Shown: in pieces, positions 1 to 35,400 of the stretch
Layout: each line of letters starts with the position of its first letter
Position numbering within the stretch: the first letter of the stretch is position 1
DNA from: a virus
Strand: one strand, 5' to 3'
DNA: 35,400 nt
Virus record (IMG/VR): IMGVR_UViG_3300031787_000431
Coordinates: 1-35,400 of that record
Translations under genes and position numbers: made by a program
Notes under the pieces: generated by a model
What the model was told of the DNA's origin: nothing
Database searches by the model: none
Seen by the model: only the letters and a program-made list of their open reading frames with translations

Positions 1-15
1 GACGGTGCGCATGAC

Positions 16-210
16 ATGAGCGGCGAGCCCATCAACGTGCTGGAAATTGCCGCCCGCAAAGGCTCGTTCGTGGTCGGCAAGGGATGGCGCAACGAACAAC
101 TGCGCCTGCGCTGCACCAACCTTGTTGCGGCCGGCCTGATGGTCAAGCGGCACGGCGAATACATCATCACCGACAAGGGCCGGAAGGTTCTGGCAGAGGA
201 CACGAAATGA
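16..210 (+). CDS. Small winged-helix-like phage protein
   Basis: A 64-aa protein. Residues of roughly 8-60 read like a winged helix: an N-terminal helix, a recognition-type helix around NEQLRLRCTNLVAAG, and a wing (GEYIITDKGRKVL). That fold suggests DNA binding, but no family can be named. The ATG overlaps the TGA of an upstream frame (ATGA at 16-19), so a preceding gene probably ends just inside the left edge. Its own stop overlaps the next start by ATGA. The role is not known; sitting first in the recombination block it could be a regulator or accessory protein. Confidence 0.6.
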   Translation: MSGEPINVLEIAARKGSFVVGKGWRNEQLRLRCTNLVAAGLMVKRHGEYIITDKGRKVLAEDTK

Positions 211-1037
211 CCGACAACCTCGCCATCTGGAACAAGCTCGGCAAGACCGACCCCGACCAGACCAAAGCGTTCCAGCGCGGCGGTGGGTTCAAGGGAACGG
301 CCATCAAGCCGGTCTATACCGAACAGAAAATGACGGAAGTCTTCGGCCCCTGCGGAACGGGCTGGGGCTTCACGGAGCCGCGCTTTGAACTGGTGACGGC
401 ATCCGAAGGCCAGACCGCCGTCTATTGCTGGCTATCCCTTTGGTACGTCCACAATGGCGTGCGCTCCGAACCCATTCCCGGCGTCGGCGGTGACTTCGTG
501 GTGGTCAAGCAGCGCGACGGCCTGCGGACCAATGACGAGGCGTTCAAGGCCGCGTTCACGGACGCCATCGGCAACGCGATGAAGCACCTGGGCATGTCGG
601 CTGACGTGCACATGGGGCTCTTCGACGACAGCAAATACGTCCGCTCTTTGAGAGAGGACAAGGAACCGGCTGGCAATCCCGCCAGTCGCGGCGCGGGGGC
701 TGTTAGCTCTCCGCAGGCTCCCGCGCCAGCCAATCGAACGCCCGGTGGTGAAACTCTCGCCGGTCGAGAAGCGGGGGCCGTGAAACAAGGGACAGCTCCC
801 GCTTCGATTACCCAGGATCAGGCGACGTTCATTGACGGCAGCAAGCGGGCTCTGGCCCTCGCTGAATCCGTGACGGACGTTGCCGAATGGGAAGAGCGCA
901 ACAAGCCCGAGGCAGCCCGCCTTGGCTTCCGTCGCGACAACCCCGCTGGCGTGGCGCTTCGCAAGGCGATCAACGACCGCATTGCAGAGATTGAGTTGGC
1001 AGACATGCCGGCTGGGCAGTTGGAGGTGGCGGAATGA
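207..1037 (+). CDS. Single-strand annealing protein, Rad52/Sak-like
   Basis: A 276-aa protein. The N-terminal 150 residues hold a compact domain with GGFKGTAIKP, a FGPCGTGWGF block, and NAMKHLGMSADV followed by LFDDSKY. The last part resembles the Rad52/Sak arrangement of an alanine-rich helix followed by a short loop. From about residue 150 the sequence is Pro/Ala/Gly-rich linker and then a helical tail, as in many phage annealing proteins. The expected role is annealing complementary ssDNA in phage recombination, working with NinB and the SSB-like protein downstream. The start at 207 (ATGA overlap) is chosen over an earlier in-frame ATG at 84, which would run through the upstream gene. The Rad52-like assignment is by pattern memory, not by alignment. 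Confidence 0.65.
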   Translation: MTDNLAIWNKLGKTDPDQTKAFQRGGGFKGTAIKPVYTEQKMTEVFGPCGTGWGFTEPRFELVTASEGQTAVYCWLSLWYVHNGVRSEPIPGVGGDFVVVKQRDGLRTNDEAFKAAFTDAIGNAMKHLGMSADVHMGLFDDSKYVRSLREDKEPAGNPASRGAGAVSSPQAPAPANRTPGGETLAGREAGAVKQGTAPASITQDQATFIDGSKRALALAESVTDVAEWEERNKPEAARLGFRRDNPAGVALRKAINDRIAEIELADMPAGQLEVAE

Positions 1038-1375
1038 GCTACGATGTCCGCATCGGAGATTTTGACGCCAACTACACGAGCAACGCTGGTAAGCTGTATC
1101 ATCGCCACATTGAGCGCGATGACGAGACTGGCTTGCAGGCCCTTCACGGCCTCACCGGCAAGCAGGCGCACGCTCTTATCGCGCAGGCTCTGGATCGCAT
1201 CCACCACGAATATGTGAGCGTCAGCAAGTCAGGCGAAATTGGCGCGCGATCCTTTTGCGCTCAATACGACGCGCCGAATGGATGGGGCAGCACTGCGGGG
1301 GCTTTGATCTTCCTCGCCAGGATTGCGGCGGCGTGCGCTGAGAACCCACGCAAACGCGTGTCGGTGTGCGCATGA
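1034..1375 (+). CDS. Conserved phage hypothetical protein, MSYD/NYTSN type
   Basis: A 113-aa protein beginning MSYDVRIGDFDANYTSN and ending with a block around YDAPNGWGSTAGAL followed by a helix (FLARIAAACAENP). I recognise the pattern as a family that recurs in phage early regions, but I know no function for it. It starts on an ATGA overlap with the annealing protein and ends on an ATGA overlap with ninB, so it is translationally coupled to the recombination genes. Confidence 0.7.
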   Translation: MSYDVRIGDFDANYTSNAGKLYHRHIERDDETGLQALHGLTGKQAHALIAQALDRIHHEYVSVSKSGEIGARSFCAQYDAPNGWGSTAGALIFLARIAAACAENPRKRVSVCA

Positions 1376-1767
1376 GCCGCCCAACACTCGTTCTCGTCAA
1401 CCCGGCCATTCGCTCCAAGGCTCACGTCTGGATCGACAAGGCCCCGCCCGGAACCAGGGTCGAGTTTAAGGCTCCGAAGCGGACGCTGCCCCAGAACGCG
1501 AGGATGTGGGCAATGCTCACGGACGTTGCCACGCAGGTTCCGTGGCACGGCCTGAAACTGTCGCCTGACGACTGGAAATTGCTGTTCCTCGACGCTCTCA
1601 AGCGTGAGGTCCGCATGGTGCCAAATCTGGACGGGAACGGCTTTGTCAGCCTTGGCCGCTCGTCCTCGGATCTATCGAAGGCAGAGATGGGCGACCTGAT
1701 GACGCTCATCGAAATGTTCGGCGCGAAGCACGGCGTCAAGTTTCACGAACAGGAGAACGCAGCATGA
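1372..1767 (+). CDS. ninB: NinB family recombination protein
   Basis: A 131-aa protein carrying the NinB signature: LVNPAIRSKA at the N-terminus, a FKAPKRTLPQNARMW block, then WKLLFLDALKRE, a GFVSLGRSSSDLSKAEM segment and a C-terminal IEMFGAKHGVKF. In phage lambda the NinB (Orf) protein acts in recombination mediated by annealing and can substitute for RecFOR. The length is close to the family norm. ATG at 1372 overlaps the previous stop; a GTG two codons upstream (1366) is a possible alternative. It sits between an annealing protein and an SSB-like protein, as expected for a recombination cassette. Confidence 0.9.
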   Translation: MSRPTLVLVNPAIRSKAHVWIDKAPPGTRVEFKAPKRTLPQNARMWAMLTDVATQVPWHGLKLSPDDWKLLFLDALKREVRMVPNLDGNGFVSLGRSSSDLSKAEMGDLMTLIEMFGAKHGVKFHEQENAA

Positions 1768-1997
1768 CTGACCGATTTGACATTACCTTTGCCGAGGACA
1801 AGGGCGACGGGACGAAACGCTGGCACAACGTCGGCGCGATGTTCCCGGCCAAGAACGGCAAAGAGGGTTTTTCGATCAAACTCGTTGGCCCGCACGGCGT
1901 GACCTGGCTGTCCGCCTTCCCCGCGAAGGAGAAGGACCAGCCCCGTCAGGGCTCCCGTCCTGCGGCGCGGGATGACGATTCAGAGATCCCGTTCTGA
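1764..1997 (+). CDS. Mini SSB-like protein with acidic C-terminal tip
   Basis: A 77-aa protein. About 50 residues contain an OB-like beta pattern (RFDITFAEDKGDGTKRWHNVG, split around residues 4-24, and FSIKLVGPHG). A Pro/Arg/Gln linker follows, then the C-terminus DDDSEIPF. That tip matches the acidic peptide bacterial SSB uses to recruit partner proteins. It is much shorter than a canonical SSB (about 150-180 aa), so it is either a minimal ssDNA-binding protein or a mimic of the SSB tip. It overlaps ninB by ATGA and is probably part of the annealing cassette. Confidence 0.6.
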   Translation: MTDRFDITFAEDKGDGTKRWHNVGAMFPAKNGKEGFSIKLVGPHGVTWLSAFPAKEKDQPRQGSRPAARDDDSEIPF

Positions 1998-2007
1998 GGA
2001 GGCGAAG

Positions 2008-2253
2008 ATGACCCTGATCCTTCCCCGCCGCCGTTTCCTCGCTGGCCTTGTCGGCATCATTGCTGCCCCGGCCATCGTGCGCGCGGACAACATCATGAAG
2101 GTGGCGAGCGCGCCTATCGCTTCCGATACCGTCTTCGTGAGCGAATACAGGGATGCGTTCATCCGCGCCTTCGAGGAGCGCCAATTGCACCTCTTGCAGT
2201 GGGTAAGTTCCGTCGAACGTGATGGAGTTTTCTTTCTGGTGAAGGCCTCCTAA
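2008..2253 (+). CDS. Small exported protein with Tat-type signal
   Basis: An 81-aa protein. The N-terminus has a twin-arginine type signal: PRRRFLAGL, then a hydrophobic stretch, ending APAIVRA as a plausible signal peptidase site near residue 25. The mature part is only about 55 residues and has no known domain. The start at 2008 is preferred over an upstream in-frame ATG because GAGGAGG lies just before it. I recall similar Tat-signal miniproteins in rhizobial prophages, but none with an assigned function. Its place between recombination genes is odd for an exported protein. Confidence 0.65.
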   Translation: MTLILPRRRFLAGLVGIIAAPAIVRADNIMKVASAPIASDTVFVSEYRDAFIRAFEERQLHLLQWVSSVERDGVFFLVKAS

Positions 2254-2654
2254 TGGCCCACACCCTCCCCACCTTCGCCCCCATCGGCAGCCTCTTGAAA
2301 GGCGACAGGAAGGCCCGCAAGCCCGCCAAGACGAGAGCCAGGGATGACGCGCACCTTCGCTTCATCGCAAGCCTCCCCTGTGCCGTCTCTGGCGTTCAGG
2401 GGAGGACACAGGCCGCGCATTTACGGTTCGCGTCTGCGGAGTATGGCAAACCCATAACCGGGATCGGCACGAAGGCGTCGGATTGCTGGGTGTTGCCCCT
2501 ATCGGTCGAGATGCACGACGAACAGCACCGCGCCGGGGATGAACTGGCGTGGTGGCAGTCCAAGGGAATTCACGATCCGCTATTGCTTGCTTTGCGCCTG
2601 TACGCCGTGAGCGGGGATGAGGTCGAGGCGCGGAAGATACTCGCGAGGATGTGA
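2253..2654 (+). CDS. DUF968-like putative HNH nuclease
   Basis: A 133-aa protein. After a basic N-terminus (about 25 residues) come LPCAVSG (single cysteine), AAHLRF, a K.SD motif, PLSVEMHDEQHRAGDE and WWQSKGIHDPL. This spaced C, H, HD, H pattern is that of the DUF968 / RecA-dependent-nuclease-like HNH proteins of phage early regions. The metal ligands look intact, although the usual CxxC is reduced to one Cys. It may act in recombination or junction processing. It starts on a TAATG overlap with the preceding gene. Confidence 0.65.
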   Translation: MAHTLPTFAPIGSLLKGDRKARKPAKTRARDDAHLRFIASLPCAVSGVQGRTQAAHLRFASAEYGKPITGIGTKASDCWVLPLSVEMHDEQHRAGDELAWWQSKGIHDPLLLALRLYAVSGDEVEARKILARM

Positions 2655-2824
2655 TGGAAGACAGAAAAGCGATGATTGCGAAAGGCTTTTTCGTGGTCGG
2701 CCATGCGATGCTTTTCGCTGGGCTGGCCGGTGTCTGGATGGACCGTTACGTGCCGGGGTTCACCACGATGGCGCTGGGCATCTTCCTTATCGGCATTCCT
2801 GTCCTGTGGGCGGCTGACCGATGA
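2654..2824 (+). CDS. Two-TM small membrane protein
   Basis: A 56-aa protein, MEDRKAM then a hydrophobic helix (about 9-28), a short loop WMDRYVPGF, and a second helix (about 36-52) ending WAADR. The start overlaps the stop of the DUF968-like gene (TGATG), and the stop overlaps the next gene by ATGA, which supports it as a real coupled gene. No family is recognised. Small inner-membrane proteins in phage early regions are sometimes superinfection-exclusion factors, but nothing here shows that. Confidence 0.6.
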   Translation: MEDRKAMIAKGFFVVGHAMLFAGLAGVWMDRYVPGFTTMALGIFLIGIPVLWAADR

Positions 2825-3072
2825 GCAAGGCACTAGAAGCGGCTGTGAAGGCTGCACACGACCTTCTACTGAAGGAGCCGGGGCCGACATTCCATGACGT
2901 GTCTGTCGGCAAAGATGGCATCCGCGCCATCATCACCGCGTTTCTAGACGCGGCTGCGCGAGACGATGAGGTGTGCAGGCTGGTGTGGGTGGCGACGAAC
3001 TTCGAAGCGAACGAGATCGAAGAGGGGCGCGCTGCGATCCTCGAACTGAAGGAGGCGGTCAATGCATCATGA
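2821..3072 (+). CDS. Hypothetical protein
   Basis: An 83-aa, mostly helical acidic protein with no recognised domain. It starts on an ATGA overlap and its end overlaps the next ORF by 11 bases. Codon use is like its neighbours. Function is unknown. Confidence 0.55.
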   Translation: MSKALEAAVKAAHDLLLKEPGPTFHDVSVGKDGIRAIITAFLDAAARDDEVCRLVWVATNFEANEIEEGRAAILELKEAVNAS

Positions 3073-3313
3073 CTTCGACGAAGACGAGTGGGAGCGGGTC
3101 GTTGAAACTCGTCCCTGCACAAGTTGCAACGGCGATCTTCGGCAATGCAATGGCAGGTGTAACGGATCGTTCTCATACGGGATGAGGCGCAGGACACCCG
3201 CCGAAGTGGCGCGGATTAAGTCCGAACGCCGCATTTCCGCTGAAGACCGCATCTTGGCGGAAGCTGATGCCATTCGCGCACGCCGAGCCGCACTGAAGGA
3301 GAGCGTGGGGTGA
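3062..3313 (+). CDS. Small zinc-ribbon-like protein
   Basis: An 83-aa protein. Near residue 18 begins CTSCNGDLRQCNGRC, giving CxxC...CxxxC, a likely zinc knuckle. It is followed by a basic patch (MRRRTPAEVARIKSERR) and a charged helix. A nucleic-acid-binding accessory role is plausible but not shown. It overlaps the genes on both sides (11 bases before; GTGA after). Confidence 0.55.
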   Translation: MHHDFDEDEWERVVETRPCTSCNGDLRQCNGRCNGSFSYGMRRRTPAEVARIKSERRISAEDRILAEADAIRARRAALKESVG

Positions 3314-3507
3314 CGAGACGCGCCGCGCTCTTCAGGCAGACGGATCTAGCCCGCGCCATTCGCACCGCGAAGGCCGAGGGGATGCCGCTGGCTGGCGTTC
3401 GCATCAGTCCAGAAGGTGAAATCTTCGTCGCCTTCGTCAATGCCGAGCCAAAGCCGGCAACCTCATTCGATGAATGGAAAGCCAGAAGTGACGCGCGTAA
3501 GGCTTAA
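3310..3507 (+). CDS. Small protein upstream of the integrase, possible excisionase-like factor
   Basis: A 65-aa protein starting with GTG in a GTGA overlap. The core RRAALFRQTDLARAIRTAKA followed by GVRISPEGEIFV is a pattern I recall as a conserved ORF directly before tyrosine integrases in alphaproteobacterial phages. Its size, basic N-terminal helix and place next to int fit a directionality factor, but no excisionase family is recognised. Its 3' end overlaps int by 38 bases. Confidence 0.6.
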   Translation: MTRRAALFRQTDLARAIRTAKAEGMPLAGVRISPEGEIFVAFVNAEPKPATSFDEWKARSDARKA

Positions 3508-4561
3508 GGGCCTCAACAAGAAGACCGTGAAGCTCGCGAGCGGCGTGACCGTCACCTATTGGTATGCGTGGAAGGGCGGCCCCAGGTTGCCCGGCAAGCC
3601 CGGCTCCAACGAGTTCATGGCCGCTTATAACAAGGCGGTATCGGCGCGCACTGACAAGAGCGCGGGCACACTGCAAAGCCTTCTGGACGCCTTCCAGAAG
3701 AGCCGCAACTTCACCGGCCTTCGGGACCGGACCCGCCTCGACTATACCGCCAAGATCAAGGCCATCGAAGCCGAGTTCAGCGACTTCCCGCTGGCAGCCC
3801 TTGGGGACAAGCGCACTCGCCACGAGTTCATGGCGTGGCGCGACCGGCTCGCAGAGAAGTCGCTTCGGCAAGCTGATTATGCGTGGGTTGTCCTTGCCCG
3901 CATTCTGTCGTGGTCTAAGGGTCGCGGTCTGATTGATGTCAACCCCTGCGAGCGCGGGGGTAGGCTGTATGACGAGACGCGCGCCGACAAGGTGTGGTCG
4001 GCAGAGGATGAAGCTGCGTTCAAGGCCAAGGCACCGAAGGAATTGGTCCTTGCGCTGATGCTGGCCTTGTGGACCGGACAGCGGCAGGGCGATCTTCTGG
4101 CGCTCGACTGGTCAGCCTATGACGGCGAGAAGATCAGGCTTCAGCAGTCCAAGACCGGAACGCGGGTGACGATCCCTGTCGGCGCTCCGCTGAAGGAAAT
4201 CCTTGATCCCTTGCGTGGTCAGGGGCGGATCATGCTGAACACGCGCGGACACGCATGGACGGAGGAAGGCTTTCGCGCCTCATGGGCCAAGGCGCAGCGC
4301 AAGGCGAAGGTGACAGGAGTGACGTTCAACGACCTGCGCGGCACTGCGATAACCCGGCTGGCACTCGCCGGCTGCACCGAGGCTGAAATCGCGACGATCA
4401 GCGGCCACAGCCTGCGGGACGTGCGCTCAATTCTGGACGCGAACTACCTGCACCGCGACACGCGGCTGGGTGATTCCGCCATGAAAAAGAGGGAAGAACA
4501 CGAGAAGAAATTCCCGAACGACTTCCCGAACGCGAAAAAGCGTGGTAGCGTGCAAGAGTGA
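3470..4561 (+). CDS. int: Tyrosine-type phage integrase
   Basis: A 363-aa integrase. An N-terminal beta/DNA-binding region is followed by a SAM-like core-binding domain (about 70-170) and a catalytic domain. Seen catalytic residues: Arg about 205 (TGQRQGDLL), Arg about 290 in NDLRGT, His about 313 (SGHSLRDV), and the nucleophile Tyr about 326 (ANYLHRD). The box II residue normally His (HDLR) is Asn about 287. It should recombine attP with attB; the tRNA-Gln fragment directly downstream is the probable attP core. The ATG at 3470 is preferred over 3416, which lies deeper inside the previous gene. Confidence 0.93.
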   Translation: MNGKPEVTRVRLKGLNKKTVKLASGVTVTYWYAWKGGPRLPGKPGSNEFMAAYNKAVSARTDKSAGTLQSLLDAFQKSRNFTGLRDRTRLDYTAKIKAIEAEFSDFPLAALGDKRTRHEFMAWRDRLAEKSLRQADYAWVVLARILSWSKGRGLIDVNPCERGGRLYDETRADKVWSAEDEAAFKAKAPKELVLALMLALWTGQRQGDLLALDWSAYDGEKIRLQQSKTGTRVTIPVGAPLKEILDPLRGQGRIMLNTRGHAWTEEGFRASWAKAQRKAKVTGVTFNDLRGTAITRLALAGCTEAEIATISGHSLRDVRSILDANYLHRDTRLGDSAMKKREEHEKKFPNDFPNAKKRGSVQE

Positions 4562-4565
4562 TTTT

Positions 4566-4662
4566 CGCAGTTGAATCAACGCTTCGGCGGTGGCTGGGGG
4601 ACCTGGATTCGAACCAAGATTCTCGGAGTCAGAGTCCGTTCTAATCCGTTGATTCGACTGCG
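4566..4662. repeat. 16-bp inverted repeat framing the attP core
   Basis: CGCAGTTGAATCAACG (4566-4581) and CGTTGATTCGACTGCG (4647-4662) are inverted copies with one mismatch. The 65 bases between them hold the tRNA-Gln 3' fragment, and the centre of the repeat (4614) falls at the middle of that fragment. They may be integrase binding sites around the strand-exchange region. The symmetry is seen directly; the role is inferred. Confidence 0.7.
4591..4638 (-). other. attP core: 3' half of tRNA-Gln(CUG)
   Basis: Read on the minus strand, this is the anticodon arm with loop CTCTGAC (anticodon CTG), a T-arm with TTCGAAT, the 3' acceptor strand TCCCCCA, discriminator G and an encoded CCA. There is no D-arm and no 5' acceptor strand (which would be TGGGGGA) on the other side, so it is not an intact tRNA gene. 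Phages that integrate into tRNA genes carry such a 3' fragment to restore the gene. It lies 30 bases after int, as expected for attP. Host target: tRNA-Gln(CUG). Confidence 0.8.
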
Positions 4663-4692
4663 CTTTGGTCCCGAAACAGAGGGAAAGCGCAG

Positions 4693-5259
4693 ATGACAGA
4701 TCAAGACGTTACGCTGGAAATCCCGAACGCTTCCCCCTCCCGAGACACGCCGGGAGGGGGGGGTTCCCGAGGGGAGGCGGGCGGGTGGCGCAAGATCGAC
4801 GGCATCTTTCCCACTGACCGACTTCTGCTCTTGTCTGCGGTCGGATGGCCACCTGCGGCAATGCGGGGCGAGCCGTGGCCTGTGAAGGTCGGCGGCTGGT
4901 GGGATGAACGCTGGCACGTCTTCGGCGCGTCGTGGGAGCCTACCCACTGGCGAGAACTGCCCGAGCCGCCCGAATGGTCCCCGTGGCGCGAGATGGCGAC
5001 AGCGCCGATGGATGGGACGGTCATCGAGATCATGGCCGAGGGCTATGACCGGCCATTCCTCATCAGGGGCGAACTTGGTTTCGTTGACGGCAGCGGGGCC
5101 GATTGCTGGTCGTGGGTGGCCGTTGAAGAGGGCAAGCACCCACCGTGCTGGTCTGGTGGCGCGTACTGGGACAGCAACGAAAACGAGATGCCATCAACCC
5201 CACCGCTGCGGTGGCGTCACTCCGCCCTCTCCCACCCCTCCGCAGGAGACCGGACATGA
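4693..5259 (+). CDS. DUF551-like protein with two similar modules
   Basis: A 188-aa protein. After a Gly-rich N-terminus (about 30 residues) there are two tryptophan-rich modules. The first begins GGWRKIDGIFPTDRLLLL and ends HWRELPEPP; the second begins SPWREMATAPMDGTVIEI and ends PPLRWRH. They resemble the W-x-x-I-x-x-A-P-x-D-G...HW.PLP repeats of DUF551-type phage proteins, whose function is unknown. The N-terminal coding part contains a perfect 8-bp stem and a run of eight G (4762-4769). It is the first gene after attP in the rightward accessory block. Confidence 0.65.
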   Translation: MTDQDVTLEIPNASPSRDTPGGGGSRGEAGGWRKIDGIFPTDRLLLLSAVGWPPAAMRGEPWPVKVGGWWDERWHVFGASWEPTHWRELPEPPEWSPWREMATAPMDGTVIEIMAEGYDRPFLIRGELGFVDGSGADCWSWVAVEEGKHPPCWSGGAYWDSNENEMPSTPPLRWRHSALSHPSAGDRT

Positions 5260-5639
5260 GTGAACACCCCATGACCGCGCTGGCAGAGAAGGTGGAGGCA
5301 CTTGCCGGGCCGTGCCGCGAGACGGATGCAAAGATTTACGTCGCTGTCTACATCACACGGGGTGAGACAGGCCGTCCGATGGATGACGTTTACGAGCCTG
5401 CCATCGACGTGCCCCGCTACACCGCCTCCGTCGATGCTGTCCTCGCGCTGATCGCGGAGAAGATGCCGCGGGTTAGGTGCGAGATCGTTGGCGGCCTCGA
5501 CTATTCATCCGCTCGTATCGTCACCGGATGGGGGGCTCGTCGGCGAGCGCTGACATACACCGTCGATCGTCCCGACAATTACGCCGCGATCTGCGCCGTC
5601 GCCGCCTTCCTCCGCGCCATGGAGAACGACAATGGCTGA
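5256..5639 (+). CDS. Hypothetical protein, MTALAEKVEA family
   Basis: A 127-aa protein with a Cys pair absent and no known domain. It has an N-terminal helix (MTALAEKVEALAG), a beta-rich middle (AKIYVAVYITRGE), and a C-terminal helix (AAICAVAAFLRAMEND). It begins on an ATGA overlap with the DUF551-like gene; an internal ATG at 5271 matches the start of the deleted paralogue at 8182 and could be used instead. The end overlaps the next gene by 8 bases. Confidence 0.6.
   Translation: MSEHPMTALAEKVEALAGPCRETDAKIYVAVYITRGETGRPMDDVYEPAIDVPRYTASVDAVLALIAEKMPRVRCEIVGGLDYSSARIVTGWGARRRALTYTVDRPDNYAAICAVAAFLRAMENDNG
5264..5299 (+). repeat. 36-bp direct repeat, copy 1 (copy 2 at 8175-8210)
   Basis: The 36 bases from 5264 to 5299 recur exactly at 8175-8210. 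Each copy covers the start of an ORF encoding MTALAEKVEA. A further near-identical block of 15 bases occurs downstream of both copies (5429-5443 and 8220-8234). This indicates a duplicated gene; see the remnant at 8182-8262. Confidence 0.85.
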
Positions 5640-6012
5640 GACGCCGCGCGATTGGCTCATCCGCAAGGGTGGCTATTTCTATCGACCCGACTTCTGCGGC
5701 TACACGACCAGGAAGGACCAAGCAGGCCGCTACACGGAAGCAGAGGCGCGCAGCGAGGCTGCTGTCGAGCCGTGGCACATGAAAGCCATCCATGAAGGCG
5801 AATGGCCCGACACGCCAAAGACAGATGGCACCGTATCCGCCTCCACCCACACCCGCGCCATGGAGGCGCTGAGGGAGGCGCGGGAGGTGCTGGCGGAAAT
5901 CAGAGACGGCTACTTGGCCGACCAATCCGCCGAGCAGCAATTCGTGTGGGCTCAGCGCCGCGCAATCACCGCCCTCTCCCGCATCGCCGCCATCCTGAAG
6001 GACGAGCCATGA
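5632..6012 (+). CDS. Conserved phage hypothetical protein
   Basis: A 126-aa protein. The N-terminal DWLIRKGGYFYRPDFCGYTT with GRYTEAEA is a motif I recall in small proteins of alphaproteobacterial phages. The C-terminal half is a long amphipathic helix, possibly coiled coil. No function is known. It overlaps the preceding gene by 8 bases and the following one by ATGA. Confidence 0.6.
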   Translation: MAETPRDWLIRKGGYFYRPDFCGYTTRKDQAGRYTEAEARSEAAVEPWHMKAIHEGEWPDTPKTDGTVSASTHTRAMEALREAREVLAEIRDGYLADQSAEQQFVWAQRRAITALSRIAAILKDEP

Positions 6013-6809
6013 CCCGCGTCGTCTCGTGGTTCTCGTGCGGGGCCGCAAGTGCGGTCGCCACCAAGCTCGCCTTGCAGGCTGCCCGTCTGCCGCACGGCGC
6101 AGGCGAGGTCGTGATCGTCTATTGCGACACGTCCAAGCGGGAGCACCCGGACAATATGCGGTTTCTCCGCGACTGCGAAGCGTGGTTCGGTCAGCCGATC
6201 CTGATCCTCGGCAATGACGAGTACGAGCGCGACCCAGATGTCGTGTTTCGCAAGACCCGCTTTCTTGTCGGGCCGTCCGGTGCTCGCTGCACCGCCGAGT
6301 TGAAGAAGAAGGTCCGGTGGGGCTTTCAGCGCCCCGACGACGTTGTGATCCTCGGCTACACCAGCGAAGAGCACAAGACGCGCTTCGAGCGGACGCAGAA
6401 GGCGGAGCCGATGACGCGGTTCTGGCCAATCCTGCACGAGCACGGCCTGTCCAAGGGCGATTGCCTGGCGATGCTCGAAAGGGCCGGCATTGAACTGCCC
6501 GCCATGTACCGCCTCGGCTACCAGAACAATAACTGCATCGGCTGCGTCAAAGGACAGGCCGGCTACTGGAACAAGATCCGGCGCGACTTCCCCGAGCGGT
6601 TTGCAGAGATGGCGCAGATCGAGCGCGAGCTTGGCCGGGCCATCTGCAAGCGCGAGTGGAAGGAGGACGGCGTGCGCCGGCTGGAGCGCATCCCACTCGA
6701 CCGCCTGCCGCCAGACCTTGGGCGCTACGAAGACGAGCAGGAAATCCAGTGCGGCATCCTTTGCCACACGACCGAACTGACGCCAGCAAAGAAGCGGAGG
6801 GCAGCATGA
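6009..6809 (+). CDS. PP-loop / PAPS-reductase-like protein
   Basis: A 266-aa protein. The PP-loop is at the N-terminus (VVSWFSCGAASAVATKLA, about residues 4-21), followed by VVIVYCDTSKREHPDN and the conserved region GARCTAELKKKVRW. In the C-terminal half NNNCIGCVKGQAGYW gives CxxC, and CGILC lies near the end, so a metal or Fe-S site is possible. The fold activates a substrate by adenylation; family members act on sulfate, tRNA or DNA (for example the phosphorothioation enzyme DndC). The phage substrate cannot be read from sequence. No other sulfur-modification gene is nearby. Confidence 0.75.
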   Translation: MTRVVSWFSCGAASAVATKLALQAARLPHGAGEVVIVYCDTSKREHPDNMRFLRDCEAWFGQPILILGNDEYERDPDVVFRKTRFLVGPSGARCTAELKKKVRWGFQRPDDVVILGYTSEEHKTRFERTQKAEPMTRFWPILHEHGLSKGDCLAMLERAGIELPAMYRLGYQNNNCIGCVKGQAGYWNKIRRDFPERFAEMAQIERELGRAICKREWKEDGVRRLERIPLDRLPPDLGRYEDEQEIQCGILCHTTELTPAKKRRAA

Positions 6810-7030
6810 GGTTTTGTCGAGACTGCAAATGGTTTGATGGCGGTGACGGCACGCGCTGCACCAACCCGTCTATGGCGACCGTTGACGCCGTTCAAGGGCC
6901 GCTGTCCGGCCACCCGAAGGGGTTGCGGGAGGATGGCGGGCGTTGCGGCCCTGGTGCTTCCGGCTACGAGCCCCGCGTGATCTGGTGGCGTCGTCTGTTC
7001 CCCACACCTCCCCACGGCGAGGAGGGGTAG
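6806..7030 (+). CDS. Small Cys-rich protein
   Basis: A 74-aa protein, MRFCRDCKWFDGGDGTRC then a Cys at about residue 47. The four cysteines (CxxC...C...C) make a small metal site likely. The family is common in phages and of unknown role. It overlaps the PP-loop gene by ATGA and converges on the minus-strand gene at 7041. Confidence 0.6.
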   Translation: MRFCRDCKWFDGGDGTRCTNPSMATVDAVQGPLSGHPKGLREDGGRCGPGASGYEPRVIWWRRLFPTPPHGEEG

Positions 7031-7040
7031 CCATGGCGGG

Positions 7041-7493
7041 CTACCGGCCCAACTTCTCGCGGCGGGCAATCTCGCGCTCGACAGATTCGCGGATGAAGTC
7101 CGAGCGCTTCTCCTTTTCGGCCAGCAAGGCGTCGATCCGCGCAAGCGTCCCCTGAGGGAAGCGCGCTGGCGTCTGCTCGTCGTTGATCCGCTTCCGTCCC
7201 ACGGTGGGTCTGGCCTTCTCGCCTTCGCCATTGCACGCGACAGCCTCACGGGCGGCCTCGGTTGCTGTGGCGGCATCTACCGCAAACCATTCGCCATGGG
7301 CGTGGGCGTGCCTCAGAAGCCAATGCGCTCGCAACTCTATATCGCGCGATCTCTCAACCGGAACCGGGAACGTAGCATGAATTTTTACCCGAGCCGCGTG
7401 ACCGGTTTGGATGCCTCGCAACCGACTTCCGGGCTCTTTCGCCAGCCCGATCTTCATCGGCCCGGCTTCCGCTCCTGCCACATAAATCTGCAT
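7041..7493 (-). CDS. GIY-YIG (T5orf172-like) domain fused to ribbon-helix-helix domain
   Basis: A 150-aa minus-strand gene inside a plus-strand block. Residues 1-75 look like the T5orf172/MUG113 branch of GIY-YIG: IYVAG at the start, PMKIGLA, SRLRGIQTG, a conserved E and H, and GEWFAV. Residues about 97-150 look like a ribbon-helix-helix DNA-binding domain: GRKRINDEQ, ARFPQGTLARIDALLA, RSDFIRESVEREI. RHH proteins usually bind palindromic operators and control their own genes, and a nested palindrome lies just upstream (7499-7532), between this gene and the divergent 7570 gene. It may be a regulator, a nuclease, or both. Confidence 0.75.
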   Translation of the reverse strand: MQIYVAGAEAGPMKIGLAKEPGSRLRGIQTGHAARVKIHATFPVPVERSRDIELRAHWLLRHAHAHGEWFAVDAATATEAAREAVACNGEGEKARPTVGRKRINDEQTPARFPQGTLARIDALLAEKEKRSDFIRESVEREIARREKLGR

Positions 7494-7498
7494 TTGTA

Positions 7499-7532
7499 GA
7501 TATCACCTATCTTGACAAGATTATCTGATATC
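7499..7532. promoter_or_regulatory. Divergent promoter region with nested palindromic operator
   Basis: An AT-rich gap between divergent genes. ATCTTG-A-CAAGAT (7509-7521) is a perfect 13-base palindrome, and GATATC copies at 7499-7504 and 7527-7532 flank it almost symmetrically. TTGACA (7512-7517) sits inside the palindrome as a rightward -35; a weak -10 (CTAAAT, 7535-7540, 17-bp spacer) follows. Binding at the palindrome would block the -35. The RHH domain of the gene at 7041-7493 is the obvious candidate binder. Confidence 0.65.
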
Positions 7533-7569
7533 AACTAAATAGACGATGTCACTTAAGGAGGCAAGAGCA

Positions 7570-7959
7570 ATGCCGCGTACCATTGAATCCTGCATCAAAT
7601 CCGCCCGCCGCGCTTACAAACTAGAGCGCCGAGAACTCCGCGGAGGAGAAGTTTCCTGGATGGCCGTCGATCGCAGCGGCGTCGGGAGAGGCGTCATCGG
7701 GACCAAAATCGAGGGGGAGGACTACCTCGAAAAAACAGTCATGTTTCATGCGCTAAAGTCGTTCGACCCGAAGTACGACTGGCACGACCATGACTGGCAC
7801 ACGCTCGGCGGGCCAGCCGAAAGTCGCTGTCGGCAGATGATTGCTTGGCGGATGGAGCGCGAAGCCGCCGCCGAGGCGCAGCATGGATTTAGAACACTTG
7901 CCCTCTTGATGGCGGGGCAGGTGCGCGCTGCCGCCAGGAAGGGTAGCGCCAATGGCTGA
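7570..7959 (+). CDS. Hypothetical protein at the head of the second early cluster
   Basis: A 129-aa basic protein, Trp- and Arg-rich, with YDWHDHDWHT in the middle that could bind a metal. No family is recognised. The start at 7570 is chosen because AAGGAGG lies 8 bases before it; an in-frame ATG at 7546 lies upstream of that site. It is the first gene downstream of the palindromic promoter region, so it heads the transcript running to 10728. Confidence 0.65.
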   Translation: MPRTIESCIKSARRAYKLERRELRGGEVSWMAVDRSGVGRGVIGTKIEGEDYLEKTVMFHALKSFDPKYDWHDHDWHTLGGPAESRCRQMIAWRMEREAAAEAQHGFRTLALLMAGQVRAAARKGSANG

Positions 7960-8185
7960 CGAATGGACCGATGCCGACCGTGAGCGGTTTGCCGGCATCT
8001 TGGGTCGATCCTCCAACCGCGCCCGCAATCAGCGAGCCGAAGAGGGCCGCCGCCGCGCGGCTCTCAACTTCATCGCTCCTGTCTTCGATGACGTGATGCG
8101 CCGAAGTGACGGCGACCTCCCGACCGGCGCGAGGGAACTGGTCGCGGGCGCAATGCTCGGCCTCACCCGAAAGGACACCCCATGA
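7952..8185 (+). CDS. Hypothetical protein
   Basis: A 77-aa charged, mostly helical protein (MADEWTDADRERFAGIL..., with an Arg-rich middle). It overlaps the previous gene by 8 bases and the small remnant at 8182 by ATGA. No domain is recognised. Confidence 0.55.
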   Translation: MADEWTDADRERFAGILGRSSNRARNQRAEEGRRRAALNFIAPVFDDVMRRSDGDLPTGARELVAGAMLGLTRKDTP

Positions 8186-8262
8186 CCGCGCTGGCAGAGA
8201 AGGTGGAGGCCCTCTCCCGCGTCGACGCTGTCCTGAAGGAGGACGAAAATGGTCAGCGATGA
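8182..8262 (+). pseudogene. Internally deleted copy of the 5256-5639 gene
   Basis: A 26-codon frame, MTALAEKVEALSRVDAVL then KEDENGQR. Its first 29 bases lie in the 36-bp exact repeat of 5264-5299, and its SRVDAVL part matches the SVDAVL part of that gene. The stretch between the two blocks is 129 bases there and 9 bases here, an in-frame loss of 120 bases. The end (EDENG) also resembles the parental C-terminus (MENDNG). It still has coupled start and stop overlaps, so it may be translated as a peptide. Confidence 0.6.
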
Positions 8263-8506
8263 CTTTTGCGAGCACGACTGGCCCGGCAGCGGGTGCAAGG
8301 AATGTGCGGCAGCGTGGGAGCGAGAGAAGGCCAAGCGCGGCGAGCGCATACGTCGCTGCATTCACTGCCTGCCGCTTTCGGAGCCGTGTTCCGACTGCCT
8401 TGACGATGCGGCAGCCGCCCAGGAGCGGGAACAATCGACACTGCGGAGGCGCATATCTCGCGCGCTGAAAGCCGCCCTCACCAAACGAGGCACAAGCAAT
8501 GTCTGA
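8249..8506 (+). CDS. Small double zinc-knuckle-like protein
   Basis: An 85-aa protein with CEHDWPGSGCKEC near the N-terminus and CIHCLPLSEPCSDC in the middle, giving two Cys/His clusters that could bind zinc. A basic helix (RRRISRALKAAL) follows. A nucleic-acid-binding role is plausible. It overlaps the remnant and the following gene (8 bases). Confidence 0.6.
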   Translation: MVSDDFCEHDWPGSGCKECAAAWEREKAKRGERIRRCIHCLPLSEPCSDCLDDAAAAQEREQSTLRRRISRALKAALTKRGTSNV

Positions 8507-8849
8507 AATTCCAGAAATCGCACCGCCGTCATTTGATACTGGAGACGAACCGCCGCACGCGCCCGCGTCGCATATGTCCCCGCAAGCAAAAGCGGTGGCC
8601 GCGCGCATGGAAGCCGATCTAGCGGTCGCCGCCAAGGACGCCGAGATCACCCGCCTCCGGGCGCTGGTCGAGGAGGCGCGGGAGGCGTTGGAGCCGTTCG
8701 TTCCGCCGCATCAGTATTGGATGGACGAGTATGCGAACGACGCGCTCACGCCGCTCAGTCGCGTCACATGGGGCGACATTCGCCGCGCCCGCGCCACCCT
8801 CACCAAGGCCAAGGCCAAGGCCAAGGCCAAGGCCAAGGAGCAGTCATGA
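8499..8849 (+). CDS. Coiled-coil protein ending in a Lys-Ala repeat
   Basis: A 116-aa protein. The N-terminal 30 residues are Pro-rich. A coiled-coil segment (AEITRLRALVEEAREALEP) follows, and the C-terminus is a run of KA dipeptides coded by a hexanucleotide repeat (see 8805-8838). The tail resembles a histone-like basic tail and could bind DNA. The repeat number is probably variable between isolates. No family is recognised. Confidence 0.55.
   Translation: MSEIPEIAPPSFDTGDEPPHAPASHMSPQAKAVAARMEADLAVAAKDAEITRLRALVEEAREALEPFVPPHQYWMDEYANDALTPLSRVTWGDIRRARATLTKAKAKAKAKAKEQS
8805..8838 (+). repeat. AAGGCC hexanucleotide tandem repeat
   Basis: Five perfect AAGGCC units (8805-8834) and a partial sixth. 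The period of six keeps the frame, so a gain or loss of units changes only the length of the KA tail of the 8499-8849 protein. Confidence 0.9.
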
Positions 8850-9475
8850 CCGAAGACCTGCGAAAGGCCGCAGAGGCGGCGACACCGGGGCCGTGGGTCG
8901 GCTTTTCCGACAAGGGCAAGCTGGCGGCCATCATGCCGGCTGGGCGGCCCGGTGACGTGTGCGTCTTCGAGCAGCCACCGTCTGATGAAGACGGGCGCTT
9001 CATGCTGCTCGCCAACCCCGCCGCGATCCTCGCCCTCTACGCCGAGCTGGACGCCGCCATAGCCCGCGCCGAGAAGGCGGAGGGGGAGATTACCCACTAC
9101 CGCCAAGACACCGGCTACGTGCTCGGATGGAATGCGGGATGGGATGAGGCCTTCGGTCGCCTGAAATTCCCGACGATGCTGCGGAAAATGTGGAGCGGTG
9201 GCGAGGTCCAACGCTGGCTTGACGAGCAAAAGGCCGAGCAGAACGGACCCCCGGACGGATCGCTGTCCGAGCGTCTGGCCGCCGCCGAAGCCTCCCTCGC
9301 CGCCATTACGGCAGAGAGGGATGCGTTGCAGGCGGACAACGAGCGACTGGCAGCGGAAGCCTACCGCGACACGCTGGTCAAGGTTGTCCGGGTGGAACTG
9401 GCGCAGGAGAAGCGCCTCCGACTTAGCTACGAGCGCAAACTTGCTGCCCTCAAGGAGCCCACCAATGCCGAGTGA
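8846..9475 (+). CDS. Ea22/Ead-like phage protein
   Basis: A 209-aa protein. The N-terminal LRKAAEAATPGPW block, followed by DGRFMLLANPAAILALYAEL, is the signature of the lambdoid Ead/Ea22-like family. The C-terminal half is a long coiled coil. Family members are accessory early proteins of unknown biochemistry. It starts on an ATGA overlap and ends overlapping the next gene by 11 bases. Confidence 0.75.
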   Translation: MTEDLRKAAEAATPGPWVGFSDKGKLAAIMPAGRPGDVCVFEQPPSDEDGRFMLLANPAAILALYAELDAAIARAEKAEGEITHYRQDTGYVLGWNAGWDEAFGRLKFPTMLRKMWSGGEVQRWLDEQKAEQNGPPDGSLSERLAAAEASLAAITAERDALQADNERLAAEAYRDTLVKVVRVELAQEKRLRLSYERKLAALKEPTNAE

Positions 9476-10004
9476 CGAGATGGTCGAGAAGGCGCTTCAG
9501 CCAGAGGTCGAGGACGACAACGGCTCCCTCTGCGTGATGTGGCACAGGAGCGGAAAGATGTACGCGCTGACCACGAAGCCAGACGGATCGGTCGTTGCTA
9601 CCGTGTCGCCGTTTTCGCGGTCGGCCCCGCCAGTCGCGGTCGGTGTCGAGGCGCTGTTCGCCGCCCTCACCGCCGCCATGGGGGAGGAGAAGCCGGTGGC
9701 GTGGCGGTCACGCTGGACCTACCCAGACGTATCGAGCGCCTGGATTATCACGCCGCATCGCCCCCAAGACACGACGCCACGCGGGCATCTTGCCACCTAC
9801 GTGTGCGAGCCCCTCTTCGCCCACCCGTCCAGAGAGGACGTGGTGGAGGAGACGATCCCCGATGCGGCGGTTGAGGCATTCCTGCTCTCGTTCTACCCCG
9901 GCATGACCGTCGAGGAGATGGCGATGCACAACGGCGAAGACCTGCGTCCGGGCGCGCGAACTGCTCTTGCCGCCGCCATCCGCAAGCTGGGGGAGCGGTC
10001 ATGA
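9465..10004 (+). CDS. Hypothetical protein
   Basis: A 179-aa protein. The start at 9465 overlaps the Ea22-like gene by 11 bases. The first 50 residues look beta-rich (LCVMWHRSGKMYALTT). A middle segment with WRSRWTYPDVSSAWIIT and YVCEPLFAHP resembles a motif seen in small phage proteins that end in '...PLYAHP'. A helical C-terminus follows (PGARTALAAAIRKLG). No function is known. Confidence 0.6.
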   Translation: MPSDEMVEKALQPEVEDDNGSLCVMWHRSGKMYALTTKPDGSVVATVSPFSRSAPPVAVGVEALFAALTAAMGEEKPVAWRSRWTYPDVSSAWIITPHRPQDTTPRGHLATYVCEPLFAHPSREDVVEETIPDAAVEAFLLSFYPGMTVEEMAMHNGEDLRPGARTALAAAIRKLGERS

Positions 10005-10243
10005 CATGGGCCGATAAGTCACGACACGCCATAGAGGCGGCCCTTCGCACCCTGCCAGGGGATGCGAACGAGGACGACAGGCGCAAGGCCATCGACGCAG
10101 CCTATCCGTTCGGAGAACGCAGCCTTTTCCCCTACAAGGCGTGGCTTCGCGTCCGTCGAGAATACCTGCGGCCGAAGAACGGCGGGGTGCCTCGGGGATA
10201 CATGTCGCCGCTGGACAGGGCGAAGCTCAGGGCTATCGGATGA
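10001..10243 (+). CDS. Conserved small phage protein
   Basis: An 80-aa protein, MTWADKSRHAIEAAL then AYPFGERSLFPYKAWLRVRREYL. I recall this arrangement (MTWADKSR..., YPFG...YKAW...REYL) in other alphaproteobacterial phages. It is basic and Trp/Tyr-rich and of unknown role. It is coupled by ATGA overlaps on both sides. Confidence 0.65.
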   Translation: MTWADKSRHAIEAALRTLPGDANEDDRRKAIDAAYPFGERSLFPYKAWLRVRREYLRPKNGGVPRGYMSPLDRAKLRAIG

Positions 10244-10404
10244 TATTGCCCTACATCTACCGCTGGGATCGACAGGGCCGGAAGGGCCAGCGGTGCAACG
10301 TCACGGCGCGGGGGGCTATGAACTCCTGCCGCGTCGAGTTCGATGACGGCTACCGGATGATCACCAGCCGGAACGCTATCAGGAAGGCGAAGGACGATGA
10401 CTGA
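10240..10404 (+). CDS. Conserved small phage protein
   Basis: A 54-aa protein, MILPYIYRWDRQGRKGQRC ... NSCRVEFDDGYRMITSRNA. It reads as a compact beta barrel-like domain; the pattern recurs in phages but has no known function. The start overlaps the previous stop by ATGA. It was found by following the overlap chain. Confidence 0.65.
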   Translation: MILPYIYRWDRQGRKGQRCNVTARGAMNSCRVEFDDGYRMITSRNAIRKAKDDD

Positions 10405-10537
10405 TCTGGTCGGGGCTCGCCGGGGTGGGATATGCGGGCAGACGGTGGATGCTGTCTGGCGCAACGAACACGCCCCAGAACGAGCGGCCTACCGCGCCAT
10501 GATCGAAGCCGGCAGGATCAGGGAGGACGGGAAGTGA
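10397..10537 (+). CDS. Very small hypothetical protein
   Basis: A 46-aa frame, MTDLVGARRGGICGQTVD..., helical in its second half (APERAAYRAMIEAGRI). It overlaps the previous gene by 8 bases and the next by GTGA, which is the main support. No family is recognised. Confidence 0.5.
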   Translation: MTDLVGARRGGICGQTVDAVWRNEHAPERAAYRAMIEAGRIREDGK

Positions 10538-10728
10538 CGGAAGCAGACGCAGTTGTCGCGCTTGGCCTTGCGCTCCAAGGGATGCTTCTATCGATCAAGG
10601 GGATGGCGTGGGTGTGGCGAACGATGACGCCACTAATCGGTCAGGCGCGGCAGTCTGAGCTACATGCCCGGCAAGCTCAGGCCCGCGCCGAGGCGTATCG
10701 GCAAGAGGCGTATCGGTTGGCGACCTAA
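10534..10728 (+). CDS. Small hydrophobic/helical protein, last rightward gene
   Basis: A 64-aa protein starting with GTG in a GTGA overlap. A hydrophobic segment (VVALGLALQGMLLSIKGMAWVW, about residues 7-28, listed in two parts: VVALGLALQGML and LSIKGMAWVW) may be a membrane helix. A Gln/Ala/Arg-rich helix follows. It ends in a 4-base overlap with the convergent DUF6378 gene, with no terminator between them. Confidence 0.55.
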   Translation: MTEADAVVALGLALQGMLLSIKGMAWVWRTMTPLIGQARQSELHARQAQARAEAYRQEAYRLAT

Positions 10729-11054
10729 GCCCCGTCATCCTGCCAAGAATCAGTAAGGGCGCGGGCGAGGCTGACTACCTTGTCCGCTGCGTTGCCTTCG
10801 GTGGCGACCTCGATACCGCAGGCGGCATAGCCAGCGGCGTCCACGAATGAATCGGCGTGCGTCGGGTCATAGTTGGCCCGCGCGACCTTGAGCAGGATCA
10901 TCGCCAGCGCGACCTGATGCGGCTCTACCCTAACGCCGAACAGCGTTGACCAGAGGCCAGCGACGGCGCGGAAGTTTGATTCCGGCTTGCCGTAGTTAGC
11001 GCCCCTGGATGCGACGGCCTGCTCTGCGGCTTTAAGACACTCAACCCGGTTCAT
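10725..11054 (-). CDS. DUF6378-type phage protein
   Basis: A 109-aa protein, MNRVECLKAAEQAV, then RGANYGKPESNF, LWSTLFGV, QVALAMILLKVARANYDP, and HADSFVDAAGYAACGIEVA. This matches the DUF6378 family of phage proteins, which pair HGD/YGxPExNF with a DxWxDxxGYxAxG motif and look like degenerate MazG-type helices. The function is not established. ATG at 11054 overlaps the metallophosphoesterase stop (ATGA). It is the last gene of the leftward late block. Confidence 0.8.
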   Translation of the reverse strand: MNRVECLKAAEQAVASRGANYGKPESNFRAVAGLWSTLFGVRVEPHQVALAMILLKVARANYDPTHADSFVDAAGYAACGIEVATEGNAADKVVSLARALTDSWQDDGA

Positions 11055-12262
11055 ACATTCACCTTGTGTCGTCCAACTTCGCCGCGTTCCGAGTGCAGGA
11101 CGATAGCTTGCATGGATCGTCCAGCCCGATAGCCCATTGAACTGTGCCACGCGTCGCGGGCTGCCGTGGTCTGGAAACTCTCGACCACCACGCCGCCCAC
11201 CTCGACCGCTGTCTGTGTGTGGATATGTCCCGTCAAGACCGCGCGAAATTTCGTGGCTCCCCAGTCTTCGGGGCGGGATGCAGCCATGATCATAGGCAAA
11301 TCTTTCATCTTGGCAAGGTCCCCATGGGTTCCGCCCAAGAGATTAGCGCCAAATCGCCACCACCAGAAGCGTGACGGATCAGTATCCACAGTCACTCTTT
11401 CGTCATTGCGGAACCAAGCCCACAAGGCCAATGCTATTGCGCCCGCCGTGATTTCGTCATGGTTGCCGGGCAAGATGCGTGCAATGACTTTGCCGTGGCG
11501 CTCTAGAGCCTTCTCAACACAGAAGATCATGAACAGCAAGGCGGTCTGACGGACCTTGGAATGCCGGGTGTCGACGTCCAGAGCGTGACCAGACTTCGCC
11601 GTCCGGTTCTCGGGATTGTCAGCGTGCAAAAGATCGCCAAGCCCAAGGATGACCGCCGTCCCGCTGGCAGGGGTTGCCCCGACCAGCCGGGAGAACGTCT
11701 CACGGTTCAGCGCATCGGCAATGGAGAGGTCATAATCCTCGCCGGCTTCCGGCCCGTAGGCATAGAGCCCGAAGTGGCTGTCAGCTATGGGGAAGATCGT
11801 CGCCAGATCATCAGCGACAACGGGAGGCGGTGCAGAGGCTCTGGGAGCCTCGTAGGCGGCAAAAGCCTCGCGGATGGTGTCTACCCATTGCTGCGGGCTG
11901 ATCTCGCCTTCCTTGGTCTTGATCCACCGCTGAATGACCCTGCCATCAGCACCGACTAGCGCACTCTCGCCTTTGACCACATGCCCGTCAGGGAGTGTGT
12001 ATTCCTCGCCAGCGGCAGGGCCTTGCTTGATCCACTCCCGCTGTGTCTCCCCGTCCGGCCCTAGCTGGGTCGATGTGGATTTAATCTCGAAACCGGGAAG
12101 CACTGGCTTGGTCCCGAGAAGACCGCGACGGGATGCGATCTGCAATCGGCTGGAAGCGGTCGTACGGGCGATCCCGAGGACTTCCGCTGCCTTCGTAGCA
12201 CCGAGGGCTTGAACGGCCTGTGCGGTCTTTAGAAGGTCTTCGTCTGAAGCGTAAGCCGGCAT
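11051..12262 (-). CDS. Calcineurin-like metallophosphoesterase with N-terminal HTH
   Basis: A 403-aa protein. Residues about 8-45 form a helix-turn-helix (TAQAVQALGATKAAEVLGIA, RTTASSRL). A linker of about 100 residues follows, then a phosphoesterase core with IADSHFG, LGLGDLLHADN, ILPGNHDE, GGTHGD and LTGHIHT, the metal ligands of the calcineurin-like fold. All five motifs are intact. The HTH fusion suggests action on DNA, and homologues occur in phages next to lysis genes. The start at 12262 uses the TGATG overlap; an in-frame ATG at 12286 is less likely. Confidence 0.85.
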   Translation of the reverse strand: MPAYASDEDLLKTAQAVQALGATKAAEVLGIARTTASSRLQIASRRGLLGTKPVLPGFEIKSTSTQLGPDGETQREWIKQGPAAGEEYTLPDGHVVKGESALVGADGRVIQRWIKTKEGEISPQQWVDTIREAFAAYEAPRASAPPPVVADDLATIFPIADSHFGLYAYGPEAGEDYDLSIADALNRETFSRLVGATPASGTAVILGLGDLLHADNPENRTAKSGHALDVDTRHSKVRQTALLFMIFCVEKALERHGKVIARILPGNHDEITAGAIALALWAWFRNDERVTVDTDPSRFWWWRFGANLLGGTHGDLAKMKDLPMIMAASRPEDWGATKFRAVLTGHIHTQTAVEVGGVVVESFQTTAARDAWHSSMGYRAGRSMQAIVLHSERGEVGRHKVNV

Positions 12263-12495
12263 CAGCGTGGCGCGCTCATGACCCATGGGATAAGGCCGCT
12301 AACCTTCGATGCGAGGAAGCCGCCAATTCCCACCATGATGAGGACAACCCACCGGACGCCCTTGGCCTGCGTAAGGAGGTCATGAACCTCCGTCAGTTTG
12401 GTATCCATGAGGCCAATCTTCTCGTTGAGATGCCCCACCTGTGTTTCAAGGCGGATCACCTTGTCGCGGATTTCCATGCTGTCGCCCAAGGTCAC
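12262..12495 (-). CDS. XhlA/holin-like coiled-coil membrane protein
   Basis: A 77-aa protein. The first 45 residues are a coiled coil (DKVIRLETQVGHLNEKIGLM, DTKLTEVHDLL), followed by a membrane helix (about 52-70, WVVLIMVGIGGFLASKV) and a short basic end. This matches XhlA-type proteins found with holins and endolysins. The start is unsure: GTG at 12495 overlaps the protease stop (GTGA), while a TTG at 12489 has GGAGG at ideal spacing. Confidence 0.6.
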   Translation of the reverse strand: MTLGDSMEIRDKVIRLETQVGHLNEKIGLMDTKLTEVHDLLTQAKGVRWVVLIMVGIGGFLASKVSGLIPWVMSAPR

Positions 12496-13097
12496 CTCCC
12501 GAGCATTCGACAAATTGCGGAAGACGGGACCATGAGCGTGATGCCGGAGACGGGGGCGAAGGGCGTTGCCATGCCGCCAACAAAGACCCCCACGAGTTTG
12601 CCGGCCATGGAGAAGACGCCGCCACCGGACATGCCGGGCATCCCGGTAATGTCCATGATGTGCGCGACCTTCCAGATGGCCCGCTCATCTTCCTTGGTGG
12701 AAATGAACCCGTTGAACTTGGCGAAGGTGATGTTGCCGGGGTTGCCGAAAGCCTGGATCGCATCACCCTGACGGAGCGTCCCGCAGGCGATCTGTGCAGC
12801 CGGGAGAACTGCGCCTTCGTATTGGATCACGGCGATGTCGTGGGCCTTCGCAATCCAAAGGACTTTGGCCGGCATTTTCTTGCCGTCGTGGGTTTCTATT
12901 TCGATGGAAGGGGCACCCTCGACCACATGGGCTGCCGTGAGGACCATGCGGTTGCCGATCACGGTCCCCGATCCATGACCGCCGCCAACGTGGATTTTCA
13001 CGGAAAACCGTTGAGGATCGACGGGGGCACAAGCCAACAGGGAGAGGCAGAACAGGGCAACGATAGCCCATGCACCAATGTAAGCAGCGCGTGTCAT
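12492..13097 (-). CDS. Trypsin-like serine protease, predicted lipoprotein
   Basis: A 201-aa protein. A signal sequence ends in a lipobox SLLAC with Cys 23. The protease domain shows the chymotrypsin-fold triad: GSGTVIGNRMVLTAAHVV (His 57), KAHDIAVI (Asp 87) and GMPGMSGGGVF (Ser 157). The catalytic residues look intact. It is predicted to be exported and anchored to a membrane facing the periplasm. It lies between the holin and the XhlA-like gene, coupled by ATGA and GTGA overlaps, so it is probably expressed with lysis. It could help degrade envelope proteins, as a substitute for a spanin, or be a lysogeny/virulence factor. Confidence 0.85.
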   Translation of the reverse strand: MTRAAYIGAWAIVALFCLSLLACAPVDPQRFSVKIHVGGGHGSGTVIGNRMVLTAAHVVEGAPSIEIETHDGKKMPAKVLWIAKAHDIAVIQYEGAVLPAAQIACGTLRQGDAIQAFGNPGNITFAKFNGFISTKEDERAIWKVAHIMDITGMPGMSGGGVFSMAGKLVGVFVGGMATPFAPVSGITLMVPSSAICRMLGR

Positions 13098-13504
13098 CTG
13101 CGCCCCCTGATAGCGCCCGCGAGCGCGGTGATGCCCTGTCCGATGACGTGAACGCCGAAGAACGAGAGCAGGATGGCCCCCTGGTATGATTGGAAGGGCT
13201 CGGGGAATTTCGGGATGGCCCAACCGAGGCGGAAACACGTGTCCGCCGCCACCAGATTGAGGTGCAGGACGAAGGGCGCGGCGATCAGGAACGTGATGAG
13301 CCGCATTTCCCAGAAGCCGGCGGTGGCTAGCCGGATTTCCTTGGCAGCGGCGCGGTCTGCCATCTGCCGCTCAATGTCCTTGATCGCGACATCGGCAATG
13401 AGGCGCTCGGTCTCGTTCGCAGCCTTCAGCCGGGCTTCATAGGCGCGGGTTAGCTGTCCGATAAGGTCGCCCGTTACCCATTTCAGGATCGCGCCCCAGA
13501 ACAT
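13094..13504 (-). CDS. 3-TM holin family protein
   Basis: A 136-aa protein. An N-terminal helix carries WGAILKWVTGDLIGQL, then a charged coiled coil (about 20-60), then WEMRLITFLIAAPFVLHL (a TM helix), TCFRLGWAIPKFPEPFQSYQ, and a last hydrophobic segment (ILLSFFGVHVIGQGITALAG). This is the layout of the 'holin of 3TMs, GTA family'. Expected role: holes in the inner membrane for endolysin release. Coupled by TGATG to the endolysin and by ATGA to the protease. Confidence 0.85.
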   Translation of the reverse strand: MFWGAILKWVTGDLIGQLTRAYEARLKAANETERLIADVAIKDIERQMADRAAAKEIRLATAGFWEMRLITFLIAAPFVLHLNLVAADTCFRLGWAIPKFPEPFQSYQGAILLSFFGVHVIGQGITALAGAIRGRR

Positions 13505-14262
13505 CACTCGCCCCTGTTGAAGGTGATGCGCCCTGACAGGACGAGCCACGCGAAGACGCCGCCAACAGCCAGGATGGCGAGGAAGGCAATCAGGCCGTAG
13601 GCGTTTTCGATGTTCGGGAAAGCAAAGCCGCCGCCAGTGAGGATGCTCAGCAGGATGGCCCACAGCGACTTGGACTGGACGGGCGGAACATCATCGGGCT
13701 GGGCGTTGCGCTCCGTTGCCTTCTCAGGCTCTACGTCCGGGTCTTCCAACTTCGCCGCCTTGATGGCAGCCAGAAAGTTCTTGTGAAAGCCGGCGATAAG
13801 CTGGGCCTTGTCCGTGCCGTTCACGATGCGGCGGGCGTTGACCGGATCGTCCTTCGTCTCGTTGAAATAGTCCGACAGCTTTTTCCCGGTGAACATGCCC
13901 TTGATGCAGCCGTCAAAGAGGGCCTTCAGAGCGATAGGCCACGTCATAAGCTGGCCGGGCCGGGTAGCGCCGAACTTCCGGTGATTGGCTTCCCAGGTGA
14001 CCTGCACAAGGCCCTCGCCAACCCACGGATAATATCGCTTGGTCCGCAGGTAGCTTTCGCCGCCCATCTCACGAACGGGCTGCATGGTCTTGGCGGTTTC
14101 CCAGAACGTCGTGGCGAGCATGTAGGCAAGCCAGCGGTCATCGGTGATCTTGCGCCGATCCCACTCGTCAAGGATGCGGGTGAGGCCGTCCACTTGCTGA
14201 GAGGTCAGCCGCCCGCCGAAGGGAGCATTGCGGACGTAGTTCATGAAGATGCGGCGGTTCAT
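13504..14262 (-). CDS. Endolysin, GH19/chitinase-like, with C-terminal membrane segment
   Basis: A 252-aa protein. The lysozyme-like domain holds YMLATTFWETAKTMQPVREMG, split as YMLATTFWETAKT and MQPVREMGG, with Glu 55 as the probable catalytic acid, and YYPWVGEGLVQVTWEANHRKFG, split as YYPWVGEGLVQVTW and EANHRKFG. This suits the GH19-like or Lyz-like family of rhizobial phages. After a Pro/Glu-rich linker (about 165-185) there are two hydrophobic segments (about 190-215 and 222-245), so the enzyme may be membrane-anchored until lysis. The ATG at 14262 has GGAG upstream. Confidence 0.85.
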   Translation of the reverse strand: MNRRIFMNYVRNAPFGGRLTSQQVDGLTRILDEWDRRKITDDRWLAYMLATTFWETAKTMQPVREMGGESYLRTKRYYPWVGEGLVQVTWEANHRKFGATRPGQLMTWPIALKALFDGCIKGMFTGKKLSDYFNETKDDPVNARRIVNGTDKAQLIAGFHKNFLAAIKAAKLEDPDVEPEKATERNAQPDDVPPVQSKSLWAILLSILTGGGFAFPNIENAYGLIAFLAILAVGGVFAWLVLSGRITFNRGE

Positions 14263-14366
14263 CGCTCGCGCTCCCTGATGTTCCGGTTCATGTCGAGGAC
14301 GAAGAGGCCCAACAGGGCGAGCGTGATCAGACCAACGGCGATGATCGCCTCGGCGGGAAGGTCCAT
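14259..14366 (-). CDS. Tiny TM protein before the endolysin
   Basis: A 35-aa frame, MDLPAEAIIAVGLITLALL then GLFVLDMNRNIRERER. It has one membrane helix (about 6-26) and a basic tail. The stop overlaps the endolysin ATG (ATGA), so it should be translationally coupled. It may act in lysis (a holin partner or pinholin-like peptide), but only its place supports that. Confidence 0.6.
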   Translation of the reverse strand: MDLPAEAIIAVGLITLALLGLFVLDMNRNIRERER

Positions 14367-14369
14367 GGC

Positions 14370-14398
14370 TTGCCTCTCGGGCAGCAACCGGCCATAAA
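14370..14398 (+). promoter_or_regulatory. Candidate rightward promoter for the moron-like gene
   Basis: TTGCCT (14370-14375), a 17-bp spacer, and CATAAA (14393-14398) lie 30 bases before the ATG at 14429 on the strand opposite to the late genes. Each hexamer matches the consensus at four of six positions. This is a weak but well placed candidate. Confidence 0.35.
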
Positions 14399-14428
14399 CT
14401 CCACCCGCGAATGCAACCGGAGGCGTTC

Positions 14429-14710
14429 ATGACTGATAGGGGTGATGATGAGATAGAAGCGCGCCTGGCAGCCGTTGAGGCGCTTATTCAGCAGGCGATT
14501 CTTAGGATGGCGTCGGTTGCCGATCCAGATTTTGGCGACATCATCGAAGGCACCGCAGACCAGATGGCGAGCGCCATCGGTAATCGGATGAAGCAAGGCC
14601 CAACGGTTCTAAAGCATGTGGACCGGATACTGGCACCAGTCAGGAGAGAAGCCGCCGCCCATCGCGCCCGCCTGAAGATGCGGGAGACCTATCGGGACAT
14701 TGACGGCTAG
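14429..14710 (+). CDS. Plus-strand gene inside the late block (moron-like)
   Basis: A 93-aa protein, MTDRGDDEIEARLAAVEALIQQ then AILRMASV, helical throughout, with a charged C-terminus. No family is recognised. CCGGAGG lies just before the ATG at 14429, and an in-frame ATG at 14411 is an alternative. It runs against the late transcripts and converges on the 14707 gene with a 4-base overlap centred on CTAG. A gene of its own strand with its own promoter in a late block is typical of a moron expressed in the lysogen. Confidence 0.65.
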   Translation: MTDRGDDEIEARLAAVEALIQQAILRMASVADPDFGDIIEGTADQMASAIGNRMKQGPTVLKHVDRILAPVRREAAAHRARLKMRETYRDIDG

Positions 14711-15102
14711 AATTCGTAATTCGCCCCGAAAATGTAAAAATCAGCGGTCGCCGCCGCGCCCTGTGCCGTCGTGAGGGAAAGATAGAGCGTCAAGGAAACG
14801 CCCGCTCCGCTGCCGTATAGGTCCGTGTCAGTGACTGAGATAGAGAGCGTCTTGCGGGCCGTTGTCAGGGATGAATAGACCTGCGTCGTTGAACAAACGG
14901 CCCCCGTCTTTCCTGTCCCCGTATAGATTCCGCCAACCGCCGTCGTCAGCGAAATCGAGGCGCTGTGAACCCAGATGGAGTGAAGGCGAAACTTCGCATA
15001 AGGGTGGGTGATCGTGAACGCCTGATCGGCGGTCGAGTTCATGTTAGCGCCGGTCAACTTCGCGACCTGAAGAATGCCGGGCTGCACGTTATAGTCGGCC
15101 AT
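14707..15102 (-). CDS. Small virion-associated beta protein
   Basis: A 131-aa, Thr/Ser/Gly-rich beta protein with few charges (DQAFTITHPYAKFRLHSIW; YTGTGKTGAVCST; SVTDTDLYGSGAG). Composition is that of phage fibre tips or decoration proteins. It follows the glycine-rich fibre gene with a TAATG overlap, so it could be a fibre partner or a chaperone. The family is not identified. Confidence 0.6.
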   Translation of the reverse strand: MADYNVQPGILQVAKLTGANMNSTADQAFTITHPYAKFRLHSIWVHSASISLTTAVGGIYTGTGKTGAVCSTTQVYSSLTTARKTLSISVTDTDLYGSGAGVSLTLYLSLTTAQGAAATADFYIFGANYEF

Positions 15103-16340
15103 TACGCACGATCTCCAAGCTTGATTTGAATAATCTGGATGTAGCCGGGCAGCCCGGCATCAGCGGACCCGCCCACGTCGGCACCGTCGCCACCAGCCCC
15201 GTTATCGCCGGTTGCGCCGCCATAACCACCAACGTCATAGTGGCCATGCTGTCCGTGGACGCCCGGAATGTTCTGCTGCGAGAAGGTCCAGCCGGTCGGG
15301 AATTCAGCCGTTCCGCCCTGATCGGGGGTATTGGTTGCGGCGTTGCCGGAAAGCCCGCCCTGACCGGGGGTTGCCCCGGAGGCGTTGCCACCAGGCTGAC
15401 CGCCGCCGAACTGCAATTCGAGTTCGTCCAGCCCGCCTGAGATTGCGAGGGGGAACTTTACGTAAGCCGTGCCACCAGCAGCCCCGGCAGAGGCAGCAGC
15501 GGGAATGACGATATCCATGACGGTTCCGGGCGTGACGTTGTAGATAAACCAGTCGTTGCCGCCGCCCTGTCCGCCACCACCGCCAGCGGCATAGGCTGTT
15601 GCGGAGCCACCACCGCCACCGCCACCACGCCCCCGGATGATCAGGGCGTAAACGTCGGTTGCAATCGTCAGAGTGGTTGTGGTGCCGCCGCCGTAGTCAT
15701 TGGCGACAAAGCCCGTTCCCGAGCCGATGGCCCGGTAAACACCAAGCGAGTTCATGATGTAGGTGGTATCGGTCAGGCCGCGAGCCGTGCTTTCGTTGGC
15801 GAAGGCCGAACTGTCGATGTTCTGATAAATCAGCTTCGACCAGCCGAGGACGTTGTTGCTCTCCATCAGGAGGTTGAACGAGCCGGCTGCGGGGGCAGAT
15901 GCCGCGTAGTTGCCTGTCGAGTTGGCAGCCCTGAGAATGACGGAACGAGCCGCGCCCTGCTCCAGCTTGGCAATGGTGACGTTGTTGTCAGCGATCTTCG
16001 CTGTCGTCACGCTGTCGGAAGCAAGGCCCGCAGCAGCAACCGTTCCGAAGCCGAGAGTGGTCCCCGAGACGCGAAGAACCTGGCCGTCCGTTCCGGTGAT
16101 GTCGGCAACGTCACCGGTCGAGTTCGCGGAGCGCCCAACGACGGAGAGAGCCGCGCTATCGCGAAACTCGGCATTGCCGATTGCCCCGTCTGCCAGACCG
16201 CTGCCGTCAACAAGGCTATCAATGGCAAGTTCGATGTCGGACAGGGTTTCCGCAGCCGAAGCGGCGGGCACCTGCGTGTTGGCAACAGGCTGAGCAAAGG
16301 CGTTCGTCGGCAGCGTGTAGCTGCCCCCGGAAATCGGCAT
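15102..16340 (-). CDS. Glycine-rich tail fibre / receptor-binding protein
   Basis: A 412-aa protein. The first 70 residues (PISGGSYTLPTNAFAQPVAN) look like a fibre attachment region; they are followed by repeated beta/coil blocks (VVGRSANSTGDVADITGTDG, VILRAANSTGNYAASAPAAG) with a shared 'AANSTG' motif. The last 200 residues are very rich in glycine (RGRGGGGGGG, YAAGGGGGQGG, GGYGGATGDNGAGG). Glycine-rich tips of this sort bind receptors in T-even gp38-like adhesins. Expected at the end of the tail. The start at 16340 follows the collar gene by 10 bases. Confidence 0.75.
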   Translation of the reverse strand: MPISGGSYTLPTNAFAQPVANTQVPAASAAETLSDIELAIDSLVDGSGLADGAIGNAEFRDSAALSVVGRSANSTGDVADITGTDGQVLRVSGTTLGFGTVAAAGLASDSVTTAKIADNNVTIAKLEQGAARSVILRAANSTGNYAASAPAAGSFNLLMESNNVLGWSKLIYQNIDSSAFANESTARGLTDTTYIMNSLGVYRAIGSGTGFVANDYGGGTTTTLTIATDVYALIIRGRGGGGGGGSATAYAAGGGGGQGGGNDWFIYNVTPGTVMDIVIPAAASAGAAGGTAYVKFPLAISGGLDELELQFGGGQPGGNASGATPGQGGLSGNAATNTPDQGGTAEFPTGWTFSQQNIPGVHGQHGHYDVGGYGGATGDNGAGGDGADVGGSADAGLPGYIQIIQIKLGDRA

Positions 16341-16350
16341 GGCGATGCCC

Positions 16351-17538
16351 TCAGGTCTTGATGATGATGGGGAGAACCAGCGTCGGCTGGACGTTGTTGT
16401 GAGCGTCACCCGAGCCGGACGAGCCCGAGGCGGTTGAACCGGTCAGCGAGACGGTCTGGTCGCCGGCGGGCTGGCGAAGCGATTCAAGGAGTTCGCCGGC
16501 CTCAAAAGCCCCAGACCCGACCACGAGCCGGCCTGATGTCGGAGTGCCGAAAGACCCCCCGGACGTGCCCCACCCGTCCCGAGGCACGACAACCTGGGAA
16601 GCCGTGGTGTGGGTGTGCGCGGCAAGCTGTGCGGAGGTCAGCGTGTGGGTTTCGGAGCCGCCAGCAGCACCGATGACATCGCCATTCACGCCCCCGGACT
16701 GGTTGGTGAGGCGGTTGGCGGATGTGCCGCCCATGATGTCAAGGCCAGCGAGAACGCGACCGCGCCCGTCAGGAACAGTGAAGGTCGTCGACCCGTCGCC
16801 ATTGCCCCACGGGAAAATGGTAATCGTCACGCCAGAGGCAGAACCGGACGCGGCCTGAGACAGTGTGATCGTGGTGGCTGTAATTGCGGCAATCGTGGTG
16901 CCCGAAACGATGCCCGAGCCCTCAATAACCGCTCCCTCAAGGCCAAGGCCGGTCAGGTCAGTCGAGACGGAGGAAAGCGTGGTCGTGCCGTTGGTCGTCG
17001 CCGTGCCCGTGGCTGTGATAGCCGTCAGAAGCGCCGAGTAGGTGGAACGCGAGACAGCCTGACCGCGCGCAAAGAGCCACCCGGACGGGGCCGTGATGCC
17101 GCCGAAGTGCGACATGGTTCCGGTCGGAACGAGGCCCGCACCGTAAAGCGCGCCCGAGGTCAGAGGCCCGTTAAATGTCGTTGTGCCGTTGAAGGTGGTG
17201 GTGGCAGAGAAAGCAGCCGCAATCGGAAACAGAACGTCGTCGCTATCGGCAGATGCGACAACCACACCATCTTTCACGATGCAGATGCGCCCGGAAATCA
17301 AGGCGATGCCGGTGTCGGTATCGCTGCTGAACGAAAAGCCAGGGGCAAGGGCCGAGCCCGCAACACCCTTAAGCGCGCCAGTCATGGCCCCCACGCCATC
17401 ACGGGCAAGGGACGCCGTGATCTCGCTTCCGATGTCGCTCAGGCGGCTTTCGAGCTTGGTAGCATCGGCAAGGGTCGATGGCTGGAGTGGTGCCGTACCG
17501 CTCGGGGGATTGTAGGCTGACGAGCCGTTACGGGGCAT
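16351..17538 (-). CDS. Tail collar domain fibre protein
   Basis: A 395-aa protein. The N-terminus (MPRNGSSAYNPPSGTAPLQP) is a pattern of rhizobial phage fibres. At about 150-260 lies the phage tail-collar domain: GTMSHFGGITAPSGWLFARG, SRSTYSALLTAI, interrupted by a Ser/Thr-rich insert, then FTVPDGRGRVLAGLD. The end has GAAGGSETHTLTSAQLAAHT and a Gly/Ser segment ending IIIKT. It should be part of the tail fibre system with the next gene. GGAGAAG precedes the ATG; the terminator at 17554 lies directly upstream. Confidence 0.85.
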   Translation of the reverse strand: MPRNGSSAYNPPSGTAPLQPSTLADATKLESRLSDIGSEITASLARDGVGAMTGALKGVAGSALAPGFSFSSDTDTGIALISGRICIVKDGVVVASADSDDVLFPIAAAFSATTTFNGTTTFNGPLTSGALYGAGLVPTGTMSHFGGITAPSGWLFARGQAVSRSTYSALLTAITATGTATTNGTTTLSSVSTDLTGLGLEGAVIEGSGIVSGTTIAAITATTITLSQAASGSASGVTITIFPWGNGDGSTTFTVPDGRGRVLAGLDIMGGTSANRLTNQSGGVNGDVIGAAGGSETHTLTSAQLAAHTHTTASQVVVPRDGWGTSGGSFGTPTSGRLVVGSGAFEAGELLESLRQPAGDQTVSLTGSTASGSSGSGDAHNNVQPTLVLPIIIKT

Positions 17539-17553
17539 CGGCTTCTCCAATAG

Positions 17554-17581
17554 AAAAAGCCGCCCTTGTGACGGGGCGGCT
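17554..17581 (-). terminator. Leftward intrinsic terminator before the fibre genes
   Basis: Read on the minus strand: AGCCGCCC, loop CGTCACAA, GGGCGGCT, then TTTTC. The 8-bp stem is perfect. It ends the ejection-protein transcript and leaves the fibre and lysis genes needing read-through, antitermination or a promoter of their own. Confidence 0.8.
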
Positions 17582-17600
17582 GATAGGGCATGATTGGCGG

Positions 17601-17774
17601 ATGGATCGGAAAGAGATTGACCTAGAGCCGCACCAGTGGACGGCTCGCGTTGATGATGTAGAACAGCCAAAACCACCGGAGCCGTTCTGGGGTCCGGGCT
17701 GGGGCTTTGGTCTTCAGGTCCTGATTGTTTCCATCGTGGGCGGGATTATCGCCCACTGGTGGAGGGGATACTAA
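17601..17774 (+). CDS. Possible small plus-strand membrane protein
   Basis: A 57-aa frame, MDRKEIDLEPHQWTARVDDV then EQPKPPEPFWGPGWG, with one C-terminal membrane helix (LQVLIVSIVGGIIAHWW). It runs opposite to the late genes, between the terminator and the ejection gene, and overlaps the latter by 29 bases. There is no clear Shine-Dalgarno site. The soluble N-terminus plus C-terminal anchor make it a coherent protein, but support is modest. Confidence 0.5.
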   Translation: MDRKEIDLEPHQWTARVDDVEQPKPPEPFWGPGWGFGLQVLIVSIVGGIIAHWWRGY

Positions 17775-19743
17775 GCGCGCCCGGCGCTGCCGAACCGCCG
17801 CCCAGAGCGCCACGCATCACAAGTTCTGCAATCCTGCGGCGTGCATCGGCATTGGACTGCGACTGCTGAAGAACCGTCCCGATCTGTGAGGCGGAGCCGC
17901 CACGGGACAACAGGATTTCCGCCAACTTCTCGCGAACCTGCGCGGTGTTGCCGGTCATGCCAGAACTAGCTCGCGACATCAGATTGCGAGCAGCCCCACT
18001 CCAGTTTCCAGAAAGCAGATTGCCGAAGATTTCAGGCGAAAGGCCGGTTGACGCACTGTCTGCCAGATTATCGGCTGTCTTTGACCCACCCATGGCCGCA
18101 TTGCGCGTCTCGAACATGACGTTTTCGCGCCCAAGGCGACGGTCGAGAAGCGGAGCCTGCCCCGGACGGGAGAATGCCGGAAGTTCTGCCCTTGCAGCAT
18201 CGGACGTGAAGTCGCGGGCCTTGTTGACGCCCTGCGCTGCGTTCTGGACACGCTCCGTCAGAACGTCCCCGTAACCGGAACGGAAGCCAGCCTGCTGCAC
18301 CGGGGACATGCCAGAGAACGCCGCAGTGGTGTCCTCGAAACGGCCTCGCGTTGCGGCCTGGCGACCCGTCTGGATTGCCTCGATACCCTGGCTTGCGGTG
18401 CGGTAAGCATCGCGGGCTTTTGCATACGGAGCCGAGGCGGACGCCAGCGCGTCGTCAAGAGCGTCGCGGATGGGAATAAGCGCCCGCTGCTGCTTGCTGG
18501 TCGCGCGCTCAATCAGGCTGTCGATTTCGCCCTTGGCAGCAAGAACGTCGTCAAAGTTTGACAGGACAGAACGCCCATCCGTCAGGAATGAACGAGCGCG
18601 GCTGACGGCACCCTGCACCGAAGTATCGGAAATTGCCGATGGCGTGGACACCACCCGATTGATGCCGGGGCGCAGCACGTCGTCAGCCTTTTGAATAGCC
18701 GCAGTCGGATCAACCGCGCCAGCCTGCCGGCGTGCGTCACCATACAGAAGGTTTCCCTCTGCCCGACGTGCCGCCGTCTGGATTCGCTCAAGCGATGCCG
18801 CAGTTTGAGACGAGCCGAAGGCATCATCGAGGGAGCCCGCAATGCGTCGGCCCTGTTCTGCCTGCCTGCCGTCAAGGAACTCCACCGCCTGAGTGCGACC
18901 AGCCCCAGGATTGCGGGTGACGGTCGAAAGCATCCTCTGCCCGGAATTGCCCATGGCATCGGCAACGGTAAAGACGCCCTGCCCTTCCCGAGCGGCTGCG
19001 GCCACGTCGTCAATGATCTGTTGCGGAGCCCTGCCGCTTTCGGAGATGGCGCGGGCGACCTGATCCTGTGCGAAACCCTCTGGATTGCGCCGGGCTGCAA
19101 TGTTTGACGTGATCGGGGAGGCAACTCGCGAGACGCCAGCCACGACGCCGGGAAGAACACCACCAGCTACGCCACCGATAACGCCGCCCTGAAGCGCGCC
19201 AGTCACGCGGCCCTCGCCTGATCCGGTCAACGCTCCCGTTGCAGCGCCATAAGCAGCGCCATCAGCAAGACCGGCAAGAGAGCGGGCACCAAGCCCCGCA
19301 TTGGGTGCAAGGTAGCGTCCAGCGGTCAGGCCAGCCCTCGCAGCACCGACGCCCGTTGCGACGCCAGCGCCGACTTCGGCAACCGAGCCCAAGAGCCCAT
19401 CGCGTGAACGGTCCTGCTCAAGAGCGAGGTCTTCGCGAGCCTTGGCATAGTTGTACCCCTCAACCGGGTTAAACGTGCCGCGACGGACCATCTCGAAAGG
19501 CGTCATCGCCCCTGCGATAATCTCATCGGCAGCGCCGAAGGTAAGGCCCTGCATGATCTGCCGCTGAAGCCTGCCAGAGCCCGTCCCGCTGCGCTGAAGG
19601 TCTTCCCGAGCGGCGCGGCGATACTGGTCATCCTGCGGCCCCTTCTCAGCGGCGGTAACGACAGGCGCGGCGTCCCACCAGTTCCCACCGGCGGTTGGCT
19701 TTTCGGCCTGTGCAAGCGGGGCGGATTCCCACCAGTTAGCCAT
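17746..19743 (-). CDS. Internal virion / ejection protein
   Basis: A 665-aa protein. The N-terminus holds two copies of an NWW[ED]xAP motif (NWWESAPLA, NWWDAAPVV). A Gly/Ala-rich hydrophobic region spans about 125-215 (GSVAEVGAGVATGVGAARAG; GVIGGVAGGVLPGVVAG), followed by long helices and an Ala-rich C-terminus. Such amphipathic helical proteins of podoviruses are ejected with the DNA and form a channel across the envelope. No catalytic motif is seen. It is coupled by TAATG to the glucosaminidase gene. Confidence 0.7.
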   Translation of the reverse strand: MANWWESAPLAQAEKPTAGGNWWDAAPVVTAAEKGPQDDQYRRAAREDLQRSGTGSGRLQRQIMQGLTFGAADEIIAGAMTPFEMVRRGTFNPVEGYNYAKAREDLALEQDRSRDGLLGSVAEVGAGVATGVGAARAGLTAGRYLAPNAGLGARSLAGLADGAAYGAATGALTGSGEGRVTGALQGGVIGGVAGGVLPGVVAGVSRVASPITSNIAARRNPEGFAQDQVARAISESGRAPQQIIDDVAAAAREGQGVFTVADAMGNSGQRMLSTVTRNPGAGRTQAVEFLDGRQAEQGRRIAGSLDDAFGSSQTAASLERIQTAARRAEGNLLYGDARRQAGAVDPTAAIQKADDVLRPGINRVVSTPSAISDTSVQGAVSRARSFLTDGRSVLSNFDDVLAAKGEIDSLIERATSKQQRALIPIRDALDDALASASAPYAKARDAYRTASQGIEAIQTGRQAATRGRFEDTTAAFSGMSPVQQAGFRSGYGDVLTERVQNAAQGVNKARDFTSDAARAELPAFSRPGQAPLLDRRLGRENVMFETRNAAMGGSKTADNLADSASTGLSPEIFGNLLSGNWSGAARNLMSRASSGMTGNTAQVREKLAEILLSRGGSASQIGTVLQQSQSNADARRRIAELVMRGALGGGSAAPGALSIPSTSGR

Positions 19744-22223
19744 TAGGGCTTCCTCCGCACGGAGCCGTCAGGGGCAACAAACTCATCCCCACTACGCAGG
19801 GCGGAAAACTCTTCGGGCGTATTGATGCGACGCGGTCCCGATCCGGCAGCAGCCGGGGGCGTGCCGGGCTGACCGCCACCGGGGCGGAAATAGTCCCTGC
19901 CGCGAAGCTGCTGGACGCGCGTCTGCTGAAGCTGCATCTGCCGCTCAGCAAGCGTGATCATGCGGTCGATCGTGCGCTGTCGAATTTCCGGAGGCGTGGA
20001 CGGATCGCCCAGAATTTCCTTGAACTGCGCCATTTCGCGGTCAGTCGTTGCGCCCTTCAGCGTCGCAGACATCGCCTCGATAGCTTGGCTGCTCATGATC
20101 TGGTTAAACTCGCGAGACGCCTTAGCCTTCTCGGGGTCAACAAGCAGGCCTGCGCCGGGGATACCGGACGTTCCGATCATGGTCGCTGCGCCGGCAAGGC
20201 GGCCAGAGAATGCCTGGCTGTTGAGTTCGCGGGCTCGCTGAAGCTGTCCAAGCGTGTTCTGGATAATCGGCACCTGATCTTCGGCTTCCATGATCGCCCT
20301 GCGGTCAGCCGAGGAAAGTTCTGGGCTATCGCGGAAACGACCGGTCAAGGCGTAGTTCTGATACTCAGGCGTACCGGGGCGAAGGCCAAGGCGCTGCGCC
20401 TCTGCCTCGCGGGTCCTGATCTGCGCCGGGATTGTCTCGCTCTGCTGATCGGGAAGAGCCCCGGTCAGGGCGTAACGCTGACGGGCCTGACCCGTGAGCC
20501 CCATCCTGTCAGCCTCTGCCTCGCGGGCTCGCGTCTGCGCTGCAAGTGCCTCAGGGCTGTTCGGAACAGGGGCGGCAAGCTGGCGCTGGCTGGACTGGAT
20601 GCCGAGACGCGCGGCTTCATTCGCAAGACGCGACGCTTCAAGCTTCGCCGGGTCCGAGTTCTGATATGCCATCAGAGCAGCCTGCCGAACCGTGGGGGAG
20701 ACGTTCGGATTCATGATGGCCTGCATCAGACGGGCTCGCTGATCGCCGGGAGCCGGGGCCGCAGCAGGAGCCGCAGCGGATGCCGTGGGCTGGCCTTGTG
20801 CCGTTGCCGGTGCCTGTGCCGCAGGAGACGCGGAACCGCCGCCCATGACCATCTCTCGCAATCTGGCGATAGGATTGGCTGAAGGGGCCGCTGCCTGCGG
20901 TGCCTGCTGTGTCGGAGCCTGACCACCAAGGCCAGCGCGAAGCGTGTCAGCCTCACCGGGGGCAAGGGACTGCTCATCGCGAAGCATCATCAGGCGGTCG
21001 CGCTCGTTAAGGCCCATCATGCCGGCAATCTGCTGGCGTGCGGCTGCCTGCTGTGCGCCTGCCGGGGGCTCAAGGTTTGGACGCGGCTGCGGCATCGGGG
21101 CCTGCATCGGCCTCGCCACCTGCTGCCCCATCATCATGCTATCAACTGAAGGGGCGGCAGGCTGAGTGATCTGCTGACCCGCCATCATGCTGTCCATTGA
21201 CGGAGCCGGTGACATGGCCTGCGAGGGCTGCATTCCAGCGCCCGCGCGGGTGATCTGATCGAATGAACGCGCGCGCGGGTCCATCGGGCCGGGGGCAGCG
21301 CGGCGCATCTGATCGAATGAACCGGCAAGATCGGGAGCCGCCAGAGCGCCACTGTCAGGCAGGTTGCGCCCGTCAATCATGGGAGCCGGGTCAGACCCAT
21401 CGCCACCGTCAAGGCTGTCAGGACGCGGCGCAGCGGGGGGAGCGGTCGGCAACTGAAGGCCGGACGCGATCTGCCTGATTTTCGCGGCGTAGTTCGGATC
21501 GGTGGCGTAACCGGACGCGCCAAGAGCCTGGATTTGTGCATCGAGGCCCTGCGCCTGAAGCATCGGGCGATAACGCGGGTTCCGCTGAAGGAACTGTGCG
21601 TATCCATCGGCGCTTTCACCCATCGAACCGTAAGCGCGGAAGCTGTCTCGGGTGCGGATGGGCTGGCCGTTGACAACCTCCGTCGTGGCGAAGGTGTTTC
21701 CACCGGGCGCACCGTGGCTCTTGATGCCGAAGAAATTGTTGCCCGGCGCACGACGCCCCCAGCCGCTTTCGAGGGCGGCCTGTGCGATGACAATGCGCGG
21801 ATCAACGCCCGTCTGCTGTGCCACCCGCTGGGCGTGCGGCATCATCTGGGAAATAAACTCCTGCGACCCGCCGGAGAACGACGCGGGGGCAGCGGGAGAC
21901 GCAGCGGGAGAAGGCGAAACTGAAGCGGAAGCAGGAGATGCACCAGCCGGAGCCGTCGCTTCCATCCCGGTAGAACCCGACACGGTATCGGGACGGGCCG
22001 TGCCGAGGATGCCGGCCATGGCTTCCTGATCGACGCGCTTCTGCTCGGCGTCGGCCTTGTCCATCCCCAAGACGCCCGTAACGCCAGTCAGGGCGCGGGC
22101 AAGGCCCTGCGTCCAGTGCCTAATCGGCTCCGTCGAGGTGCCCTGTCGCTGCATCATCTCATACAGCTTCCGGCGCGTGGCAAGGTTGCCCTCTTCGCCG
22201 GTATAGAAGAAGCCCTGAGCCAT
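19743..22223 (-). CDS. Virion-associated peptidoglycan hydrolase / ejection protein
   Basis: An 826-aa protein. An N-terminal helix (TRRKLYEMMQRQ) and an Ala/Pro-rich linker lead to a glucosaminidase (FlgJ-like) domain at about 120-260: RVAQQTGVDPRIVIAQAALE, SGWGRRAPGNNFFGIK and NPRYRPMLQAQGLDAQIQAL, with Glu of AALESGWG as the likely catalytic residue. The middle is low-complexity with repeats (SMDSMMAGQQ, SVDSMMMGQQ; SFDQMRRA, SFDQITRA). Further on are two imperfect repeats of the type REAEADRMGL...YALTG. The role is local digestion of peptidoglycan during DNA entry. Start at 22223 (TGATG), not the TTG one codon earlier. Confidence 0.8.
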   Translation of the reverse strand: MAQGFFYTGEEGNLATRRKLYEMMQRQGTSTEPIRHWTQGLARALTGVTGVLGMDKADAEQKRVDQEAMAGILGTARPDTVSGSTGMEATAPAGASPASASVSPSPAASPAAPASFSGGSQEFISQMMPHAQRVAQQTGVDPRIVIAQAALESGWGRRAPGNNFFGIKSHGAPGGNTFATTEVVNGQPIRTRDSFRAYGSMGESADGYAQFLQRNPRYRPMLQAQGLDAQIQALGASGYATDPNYAAKIRQIASGLQLPTAPPAAPRPDSLDGGDGSDPAPMIDGRNLPDSGALAAPDLAGSFDQMRRAAPGPMDPRARSFDQITRAGAGMQPSQAMSPAPSMDSMMAGQQITQPAAPSVDSMMMGQQVARPMQAPMPQPRPNLEPPAGAQQAAARQQIAGMMGLNERDRLMMLRDEQSLAPGEADTLRAGLGGQAPTQQAPQAAAPSANPIARLREMVMGGGSASPAAQAPATAQGQPTASAAAPAAAPAPGDQRARLMQAIMNPNVSPTVRQAALMAYQNSDPAKLEASRLANEAARLGIQSSQRQLAAPVPNSPEALAAQTRAREAEADRMGLTGQARQRYALTGALPDQQSETIPAQIRTREAEAQRLGLRPGTPEYQNYALTGRFRDSPELSSADRRAIMEAEDQVPIIQNTLGQLQRARELNSQAFSGRLAGAATMIGTSGIPGAGLLVDPEKAKASREFNQIMSSQAIEAMSATLKGATTDREMAQFKEILGDPSTPPEIRQRTIDRMITLAERQMQLQQTRVQQLRGRDYFRPGGGQPGTPPAAAGSGPRRINTPEEFSALRSGDEFVAPDGSVRRKP

Positions 22224-23215
22224 CAACGCTTCCCCTTCTTCGTAGCCTTGGCGTAGTCAACCATCAGCAGGCCATCGGGCCGCTTGACGACCGCGCTCGG
22301 CTTCTTCCTCTGGACTTCCTGAGCCAGAAGGCCGACTTCCGGCGTCGGGTCGCCCTTGAAGTTGTATTGGTAGATGCCGAGCCCGTTGTTGGTGTTGCCG
22401 ACCTTTTCGATGTTCTCTTTCACCCGTTCGTCCGACATCTTCAGAAGCTGGACGCCCGGCGTAGCCAGTCCGAAAAGGCCGCCGAGAAGGCCCATATTTG
22501 ACTGGTTTTCCGCCTGCCATGCCTGCATGTTGGCGTTATGAGCGGCCTGTGTAATGCCGGCCACGTCGGTGTTGGCCTGCGACACGCGGGGCGCATTCGC
22601 AGGCTGGAATGGCGTCACCTGCGAACCCGACATCAGCGCGGAAATCTCGTTGATCGGCGCATTGCGCTCGGCAGCGATTTCCTGATTGATCGTACCGCGT
22701 GCGTCCAGTTCAAGCTGGTTATAGGCGTCCGAACGGTTCTGCCCGAAACGGCGCATCTCCGCATCAAAGGCCGAAGAACCCGCCGCAACGCCCTGATTTG
22801 CCAGACGGGTGCGAAGGGCTTCCTCCTGCTGCTGCCACTGGGGGTCGATGCGGGAACGGCGCATGTCCGCCAGCTTGCCCGCCCGCTCATTGTCGCCAAG
22901 CTGCATATTGGACCCGAGAAGGCCCCGAATGCGCGACGACTGCTCATTGCCGATGTTGGCGAGCGTCTGCTGGGTGCGCTGGTTGGTGTCGAAAAGCCCC
23001 TGGTTCGCAGCGGAATACTGCTGCGTTGACTCATACCGGGGGGTGCCGTCTGCCCATGTGCCAATCTGGTTATAGGTCAGCTTATTCCCGGAAGCGTCCG
23101 TCTGGTTGACAGCCTGAAGCCCGAAATTCGTGATCGCCGTTTCGCGATTGGATTTCGTCTGAGCCTCTGCCGTCACCTTCGGATCGGGAGCCGGGGGCGG
23201 GGAACTAGCACCCAT
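22223..23215 (-). CDS. Virion protein with C-terminal S74 chaperone-type domain
   Basis: A 330-aa protein. The first 240 residues are helical and Gln/Asn-rich (NQRTQQTLANIGNEQSSRI). The last 75 match the intramolecular chaperone domain of peptidase S74: KMSDERVKENIEKVG, GLGIYQYNFKG, EVGLLAQEVQRKKPSAVV and LMVDYAKA. The domain normally ends tailspikes and self-cleaves at a Ser. Here it is on a helical protein among ejection genes, so it may assist virion assembly without cleavage. It overlaps the GNAT gene by 11 bases. Confidence 0.75.
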   Translation of the reverse strand: MGASSPPPAPDPKVTAEAQTKSNRETAITNFGLQAVNQTDASGNKLTYNQIGTWADGTPRYESTQQYSAANQGLFDTNQRTQQTLANIGNEQSSRIRGLLGSNMQLGDNERAGKLADMRRSRIDPQWQQQEEALRTRLANQGVAAGSSAFDAEMRRFGQNRSDAYNQLELDARGTINQEIAAERNAPINEISALMSGSQVTPFQPANAPRVSQANTDVAGITQAAHNANMQAWQAENQSNMGLLGGLFGLATPGVQLLKMSDERVKENIEKVGNTNNGLGIYQYNFKGDPTPEVGLLAQEVQRKKPSAVVKRPDGLLMVDYAKATKKGKR

Positions 23216-23600
23216 AGGGCCACTCCTCCTTCAAAATGCCAAAGATCAGCGCATCGCAGGAGCCGAAGCCCTTGCGTTTCGTGCCTTCGTAGGTTGCGAA
23301 CTTGTTGAGGACCCTGACGGCGCGCTGGTTGTCAGACCGCGTTATCGCAGTCACCCGGCAGCACTTCAGTTCCTCGAATGCGTAATGGCCCAGCCGCCTC
23401 AGAAAAGCCCGAGGCCAGCTTGCGCCGATGCCAACCACGGCAACGTCAATGTCATGCTGGTTCCAATTCTGGAACACACAGCCGCCGATGACCTCGCCAT
23501 CCCGGACAATGCCGAAGGACTGGTGAGGCCCTGCCATCACCGTTCCGAGCCGGTCGCCGCACCATTCGGTGATGCGGGGGCCAGTCTCAATCGTCCACAT
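23205..23600 (-). CDS. GNAT-like acetyltransferase
   Basis: A 131-aa protein. The layout is that of a small GNAT fold: FGIVRDGEVIGGCVFQNW, split around residues 29-46, VAVVGIGASWPRAFLRRLG (the region where acetyl-CoA would bind), FEELKCCRVTAITRSDN and RAVRVLNKFATYEGTKRKGF. Such genes occur in the tail region of podoviruses. Substrate unknown; it might modify a host or virion protein. Confidence 0.75.
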   Translation of the reverse strand: MWTIETGPRITEWCGDRLGTVMAGPHQSFGIVRDGEVIGGCVFQNWNQHDIDVAVVGIGASWPRAFLRRLGHYAFEELKCCRVTAITRSDNQRAVRVLNKFATYEGTKRKGFGSCDALIFGILKEEWPYGC

Positions 23601-25261
23601 CAGACGGATTCGCCCGCCTCGTAAGTGAGGTCAAAGCGGTAGATTTTCGTAACAGGATCGCGGGCGGTCGAGCCGGCCATGTCATAGCGGAAGGCAACGG
23701 CCAGAGCGTGCCCGGAGCCATAGACGGAATACATCCGGTTCACGATGGACGAGCCACCAGCCCAAAACTTCTCATCCCAGTTGCCGACGTTCCAGATCAG
23801 GGAGTTTGCAGAACTTCCAAGCTCCGTCTCAGGAGGCCAGAACGCGGTATCCCAGGCTGACAGGTCCCAGGTGAAATAATTCCCGGACCTGATCGTCTGT
23901 TCGTATTCCTCAAAGATCGGTTCAAGGTTGTAATCGGTGGCTATCGACAGGTAGATTGGCGTTGAATCCGACCCTTTCCACAAAACGCGGGTTGTCACCG
24001 CTGTCTTGATGGATGCCGGTTCGCCAAGGCCACTGAATGCCCCGATACCGAACAGGGAAACGGACTGATCATTATCAAGGGAGCCGGTTTCGGCTTGCCT
24101 GATTTCTCCGGAGGCCGCGCCGAAATAAAGACCGTTGTCATGTTCCACCCAACACAGGGCGTTCATGCCCTGATAACGGCACCATGCGCCGTTGAGTGTG
24201 TTCATGACGTATTGTTGATTAAGTCCGGTGGACTGGTTCGGAACATTGACGATGAGCATGTTGCCCGCCGCGAATCCCACCGTCTGCCAGCCGAAAGTGT
24301 CCTGGTTATCCCTCACAGCGTCGGCATATGCCTTGCGGATGTTCCTCGTCAGGGCAGCCTGCTGTGAGGCCGTCCGGTCAAGGTTCATCGAAGCGCCGAT
24401 GGAAATCAGACCGTCCTGCGTGAGGACAGCAATATCGCCGCCGAACTTGGCCAGACACCGATACCCAAGAGGACGGCCAATCGTATAGCGCCCCTTCAGG
24501 GACCATGTGGTGGTCGAAGACGGGTCGGTGCCCTCGAATAGAAGAACCTCGCCTTCAGACGAGACGAAGGCCGTGCGGTCATCCATGCCAGCGCCGCTGT
24601 CGGTTGACCACGTGAGGCCAGCGATGATCGCACCGCCCTTGGTCAGGAGCGCGCCAAGGGGAAGTTCCGTCGCAGCGCCGCCAATCGAGGATGCCGAGAG
24701 ATACCAGACGGACGCGGAATTAAGCTGGCAGAAGAACAGTCGGGACTGCGACGAGAACACGTTGACGAGCGTCCCCGCACCACCCGTCACGCCTGTGATG
24801 GCGGGCGTCGCGGCAAAAGCCGTCCCGTTGTAGTTGATCGGGTGATCCGACCCGTTGCAGGCAATCAGGAACTGCCCGCCAGAGGTCGCGAAGTTAACCG
24901 ACTGCCACCTGTCCGAGGTCGCCGTTGACCAGACTGCCGCACCGACTGCACCGGAAGACGATGCGTCATAGATGTTCGCCCCGCTGGCCCCGAATAGCTT
25001 CCGCGTCGTGCCGGAAACAAAGGACATGAGGCTTTCGACATCATCGCCAAGCCCGGTCGAGTGGACAAGCGATCCATAGCGCGGCCTGACCCCATCAGGA
25101 TCGGGAAACCAGTTGTCGAGAACGGGAGCATAACCCGGCTCCATTTCGGCCAGAGACTGCTCCGTATTCCAGCCCTTGACGGGGGGCTGTATCTGCACGG
25201 TCTTGGTCCGGGGCTCCTGCGCGTTGGTCTTCCGCTTGGAAATGCGGGCGGGGAATTTCAC
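23600..25261 (-). CDS. Tail hub / DNA stabilisation protein, P22 gp10-like
   Basis: A 553-aa, beta-rich protein with many Trp and Gly. An N-terminal segment reads VKGWNTEQSLAEMEPGYAPV and NWFPDPDGVRPRYGS, a pattern of phage tail-hub proteins that build a beta propeller (the P22 gp10 packaged-DNA stabilisation group). The gene starts with GTG in a GTGA overlap with the adaptor gene. Its order (portal, capsid, adaptors, hub, ejection proteins) fits a short tail. Identity is inferred from order and composition. Confidence 0.7.
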   Translation of the reverse strand: MKFPARISKRKTNAQEPRTKTVQIQPPVKGWNTEQSLAEMEPGYAPVLDNWFPDPDGVRPRYGSLVHSTGLGDDVESLMSFVSGTTRKLFGASGANIYDASSSGAVGAAVWSTATSDRWQSVNFATSGGQFLIACNGSDHPINYNGTAFAATPAITGVTGGAGTLVNVFSSQSRLFFCQLNSASVWYLSASSIGGAATELPLGALLTKGGAIIAGLTWSTDSGAGMDDRTAFVSSEGEVLLFEGTDPSSTTTWSLKGRYTIGRPLGYRCLAKFGGDIAVLTQDGLISIGASMNLDRTASQQAALTRNIRKAYADAVRDNQDTFGWQTVGFAAGNMLIVNVPNQSTGLNQQYVMNTLNGAWCRYQGMNALCWVEHDNGLYFGAASGEIRQAETGSLDNDQSVSLFGIGAFSGLGEPASIKTAVTTRVLWKGSDSTPIYLSIATDYNLEPIFEEYEQTIRSGNYFTWDLSAWDTAFWPPETELGSSANSLIWNVGNWDEKFWAGGSSIVNRMYSVYGSGHALAVAFRYDMAGSTARDPVTKIYRFDLTYEAGESV

Positions 25262-25875
25262 TTGGCCACCTGGGAGACGCGCATGGAACGGTCTGCCTGC
25301 ATCCGGTATTCAACAGCAGCTTCGTATTCCGCCAGTTCATCGTCGAACGGACGGCCTTTGAGGCGACGCCAGCGCCATTTCATGCCGAGAACGATGATGT
25401 CTTCGGGGATGACGGAATAATCCGTGTCTTCCAGAAACTCAGCCTGAAGTGACCCCGTGGCCGAGCGGACCCAATAATTGGAGACATATTCCAAGGTCAC
25501 AGTGGTCGCTGGCGCTGGGGCCACTTCAAGGGTTGGCTTCCGGATGAGATACCGGGGGGGCGATCCAGACGGAGCCCCGCGCTTCAGGTTCATCTCGGCA
25601 TCCGAAAGAGCGCCACGGATGGGCGTGGTTCCAAGGCGGACGGGGGAGCCCATGGTCGGGCGTTCATAGTCAACCGGGAGCGTGCCCGGCGTGGTGGCGT
25701 AGGTCTGCGTGCTGACCAGTTCGCCCCAATCATGGCGGCGCACAAGCTCTTCGCCCGTCTCTTCGCAGAGCAACAGAAGTTCCTGCTCAAAGCGGTTGGG
25801 GTTGCTGTAAACGGACGTGACGCTGGGTTGGTTAAGGAGGATTGCCGTTTCGGCGCACATCGAAAGGAGGCTCAT
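25258..25875 (-). CDS. Head-tail adaptor protein, gp4-like
   Basis: A 205-aa protein: an N-terminal helix (MSLLSMCAETAILLNQP), then NRFEQELLLLCEETGEELVR, a Thr/Pro-rich beta middle (TYATTPGTLPVDYERPTMG) and a C-terminal helix with DDELAEYEAAVEYRMQADRS. The pattern matches adaptor proteins that sit under the portal of podoviruses. Coupled by GTGA to the hub and by ATGA to the next adaptor. Confidence 0.65.
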   Translation of the reverse strand: MSLLSMCAETAILLNQPSVTSVYSNPNRFEQELLLLCEETGEELVRRHDWGELVSTQTYATTPGTLPVDYERPTMGSPVRLGTTPIRGALSDAEMNLKRGAPSGSPPRYLIRKPTLEVAPAPATTVTLEYVSNYWVRSATGSLQAEFLEDTDYSVIPEDIIVLGMKWRWRRLKGRPFDDELAEYEAAVEYRMQADRSMRVSQVAK

Positions 25876-26480
25876 GGGCAGAGCCCTCCGACCCTTACCC
25901 GAGCGCGGGAAAGCTTCGACATCTTGGAATAGCGCATGGCGGAGGCAATCGCGGCTTTTGCAAGCCCATCAGCAGCGCCAGCCCGATCCGTGTCGCCGGT
26001 GTAAACCGCTGCTTCAAAGATCGTCGTGTAAAGGTAGATGTCAGGGTATTTCGTCAGCAGCCAGTTGACCTGGTTGGTCGAGGTTTCCAGCGCCGGGATG
26101 GACGAGAAGTAGTTGAGGCGTACCGTCGCCACGGCAGCCGGGCGGATGCGGAGCGTGTCGCCATTGATGATGAAGCCGCGCGCCGTGCCAGCGGTAAATT
26201 CCATGATGGAATTGTCTTCGCTAAGAGCCGGGATGATGATCGGCGGGCTTCCGGTCACGTAGATCGACCGCACCTCAAGGAAGTCGGTCGGAAGGGCAAC
26301 TTCTCCGTCCGCATCCGTGGTCAGGTCGTCGCTTGCCTCCTGATCGCGAAGGCGCAATTCCCGATCAAGCTTCAGTTCCGCCATGCGGACAAAGCGCGGC
26401 ATGACATCAACGAGGTCGGTCCTGTTGATGTGCTCGCCAACGGCAAGGACAAGTTCGGAGAAGTCAGCGATTGCGCTCAT
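25872..26480 (-). CDS. Phage adaptor protein, SU10-like
   Basis: A 202-aa protein. It begins SAIADFSELVLAVGEHINRT, then FVRMAELKLDRELRLRDQE, LPTDFLEVRSIYV, LRIRPAAVATVRLNYFSSIP and NWLLTKYPDIYLYTTIFEAA. This is the pattern of phage head-tail adaptors of the SU10-type group: an N-terminal helix pair, a beta sheet and a helix that packs against the portal. Next to the hub and the second adaptor. Confidence 0.75.
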   Translation of the reverse strand: MSAIADFSELVLAVGEHINRTDLVDVMPRFVRMAELKLDRELRLRDQEASDDLTTDADGEVALPTDFLEVRSIYVTGSPPIIIPALSEDNSIMEFTAGTARGFIINGDTLRIRPAAVATVRLNYFSSIPALETSTNQVNWLLTKYPDIYLYTTIFEAAVYTGDTDRAGAADGLAKAAIASAMRYSKMSKLSRARVRVGGLCP

Positions 26481-26800
26481 ACAGTCCCCGATTTGGTTCG
26501 GAAAGCACGGTTGTCGCTGTCATTCAGCCAGCGGGAGATATACCGCTCGTCGCCCTCGGTATGGGCTTCCTGAAGCTGCGAGAAGAACAGGTTCATCGGC
26601 ACGGAGGCAACCCGATGCCAGTCGCCCTGCCAGTTGTTAGAGGCAGCGTTTCGGGCGATCTGGTTCTCTTCAATCGTGTCATCTACGGGCATGTCAGTGC
26701 GGAACGTCACAGACCCGTCCGGTTCATGGCGTCGCCACGTCTGTTTCCCGGTCTTCGGGTCCCAGGTGACGAGCGTCCAGTCGCCGTCCTTAATCAGCAT
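26477..26800 (-). CDS. Conserved structural-region protein
   Basis: A 107-aa protein. MLIKDGDWTLVTWDPKTGKQ is followed by VTFRTDMPVDDTIEENQIAR and a C-terminal GDERYISRWLNDSDNRAFRT. The last part is a strong recurring motif in the head-to-tail region of podoviruses. The start at ATG 26800 overlaps the upstream gene by 11 bases; a TTG at 26830 would extend the frame. No function is assigned. Confidence 0.7.
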   Translation of the reverse strand: MLIKDGDWTLVTWDPKTGKQTWRRHEPDGSVTFRTDMPVDDTIEENQIARNAASNNWQGDWHRVASVPMNLFFSQLQEAHTEGDERYISRWLNDSDNRAFRTKSGTV

Positions 26801-26993
26801 CGCGAACCCAAGAGAGGGAACCCGCCTCAATGCCGGGCAACGCGTCCATCACGTCCATGTCGAGGACAGTGCCGGCGGTGGTGCGGTCTTCACCGACCCA
26901 GAAGTCGCGGATAACGCGGACGCGGATCGTGTAATCGGCAATAGCGGTTGCCACGCGCGGGGGACGCCCCCGGCGTTTGGGTTCTTCGGTCAT
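26790..26993 (-). CDS. Small structural-region protein with AT-hook-like N-terminus
   Basis: A 67-aa protein starting MTEEPKRRGRPPRVA, with an RGRPP AT-hook-like patch. A beta segment (YTIRVRVIRDFWVGEDRTTA) and an acidic end follow. The pattern is common just downstream of capsid genes. It lies directly after the terminator at 27003. Confidence 0.6.
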   Translation of the reverse strand: MTEEPKRRGRPPRVATAIADYTIRVRVIRDFWVGEDRTTAGTVLDMDVMDALPGIEAGSLSWVRDAD

Positions 26994-27002
26994 TCGGTAT
27001 CC

Positions 27003-27035
27003 CCAAAAGGAAAGGGGCGAGCCGAAGCCCGCCCC
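27003..27035 (-). terminator. Leftward intrinsic terminator after the decoration gene
   Basis: Minus strand: GGGGCGGGC, UUCG tetraloop, GCUCGCCCC, then UUUCCUUUU. The stem is complete if one G-U pair is allowed. It lies between the capsid decoration gene and the tail-region genes, so it can tune capsid against tail expression. Confidence 0.75.
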
Positions 27036-27058
27036 CTCTGATGTTGTGGTCAGCCCCG

Positions 27059-27487
27059 TTACGAAACGGCAGCCGAGAACGGCGTCGCCTCAGTACCGGT
27101 AGCCGAGCCGGACACCATGACGGACCACTTGTTGGCCGCCACGTCGGTCAGGGTGATGCTGTCACCGACAATGCCGCCCTTGGTCGAGCCGTTGAGCGTG
27201 ATCGTATCCGAAGACGCCGCAGTCTCGAAAACAACAGCGGTGTCAGCTGCGTCCTGCGCCAGCATTGCAAGGCCCGACATCGTATCGCTCGCGTTGGCAA
27301 CACGGATGATCACGTCGTTGGACGTGACCGTGGTGCCGACATAAAACAGATACGTGTCGCCCGAGCCGGAAGCAGCCGGCAGGGTCAGGGTGAGGCCAGC
27401 AGCCGCGTTGATCGTGTTCACCACCTCGGAGTGGGTGTTACGATTCAGCGTGGCAGACGCGGTGTGGTTAAAGGGAAGATAGTTCAT
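27059..27487 (-). CDS. Capsid decoration-like protein
   Basis: A 142-aa, Thr/Ala/Val-rich beta protein with few charges (TINAAAGLTLTLPAASGSGD; DTITLNGSTKGGIVGDSITL; NKWSVMVSGSATG). It lies 12 bases downstream of the capsid gene and just before a terminator, a typical place and composition for a head decoration protein. No family is named with certainty. Confidence 0.65.
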   Translation of the reverse strand: MNYLPFNHTASATLNRNTHSEVVNTINAAAGLTLTLPAASGSGDTYLFYVGTTVTSNDVIIRVANASDTMSGLAMLAQDAADTAVVFETAASSDTITLNGSTKGGIVGDSITLTDVAANKWSVMVSGSATGTEATPFSAAVS

Positions 27488-27498
27488 CGCGTCTCTCC

Positions 27499-28494
27499 TC
27501 AGGTGCTGGCAGTCAGGCCGTAGAGGTCAGCAACGACGCCCAGGCCCTTCTCGTTCTTCGGGCAAAGCGTGCCCTCGCCAATCAGGACGAACTTGTTGGC
27601 GTCGCCGGTCTTGGCAACGTCGCTGTCCTCCATGATCCCGCGACCCTTCAGCCAGGCCCACTTGAGATAGGCCGGGTCAATGAAGAAGGCATTGCGGGCA
27701 AGGCTGGCAGACGACGCCATGACACGGTTAGGAACAACAGCGACTTTGCCGAACGGACCTTCGTAGAAGTCCGCGTTGGCGATGATCGAGTTGCCCTTGC
27801 CGCTGTCCGCCGAATAACGGTAGGCGGCAACGTTGGTGTCCGACATGAACGTGACGAAAACCGACTTCACGTAGGGCGAAACCACGAGATACTTGAAGTT
27901 CGCGCCGTTGGTGTAGCCGGACTGCATGACGGTATCCGTGAGCGCCTTGGTAAAGGCGCGCTGGGTGCCGTTGGTGGCAGCGACGGTAAGGCCGGTGCCG
28001 GAGCTAAAGCCGCCGTTCGAGCCCGAGTTGCGGGAGACGTTCGACGTGATCCAGGACGGCAGGCCGCCAGAGCGGCGGATGTTGCCAGCGACGGAGGCAG
28101 CGTTGTTGACGATGGAAAATTCCACGTCCTTACGCATCTCCACGCCCTTGATCAGCTTTTTGCGCGCGGACTGCTCCAGCTTGCCGGCGTTATCAACCAC
28201 GTCCTGCGTGCCCGAAACGATGCCGGTTTTCTGGAAAATCTGCGTGTAGTTGCCGACGCGGGAGACAGGATCGGTGGTATCAAACTGATACTCCGCACCT
28301 TCCTCCTGAATGTTGTCGGCAGGGGCGTCCATCGTCTCGATTGACCACTCGGGATGAGTGGACACGCAACGCGGACCCTTGATCATGGAATAGATGGGGG
28401 TGTCCTGAGGATCAATCAGGTTCACCTCACCGGAAAGCTCCTCGCGATTGGCGAGGGCCGAGCCGGTGCGGAAAGTGCCGCTAACGACAGCCAT
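27499..28494 (-). CDS. Major capsid protein, SU10-like
   Basis: A 331-aa protein matching the DUF5309/SU10 major-head family: EVNLIDPQDTPIYSMIKG, EWSIETMDAPADNIQEEGAE, RVGNYTQIFQKTGIVSGTQD, then the central domain and the end FFIDPAYLKWAWLKGRGIM and KFVLIGEGTLCPKNEKGLGV. It should form the HK97-fold shell. It follows the scaffold by 32 bases, the usual order. Confidence 0.88.
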   Translation of the reverse strand: MAVVSGTFRTGSALANREELSGEVNLIDPQDTPIYSMIKGPRCVSTHPEWSIETMDAPADNIQEEGAEYQFDTTDPVSRVGNYTQIFQKTGIVSGTQDVVDNAGKLEQSARKKLIKGVEMRKDVEFSIVNNAASVAGNIRRSGGLPSWITSNVSRNSGSNGGFSSGTGLTVAATNGTQRAFTKALTDTVMQSGYTNGANFKYLVVSPYVKSVFVTFMSDTNVAAYRYSADSGKGNSIIANADFYEGPFGKVAVVPNRVMASSASLARNAFFIDPAYLKWAWLKGRGIMEDSDVAKTGDANKFVLIGEGTLCPKNEKGLGVVADLYGLTAST

Positions 28495-28526
28495 TGTTTA
28501 GTCTCCGAAGATAAGGGGAAAAGGCC

Positions 28527-29492
28527 CTATCCACGCTTCCGGGCCATGTATGCGGCCAGGACATCGTCGACAGAGCCGGTTTCGGAGGCGCGGCGAATGT
28601 GCTTCACGTAATCCTGAGACTTCGGGGGGGCTGCCTGACGGCGCGGCTGCGTCGCAACAGGGGGCTTTGACACCACCTTTTGCTTGGCAACCCTGGATGC
28701 CTGTTCGGCTTCCATGCCCTTTGCGGCCCAATAGCCGAGCACCAGCATTCGGTGATCGTCTATCTTCTCCATCTCAGCATCGGTCAGGCCGACCTTGCGG
28801 CCAACTGACCTCACGTCTGTCTGGAATTTCTCCCAGCCCTTGGCGTCATTGGTGATCGGCAGGGCCTCGGACAGCATCCGGCGCTGTTCCTGTAGGAACG
28901 TTGCCCGCTCTTCCGAAGTCATGCTTTCCCTGACGGTTTTGGGCTCGTCAGCGAGGCGGATAATCCGCTCTACCTCGGCTAGACCTTCGTTATGATAGGC
29001 CAGTTGCAGGGTGTAGGCGTTGATGTCCTGTGCCGCCAAAGCCAAATCGGGCTTCGGGGGCAATCGCTGTGCGAGAGAATCGACAAGCGTTTCCGTGATG
29101 CGGGAAATTCGCTCTGCCTGCTCAGAGACGGCCTTGCGAGTGTTGGTTAACTCAGCCGTCTTGCGCGAGTAATCAGCCTGGCGAAGGTAGCCCTTCTTCA
29201 ACTCAGCCAGTTCGACCTTGGACCCATCAGGAAGCGCGACAACAACATCGTCTTCTTTCGTGGCCTCGGCCTCTTTGGCTTCGGTATCTTCAGCCTGTTC
29301 CTCGCTTGAGGCTTCTGCGGGCTCTTCTGCCTGCTCAGCCTCTTCTGGCTCATCCTCGGTTCCGCCAATGACCTCTTCATCTTCGGTGTCCGTATCAAAC
29401 GGGTCGAAATCAGAAGCGCCTTGCGGAGTGTCGTTCTCGATGAGGGGCGCGCTCTCGGTCCCAGCCGAGGCCGGGGTGTCGGTTTCGCTCAT
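28527..29492 (-). CDS. Scaffolding protein
   Basis: A 321-aa protein. The first 85 residues are extremely acidic and Ala-rich (EDEPEEAEQAEEPAEASSEE). A LPDGSKVELAELKKGYLRQA block follows, then long charged helices, and a basic C-terminus (PRRQAAPPKSQDYVKHIRRA). This acidic-helical-basic plan is that of capsid scaffolds; the LPDG...L...GYLRQADYS motif recurs in this group. It sits between the portal-adjacent gene and the capsid gene. Confidence 0.82.
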   Translation of the reverse strand: MSETDTPASAGTESAPLIENDTPQGASDFDPFDTDTEDEEVIGGTEDEPEEAEQAEEPAEASSEEQAEDTEAKEAEATKEDDVVVALPDGSKVELAELKKGYLRQADYSRKTAELTNTRKAVSEQAERISRITETLVDSLAQRLPPKPDLALAAQDINAYTLQLAYHNEGLAEVERIIRLADEPKTVRESMTSEERATFLQEQRRMLSEALPITNDAKGWEKFQTDVRSVGRKVGLTDAEMEKIDDHRMLVLGYWAAKGMEAEQASRVAKQKVVSKPPVATQPRRQAAPPKSQDYVKHIRRASETGSVDDVLAAYMARKRG

Positions 29493-29523
29493 TGTGCCTC
29501 TTGGGTCTTAGATAGCGCCCGGC

Positions 29524-29757
29524 TTATGCCGGTGCGCCCTTCCGGGCAGCCGTGTCTCGCAGCGATGCCGTGAGGTGGTGCCGGAAAGCTCGGATGGCCC
29601 GGACCTCTGCCATGGCGGCAGCGCGGGCTTCGTGATCGGTTGCAGGAGCGAAGACGCCCCGTTCAACTGCGTCTCGTTCAATTTCGGACAGAACAAGGTC
29701 CGTGAGCGGGTTGGTCAGGATTTGCTCTGCAAGGGCCTTGCGATCCTGCGGTGTCAT
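29524..29757 (-). CDS. Small conserved protein between portal and scaffold
   Basis: A 77-aa helical protein: MTPQDRKALAEQILTNPLTD, then LSEIERDAVERGVFA and RAIRAFRHHLTASLRD. I recall proteins of this kind (two helices, R-rich end) next to portal genes in this phage group. It overlaps the portal by ATGA. Possible minor head role. Confidence 0.65.
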   Translation of the reverse strand: MTPQDRKALAEQILTNPLTDLVLSEIERDAVERGVFAPATDHEARAAAMAEVRAIRAFRHHLTASLRDTAARKGAPA

Positions 29758-31988
29758 TCAGCGGGCTCCGCAGGGGCTTTGGCGGCCTGTTTAGCGGCTT
29801 CCCGGTCTTCGTCAGCCTGCACGGCCTGGATCTCGACTTCCGCAGCCCTCATGCGAAGCTGCATCTCAGCGATCAGGATTTTCGTCTCGTTGTTGGCCTG
29901 TGCAATGCGCTCATTCGAGGCGATCTGCTCACGCGACAGCATGGCGTCCAGTTCGGCCTTCTGCTGCTGAAGGATGGCTTCACGCTCGGCATTGGCTGCG
30001 TCGCGCTCCATCTCCTTCTGCTTGATCAGAAGGTCAGCTTCAGCCTGTGCGGCTTCCTTGTCGCGCTGCACTTCCATCTCAAGCTGGCGAAGCTGGCCGT
30101 CTAGCTGGACCTTCTCACGCTCCATCGCCATCTGGGCCTGCGCCTTCATCTGCTCGACCTGCATCTGGGCCTGAGCGCGGGCCTGTTCCTTCATCACCTC
30201 GGGATTTGGCTTGTTGCGGGCCGCCTCCATCATCTGGGCGACTTCCTGCGGGTCGGGCTCCGCGAAATACATGGCCGGACTTTTGAGGCCCGTAGCCTGC
30301 ACAAGGCGCTGAAGCGTGTTCGATAGCTGTTCCGGCTTCACGAAGGGATTATCGGTCCCCATGACGCCGGCAATGCGCTCCTGAAGGTTGAGGATCGACA
30401 TCATCATCATCAGATCGCGTTCGCGGGTTCCTGCGCCCAGACCAACGTTGACCGACACGTCCATGCCGACGTTCCACGACCTCGGATCGAACTCCACCCA
30501 CTCGTCACGAAGCCTGACGGTGCGCGGCTTGTCCTGATGCTTGACCACCAGCCGGAGAATGCCGCGAAAGAAGCTTTTCAGCCCCTCGGCAAGGTTCCTG
30601 ACAATCAGTTCCGTCTGGCCAATCCCCTGCTGTTCAATCATCGCAGAGGCTTTCGCCGTCATGTTCTGAAGGGCATCCGGGGCAAGGCCGGCAGAAGCAT
30701 CGGAGACGCCAGTGCGGTCCTGTGCTTCCTGGTTGAAATACTCCAGCATCTGGAACGCCTGAGGCGCAATCACCGGAACAGGCGCGAACTGGAACGCGTC
30801 CCGAATGGATGCCACGTTGTCCTTGATCAGGATCGGCTTACCAAAGGTCGGCTCGAAGACCGCTTCCGGGTTTTCAAGCGCGCTCATCTTGACGACGGGC
30901 TGTTGATTGTTCTGCCAATAGATGTTGTCGAGCGTCGAACGGAGAATGACCGTCTTGACCCGCTGAATTTCGATCAGGTCATCGGCAATCGACACGCCTT
31001 CCCATTGGTGCGGCTGATACTCGCACTTCAGGTCGCAGAACTGGACGTGATCGGCGTAATCGTTCTCAAGGATGTTCTCATCCGTGATCGTGCCGGCATA
31101 GACCATGCGGCGAAGTTCCGACAGGCCGTCCCCGTCAAGGTCGCAACGCACATACAGGTCCCAATAATCGACCTCACGAGTGGCCCAATCAATCGAGGCG
31201 TCGTTGCGCCCGATCCGGCTGTAGTCCTCGCGCTCAAAATCCTCGTTGTCCTGCCCGATGTTGTCCTCGGCATCAGGAAGGTTCTTGATCTTCTCCGGGT
31301 CATACCCCATCGAAATCAGGTCAGAACGCCTGATGCGGGTCTTGAGGCCGACGATGATGGAATCTTCCATCGATGTCGCGTCGGGATGGATCAGGAACTG
31401 CTCAGGCGGAACAGCGGCAAAGCGGATTTCGCGCTTCGTCACCGTCCGCTTGATCTTGACCGAATGAAACACCTCGAAAGCCGTGGGCTCGGCGCTGTGC
31501 TCCAGAACTTCGATGTCGGGCTCTGACACAAGCTGCGCAAAGGCCATCTCTGTCAGGCCCGTATGCGTCGAAACGTCGATCTCGGTACGCTCGTCCGCCC
31601 ACCACCTCAGAACGCCATTACGAAGCTTCAGAGCGTCATAGACGGCATCAATGAGAACCTTGGTCCCGCCACCCTCGGGAAGGACCACAGCGTTGATGTA
31701 GTCGGTCGCCTGTTCGGCTCCCTGCTCATCCCCTGGTCCGCGCGGCTGGTACTCTACAATCTTCTCGTTGCCGAACAGCGTGCGGACGATTGAAGGGAGA
31801 ACTTTCTTGATCGACGCACGGACATCGCGGGAGACGACCTTTGAACGGCCATCCTCATAGGGAATGGCGTCGGGGTTGCCGTCATAGAATTCCATCGCCG
31901 CAAGCCGGTCCTTCGACCGCTCGTCGCGATAGTCCTCGCAGTCCTGCACAAGCGCAGAGATTTTCGAGGAATATTCGCTCGTGTCCAT
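29754..31988 (-). CDS. Portal protein
   Basis: A 744-aa protein. Early features are RSKDRLAAMEFYDGNPDAIP and VLPSIVRTLFGNEKIVEYQP. Middle features are FAAVPPEQFLIHPDATSMED and VDYWDLYVRCDLDGDGLSEL. The portal core follows with SIADDLIEIQRVKTVILRST and a channel region around QDRTGVSDASAGLAPDALQN. The C-terminal 150 residues are a long coiled coil (MQVEQMKAQAQMAMEREKVQ), the barrel typical of P22-like portals. It forms the 12-fold ring that DNA passes through. Confidence 0.88.
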   Translation of the reverse strand: MDTSEYSSKISALVQDCEDYRDERSKDRLAAMEFYDGNPDAIPYEDGRSKVVSRDVRASIKKVLPSIVRTLFGNEKIVEYQPRGPGDEQGAEQATDYINAVVLPEGGGTKVLIDAVYDALKLRNGVLRWWADERTEIDVSTHTGLTEMAFAQLVSEPDIEVLEHSAEPTAFEVFHSVKIKRTVTKREIRFAAVPPEQFLIHPDATSMEDSIIVGLKTRIRRSDLISMGYDPEKIKNLPDAEDNIGQDNEDFEREDYSRIGRNDASIDWATREVDYWDLYVRCDLDGDGLSELRRMVYAGTITDENILENDYADHVQFCDLKCEYQPHQWEGVSIADDLIEIQRVKTVILRSTLDNIYWQNNQQPVVKMSALENPEAVFEPTFGKPILIKDNVASIRDAFQFAPVPVIAPQAFQMLEYFNQEAQDRTGVSDASAGLAPDALQNMTAKASAMIEQQGIGQTELIVRNLAEGLKSFFRGILRLVVKHQDKPRTVRLRDEWVEFDPRSWNVGMDVSVNVGLGAGTRERDLMMMMSILNLQERIAGVMGTDNPFVKPEQLSNTLQRLVQATGLKSPAMYFAEPDPQEVAQMMEAARNKPNPEVMKEQARAQAQMQVEQMKAQAQMAMEREKVQLDGQLRQLEMEVQRDKEAAQAEADLLIKQKEMERDAANAEREAILQQQKAELDAMLSREQIASNERIAQANNETKILIAEMQLRMRAAEVEIQAVQADEDREAAKQAAKAPAEPAE

Positions 31989-33262
31989 TAAGCGACCTTC
32001 CTCGGGCGAAACACAGGAACAGGTGCGCCGCCAGCCTTGGCGAAGCCCTCTGAACCCATGGCGAAATATCGGAAGGCGTCAGCCGGATGCGACGACCAGT
32101 CGTGGACTGGCTTCGGCTTCAACACCTGGTTCTTGTCGTCATAATCGGCGCGATAAAGCTTCAGCGCCTCAATGCCGCGATGGCACTTCTCAGCGTCAAA
32201 CCACACCCTCGGCAGCATCAGGCGGACAGCGTTGATGCCGTCATCTACCCGGTGGTCCTTGGCTATCGTGATCTCAAGCCCCAGGCCGCGAAGGACTTCC
32301 TCCCGGCTCTTGCCCGTTCCAAGTTCCCGCGCCCTCACGTCATGGGGCAGGATGTGCCCGCCATAGACATAAGGCTTGCGCTGGATCATCTGCACGTAAT
32401 GCGCCAGGTCCATGCCCGTCGCTTCGTAATAGTCGATGGCGTGGACTTCCCGCCCAACGCCCTGCATGAACCAGATCGCCGTCGCGTCATCCATGCCCAA
32501 ATCCCAGGCCGTCCAGACGCGGGCCATCGGATCGTAGGGGACGGAGCAAATGCGCCTGTCCTTCTCGACCTCTGCCATCTGCCGCCCGTAGTAGGCACCG
32601 ACCACAGCGGCCTCAAAGGAGCACTCGTATTCCTGTTCAAACTGCTCCGGCGTCAGGGTGCGCTTGGCGTCATTCAGTTCCGTCTCAGCCAGAACGCCCG
32701 TTTCGGATGCCCGCAGCGTCAGGTGGAACCAGTCGTCATAGAGCTTGCCGGCGTCGTCCCTGCCGATCTTGTAAAACCAGTTGCGGCCCTTCGGAGTGCC
32801 GACAAAGGTTGCCCAGCCCGCATAGTCCGAAAGCGTCGGGCGGATGACCTCAGGCCATGCCCTCGGGTCTATGTCTGCCGGCTCGTCGATCACGACCCCA
32901 TCGAAATAGAGGCCGCGCATCGCATCGTAGTTGTCTGCGCCGTACAGCTTGATCGTCTGCCCGGTGGGGAAGACAACCGTCAGTTCGCTTTCCTTCTGCT
33001 CCACGCCCGGAATGCCTGCCGTGTAGTGCTTCAGATAGGACCACGCCACGTCCTTCGCCTGGCGATAGGTCGGCGCGATGTAGCCATACCTCGGCGGCGG
33101 GAACTTCCGGTCATTCATGGCAGCGCGGCGGATCAGGTCATTGACCGTTCCAACCGTCTTGCCGAAGCGACGATGCGCCACGACCTTGGACCAGCGTTGC
33201 GTTCTCTTGTGGTAGGTCTTGAACAGGTCCCGAGGCTTGTAGGGAACCCGGACGACCTGCAT
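31988..33262 (-). CDS. terL: Terminase large subunit
   Basis: A 424-aa packaging motor. The ATPase has Walker A at residues 29-36 (AHRRFGKT) and Walker B near residue 130 (GVVIDEPADID). The C-terminal nuclease has TAWDLGMDDATAIWF, HILPHDVRARELG and HDWSSHPADAFRYFA, the metal-binding acidic residues of the RNase H-like fold. ATG at 33262 uses the TGATG overlap with terS. It overlaps the portal by TAATG. Confidence 0.93.
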   Translation of the reverse strand: MQVVRVPYKPRDLFKTYHKRTQRWSKVVAHRRFGKTVGTVNDLIRRAAMNDRKFPPPRYGYIAPTYRQAKDVAWSYLKHYTAGIPGVEQKESELTVVFPTGQTIKLYGADNYDAMRGLYFDGVVIDEPADIDPRAWPEVIRPTLSDYAGWATFVGTPKGRNWFYKIGRDDAGKLYDDWFHLTLRASETGVLAETELNDAKRTLTPEQFEQEYECSFEAAVVGAYYGRQMAEVEKDRRICSVPYDPMARVWTAWDLGMDDATAIWFMQGVGREVHAIDYYEATGMDLAHYVQMIQRKPYVYGGHILPHDVRARELGTGKSREEVLRGLGLEITIAKDHRVDDGINAVRLMLPRVWFDAEKCHRGIEALKLYRADYDDKNQVLKPKPVHDWSSHPADAFRYFAMGSEGFAKAGGAPVPVFRPRKVA

Positions 33263-33498
33263 CAGTCCTCCCACTTGAGGACGAGAGGCCCGCCGTTTTC
33301 ATCGCCCTGCAATGTCACTGTTGACAGGTCAGGAAGCGCCTTCTTCAGCAGCCCAAGGCCAGCGGTGACTTGCGAAGCACTCATTTCGCGCCGTCCCTCG
33401 GCGTGTTCGATGAGGGCGTTAAGAACATTGCTTTTTTGGATTTTAGCCCGGTGCTCGTGAGACATCGTGAAACCAGGCTTGCGCCCACGCTCGGCCAT
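33262..33498 (-). CDS. Terminase small subunit-like protein
   Basis: A 78-aa protein: a basic N-terminus MAERGRKPGFTMSHEHRAKI, then NVLNALIEHAEGRREMSASQ, VTAGLGLLKKALPDLSTVTL and a Gly/Asp tail. This fits the small-subunit/HTH pattern of alphaproteobacterial podoviruses. It is directly before terL and coupled by TGATG. A frame extension upstream is rejected as it runs through the previous gene. Confidence 0.8.
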   Translation of the reverse strand: MAERGRKPGFTMSHEHRAKIQKSNVLNALIEHAEGRREMSASQVTAGLGLLKKALPDLSTVTLQGDENGGPLVLKWED

Positions 33499-33659
33499 CA
33501 CGCCACCATGAAACCCGGATCGTTCGGATACGGCTCGAACTTCCGACCCAGGATAACCCGCTTTGCAGCGTCCTCGGTCGGACACGCGCACACGATAGCG
33601 CCGTCTTCCCTCACGACCCAGAAAGGGAAATCGCTGGTGGGGCGGTATTCAATCGTCAT
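33498..33659 (-). CDS. Small hypothetical protein before terS
   Basis: A 53-aa protein, MTIEYRPTSDFPFWVVREDG then AIVCACPTEDAAKRVIL. Beta-rich start and a helix; no family recognised. The ATG overlaps the previous stop (ATGA) and its stop overlaps terS (TGATG). It was traced from the overlap chain. Confidence 0.6.
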   Translation of the reverse strand: MTIEYRPTSDFPFWVVREDGAIVCACPTEDAAKRVILGRKFEPYPNDPGFMVA

Positions 33660-33727
33660 GACAGCCAATCCATGATTGCCAGCGTGAGGGCTGTGCCGAT
33701 GGGGACGATGAGGGCGTAGAGGATCAT
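33656..33727 (-). CDS. Tiny TM peptide
   Basis: A 23-aa frame, MILYALIVPIGTALTLAIMD then WLS, one membrane helix. Start and stop both overlap neighbours (ATGA), which suggests it is real. Function unknown. Confidence 0.5.
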   Translation of the reverse strand: MILYALIVPIGTALTLAIMDWLS

Positions 33728-33822
33728 TCCGCCCATTCCCGCAGCGCCACATAGACGAAAGCCATGATGGCGAAGCAGGCGAGGGCTAGACCTGCCATGA
33801 AGCCAGCGGCAAAGAGCAGCAT
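33724..33822 (-). CDS. Tiny TM protein, first gene of the late block
   Basis: A 32-aa frame, MLLFAAGFMAGLALACFAIM then AFVYVALREWAE, with a single long hydrophobic segment. GGAGG lies at good spacing before the ATG at 33822, and the stop overlaps the next peptide by ATGA. It lies directly downstream of the terminator at 33840. Role unknown. Confidence 0.6.
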   Translation of the reverse strand: MLLFAAGFMAGLALACFAIMAFVYVALREWAE

Positions 33823-33839
33823 CGCCAGCCTCCGAAATG

Positions 33840-33867
33840 AAAACGCCCCCGACCGAAGCCGAGGGCG
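33840..33867 (-). terminator. Leftward intrinsic terminator upstream of the late block
   Basis: Minus strand: CGCCCUCGGC, UUCG, GUCGGGGGCG, then UUUUCAUUUC. Ten paired positions if two G-U pairs are allowed. It would stop leftward transcription from beyond 33.87 kb before it enters the late genes, unless relieved by antitermination. Confidence 0.8.
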
Positions 33868-33868
33868 C

Positions 33869-33898
33869 TGTATGGGCGGCGCGGTATTCCGAGGTCAA
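33869..33898 (-). promoter_or_regulatory. Weak candidate late promoter beside the terminator
   Basis: Minus strand: TTGACC (33898-33893), an 18-bp spacer and CATACA (33874-33869). The start point would fall inside the 5' arm of the terminator, so transcripts from it would not form the hairpin. Weak -10; listed only because of its position. Confidence 0.25.
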
Positions 33899-34235
33899 TC
33901 CGCGCGGTGCCCGCTGAGTTGTTCACAGTCTCAGCCTGCACGGGGACTCAGACTTGCGAATCTGAAACAGTCGGCAATGCGGGACTGGTGAGCCCCCGAG
34001 CTTGTCCCTCGGGCCTCCCTCGCCAGCCATCCGCATTCCTTCGGCCAGACCGTGGACGCACCCCTCAGACGGGACACGCAGAAGCGGCCACTGGAGACAA
34101 CGAAGGCCGTCAGCGAGGTTTCTAGGGCCTCAATGACGGGCCGATGCAGCCATGAACGACGGTCGTATCGTTCGATGGCGGCCACCCACCTCAACCCCTT
34201 GGGTCGAGGCTAGCCGAGACCCGGAGGTTCGACCA
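33869..34235. other. Region of about 370 bases with no convincing gene
   Basis: There are several possible hairpins: CCCGAG...CTCGGG (near 34005), GAACGA...TCGTTC (34154-34173, containing the palindrome ACGACGGTCGT), and GGGTC...GACCC (34201-34222). No Shine-Dalgarno-supported frame of good composition is seen; a minus-strand frame (33931-34194) has odd composition. An open plus frame from ATG 34152 reads into the peptide at 34236. The region sits between divergent transcripts and could hold the late control region, a packaging site or a small RNA. Confidence 0.5.
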
Positions 34236-34322
34236 ATGCGGTCAACTCTTCGGCTGAATGTCAGGCTGGACGTTGCGGCCACCCTTCGGTGGATCACCGC
34301 TATCCTCTACCTGATCCTTTGA
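34236..34322 (+). CDS. Tiny membrane peptide upstream of the HEPN-like gene
   Basis: A 28-aa frame, MRSTLRLNVRLDVAATLRWI then TAILYLIL, a basic start and a hydrophobic end. GGAGG lies 9 bases before the ATG. An in-frame extension begins at ATG 34152 (56 aa) without such a site. Its TGA (34320) is in the same frame as the following HEPN-like gene, so the two could once have been one frame. It may be a leader or toxin-like peptide. Confidence 0.45.
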   Translation: MRSTLRLNVRLDVAATLRWITAILYLIL

Positions 34323-34373
34323 AATGCGGCAAGAGCCTATGGAAAGATAGCCTCGTTCCAAGGGCGCTCGACC

Positions 34374-34826
34374 ATGCTCACCGAGGCGATTGAGTGCTTT
34401 CCTTGGCCGGGGCCAAAAGTTCTAAAGATTAAAAGTCTGGTGAAAGAAGCTGACCAATGGTCCGCCAGGCGCAATGAAATTGCCCACGGACTTGTTCGAA
34501 ACTTTAATTTCAACAACAACCACAGGGGCTGGTATCTGATGTCAGCCGAATACGCGTCGAAAAAGAGACCTCGCCTTAAGCACTACCTGAAAAAGTCTAC
34601 CTCCCCCCAGGAGGACTGGGCCTTGGGCTCATATGCCTTCACGTCAGGTCAAATCGACTACCTTCGATTGTCGTTTGCCGACCTGCGAAGCCGAGTCATC
34701 GACACGGCAATTCCCACAATTATGGGCTACTGGTCCCGCAGCGACGAGGCCGAAAAGCTAGCCGCGAGGGAAGAGATAGCCGCCTCAATCAAGAAGGCCG
34801 CATCCTCAGGCGAACCCAAGAAATGA
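34374..34826 (+). CDS. HEPN-motif protein, possibly 5'-truncated
   Basis: A 150-aa protein with a HEPN-type RNEIAHG (Rx4H) near residue 33, in the context KSLVKEADQWSARRNEIAHG. The frame remains open upstream to 34323, coding AARAYGKIASFQGR, a segment that in related proteins belongs to the domain. There is no start codon there before a TGA at 34320. So either the ATG at 34374 is a shortened start or the gene lost its 5' end. HEPN proteins are often RNases in toxins or defence. The C-terminus is helical and Lys/Ala-rich. Base composition is lower in GC than the phage genes. Confidence 0.65.
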   Translation: MLTEAIECFPWPGPKVLKIKSLVKEADQWSARRNEIAHGLVRNFNFNNNHRGWYLMSAEYASKKRPRLKHYLKKSTSPQEDWALGSYAFTSGQIDYLRLSFADLRSRVIDTAIPTIMGYWSRSDEAEKLAAREEIAASIKKAASSGEPKK

Positions 34827-35065
34827 CAATTGTCAGCTAGGCGAGCAGACGCACGACGGATTGAGTCCGCATCGCACGCGACACGGACCCACCCATCAAC
34901 CCCAATGCCGGCCTGTCGCCTCTCAGACTGATTCGCCATGGCTGCTTTGTCAGGTATATAATTGGGCGACTGATCTCTACCCGGACGCAAGTCCGAGCCT
35001 ATCGAAATGACACGAAACACTATCCCTGGTGATTTGTCAACGCCCGGCATACACAATCTTGTGAA

Positions 35066-35400
35066 TCAGCGGGCGTAATACTCTGCCAGCGCCCATAGCG
35101 CATCGTATGTCGATTCAATCGTCGTGTGCCCCGGTGACCAGTCCTCAGGCTGATCCTCAAGAATGACGTTCGTTGCCGCCTCGAATACGCGAGCGGGCTG
35201 CGAGGCAAACACCTCGACCGTTTTCCCATAGCGGGCAATAGCCTCGTTCGCGACCTGGATGGACCGCTCCTCGTCAAAGGATCTCGGAGCCGGCCTGTTC
35301 TCGTTCGCCCATGCCCTGCGAGATGCCTTGGCACGCTGCCAAGCCTGATACTCCCGCTTGAACCTGTTCCCGGCATCGTAAAGCTCGGCAGGGCCATAGC
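35066..35400 (-). CDS. Hypothetical protein, 5' end beyond the window
   Basis: An open frame of 111 codons ending in ...YDALWALAEYYAR. It begins beyond the right edge; visible parts are YGPAELYDAGNRFKREYQAW, RRAWANENRPAPRSFDEERS and VFEAATNVILEDQPEDWSPG. The residue use (Trp, Tyr, balanced charges) looks coding. No family is recognised. Between 34827 and 35065 there is no gene I can support; TATAAT occurs at 34957-34962 without a clear -35. Confidence 0.55.
   Translation of the reverse strand, partial: YGPAELYDAGNRFKREYQAWQRAKASRRAWANENRPAPRSFDEERSIQVANEAIARYGKTVEVFASQPARVFEAATNVILEDQPEDWSPGHTTIESTYDALWALAEYYAR

Follow-up and report, generated by a model that had tools for sequence, protein, structure and literature searches.

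A probable lambda-type attachment site built on the 3' half of tRNA-Gln(CUG) in an uncultured temperate phage of Hyphomicrobiales

Introduction

The closest described counterparts of the locus reported here are the attP of phage lambda, the anticodon-centred attP class and the attachment region of EBPR podovirus 2. In lambda, where Int is an integrase of the heterobivalent type (PMC4880445), the site carries the IHF sites H1, H2 and H' and the arm sites P1-P2 and P'1-P'3. The anticodon-centred class accounts for 2083 of the 3919 islands catalogued by Islander (PMC4383910); in it a 3' tRNA fragment restores the gene and crossover is presumed to take place in the anticodon loop. EBPR podovirus 2 (JF412295), which among named phages comes nearest in the int region studied here, carries an annotated "pseudo tRNA-Trp" in the place of attP.

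The material of this work is an IMG/VR virus record classed as linear, analysed as a single stretch of 35.4 kb (the window). About 220 bp of it (4511-4729) very probably constitute a lambda-type attP of a temperate podovirus-like phage, with putative integrase arm sites and IHF-like sites arranged as follows:

3470 to 4561, plus strand: tyrosine integrase gene (Pfam PF00589, 2.4e-12; PHROG integrase, 8e-36)
4511 to 4520, plus strand: putative arm site P1, TTCCCGAACG, in tandem with P2 at a spacing of 12
4523 to 4532, plus strand: putative arm site P2, TTCCCGAACG; an equivalent tandem pair lies in most of 61 regions compared
4566 to 4581, plus strand: left arm of the inverted repeat, holding the start of the IHF-like site at 4574-4586
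4574 to 4586, plus strand: IHF-like site AATCAACGCTTCG of the left repeat arm, 8/9
4591 to 4638, minus strand: core, the 48-nt 3' half of tRNA-Gln(CUG) from anticodon stem to CCA, exact in 12 Hyphomicrobiales tRNA-Gln genes
4628 to 4634, minus strand: anticodon loop CTCTGAC, the presumed 7-bp crossover overlap by analogy with the anticodon-centred attP class (PMC4383910)
4642 to 4654, minus strand: IHF consensus match AATCAACGGATTA, within/beside the right repeat arm, 9/9
4647 to 4662, minus strand: right arm of the inverted repeat, 16 nt, pairing with 4566-4581
4668 to 4677, plus strand: putative arm site P'1, GTCCCGAAAC, at +77 from the tRNA 3' end (relatives +76 to +79)
4699 to 4711, plus strand: IHF-like H' site GATCAAGACGTTA, 8/9, at +108 from the tRNA 3' end, between P'1 and P'2
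4720 to 4729, plus strand: putative arm site P'2, ATCCCGAACG, at +129 from the tRNA 3' end (relatives +128 to +131; L207 +120)

The locus resembles lambda attP in its integrase type, in having putative arm sites to either side of the core and three matches to the IHF consensus, and in the arm site that follows H' by 8 nt, which is also the distance at which P'2 begins in the window. It differs from lambda in that its core is a tRNA 3' half, in an extra putative arm site between core and H', in an inverted repeat made up of two core-facing IHF-like sites, and in putative arm sites that overlap int. The integrase of EBPR podovirus 2 is 59% identical and the offsets of H' and P'2 equal those of the window, whereas that phage targets tRNA-Trp, its int and attP are separated by a small endonuclease gene, and the P-side IHF-like site has the opposite orientation. 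The annotated pseudo tRNA-Trp of that phage (L024, 6619-6701) is itself an attP core, set in the same layout of sites. With respect to the Islander class there is no difference of substance, except that the window is a phage whose integrated form has not yet been seen.

Results

Integrase and putative arm sites

The integrase reading frame is open from 3416, with the family alignment beginning near 3470, and its PF00589 score of 47.4 bits lies above the cut-off of 27.1. Alignment with 11 relatives, which are 51-68% identical to it, places the catalytic R-K-HxxR-H-Y set at R205, K228, R290, H313 and Y326. At residue 287 the His of HxxR is replaced by Asn, and the motif reads NDLR in the window, L003 and L004 and HDLR in the remaining 9 of the 11 aligned relatives.

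Arm sites were compared across 61 attachment regions, those of the window and of its relatives. Of these, 49 carry a tandem word over the 3' end of int with at least 7/8 identity; the spacing is mostly 11-12 bp, and the pair mostly starts 65-81 bp ahead of the tRNA 3' end. In the window exact copies of TTCCCGAACG occur at 4511 and 4523 only. In most two-sided loci, the window among them, copies of each phage's own word recur on the P' side, at +76 to +79 and at +128 to +131, and when words were re-paired among phages only 1 of 2000 permutations matched P to P' as well as the true pairing within loci, the words having been partly chosen by eye and matching P' sites being missing in 4 of the 12 two-sided loci. 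At the level of sequence, repeated putative arm sites are present on both sides of the core, as in a lambda-type attP, and these direct repeats are the best candidates for the arm sites of the integrase. The distance from the tandem pair to the tRNA end falls into two clusters one helical turn apart, at about 66-71 and 77-81 bp, and the window belongs to the longer class.

IHF-like sites and the inverted repeat

IHF-like sites were scored against the consensus WATCAANNNNTTR of PMC8942017, which was used because the table of PMC6907758 apparently swaps the IHF and H-NS motifs. That the consensus comes from enterobacteria counts against the IHF reading. As a control, the same scan applied to lambda attP found exactly three sites, and IHF-alpha genes are present in 15 of 15 relevant genomes checked. 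Between the arm and core sites of the window the predicted IHF sites match this enterobacterial consensus at 9/9, 8/9 and 8/9. The one at 4642-4654 is the only perfect match in the whole window, and it has a counterpart at the same position in L088 (9/9) and L214 (8/9); the right-arm zone as a whole holds IHF-like sites in 3 of 12 loci, the window included, where 0.32 would be expected, in a small set of sequences. The P-side zone is enriched for IHF-like sites on both strands, to a degree that 0 of 300 shuffles equalled, and the left-arm element takes the place of the AAATCAA of the relatives at a distance from the tRNA end that is greater by one helical turn. In the P' region a match of at least 8/9 was found in 8 of 12 loci (window included) against 0.27 by shuffle; most of these, together with a weaker 7/9 match in L088, lie at +107 to +109, which is the H' offset of the relatives apart from L207 (+99). 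Two of the three IHF-like sites have AAAGCGCAG in front of ATCAA, and the third has TTTTCGCAG there (window 4684-4692, the right arm on the minus strand, and the left arm), while in relatives GCGYAG precedes AAATCAA. This element is possibly a part of the IHF site or else a separate excisionase site.

The original prediction had described 16-base inverted repeats with one mismatch around the tRNA block, and this was borne out: the arms 4566-4581 and 4647-4662 agree at 15 of 16 positions with 65 nt between them, and in 400 dinucleotide shuffles of 4506-4735 (230 bp) the best 16-nt inverted repeat never exceeded 14 matches. That the centre of the repeat coincides with that of the tRNA block also holds as a measurement (4614 against 4614.5), but the biologically relevant anticodon loop is centred 17 bp away, at 4631. 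Crossover in this loop is likely by analogy with the anticodon-centred class; the loop is flanked by the anticodon stem CGGA/TCCG, which supplies candidate core-type half sites, and the identity of the 48-mer ends only 4 nt past it. If crossover does occur there, the inverted repeat is not symmetric about the point of strand exchange, since the centre of the loop is 50 bp from the inner end of one arm and 16 bp from that of the other, and the natural symmetry at the crossover would be that of the anticodon stem.

These distances bear on the proposal that the repeat forms a symmetric pair of integrase (or excisionase) sites around the core, which we consider unlikely. Its appeal comes from a repeat that exceeds chance and is centred on the tRNA block, from a near-palindrome, GTTGANTCAAC, found in each arm and nowhere else in the window, and from the outer bases CGCAG, which fall outside the 13-bp IHF consensus, together with the recurrence of AAAGCGCAG before H'. 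Apart from the unequal distances to the loop, it has to contend with an arm word unlike the TTCCCGAACG repeats and with the IHF-like sites found at equivalent places in relatives. Among the 35 stretches with inverted repeats of similar spacing that a search of the collection retrieved, by inspection only the sister contig of the window has a tRNA core and no other viral contig does; the repeat alone is therefore not the signature of a class. The idea of symmetrical integrase sites accordingly gives way to a different assignment, in which the family points to the direct repeats as arm sites and to repeat arms of IHF type. The repeat is probably better explained as a pair of IHF sites, and IHF would bind at its arms. 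As a repeated operator GTTGANTCAAC was rejected, being carried in the window by the two repeat arms alone.

The tRNA-Gln core and the host target

The predicted 48-base 3' half of tRNA-Gln(CUG) was located exactly at 4591-4638 on the minus strand. ARAGORN reports zero tRNA genes in the window, and the block is therefore a fragment and no full tRNA gene stands at the site; Rfam at E<=1 returned nothing tRNA-like in the region, where a weak and spurious miRNA match was the only hit. A search of a genome collection covering 84,980 species gave 12 records with the exact 48-mer, all of them MAGs of Hyphomicrobiales type (four Phreatobacter-type including PHREA1, two Pseudolabrys, one Rhodoplanes, four Rhizobiales/Hyphomicrobiales and one labelled Rhizobium). 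In all 12 it is the 3' end of a complete tRNA-Gln(CTG) gene, with 48/48 identity from the anticodon stem to CCA, and in the window this fragment adjoins int. Because the phage 48-mer equals the last 48 bases of the host gene, the host 5' part joined to the phage 3' half would restore that gene.

Among 397 genomes of the host order, 23 carry a relative of the integrase at E<=1e-50, and 22 of these 23 Hyphomicrobiales relatives adjoin a complete tRNA for Gln, Met, Lys, Arg, Phe or Cys. Of the four relatives that lie beside tRNA-Gln, three (G127, G243 and G067) are accompanied, 17-55 kb away, by another copy of the tRNA-Gln 3' end, as would be expected of the fragment displaced by an integrated element; G223 has one copy only. 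At G243 the P' arm words of the far end (L087) differ from those of the int-proximal end, L087 and L092 being the two tRNA-Gln copies, and the span may therefore hold two elements in tandem.

The sequence evidence identifies the site as an attP by which a temperate phage would insert into a tRNA-Gln gene of Hyphomicrobiales. The original prediction that the attP names its host target is upheld by the 48-mer in MAGs and by the relatives beside tRNAs. Of the genome search that it had suggested, the match of the 3' bases succeeded in 12 MAGs and the related prophage did not appear there: none of the 12 has a close relative of the integrase (best 34%), and a prophage of the window virus was therefore not found. 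One of these MAGs (G009, locus L132), in which a related integrase is absent, encodes a major capsid protein 44% identical to that of the window phage.

Phages often carry tRNA genes, and the failure of ARAGORN to see a full tRNA would also suit a decayed or captured phage tRNA gene that is not an attachment site. We regard this as highly improbable, given that the fragment comprises the 3' half alone, with 48/48 identity to host genes, that it follows int directly within a conserved layout of arm and IHF-like sites, and that relatives of the integrase adjoin complete tRNAs.

Genome context

The portal and capsid proteins of the window fall into the Pfam SU10 portal and SU10 major capsid families. 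A sister contig (G001) represents the same virus in permuted form: its positions 1-20000 equal window 3789-23788 at 99.985%, and it starts at window 3789, crosses the right end of the window, continues through 7.94 kb absent from the window and re-enters at window base 1. The virus genome is therefore circular or permuted, of about 43.3 kb, and the attP lies in its interior. Alignment to G001 also revealed a perfect 36-nt direct repeat in the window at 5264-5299 and 8175-8210.

That the site is attL or attR, the edge of a prophage whose assembly took in little host DNA, a thought encouraged by the linear classification of the window and by the frequency of prophage fragments among IMG/VR contigs, has a negligible chance of being right and is excluded unless the contigs are misassembled, since phage genes lie on both sides, the tRNA 5' half is absent and the sister contig is permuted across the site. 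The earlier view that this is not a simple prophage edge is in agreement, and of the two findings named beforehand as refuting it, a full tRNA gene at the site and prophage boundaries elsewhere, neither turned up.

Discussion

The attP described here is of an ordinary and known kind, lambda-type and placed in a tRNA anticodon loop. The sequence itself shows the integrase, the identity of the core, the intact tRNA of the host, the permuted genome, the fixed positions of the arm words and the matches to the IHF consensus; the crossover position, the protein binding and the activity that follow are inferred. Cleavage by the lambda-type tyrosine integrase, whose gene lies just upstream, would fall in the anticodon-loop part of the tRNA-Gln(CUG) 3' half, and this half would recombine with the tRNA-Gln gene of the host. 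The 3' half brought by the phage would take the place of the displaced host one, and a complete tRNA would therefore be restored. The direct-repeat arm sites, of which P1 and P2 overlap the end of int and P'1 and P'2 lie past the core, would be held by the N-terminal domain of the integrase. Three bends would be introduced by host IHF: two at the sites that flank the core, which together make up the 16-bp inverted repeat, and a third at the site between P'1 and P'2.

Taken together, the relatives raise a tentative picture, which we hold to be possible and no better than that, of an integrase family with a fixed attP geometry in which the arm word changes (CCCGAACG, CCCAACTG, CCCGACC, GCAAACC, GTAAACC), the target changes between tRNAs (Gln, Met, Lys, Trp, Arg, Phe, Cys) and the arm-core distance moves in steps of about one helical turn, with the two IHF-like sites that face the core in the window perhaps being a symmetric variant of the intasome undescribed for lambda.

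The locus allows an uncultured temperate phage to be assigned to a host order and to an exact chromosomal site from sequence alone. Its relatives keep a constant scaffold while their arm words and tRNA targets vary, and this natural series is useful for studying how integrase specificity changes.

Follow-up and report, generated by a model that had tools for sequence, protein, structure and literature searches.

Within the stretch of viral DNA analysed here (35,400 nucleotides, referred to as the window), the minus strand at 7041–7493 carries a real gene, an open reading frame of 150 amino acids. Across a 76-bp gap, a cluster of small genes runs in the opposite direction. The features of this locus, in positions of the window, are as follows.

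7041–7493, minus strand: GIY-YIG/ribbon–helix–helix (RHH) fusion gene (open reading frame, both domain profiles, a full-length fusion in locus L005)
7245–7487, minus strand: T5orf172/MUG113 GIY-YIG domain, amino acids 3–83, with Arg24 and Glu53 retained (Pfam, alignment of the fusions, pLDDT)
7050–7202, minus strand: YlcI/YnfO-type RHH domain, amino acids 98–148 (NF041551, predicted helices, many stand-alone homologues)
7494–7509, plus strand: predicted operator site 1, TTGTAGATATCACCTA, directly before the start codon of the fusion gene
7509–7521, no strand: 13-base palindrome ATCTTGACAAGAT, real but probably incidental
7512–7541, plus strand: putative divergent promoter, with TTGACA at 7512–7517, an 18-bp spacer and TAAATA at 7536–7541
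7522–7537, plus strand: predicted operator site 2, TATCTGATATCAACTA, in the spacer between −35 and −10 of the divergent promoter
7540–7555, plus strand: predicted operator site 3, a degenerate copy reading TAGACGATGTCACTTA; its 18-bp distance from site 2 matches that in relatives
7556–7561, plus strand: AGGAGG ribosome site of the divergent gene, which has its ATG at 7570
7570–7959, plus strand: first gene of the divergent accessory cluster, 129 amino acids, without a family match
7952–10728, plus strand: rest of the divergent accessory cluster, small genes (open reading frames), probably controlled by the operator array

One gene joins a GIY-YIG domain to an RHH domain

An earlier note on this DNA had claimed that one minus-strand gene unites a T5orf172-like GIY-YIG domain with an RHH domain, and comparison with curated profiles confirmed a fusion of a GIY-YIG-superfamily N-terminus to an RHH-type C-terminus. 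Residues 3–83 scored above the cut-offs of Pfam MUG113 (PF13455; 36.4 bits, cut-off 22.3) and T5orf172 (PF10544; 27.3 bits, cut-off 20), and residues 106–145 above that of NCBIfam NF041551, YlcI_YnfO_N (33.9 bits, cut-off 30). We assign the C-terminus to the RHH domains because of this last score and because relatives within the module resemble RHH_1 and Arc: the stand-alone member L294 matched Pfam RHH_1 (24.3 bits, cut-off 20.5), and the stand-alone member L296 was a near-match to both RHH_1 and Arc, below cut-off. The predicted DNA-contact strand of the RHH in the window reads Q-T-P-A-R-F.

The earlier note had also proposed predicting the structure of the two domains. AlphaFold, given an alignment of 32 relatives, returned a two-domain model with a mean pLDDT of 90. 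Its N-terminal domain follows the order β-β-α-β-α (pLDDT about 87–98), which fits GIY-YIG. The C-terminal domain consists of an extended segment followed by helices at 116–123 and 130–149 (pLDDT about 90), the strand–helix–helix order expected of an RHH; single chains only were modelled, and the RHH monomer fits an unpaired RHH chain. The linker at approximately residues 101–110 was weakly predicted. A Foldseek comparison of two models with the PDB gave no significant match, for the N-terminal domain included; a PDB sequence search with the whole protein gave spurious weak matches only, and the RHH profile reached CopG at an E-value of 0.59.

The predicted operator is a GATATC array

The three places in the entire window that best match the extended operator motif TAGNNGATATCNNCTA lie next to one another in the gap, with 1, 1 and 2 mismatches at sites 1, 2 and 3, respectively. 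The cores of the first two are GATATC hexamers at 7499 and 7527 that are conserved across relatives; the third, overlooked in the earlier note, is the degenerate copy GATGTC at 7545–7550, and its site lies directly behind the putative −10. The sites are spaced 28 and 18 bp apart, and spacings of about 18 and 24–28 bp recur in many loci, often with a further copy about 35 bp on. Because a consensus promoter scan reported no promoter in the gap, the divergent promoter is assigned by conservation: its −35 block recurs in relatives as ATTGAC/GTCAAT, although its −10 is weak (3 of 6 positions). A GGAGGCAAG-like leader also recurs in many relatives, before divergent genes that are mostly unrelated.

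The earlier note had instead taken the perfect 13-base palindrome over the −35 as the operator and the GATATC copies as its frame. Both elements exist where it placed them, and the palindrome is indeed perfect and overlaps TTGACA, but it is not special: the window holds 11 perfect palindromes with 6-bp arms and a 1-base loop, and shuffling the 76-bp gap produced one in 2% of cases, whereas two or more GATATC copies arose in 1 of 5,000 shuffles. The palindrome was not found in the relatives, where the same block reads GTCAATAGG; the sequence of the window, GTCAAgaTAGG, is explained as a 2-base variant of that block. With chance-level quality and no conservation, the palindrome was ruled out as the operator, a role that falls to the conserved GATATC array by prediction, and we regard the palindrome-centred reading as very improbable.

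GATATC sites accompany related RHH genes

A scan with the RHH alignment identified 26 loci in viral contigs and 26 more in genome contigs. Upstream of these related genes, GATATC is present two to four times within the divergent promoter, at stereotyped distances. In a non-redundant set of 51 RHH genes from Alphaproteobacterial phages, prophages and plasmids, with 160 bp taken upstream of each, the resulting 8,160 bp contained 119 GATATC copies and the other 281,631 bp of the same loci 77, a 53-fold enrichment. The same four-copy array lies on the Methylobacterium plasmid pAMS5c; two relatives in viral sequences (L013 and L018) have degenerate sites only.

The association also held in the reverse direction. 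In the viral collection, the results for loose patterns of two or three GATATC sites were dominated by chance matches, and these patterns were set aside for the specific pattern GATATC-N6–14-GTCAATAGGNGATATC, which uses DNA only and no protein information. This pattern returned 16 loci from the viral collection, with an RHH open reading frame directly downstream in 15, although this search and the protein search overlap in part, several of the 16 contigs having already been found by protein. The RHH proteins recovered include two very diverged ones (26 and 41 bits), and the sixteenth contig breaks off in the leader, at the point where the conserved V-G-R start of an RHH begins to appear. The conserved sites beside the gene are strong evidence that the array is the cognate operator of an RHH autorepressor. 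Binding of the RHH to the GATATC array and repression of its own gene are thus strongly supported predictions, and it is from comparison that we infer the fusion, its RHH family, the identity of the operator and the autoregulation. The uncharacterized YlcI/YnfO family would thereby gain a concrete predicted operator.

As a separate observation, L006, L007, L015 and other four-site loci have their fourth GATATC just upstream of, or inside, the N-terminal coding region of the regulator, where it may force the recurring ‘ISD/VIS’ residues.

Contact strand and operator core vary together

Among loci whose RHH has an EQ(T/M)PxR(F/L) contact strand, 32 of 33 carry at least two GATATC copies, as do 5 of 18 loci with other strands (Fisher p = 2e-7, a value uncorrected for the kinship of the sequences, which inflates these statistics in general). 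Loci with other strands often carry repeats of another core instead: GATATG with ENMHARF or EDMVARF strands (L291, L295), GATAAC with FTAVRL (L294), AAACG-type repeats with ATVRF or TTIRL (L297, L298) and GGTATC with EKTMARF on a Sphingobium plasmid (L323). The operator core thus tends to change when the contact strand changes, as expected of a protein–DNA recognition pair, and strand changes accompanied by core changes would amount to a readable recognition code.

On two Sphingomonad plasmids (L323 and L324), a YlcI/YnfO gene at approximately 2880–3180 and the parAB region point away from each other, and the repeats are of the GGTATC/GATACC type in place of GATATC; there the module, its recognition code altered, may regulate genes for plasmid partition.

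A mobile module before varying accessory genes

The genes divergent from the RHH differ between loci and are mostly unrelated to one another; on the Sphingomonad plasmids the module faces parAB. The constant module therefore consists of the RHH, the array and the promoter, placed before varying accessory genes. On this comparison it is a mobile autorepressor–operator module, one cassette reused before many unrelated gene clusters of Alphaproteobacterial phages and plasmids. No family above cut-off was found for the members of the accessory cluster of the window that were searched, and PADLOC matched neither the fusion nor this cluster, its single match being a neighbour outside them.

Control of the cluster from 7570, which the earlier note had suggested, gains support from the comparative evidence for the RHH–operator pair, and the RHH would repress the cluster as well as itself. 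The same note had spoken of a self-regulated switch; comparison supports the self-regulation but not a role as the main genetic switch. A 41,571-base contig (IMGVR 3300042691_016303) is 99.97% identical to the window over the 11,705 bases compared. This near-identical genome carries about 8 kb that is absent from the 35,400-base record and links the end of the window to its start (locus L319). L319 holds a separate pair of helix–turn–helix (HTH) genes: the one at 5323–5535 exceeds Pfam cut-offs, and the other, at approximately 5628–5972, is CI-like, weaker and below them. This pair ruled out the RHH as the main immunity repressor or CI–Cro switch, and the RHH is therefore probably a secondary regulator of the accessory cluster.

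Fusions are few and likely arose more than once

Among 27 RHH loci in phage sequences (the 26 viral contigs and phage DMCA), intact fusions occur in four: the virus of the window, L005, L019 and L025. The remaining loci have stand-alone RHH proteins of about 50–95 amino acids. The L005 fusion is full-length and 69% identical to the protein of the window. In a search of approximately 780 Alphaproteobacterial genomes, no fusion was found among the candidates scored (up to nine per genome) at the thresholds used. On a tree of 58 columns, a single clade of the four fusions was rejected (p-AU 0.004), and L025 fell inside a well-supported clade of stand-alone RHHs (98/99). From this 58-column placement, at least two origins are likely; that is, the GIY-YIG fusion likely arose more than once.

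All four fusions share an unchanged Arg24 and Glu53, together with the K-I-G and G-E-x-F motifs. Between the window and L005, the GIY-YIG part has a pN of 0.26 and a pS of 0.77, the latter saturated, which points to purifying selection on this part. The GIY-YIG part replaces the short N-terminal tail of the regulator. We considered whether fewer operator sites in the fusions might be a sign of self-protection and dropped the idea, as the missing fourth site falls where the GIY-YIG segment sits. The fusion is patchy in its distribution, at a fixed place in the module, and we found no near-identical phages of which one has the fusion and the other an empty allele.

Relation to known systems

The RHH repressors Arc, Mnt, MetJ and CopG act on tandem or palindromic operators. 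Their β-ribbon recognition, autoregulation and repeated palindromic promoter sites are also predicted for the RHH of the window, but they belong to another sequence family and none is known to have a nuclease domain. Closer are the stand-alone YlcI/YnfO (NF041551) RHH proteins of phages and plasmids, by curated score the same family as the C-terminus in the window. Stand-alone members carry the same GATATC array; the protein of the window differs from them in its N-terminal GIY-YIG domain. A literature search found no paper giving an operator for YlcI/YnfO.

I-TevI of phage T4 is both a GIY-YIG homing endonuclease and a transcriptional autorepressor, and its cleavage at the operator where it represses is about 100-fold poorer than at its homing site (PMC2988022). 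Like the fusion, it combines a GIY-YIG domain with a DNA-binding domain, and, as predicted for the fusion, it represses its own promoter. Unlike the fusion, it lies in an intron and has a long zinc-finger linker, another DNA-binding domain and a GIY-YIG domain of another subfamily; the fusion has an RHH as its DNA-binding part, a short linker and a tandem predicted operator.

In Odn (Gp88) of phage ICP1, a T5orf172 domain and a borrowed binding domain form a weapon (PMC8263062). Odn and other T5orf172 chimeras resemble the fusion in that their DNA-binding domain also occurs nuclease-free in other elements (PMC8263062, PMC10448857). Odn, however, directs a RepA_N domain against the replication origins of satellites, whereas the partner in the fusion is an RHH repressor and its site a predicted promoter operator. 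T5orf172 fusions are known with CapR-type zinc fingers and with RepA_N (PMC10448857); we found no mention of an RHH partner for the T5orf172 chimeras in PMC8263062 or PMC10448857, and a literature search found no paper pairing T5orf172 with an RHH. T5orf172 joined to a DNA-binding domain is thus already known, and what appears new is the RHH partner with a defined predicted operator. RHH repressors would be added to the few DNA-binding domains that T5orf172 nucleases have taken up, with repressor and cutter sharing one address.

What the fusion protein may do

We propose that the locus is a copy of the mobile repressor–operator module that gained a GIY-YIG domain, represses through GATATC and probably keeps an active nuclease, an account that we hold, as a whole, to be fairly probable. 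For the geometry of dimer binding and the repression of the cluster, as for cleavage and its targets, we infer the following. An RHH dimer would insert its β-ribbon into the 16-bp palindromic sites centred on GATATC, with approximately Q107, P109 and R111 as contact residues. The three sites lie in and around the divergent promoter and before the start codon of the regulator, so binding would shut off both the regulator and the cluster from 7570. The GIY-YIG part, probably an active nuclease, would at the same time be brought to GATATC arrays. It would be of most use at arrays that belong to rival elements or to relatives carrying the plain module; at home, the fusion protein would mainly repress. 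DNA cutting by the GIY-YIG part is plausible because the Arg and Glu are retained and the domain is under purifying selection.

The GIY-YIG part could alternatively have lost its nuclease activity and serve as an extra oligomerization or contact domain, so that the protein acts just as a stand-alone RHH does. Most relatives manage without a GIY-YIG domain, and nothing evident would protect the operator of the protein from the protein itself. The four invariant features (Arg24, Glu53, K-I-G and G-E-x-F), shared by fusions of which at least two are independent, the purifying selection and the nuclease activity of Odn, which has a similar residue set (PMC8263062), nevertheless weigh against such a plain repressor, which we consider possible though on balance unlikely.

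Carried to its full extent, our proposal describes a repressor turned operator-directed nuclease that silences its own accessory genes and cuts, or homes into, the array of competing phages and plasmids. We offer this more specific version tentatively and think it rather unlikely; if true, mobile elements in conflict would be using the shared operator as an address tag.

Two forms of such targeting can be weighed separately. As a homing endonuclease, the fusion would cut the GATATC arrays of related phages with the plain module, and repair templated by the fusion phage would copy the GIY-YIG segment into the recipient and so spread the nuclease. The predicted target adjoins the insertion point, the ATG of the fusion lying just behind site 1 as the stand-alone ATG does in L006, L007 and L012. 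The patchy, multiple occurrence of fusions fits as well, as do the T5orf172 genes known as homing genes at exchange boundaries (PMC10448857) and the precedent of I-TevI, which both represses and homes. Yet both GATATC cores are retained in the array of the fusion itself, so that self-cutting would have to be avoided somehow; the paired phages with and without the fusion were not found, and independent fusions with different GIY-YIG domains fit simple domain shuffling too. We therefore consider homing unlikely.

As a weapon in the manner of Odn, the fusion would destroy competing phages and plasmids that bear the same operator. Such a role would exploit an array common to many phages and plasmids with different adjoining genes, and a direct precedent exists in Odn, whose T5orf172 domain is paired with a DNA-binding domain that the competitor also has. 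The fusion's own array would be attacked too, however, and the loci show no sign of co-residence or target escape, which leaves this form distinctly unlikely.

RHH domains often serve antitoxins as their DNA-binding part, and through palindromic repeats they control their own expression. A single chain that combines a nuclease toxin with the RHH antitoxin restraining it is nevertheless highly improbable here, as stand-alone RHH genes are usually not joined to GIY-YIG, PADLOC gave no match and the constants of the module are RHH and operator, with the nuclease as the optional part. Our preferred reading remains a GATATC-binding autorepressor that gained a probably active GIY-YIG domain.

Other features of the virus

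Just past the window end in the near-identical virus, at 339–791 on the minus strand of L319, lies a second T5orf172/MUG113 gene, stand-alone and also of 150 amino acids (Pfam, 29.0 and 28.2 bits). In the window, the plus strand at 6006–6809 carries a gene of the phosphoadenosine phosphosulfate reductase family (phrog_424, 1.7e-50; also PADLOC SspD, 3e-12). The early region contains a 39-base direct repeat, ACACCCCATGACCGCGCTGGCAGAGAAGGTGGAGGC, at 5264–5302 and 8175–8213, whose copies are 97% identical and span a possible start codon. A small accessory open reading frame ends in a run of Lys-Ala repeats (AKAKAKAKAKAKE) at 8800–8849.
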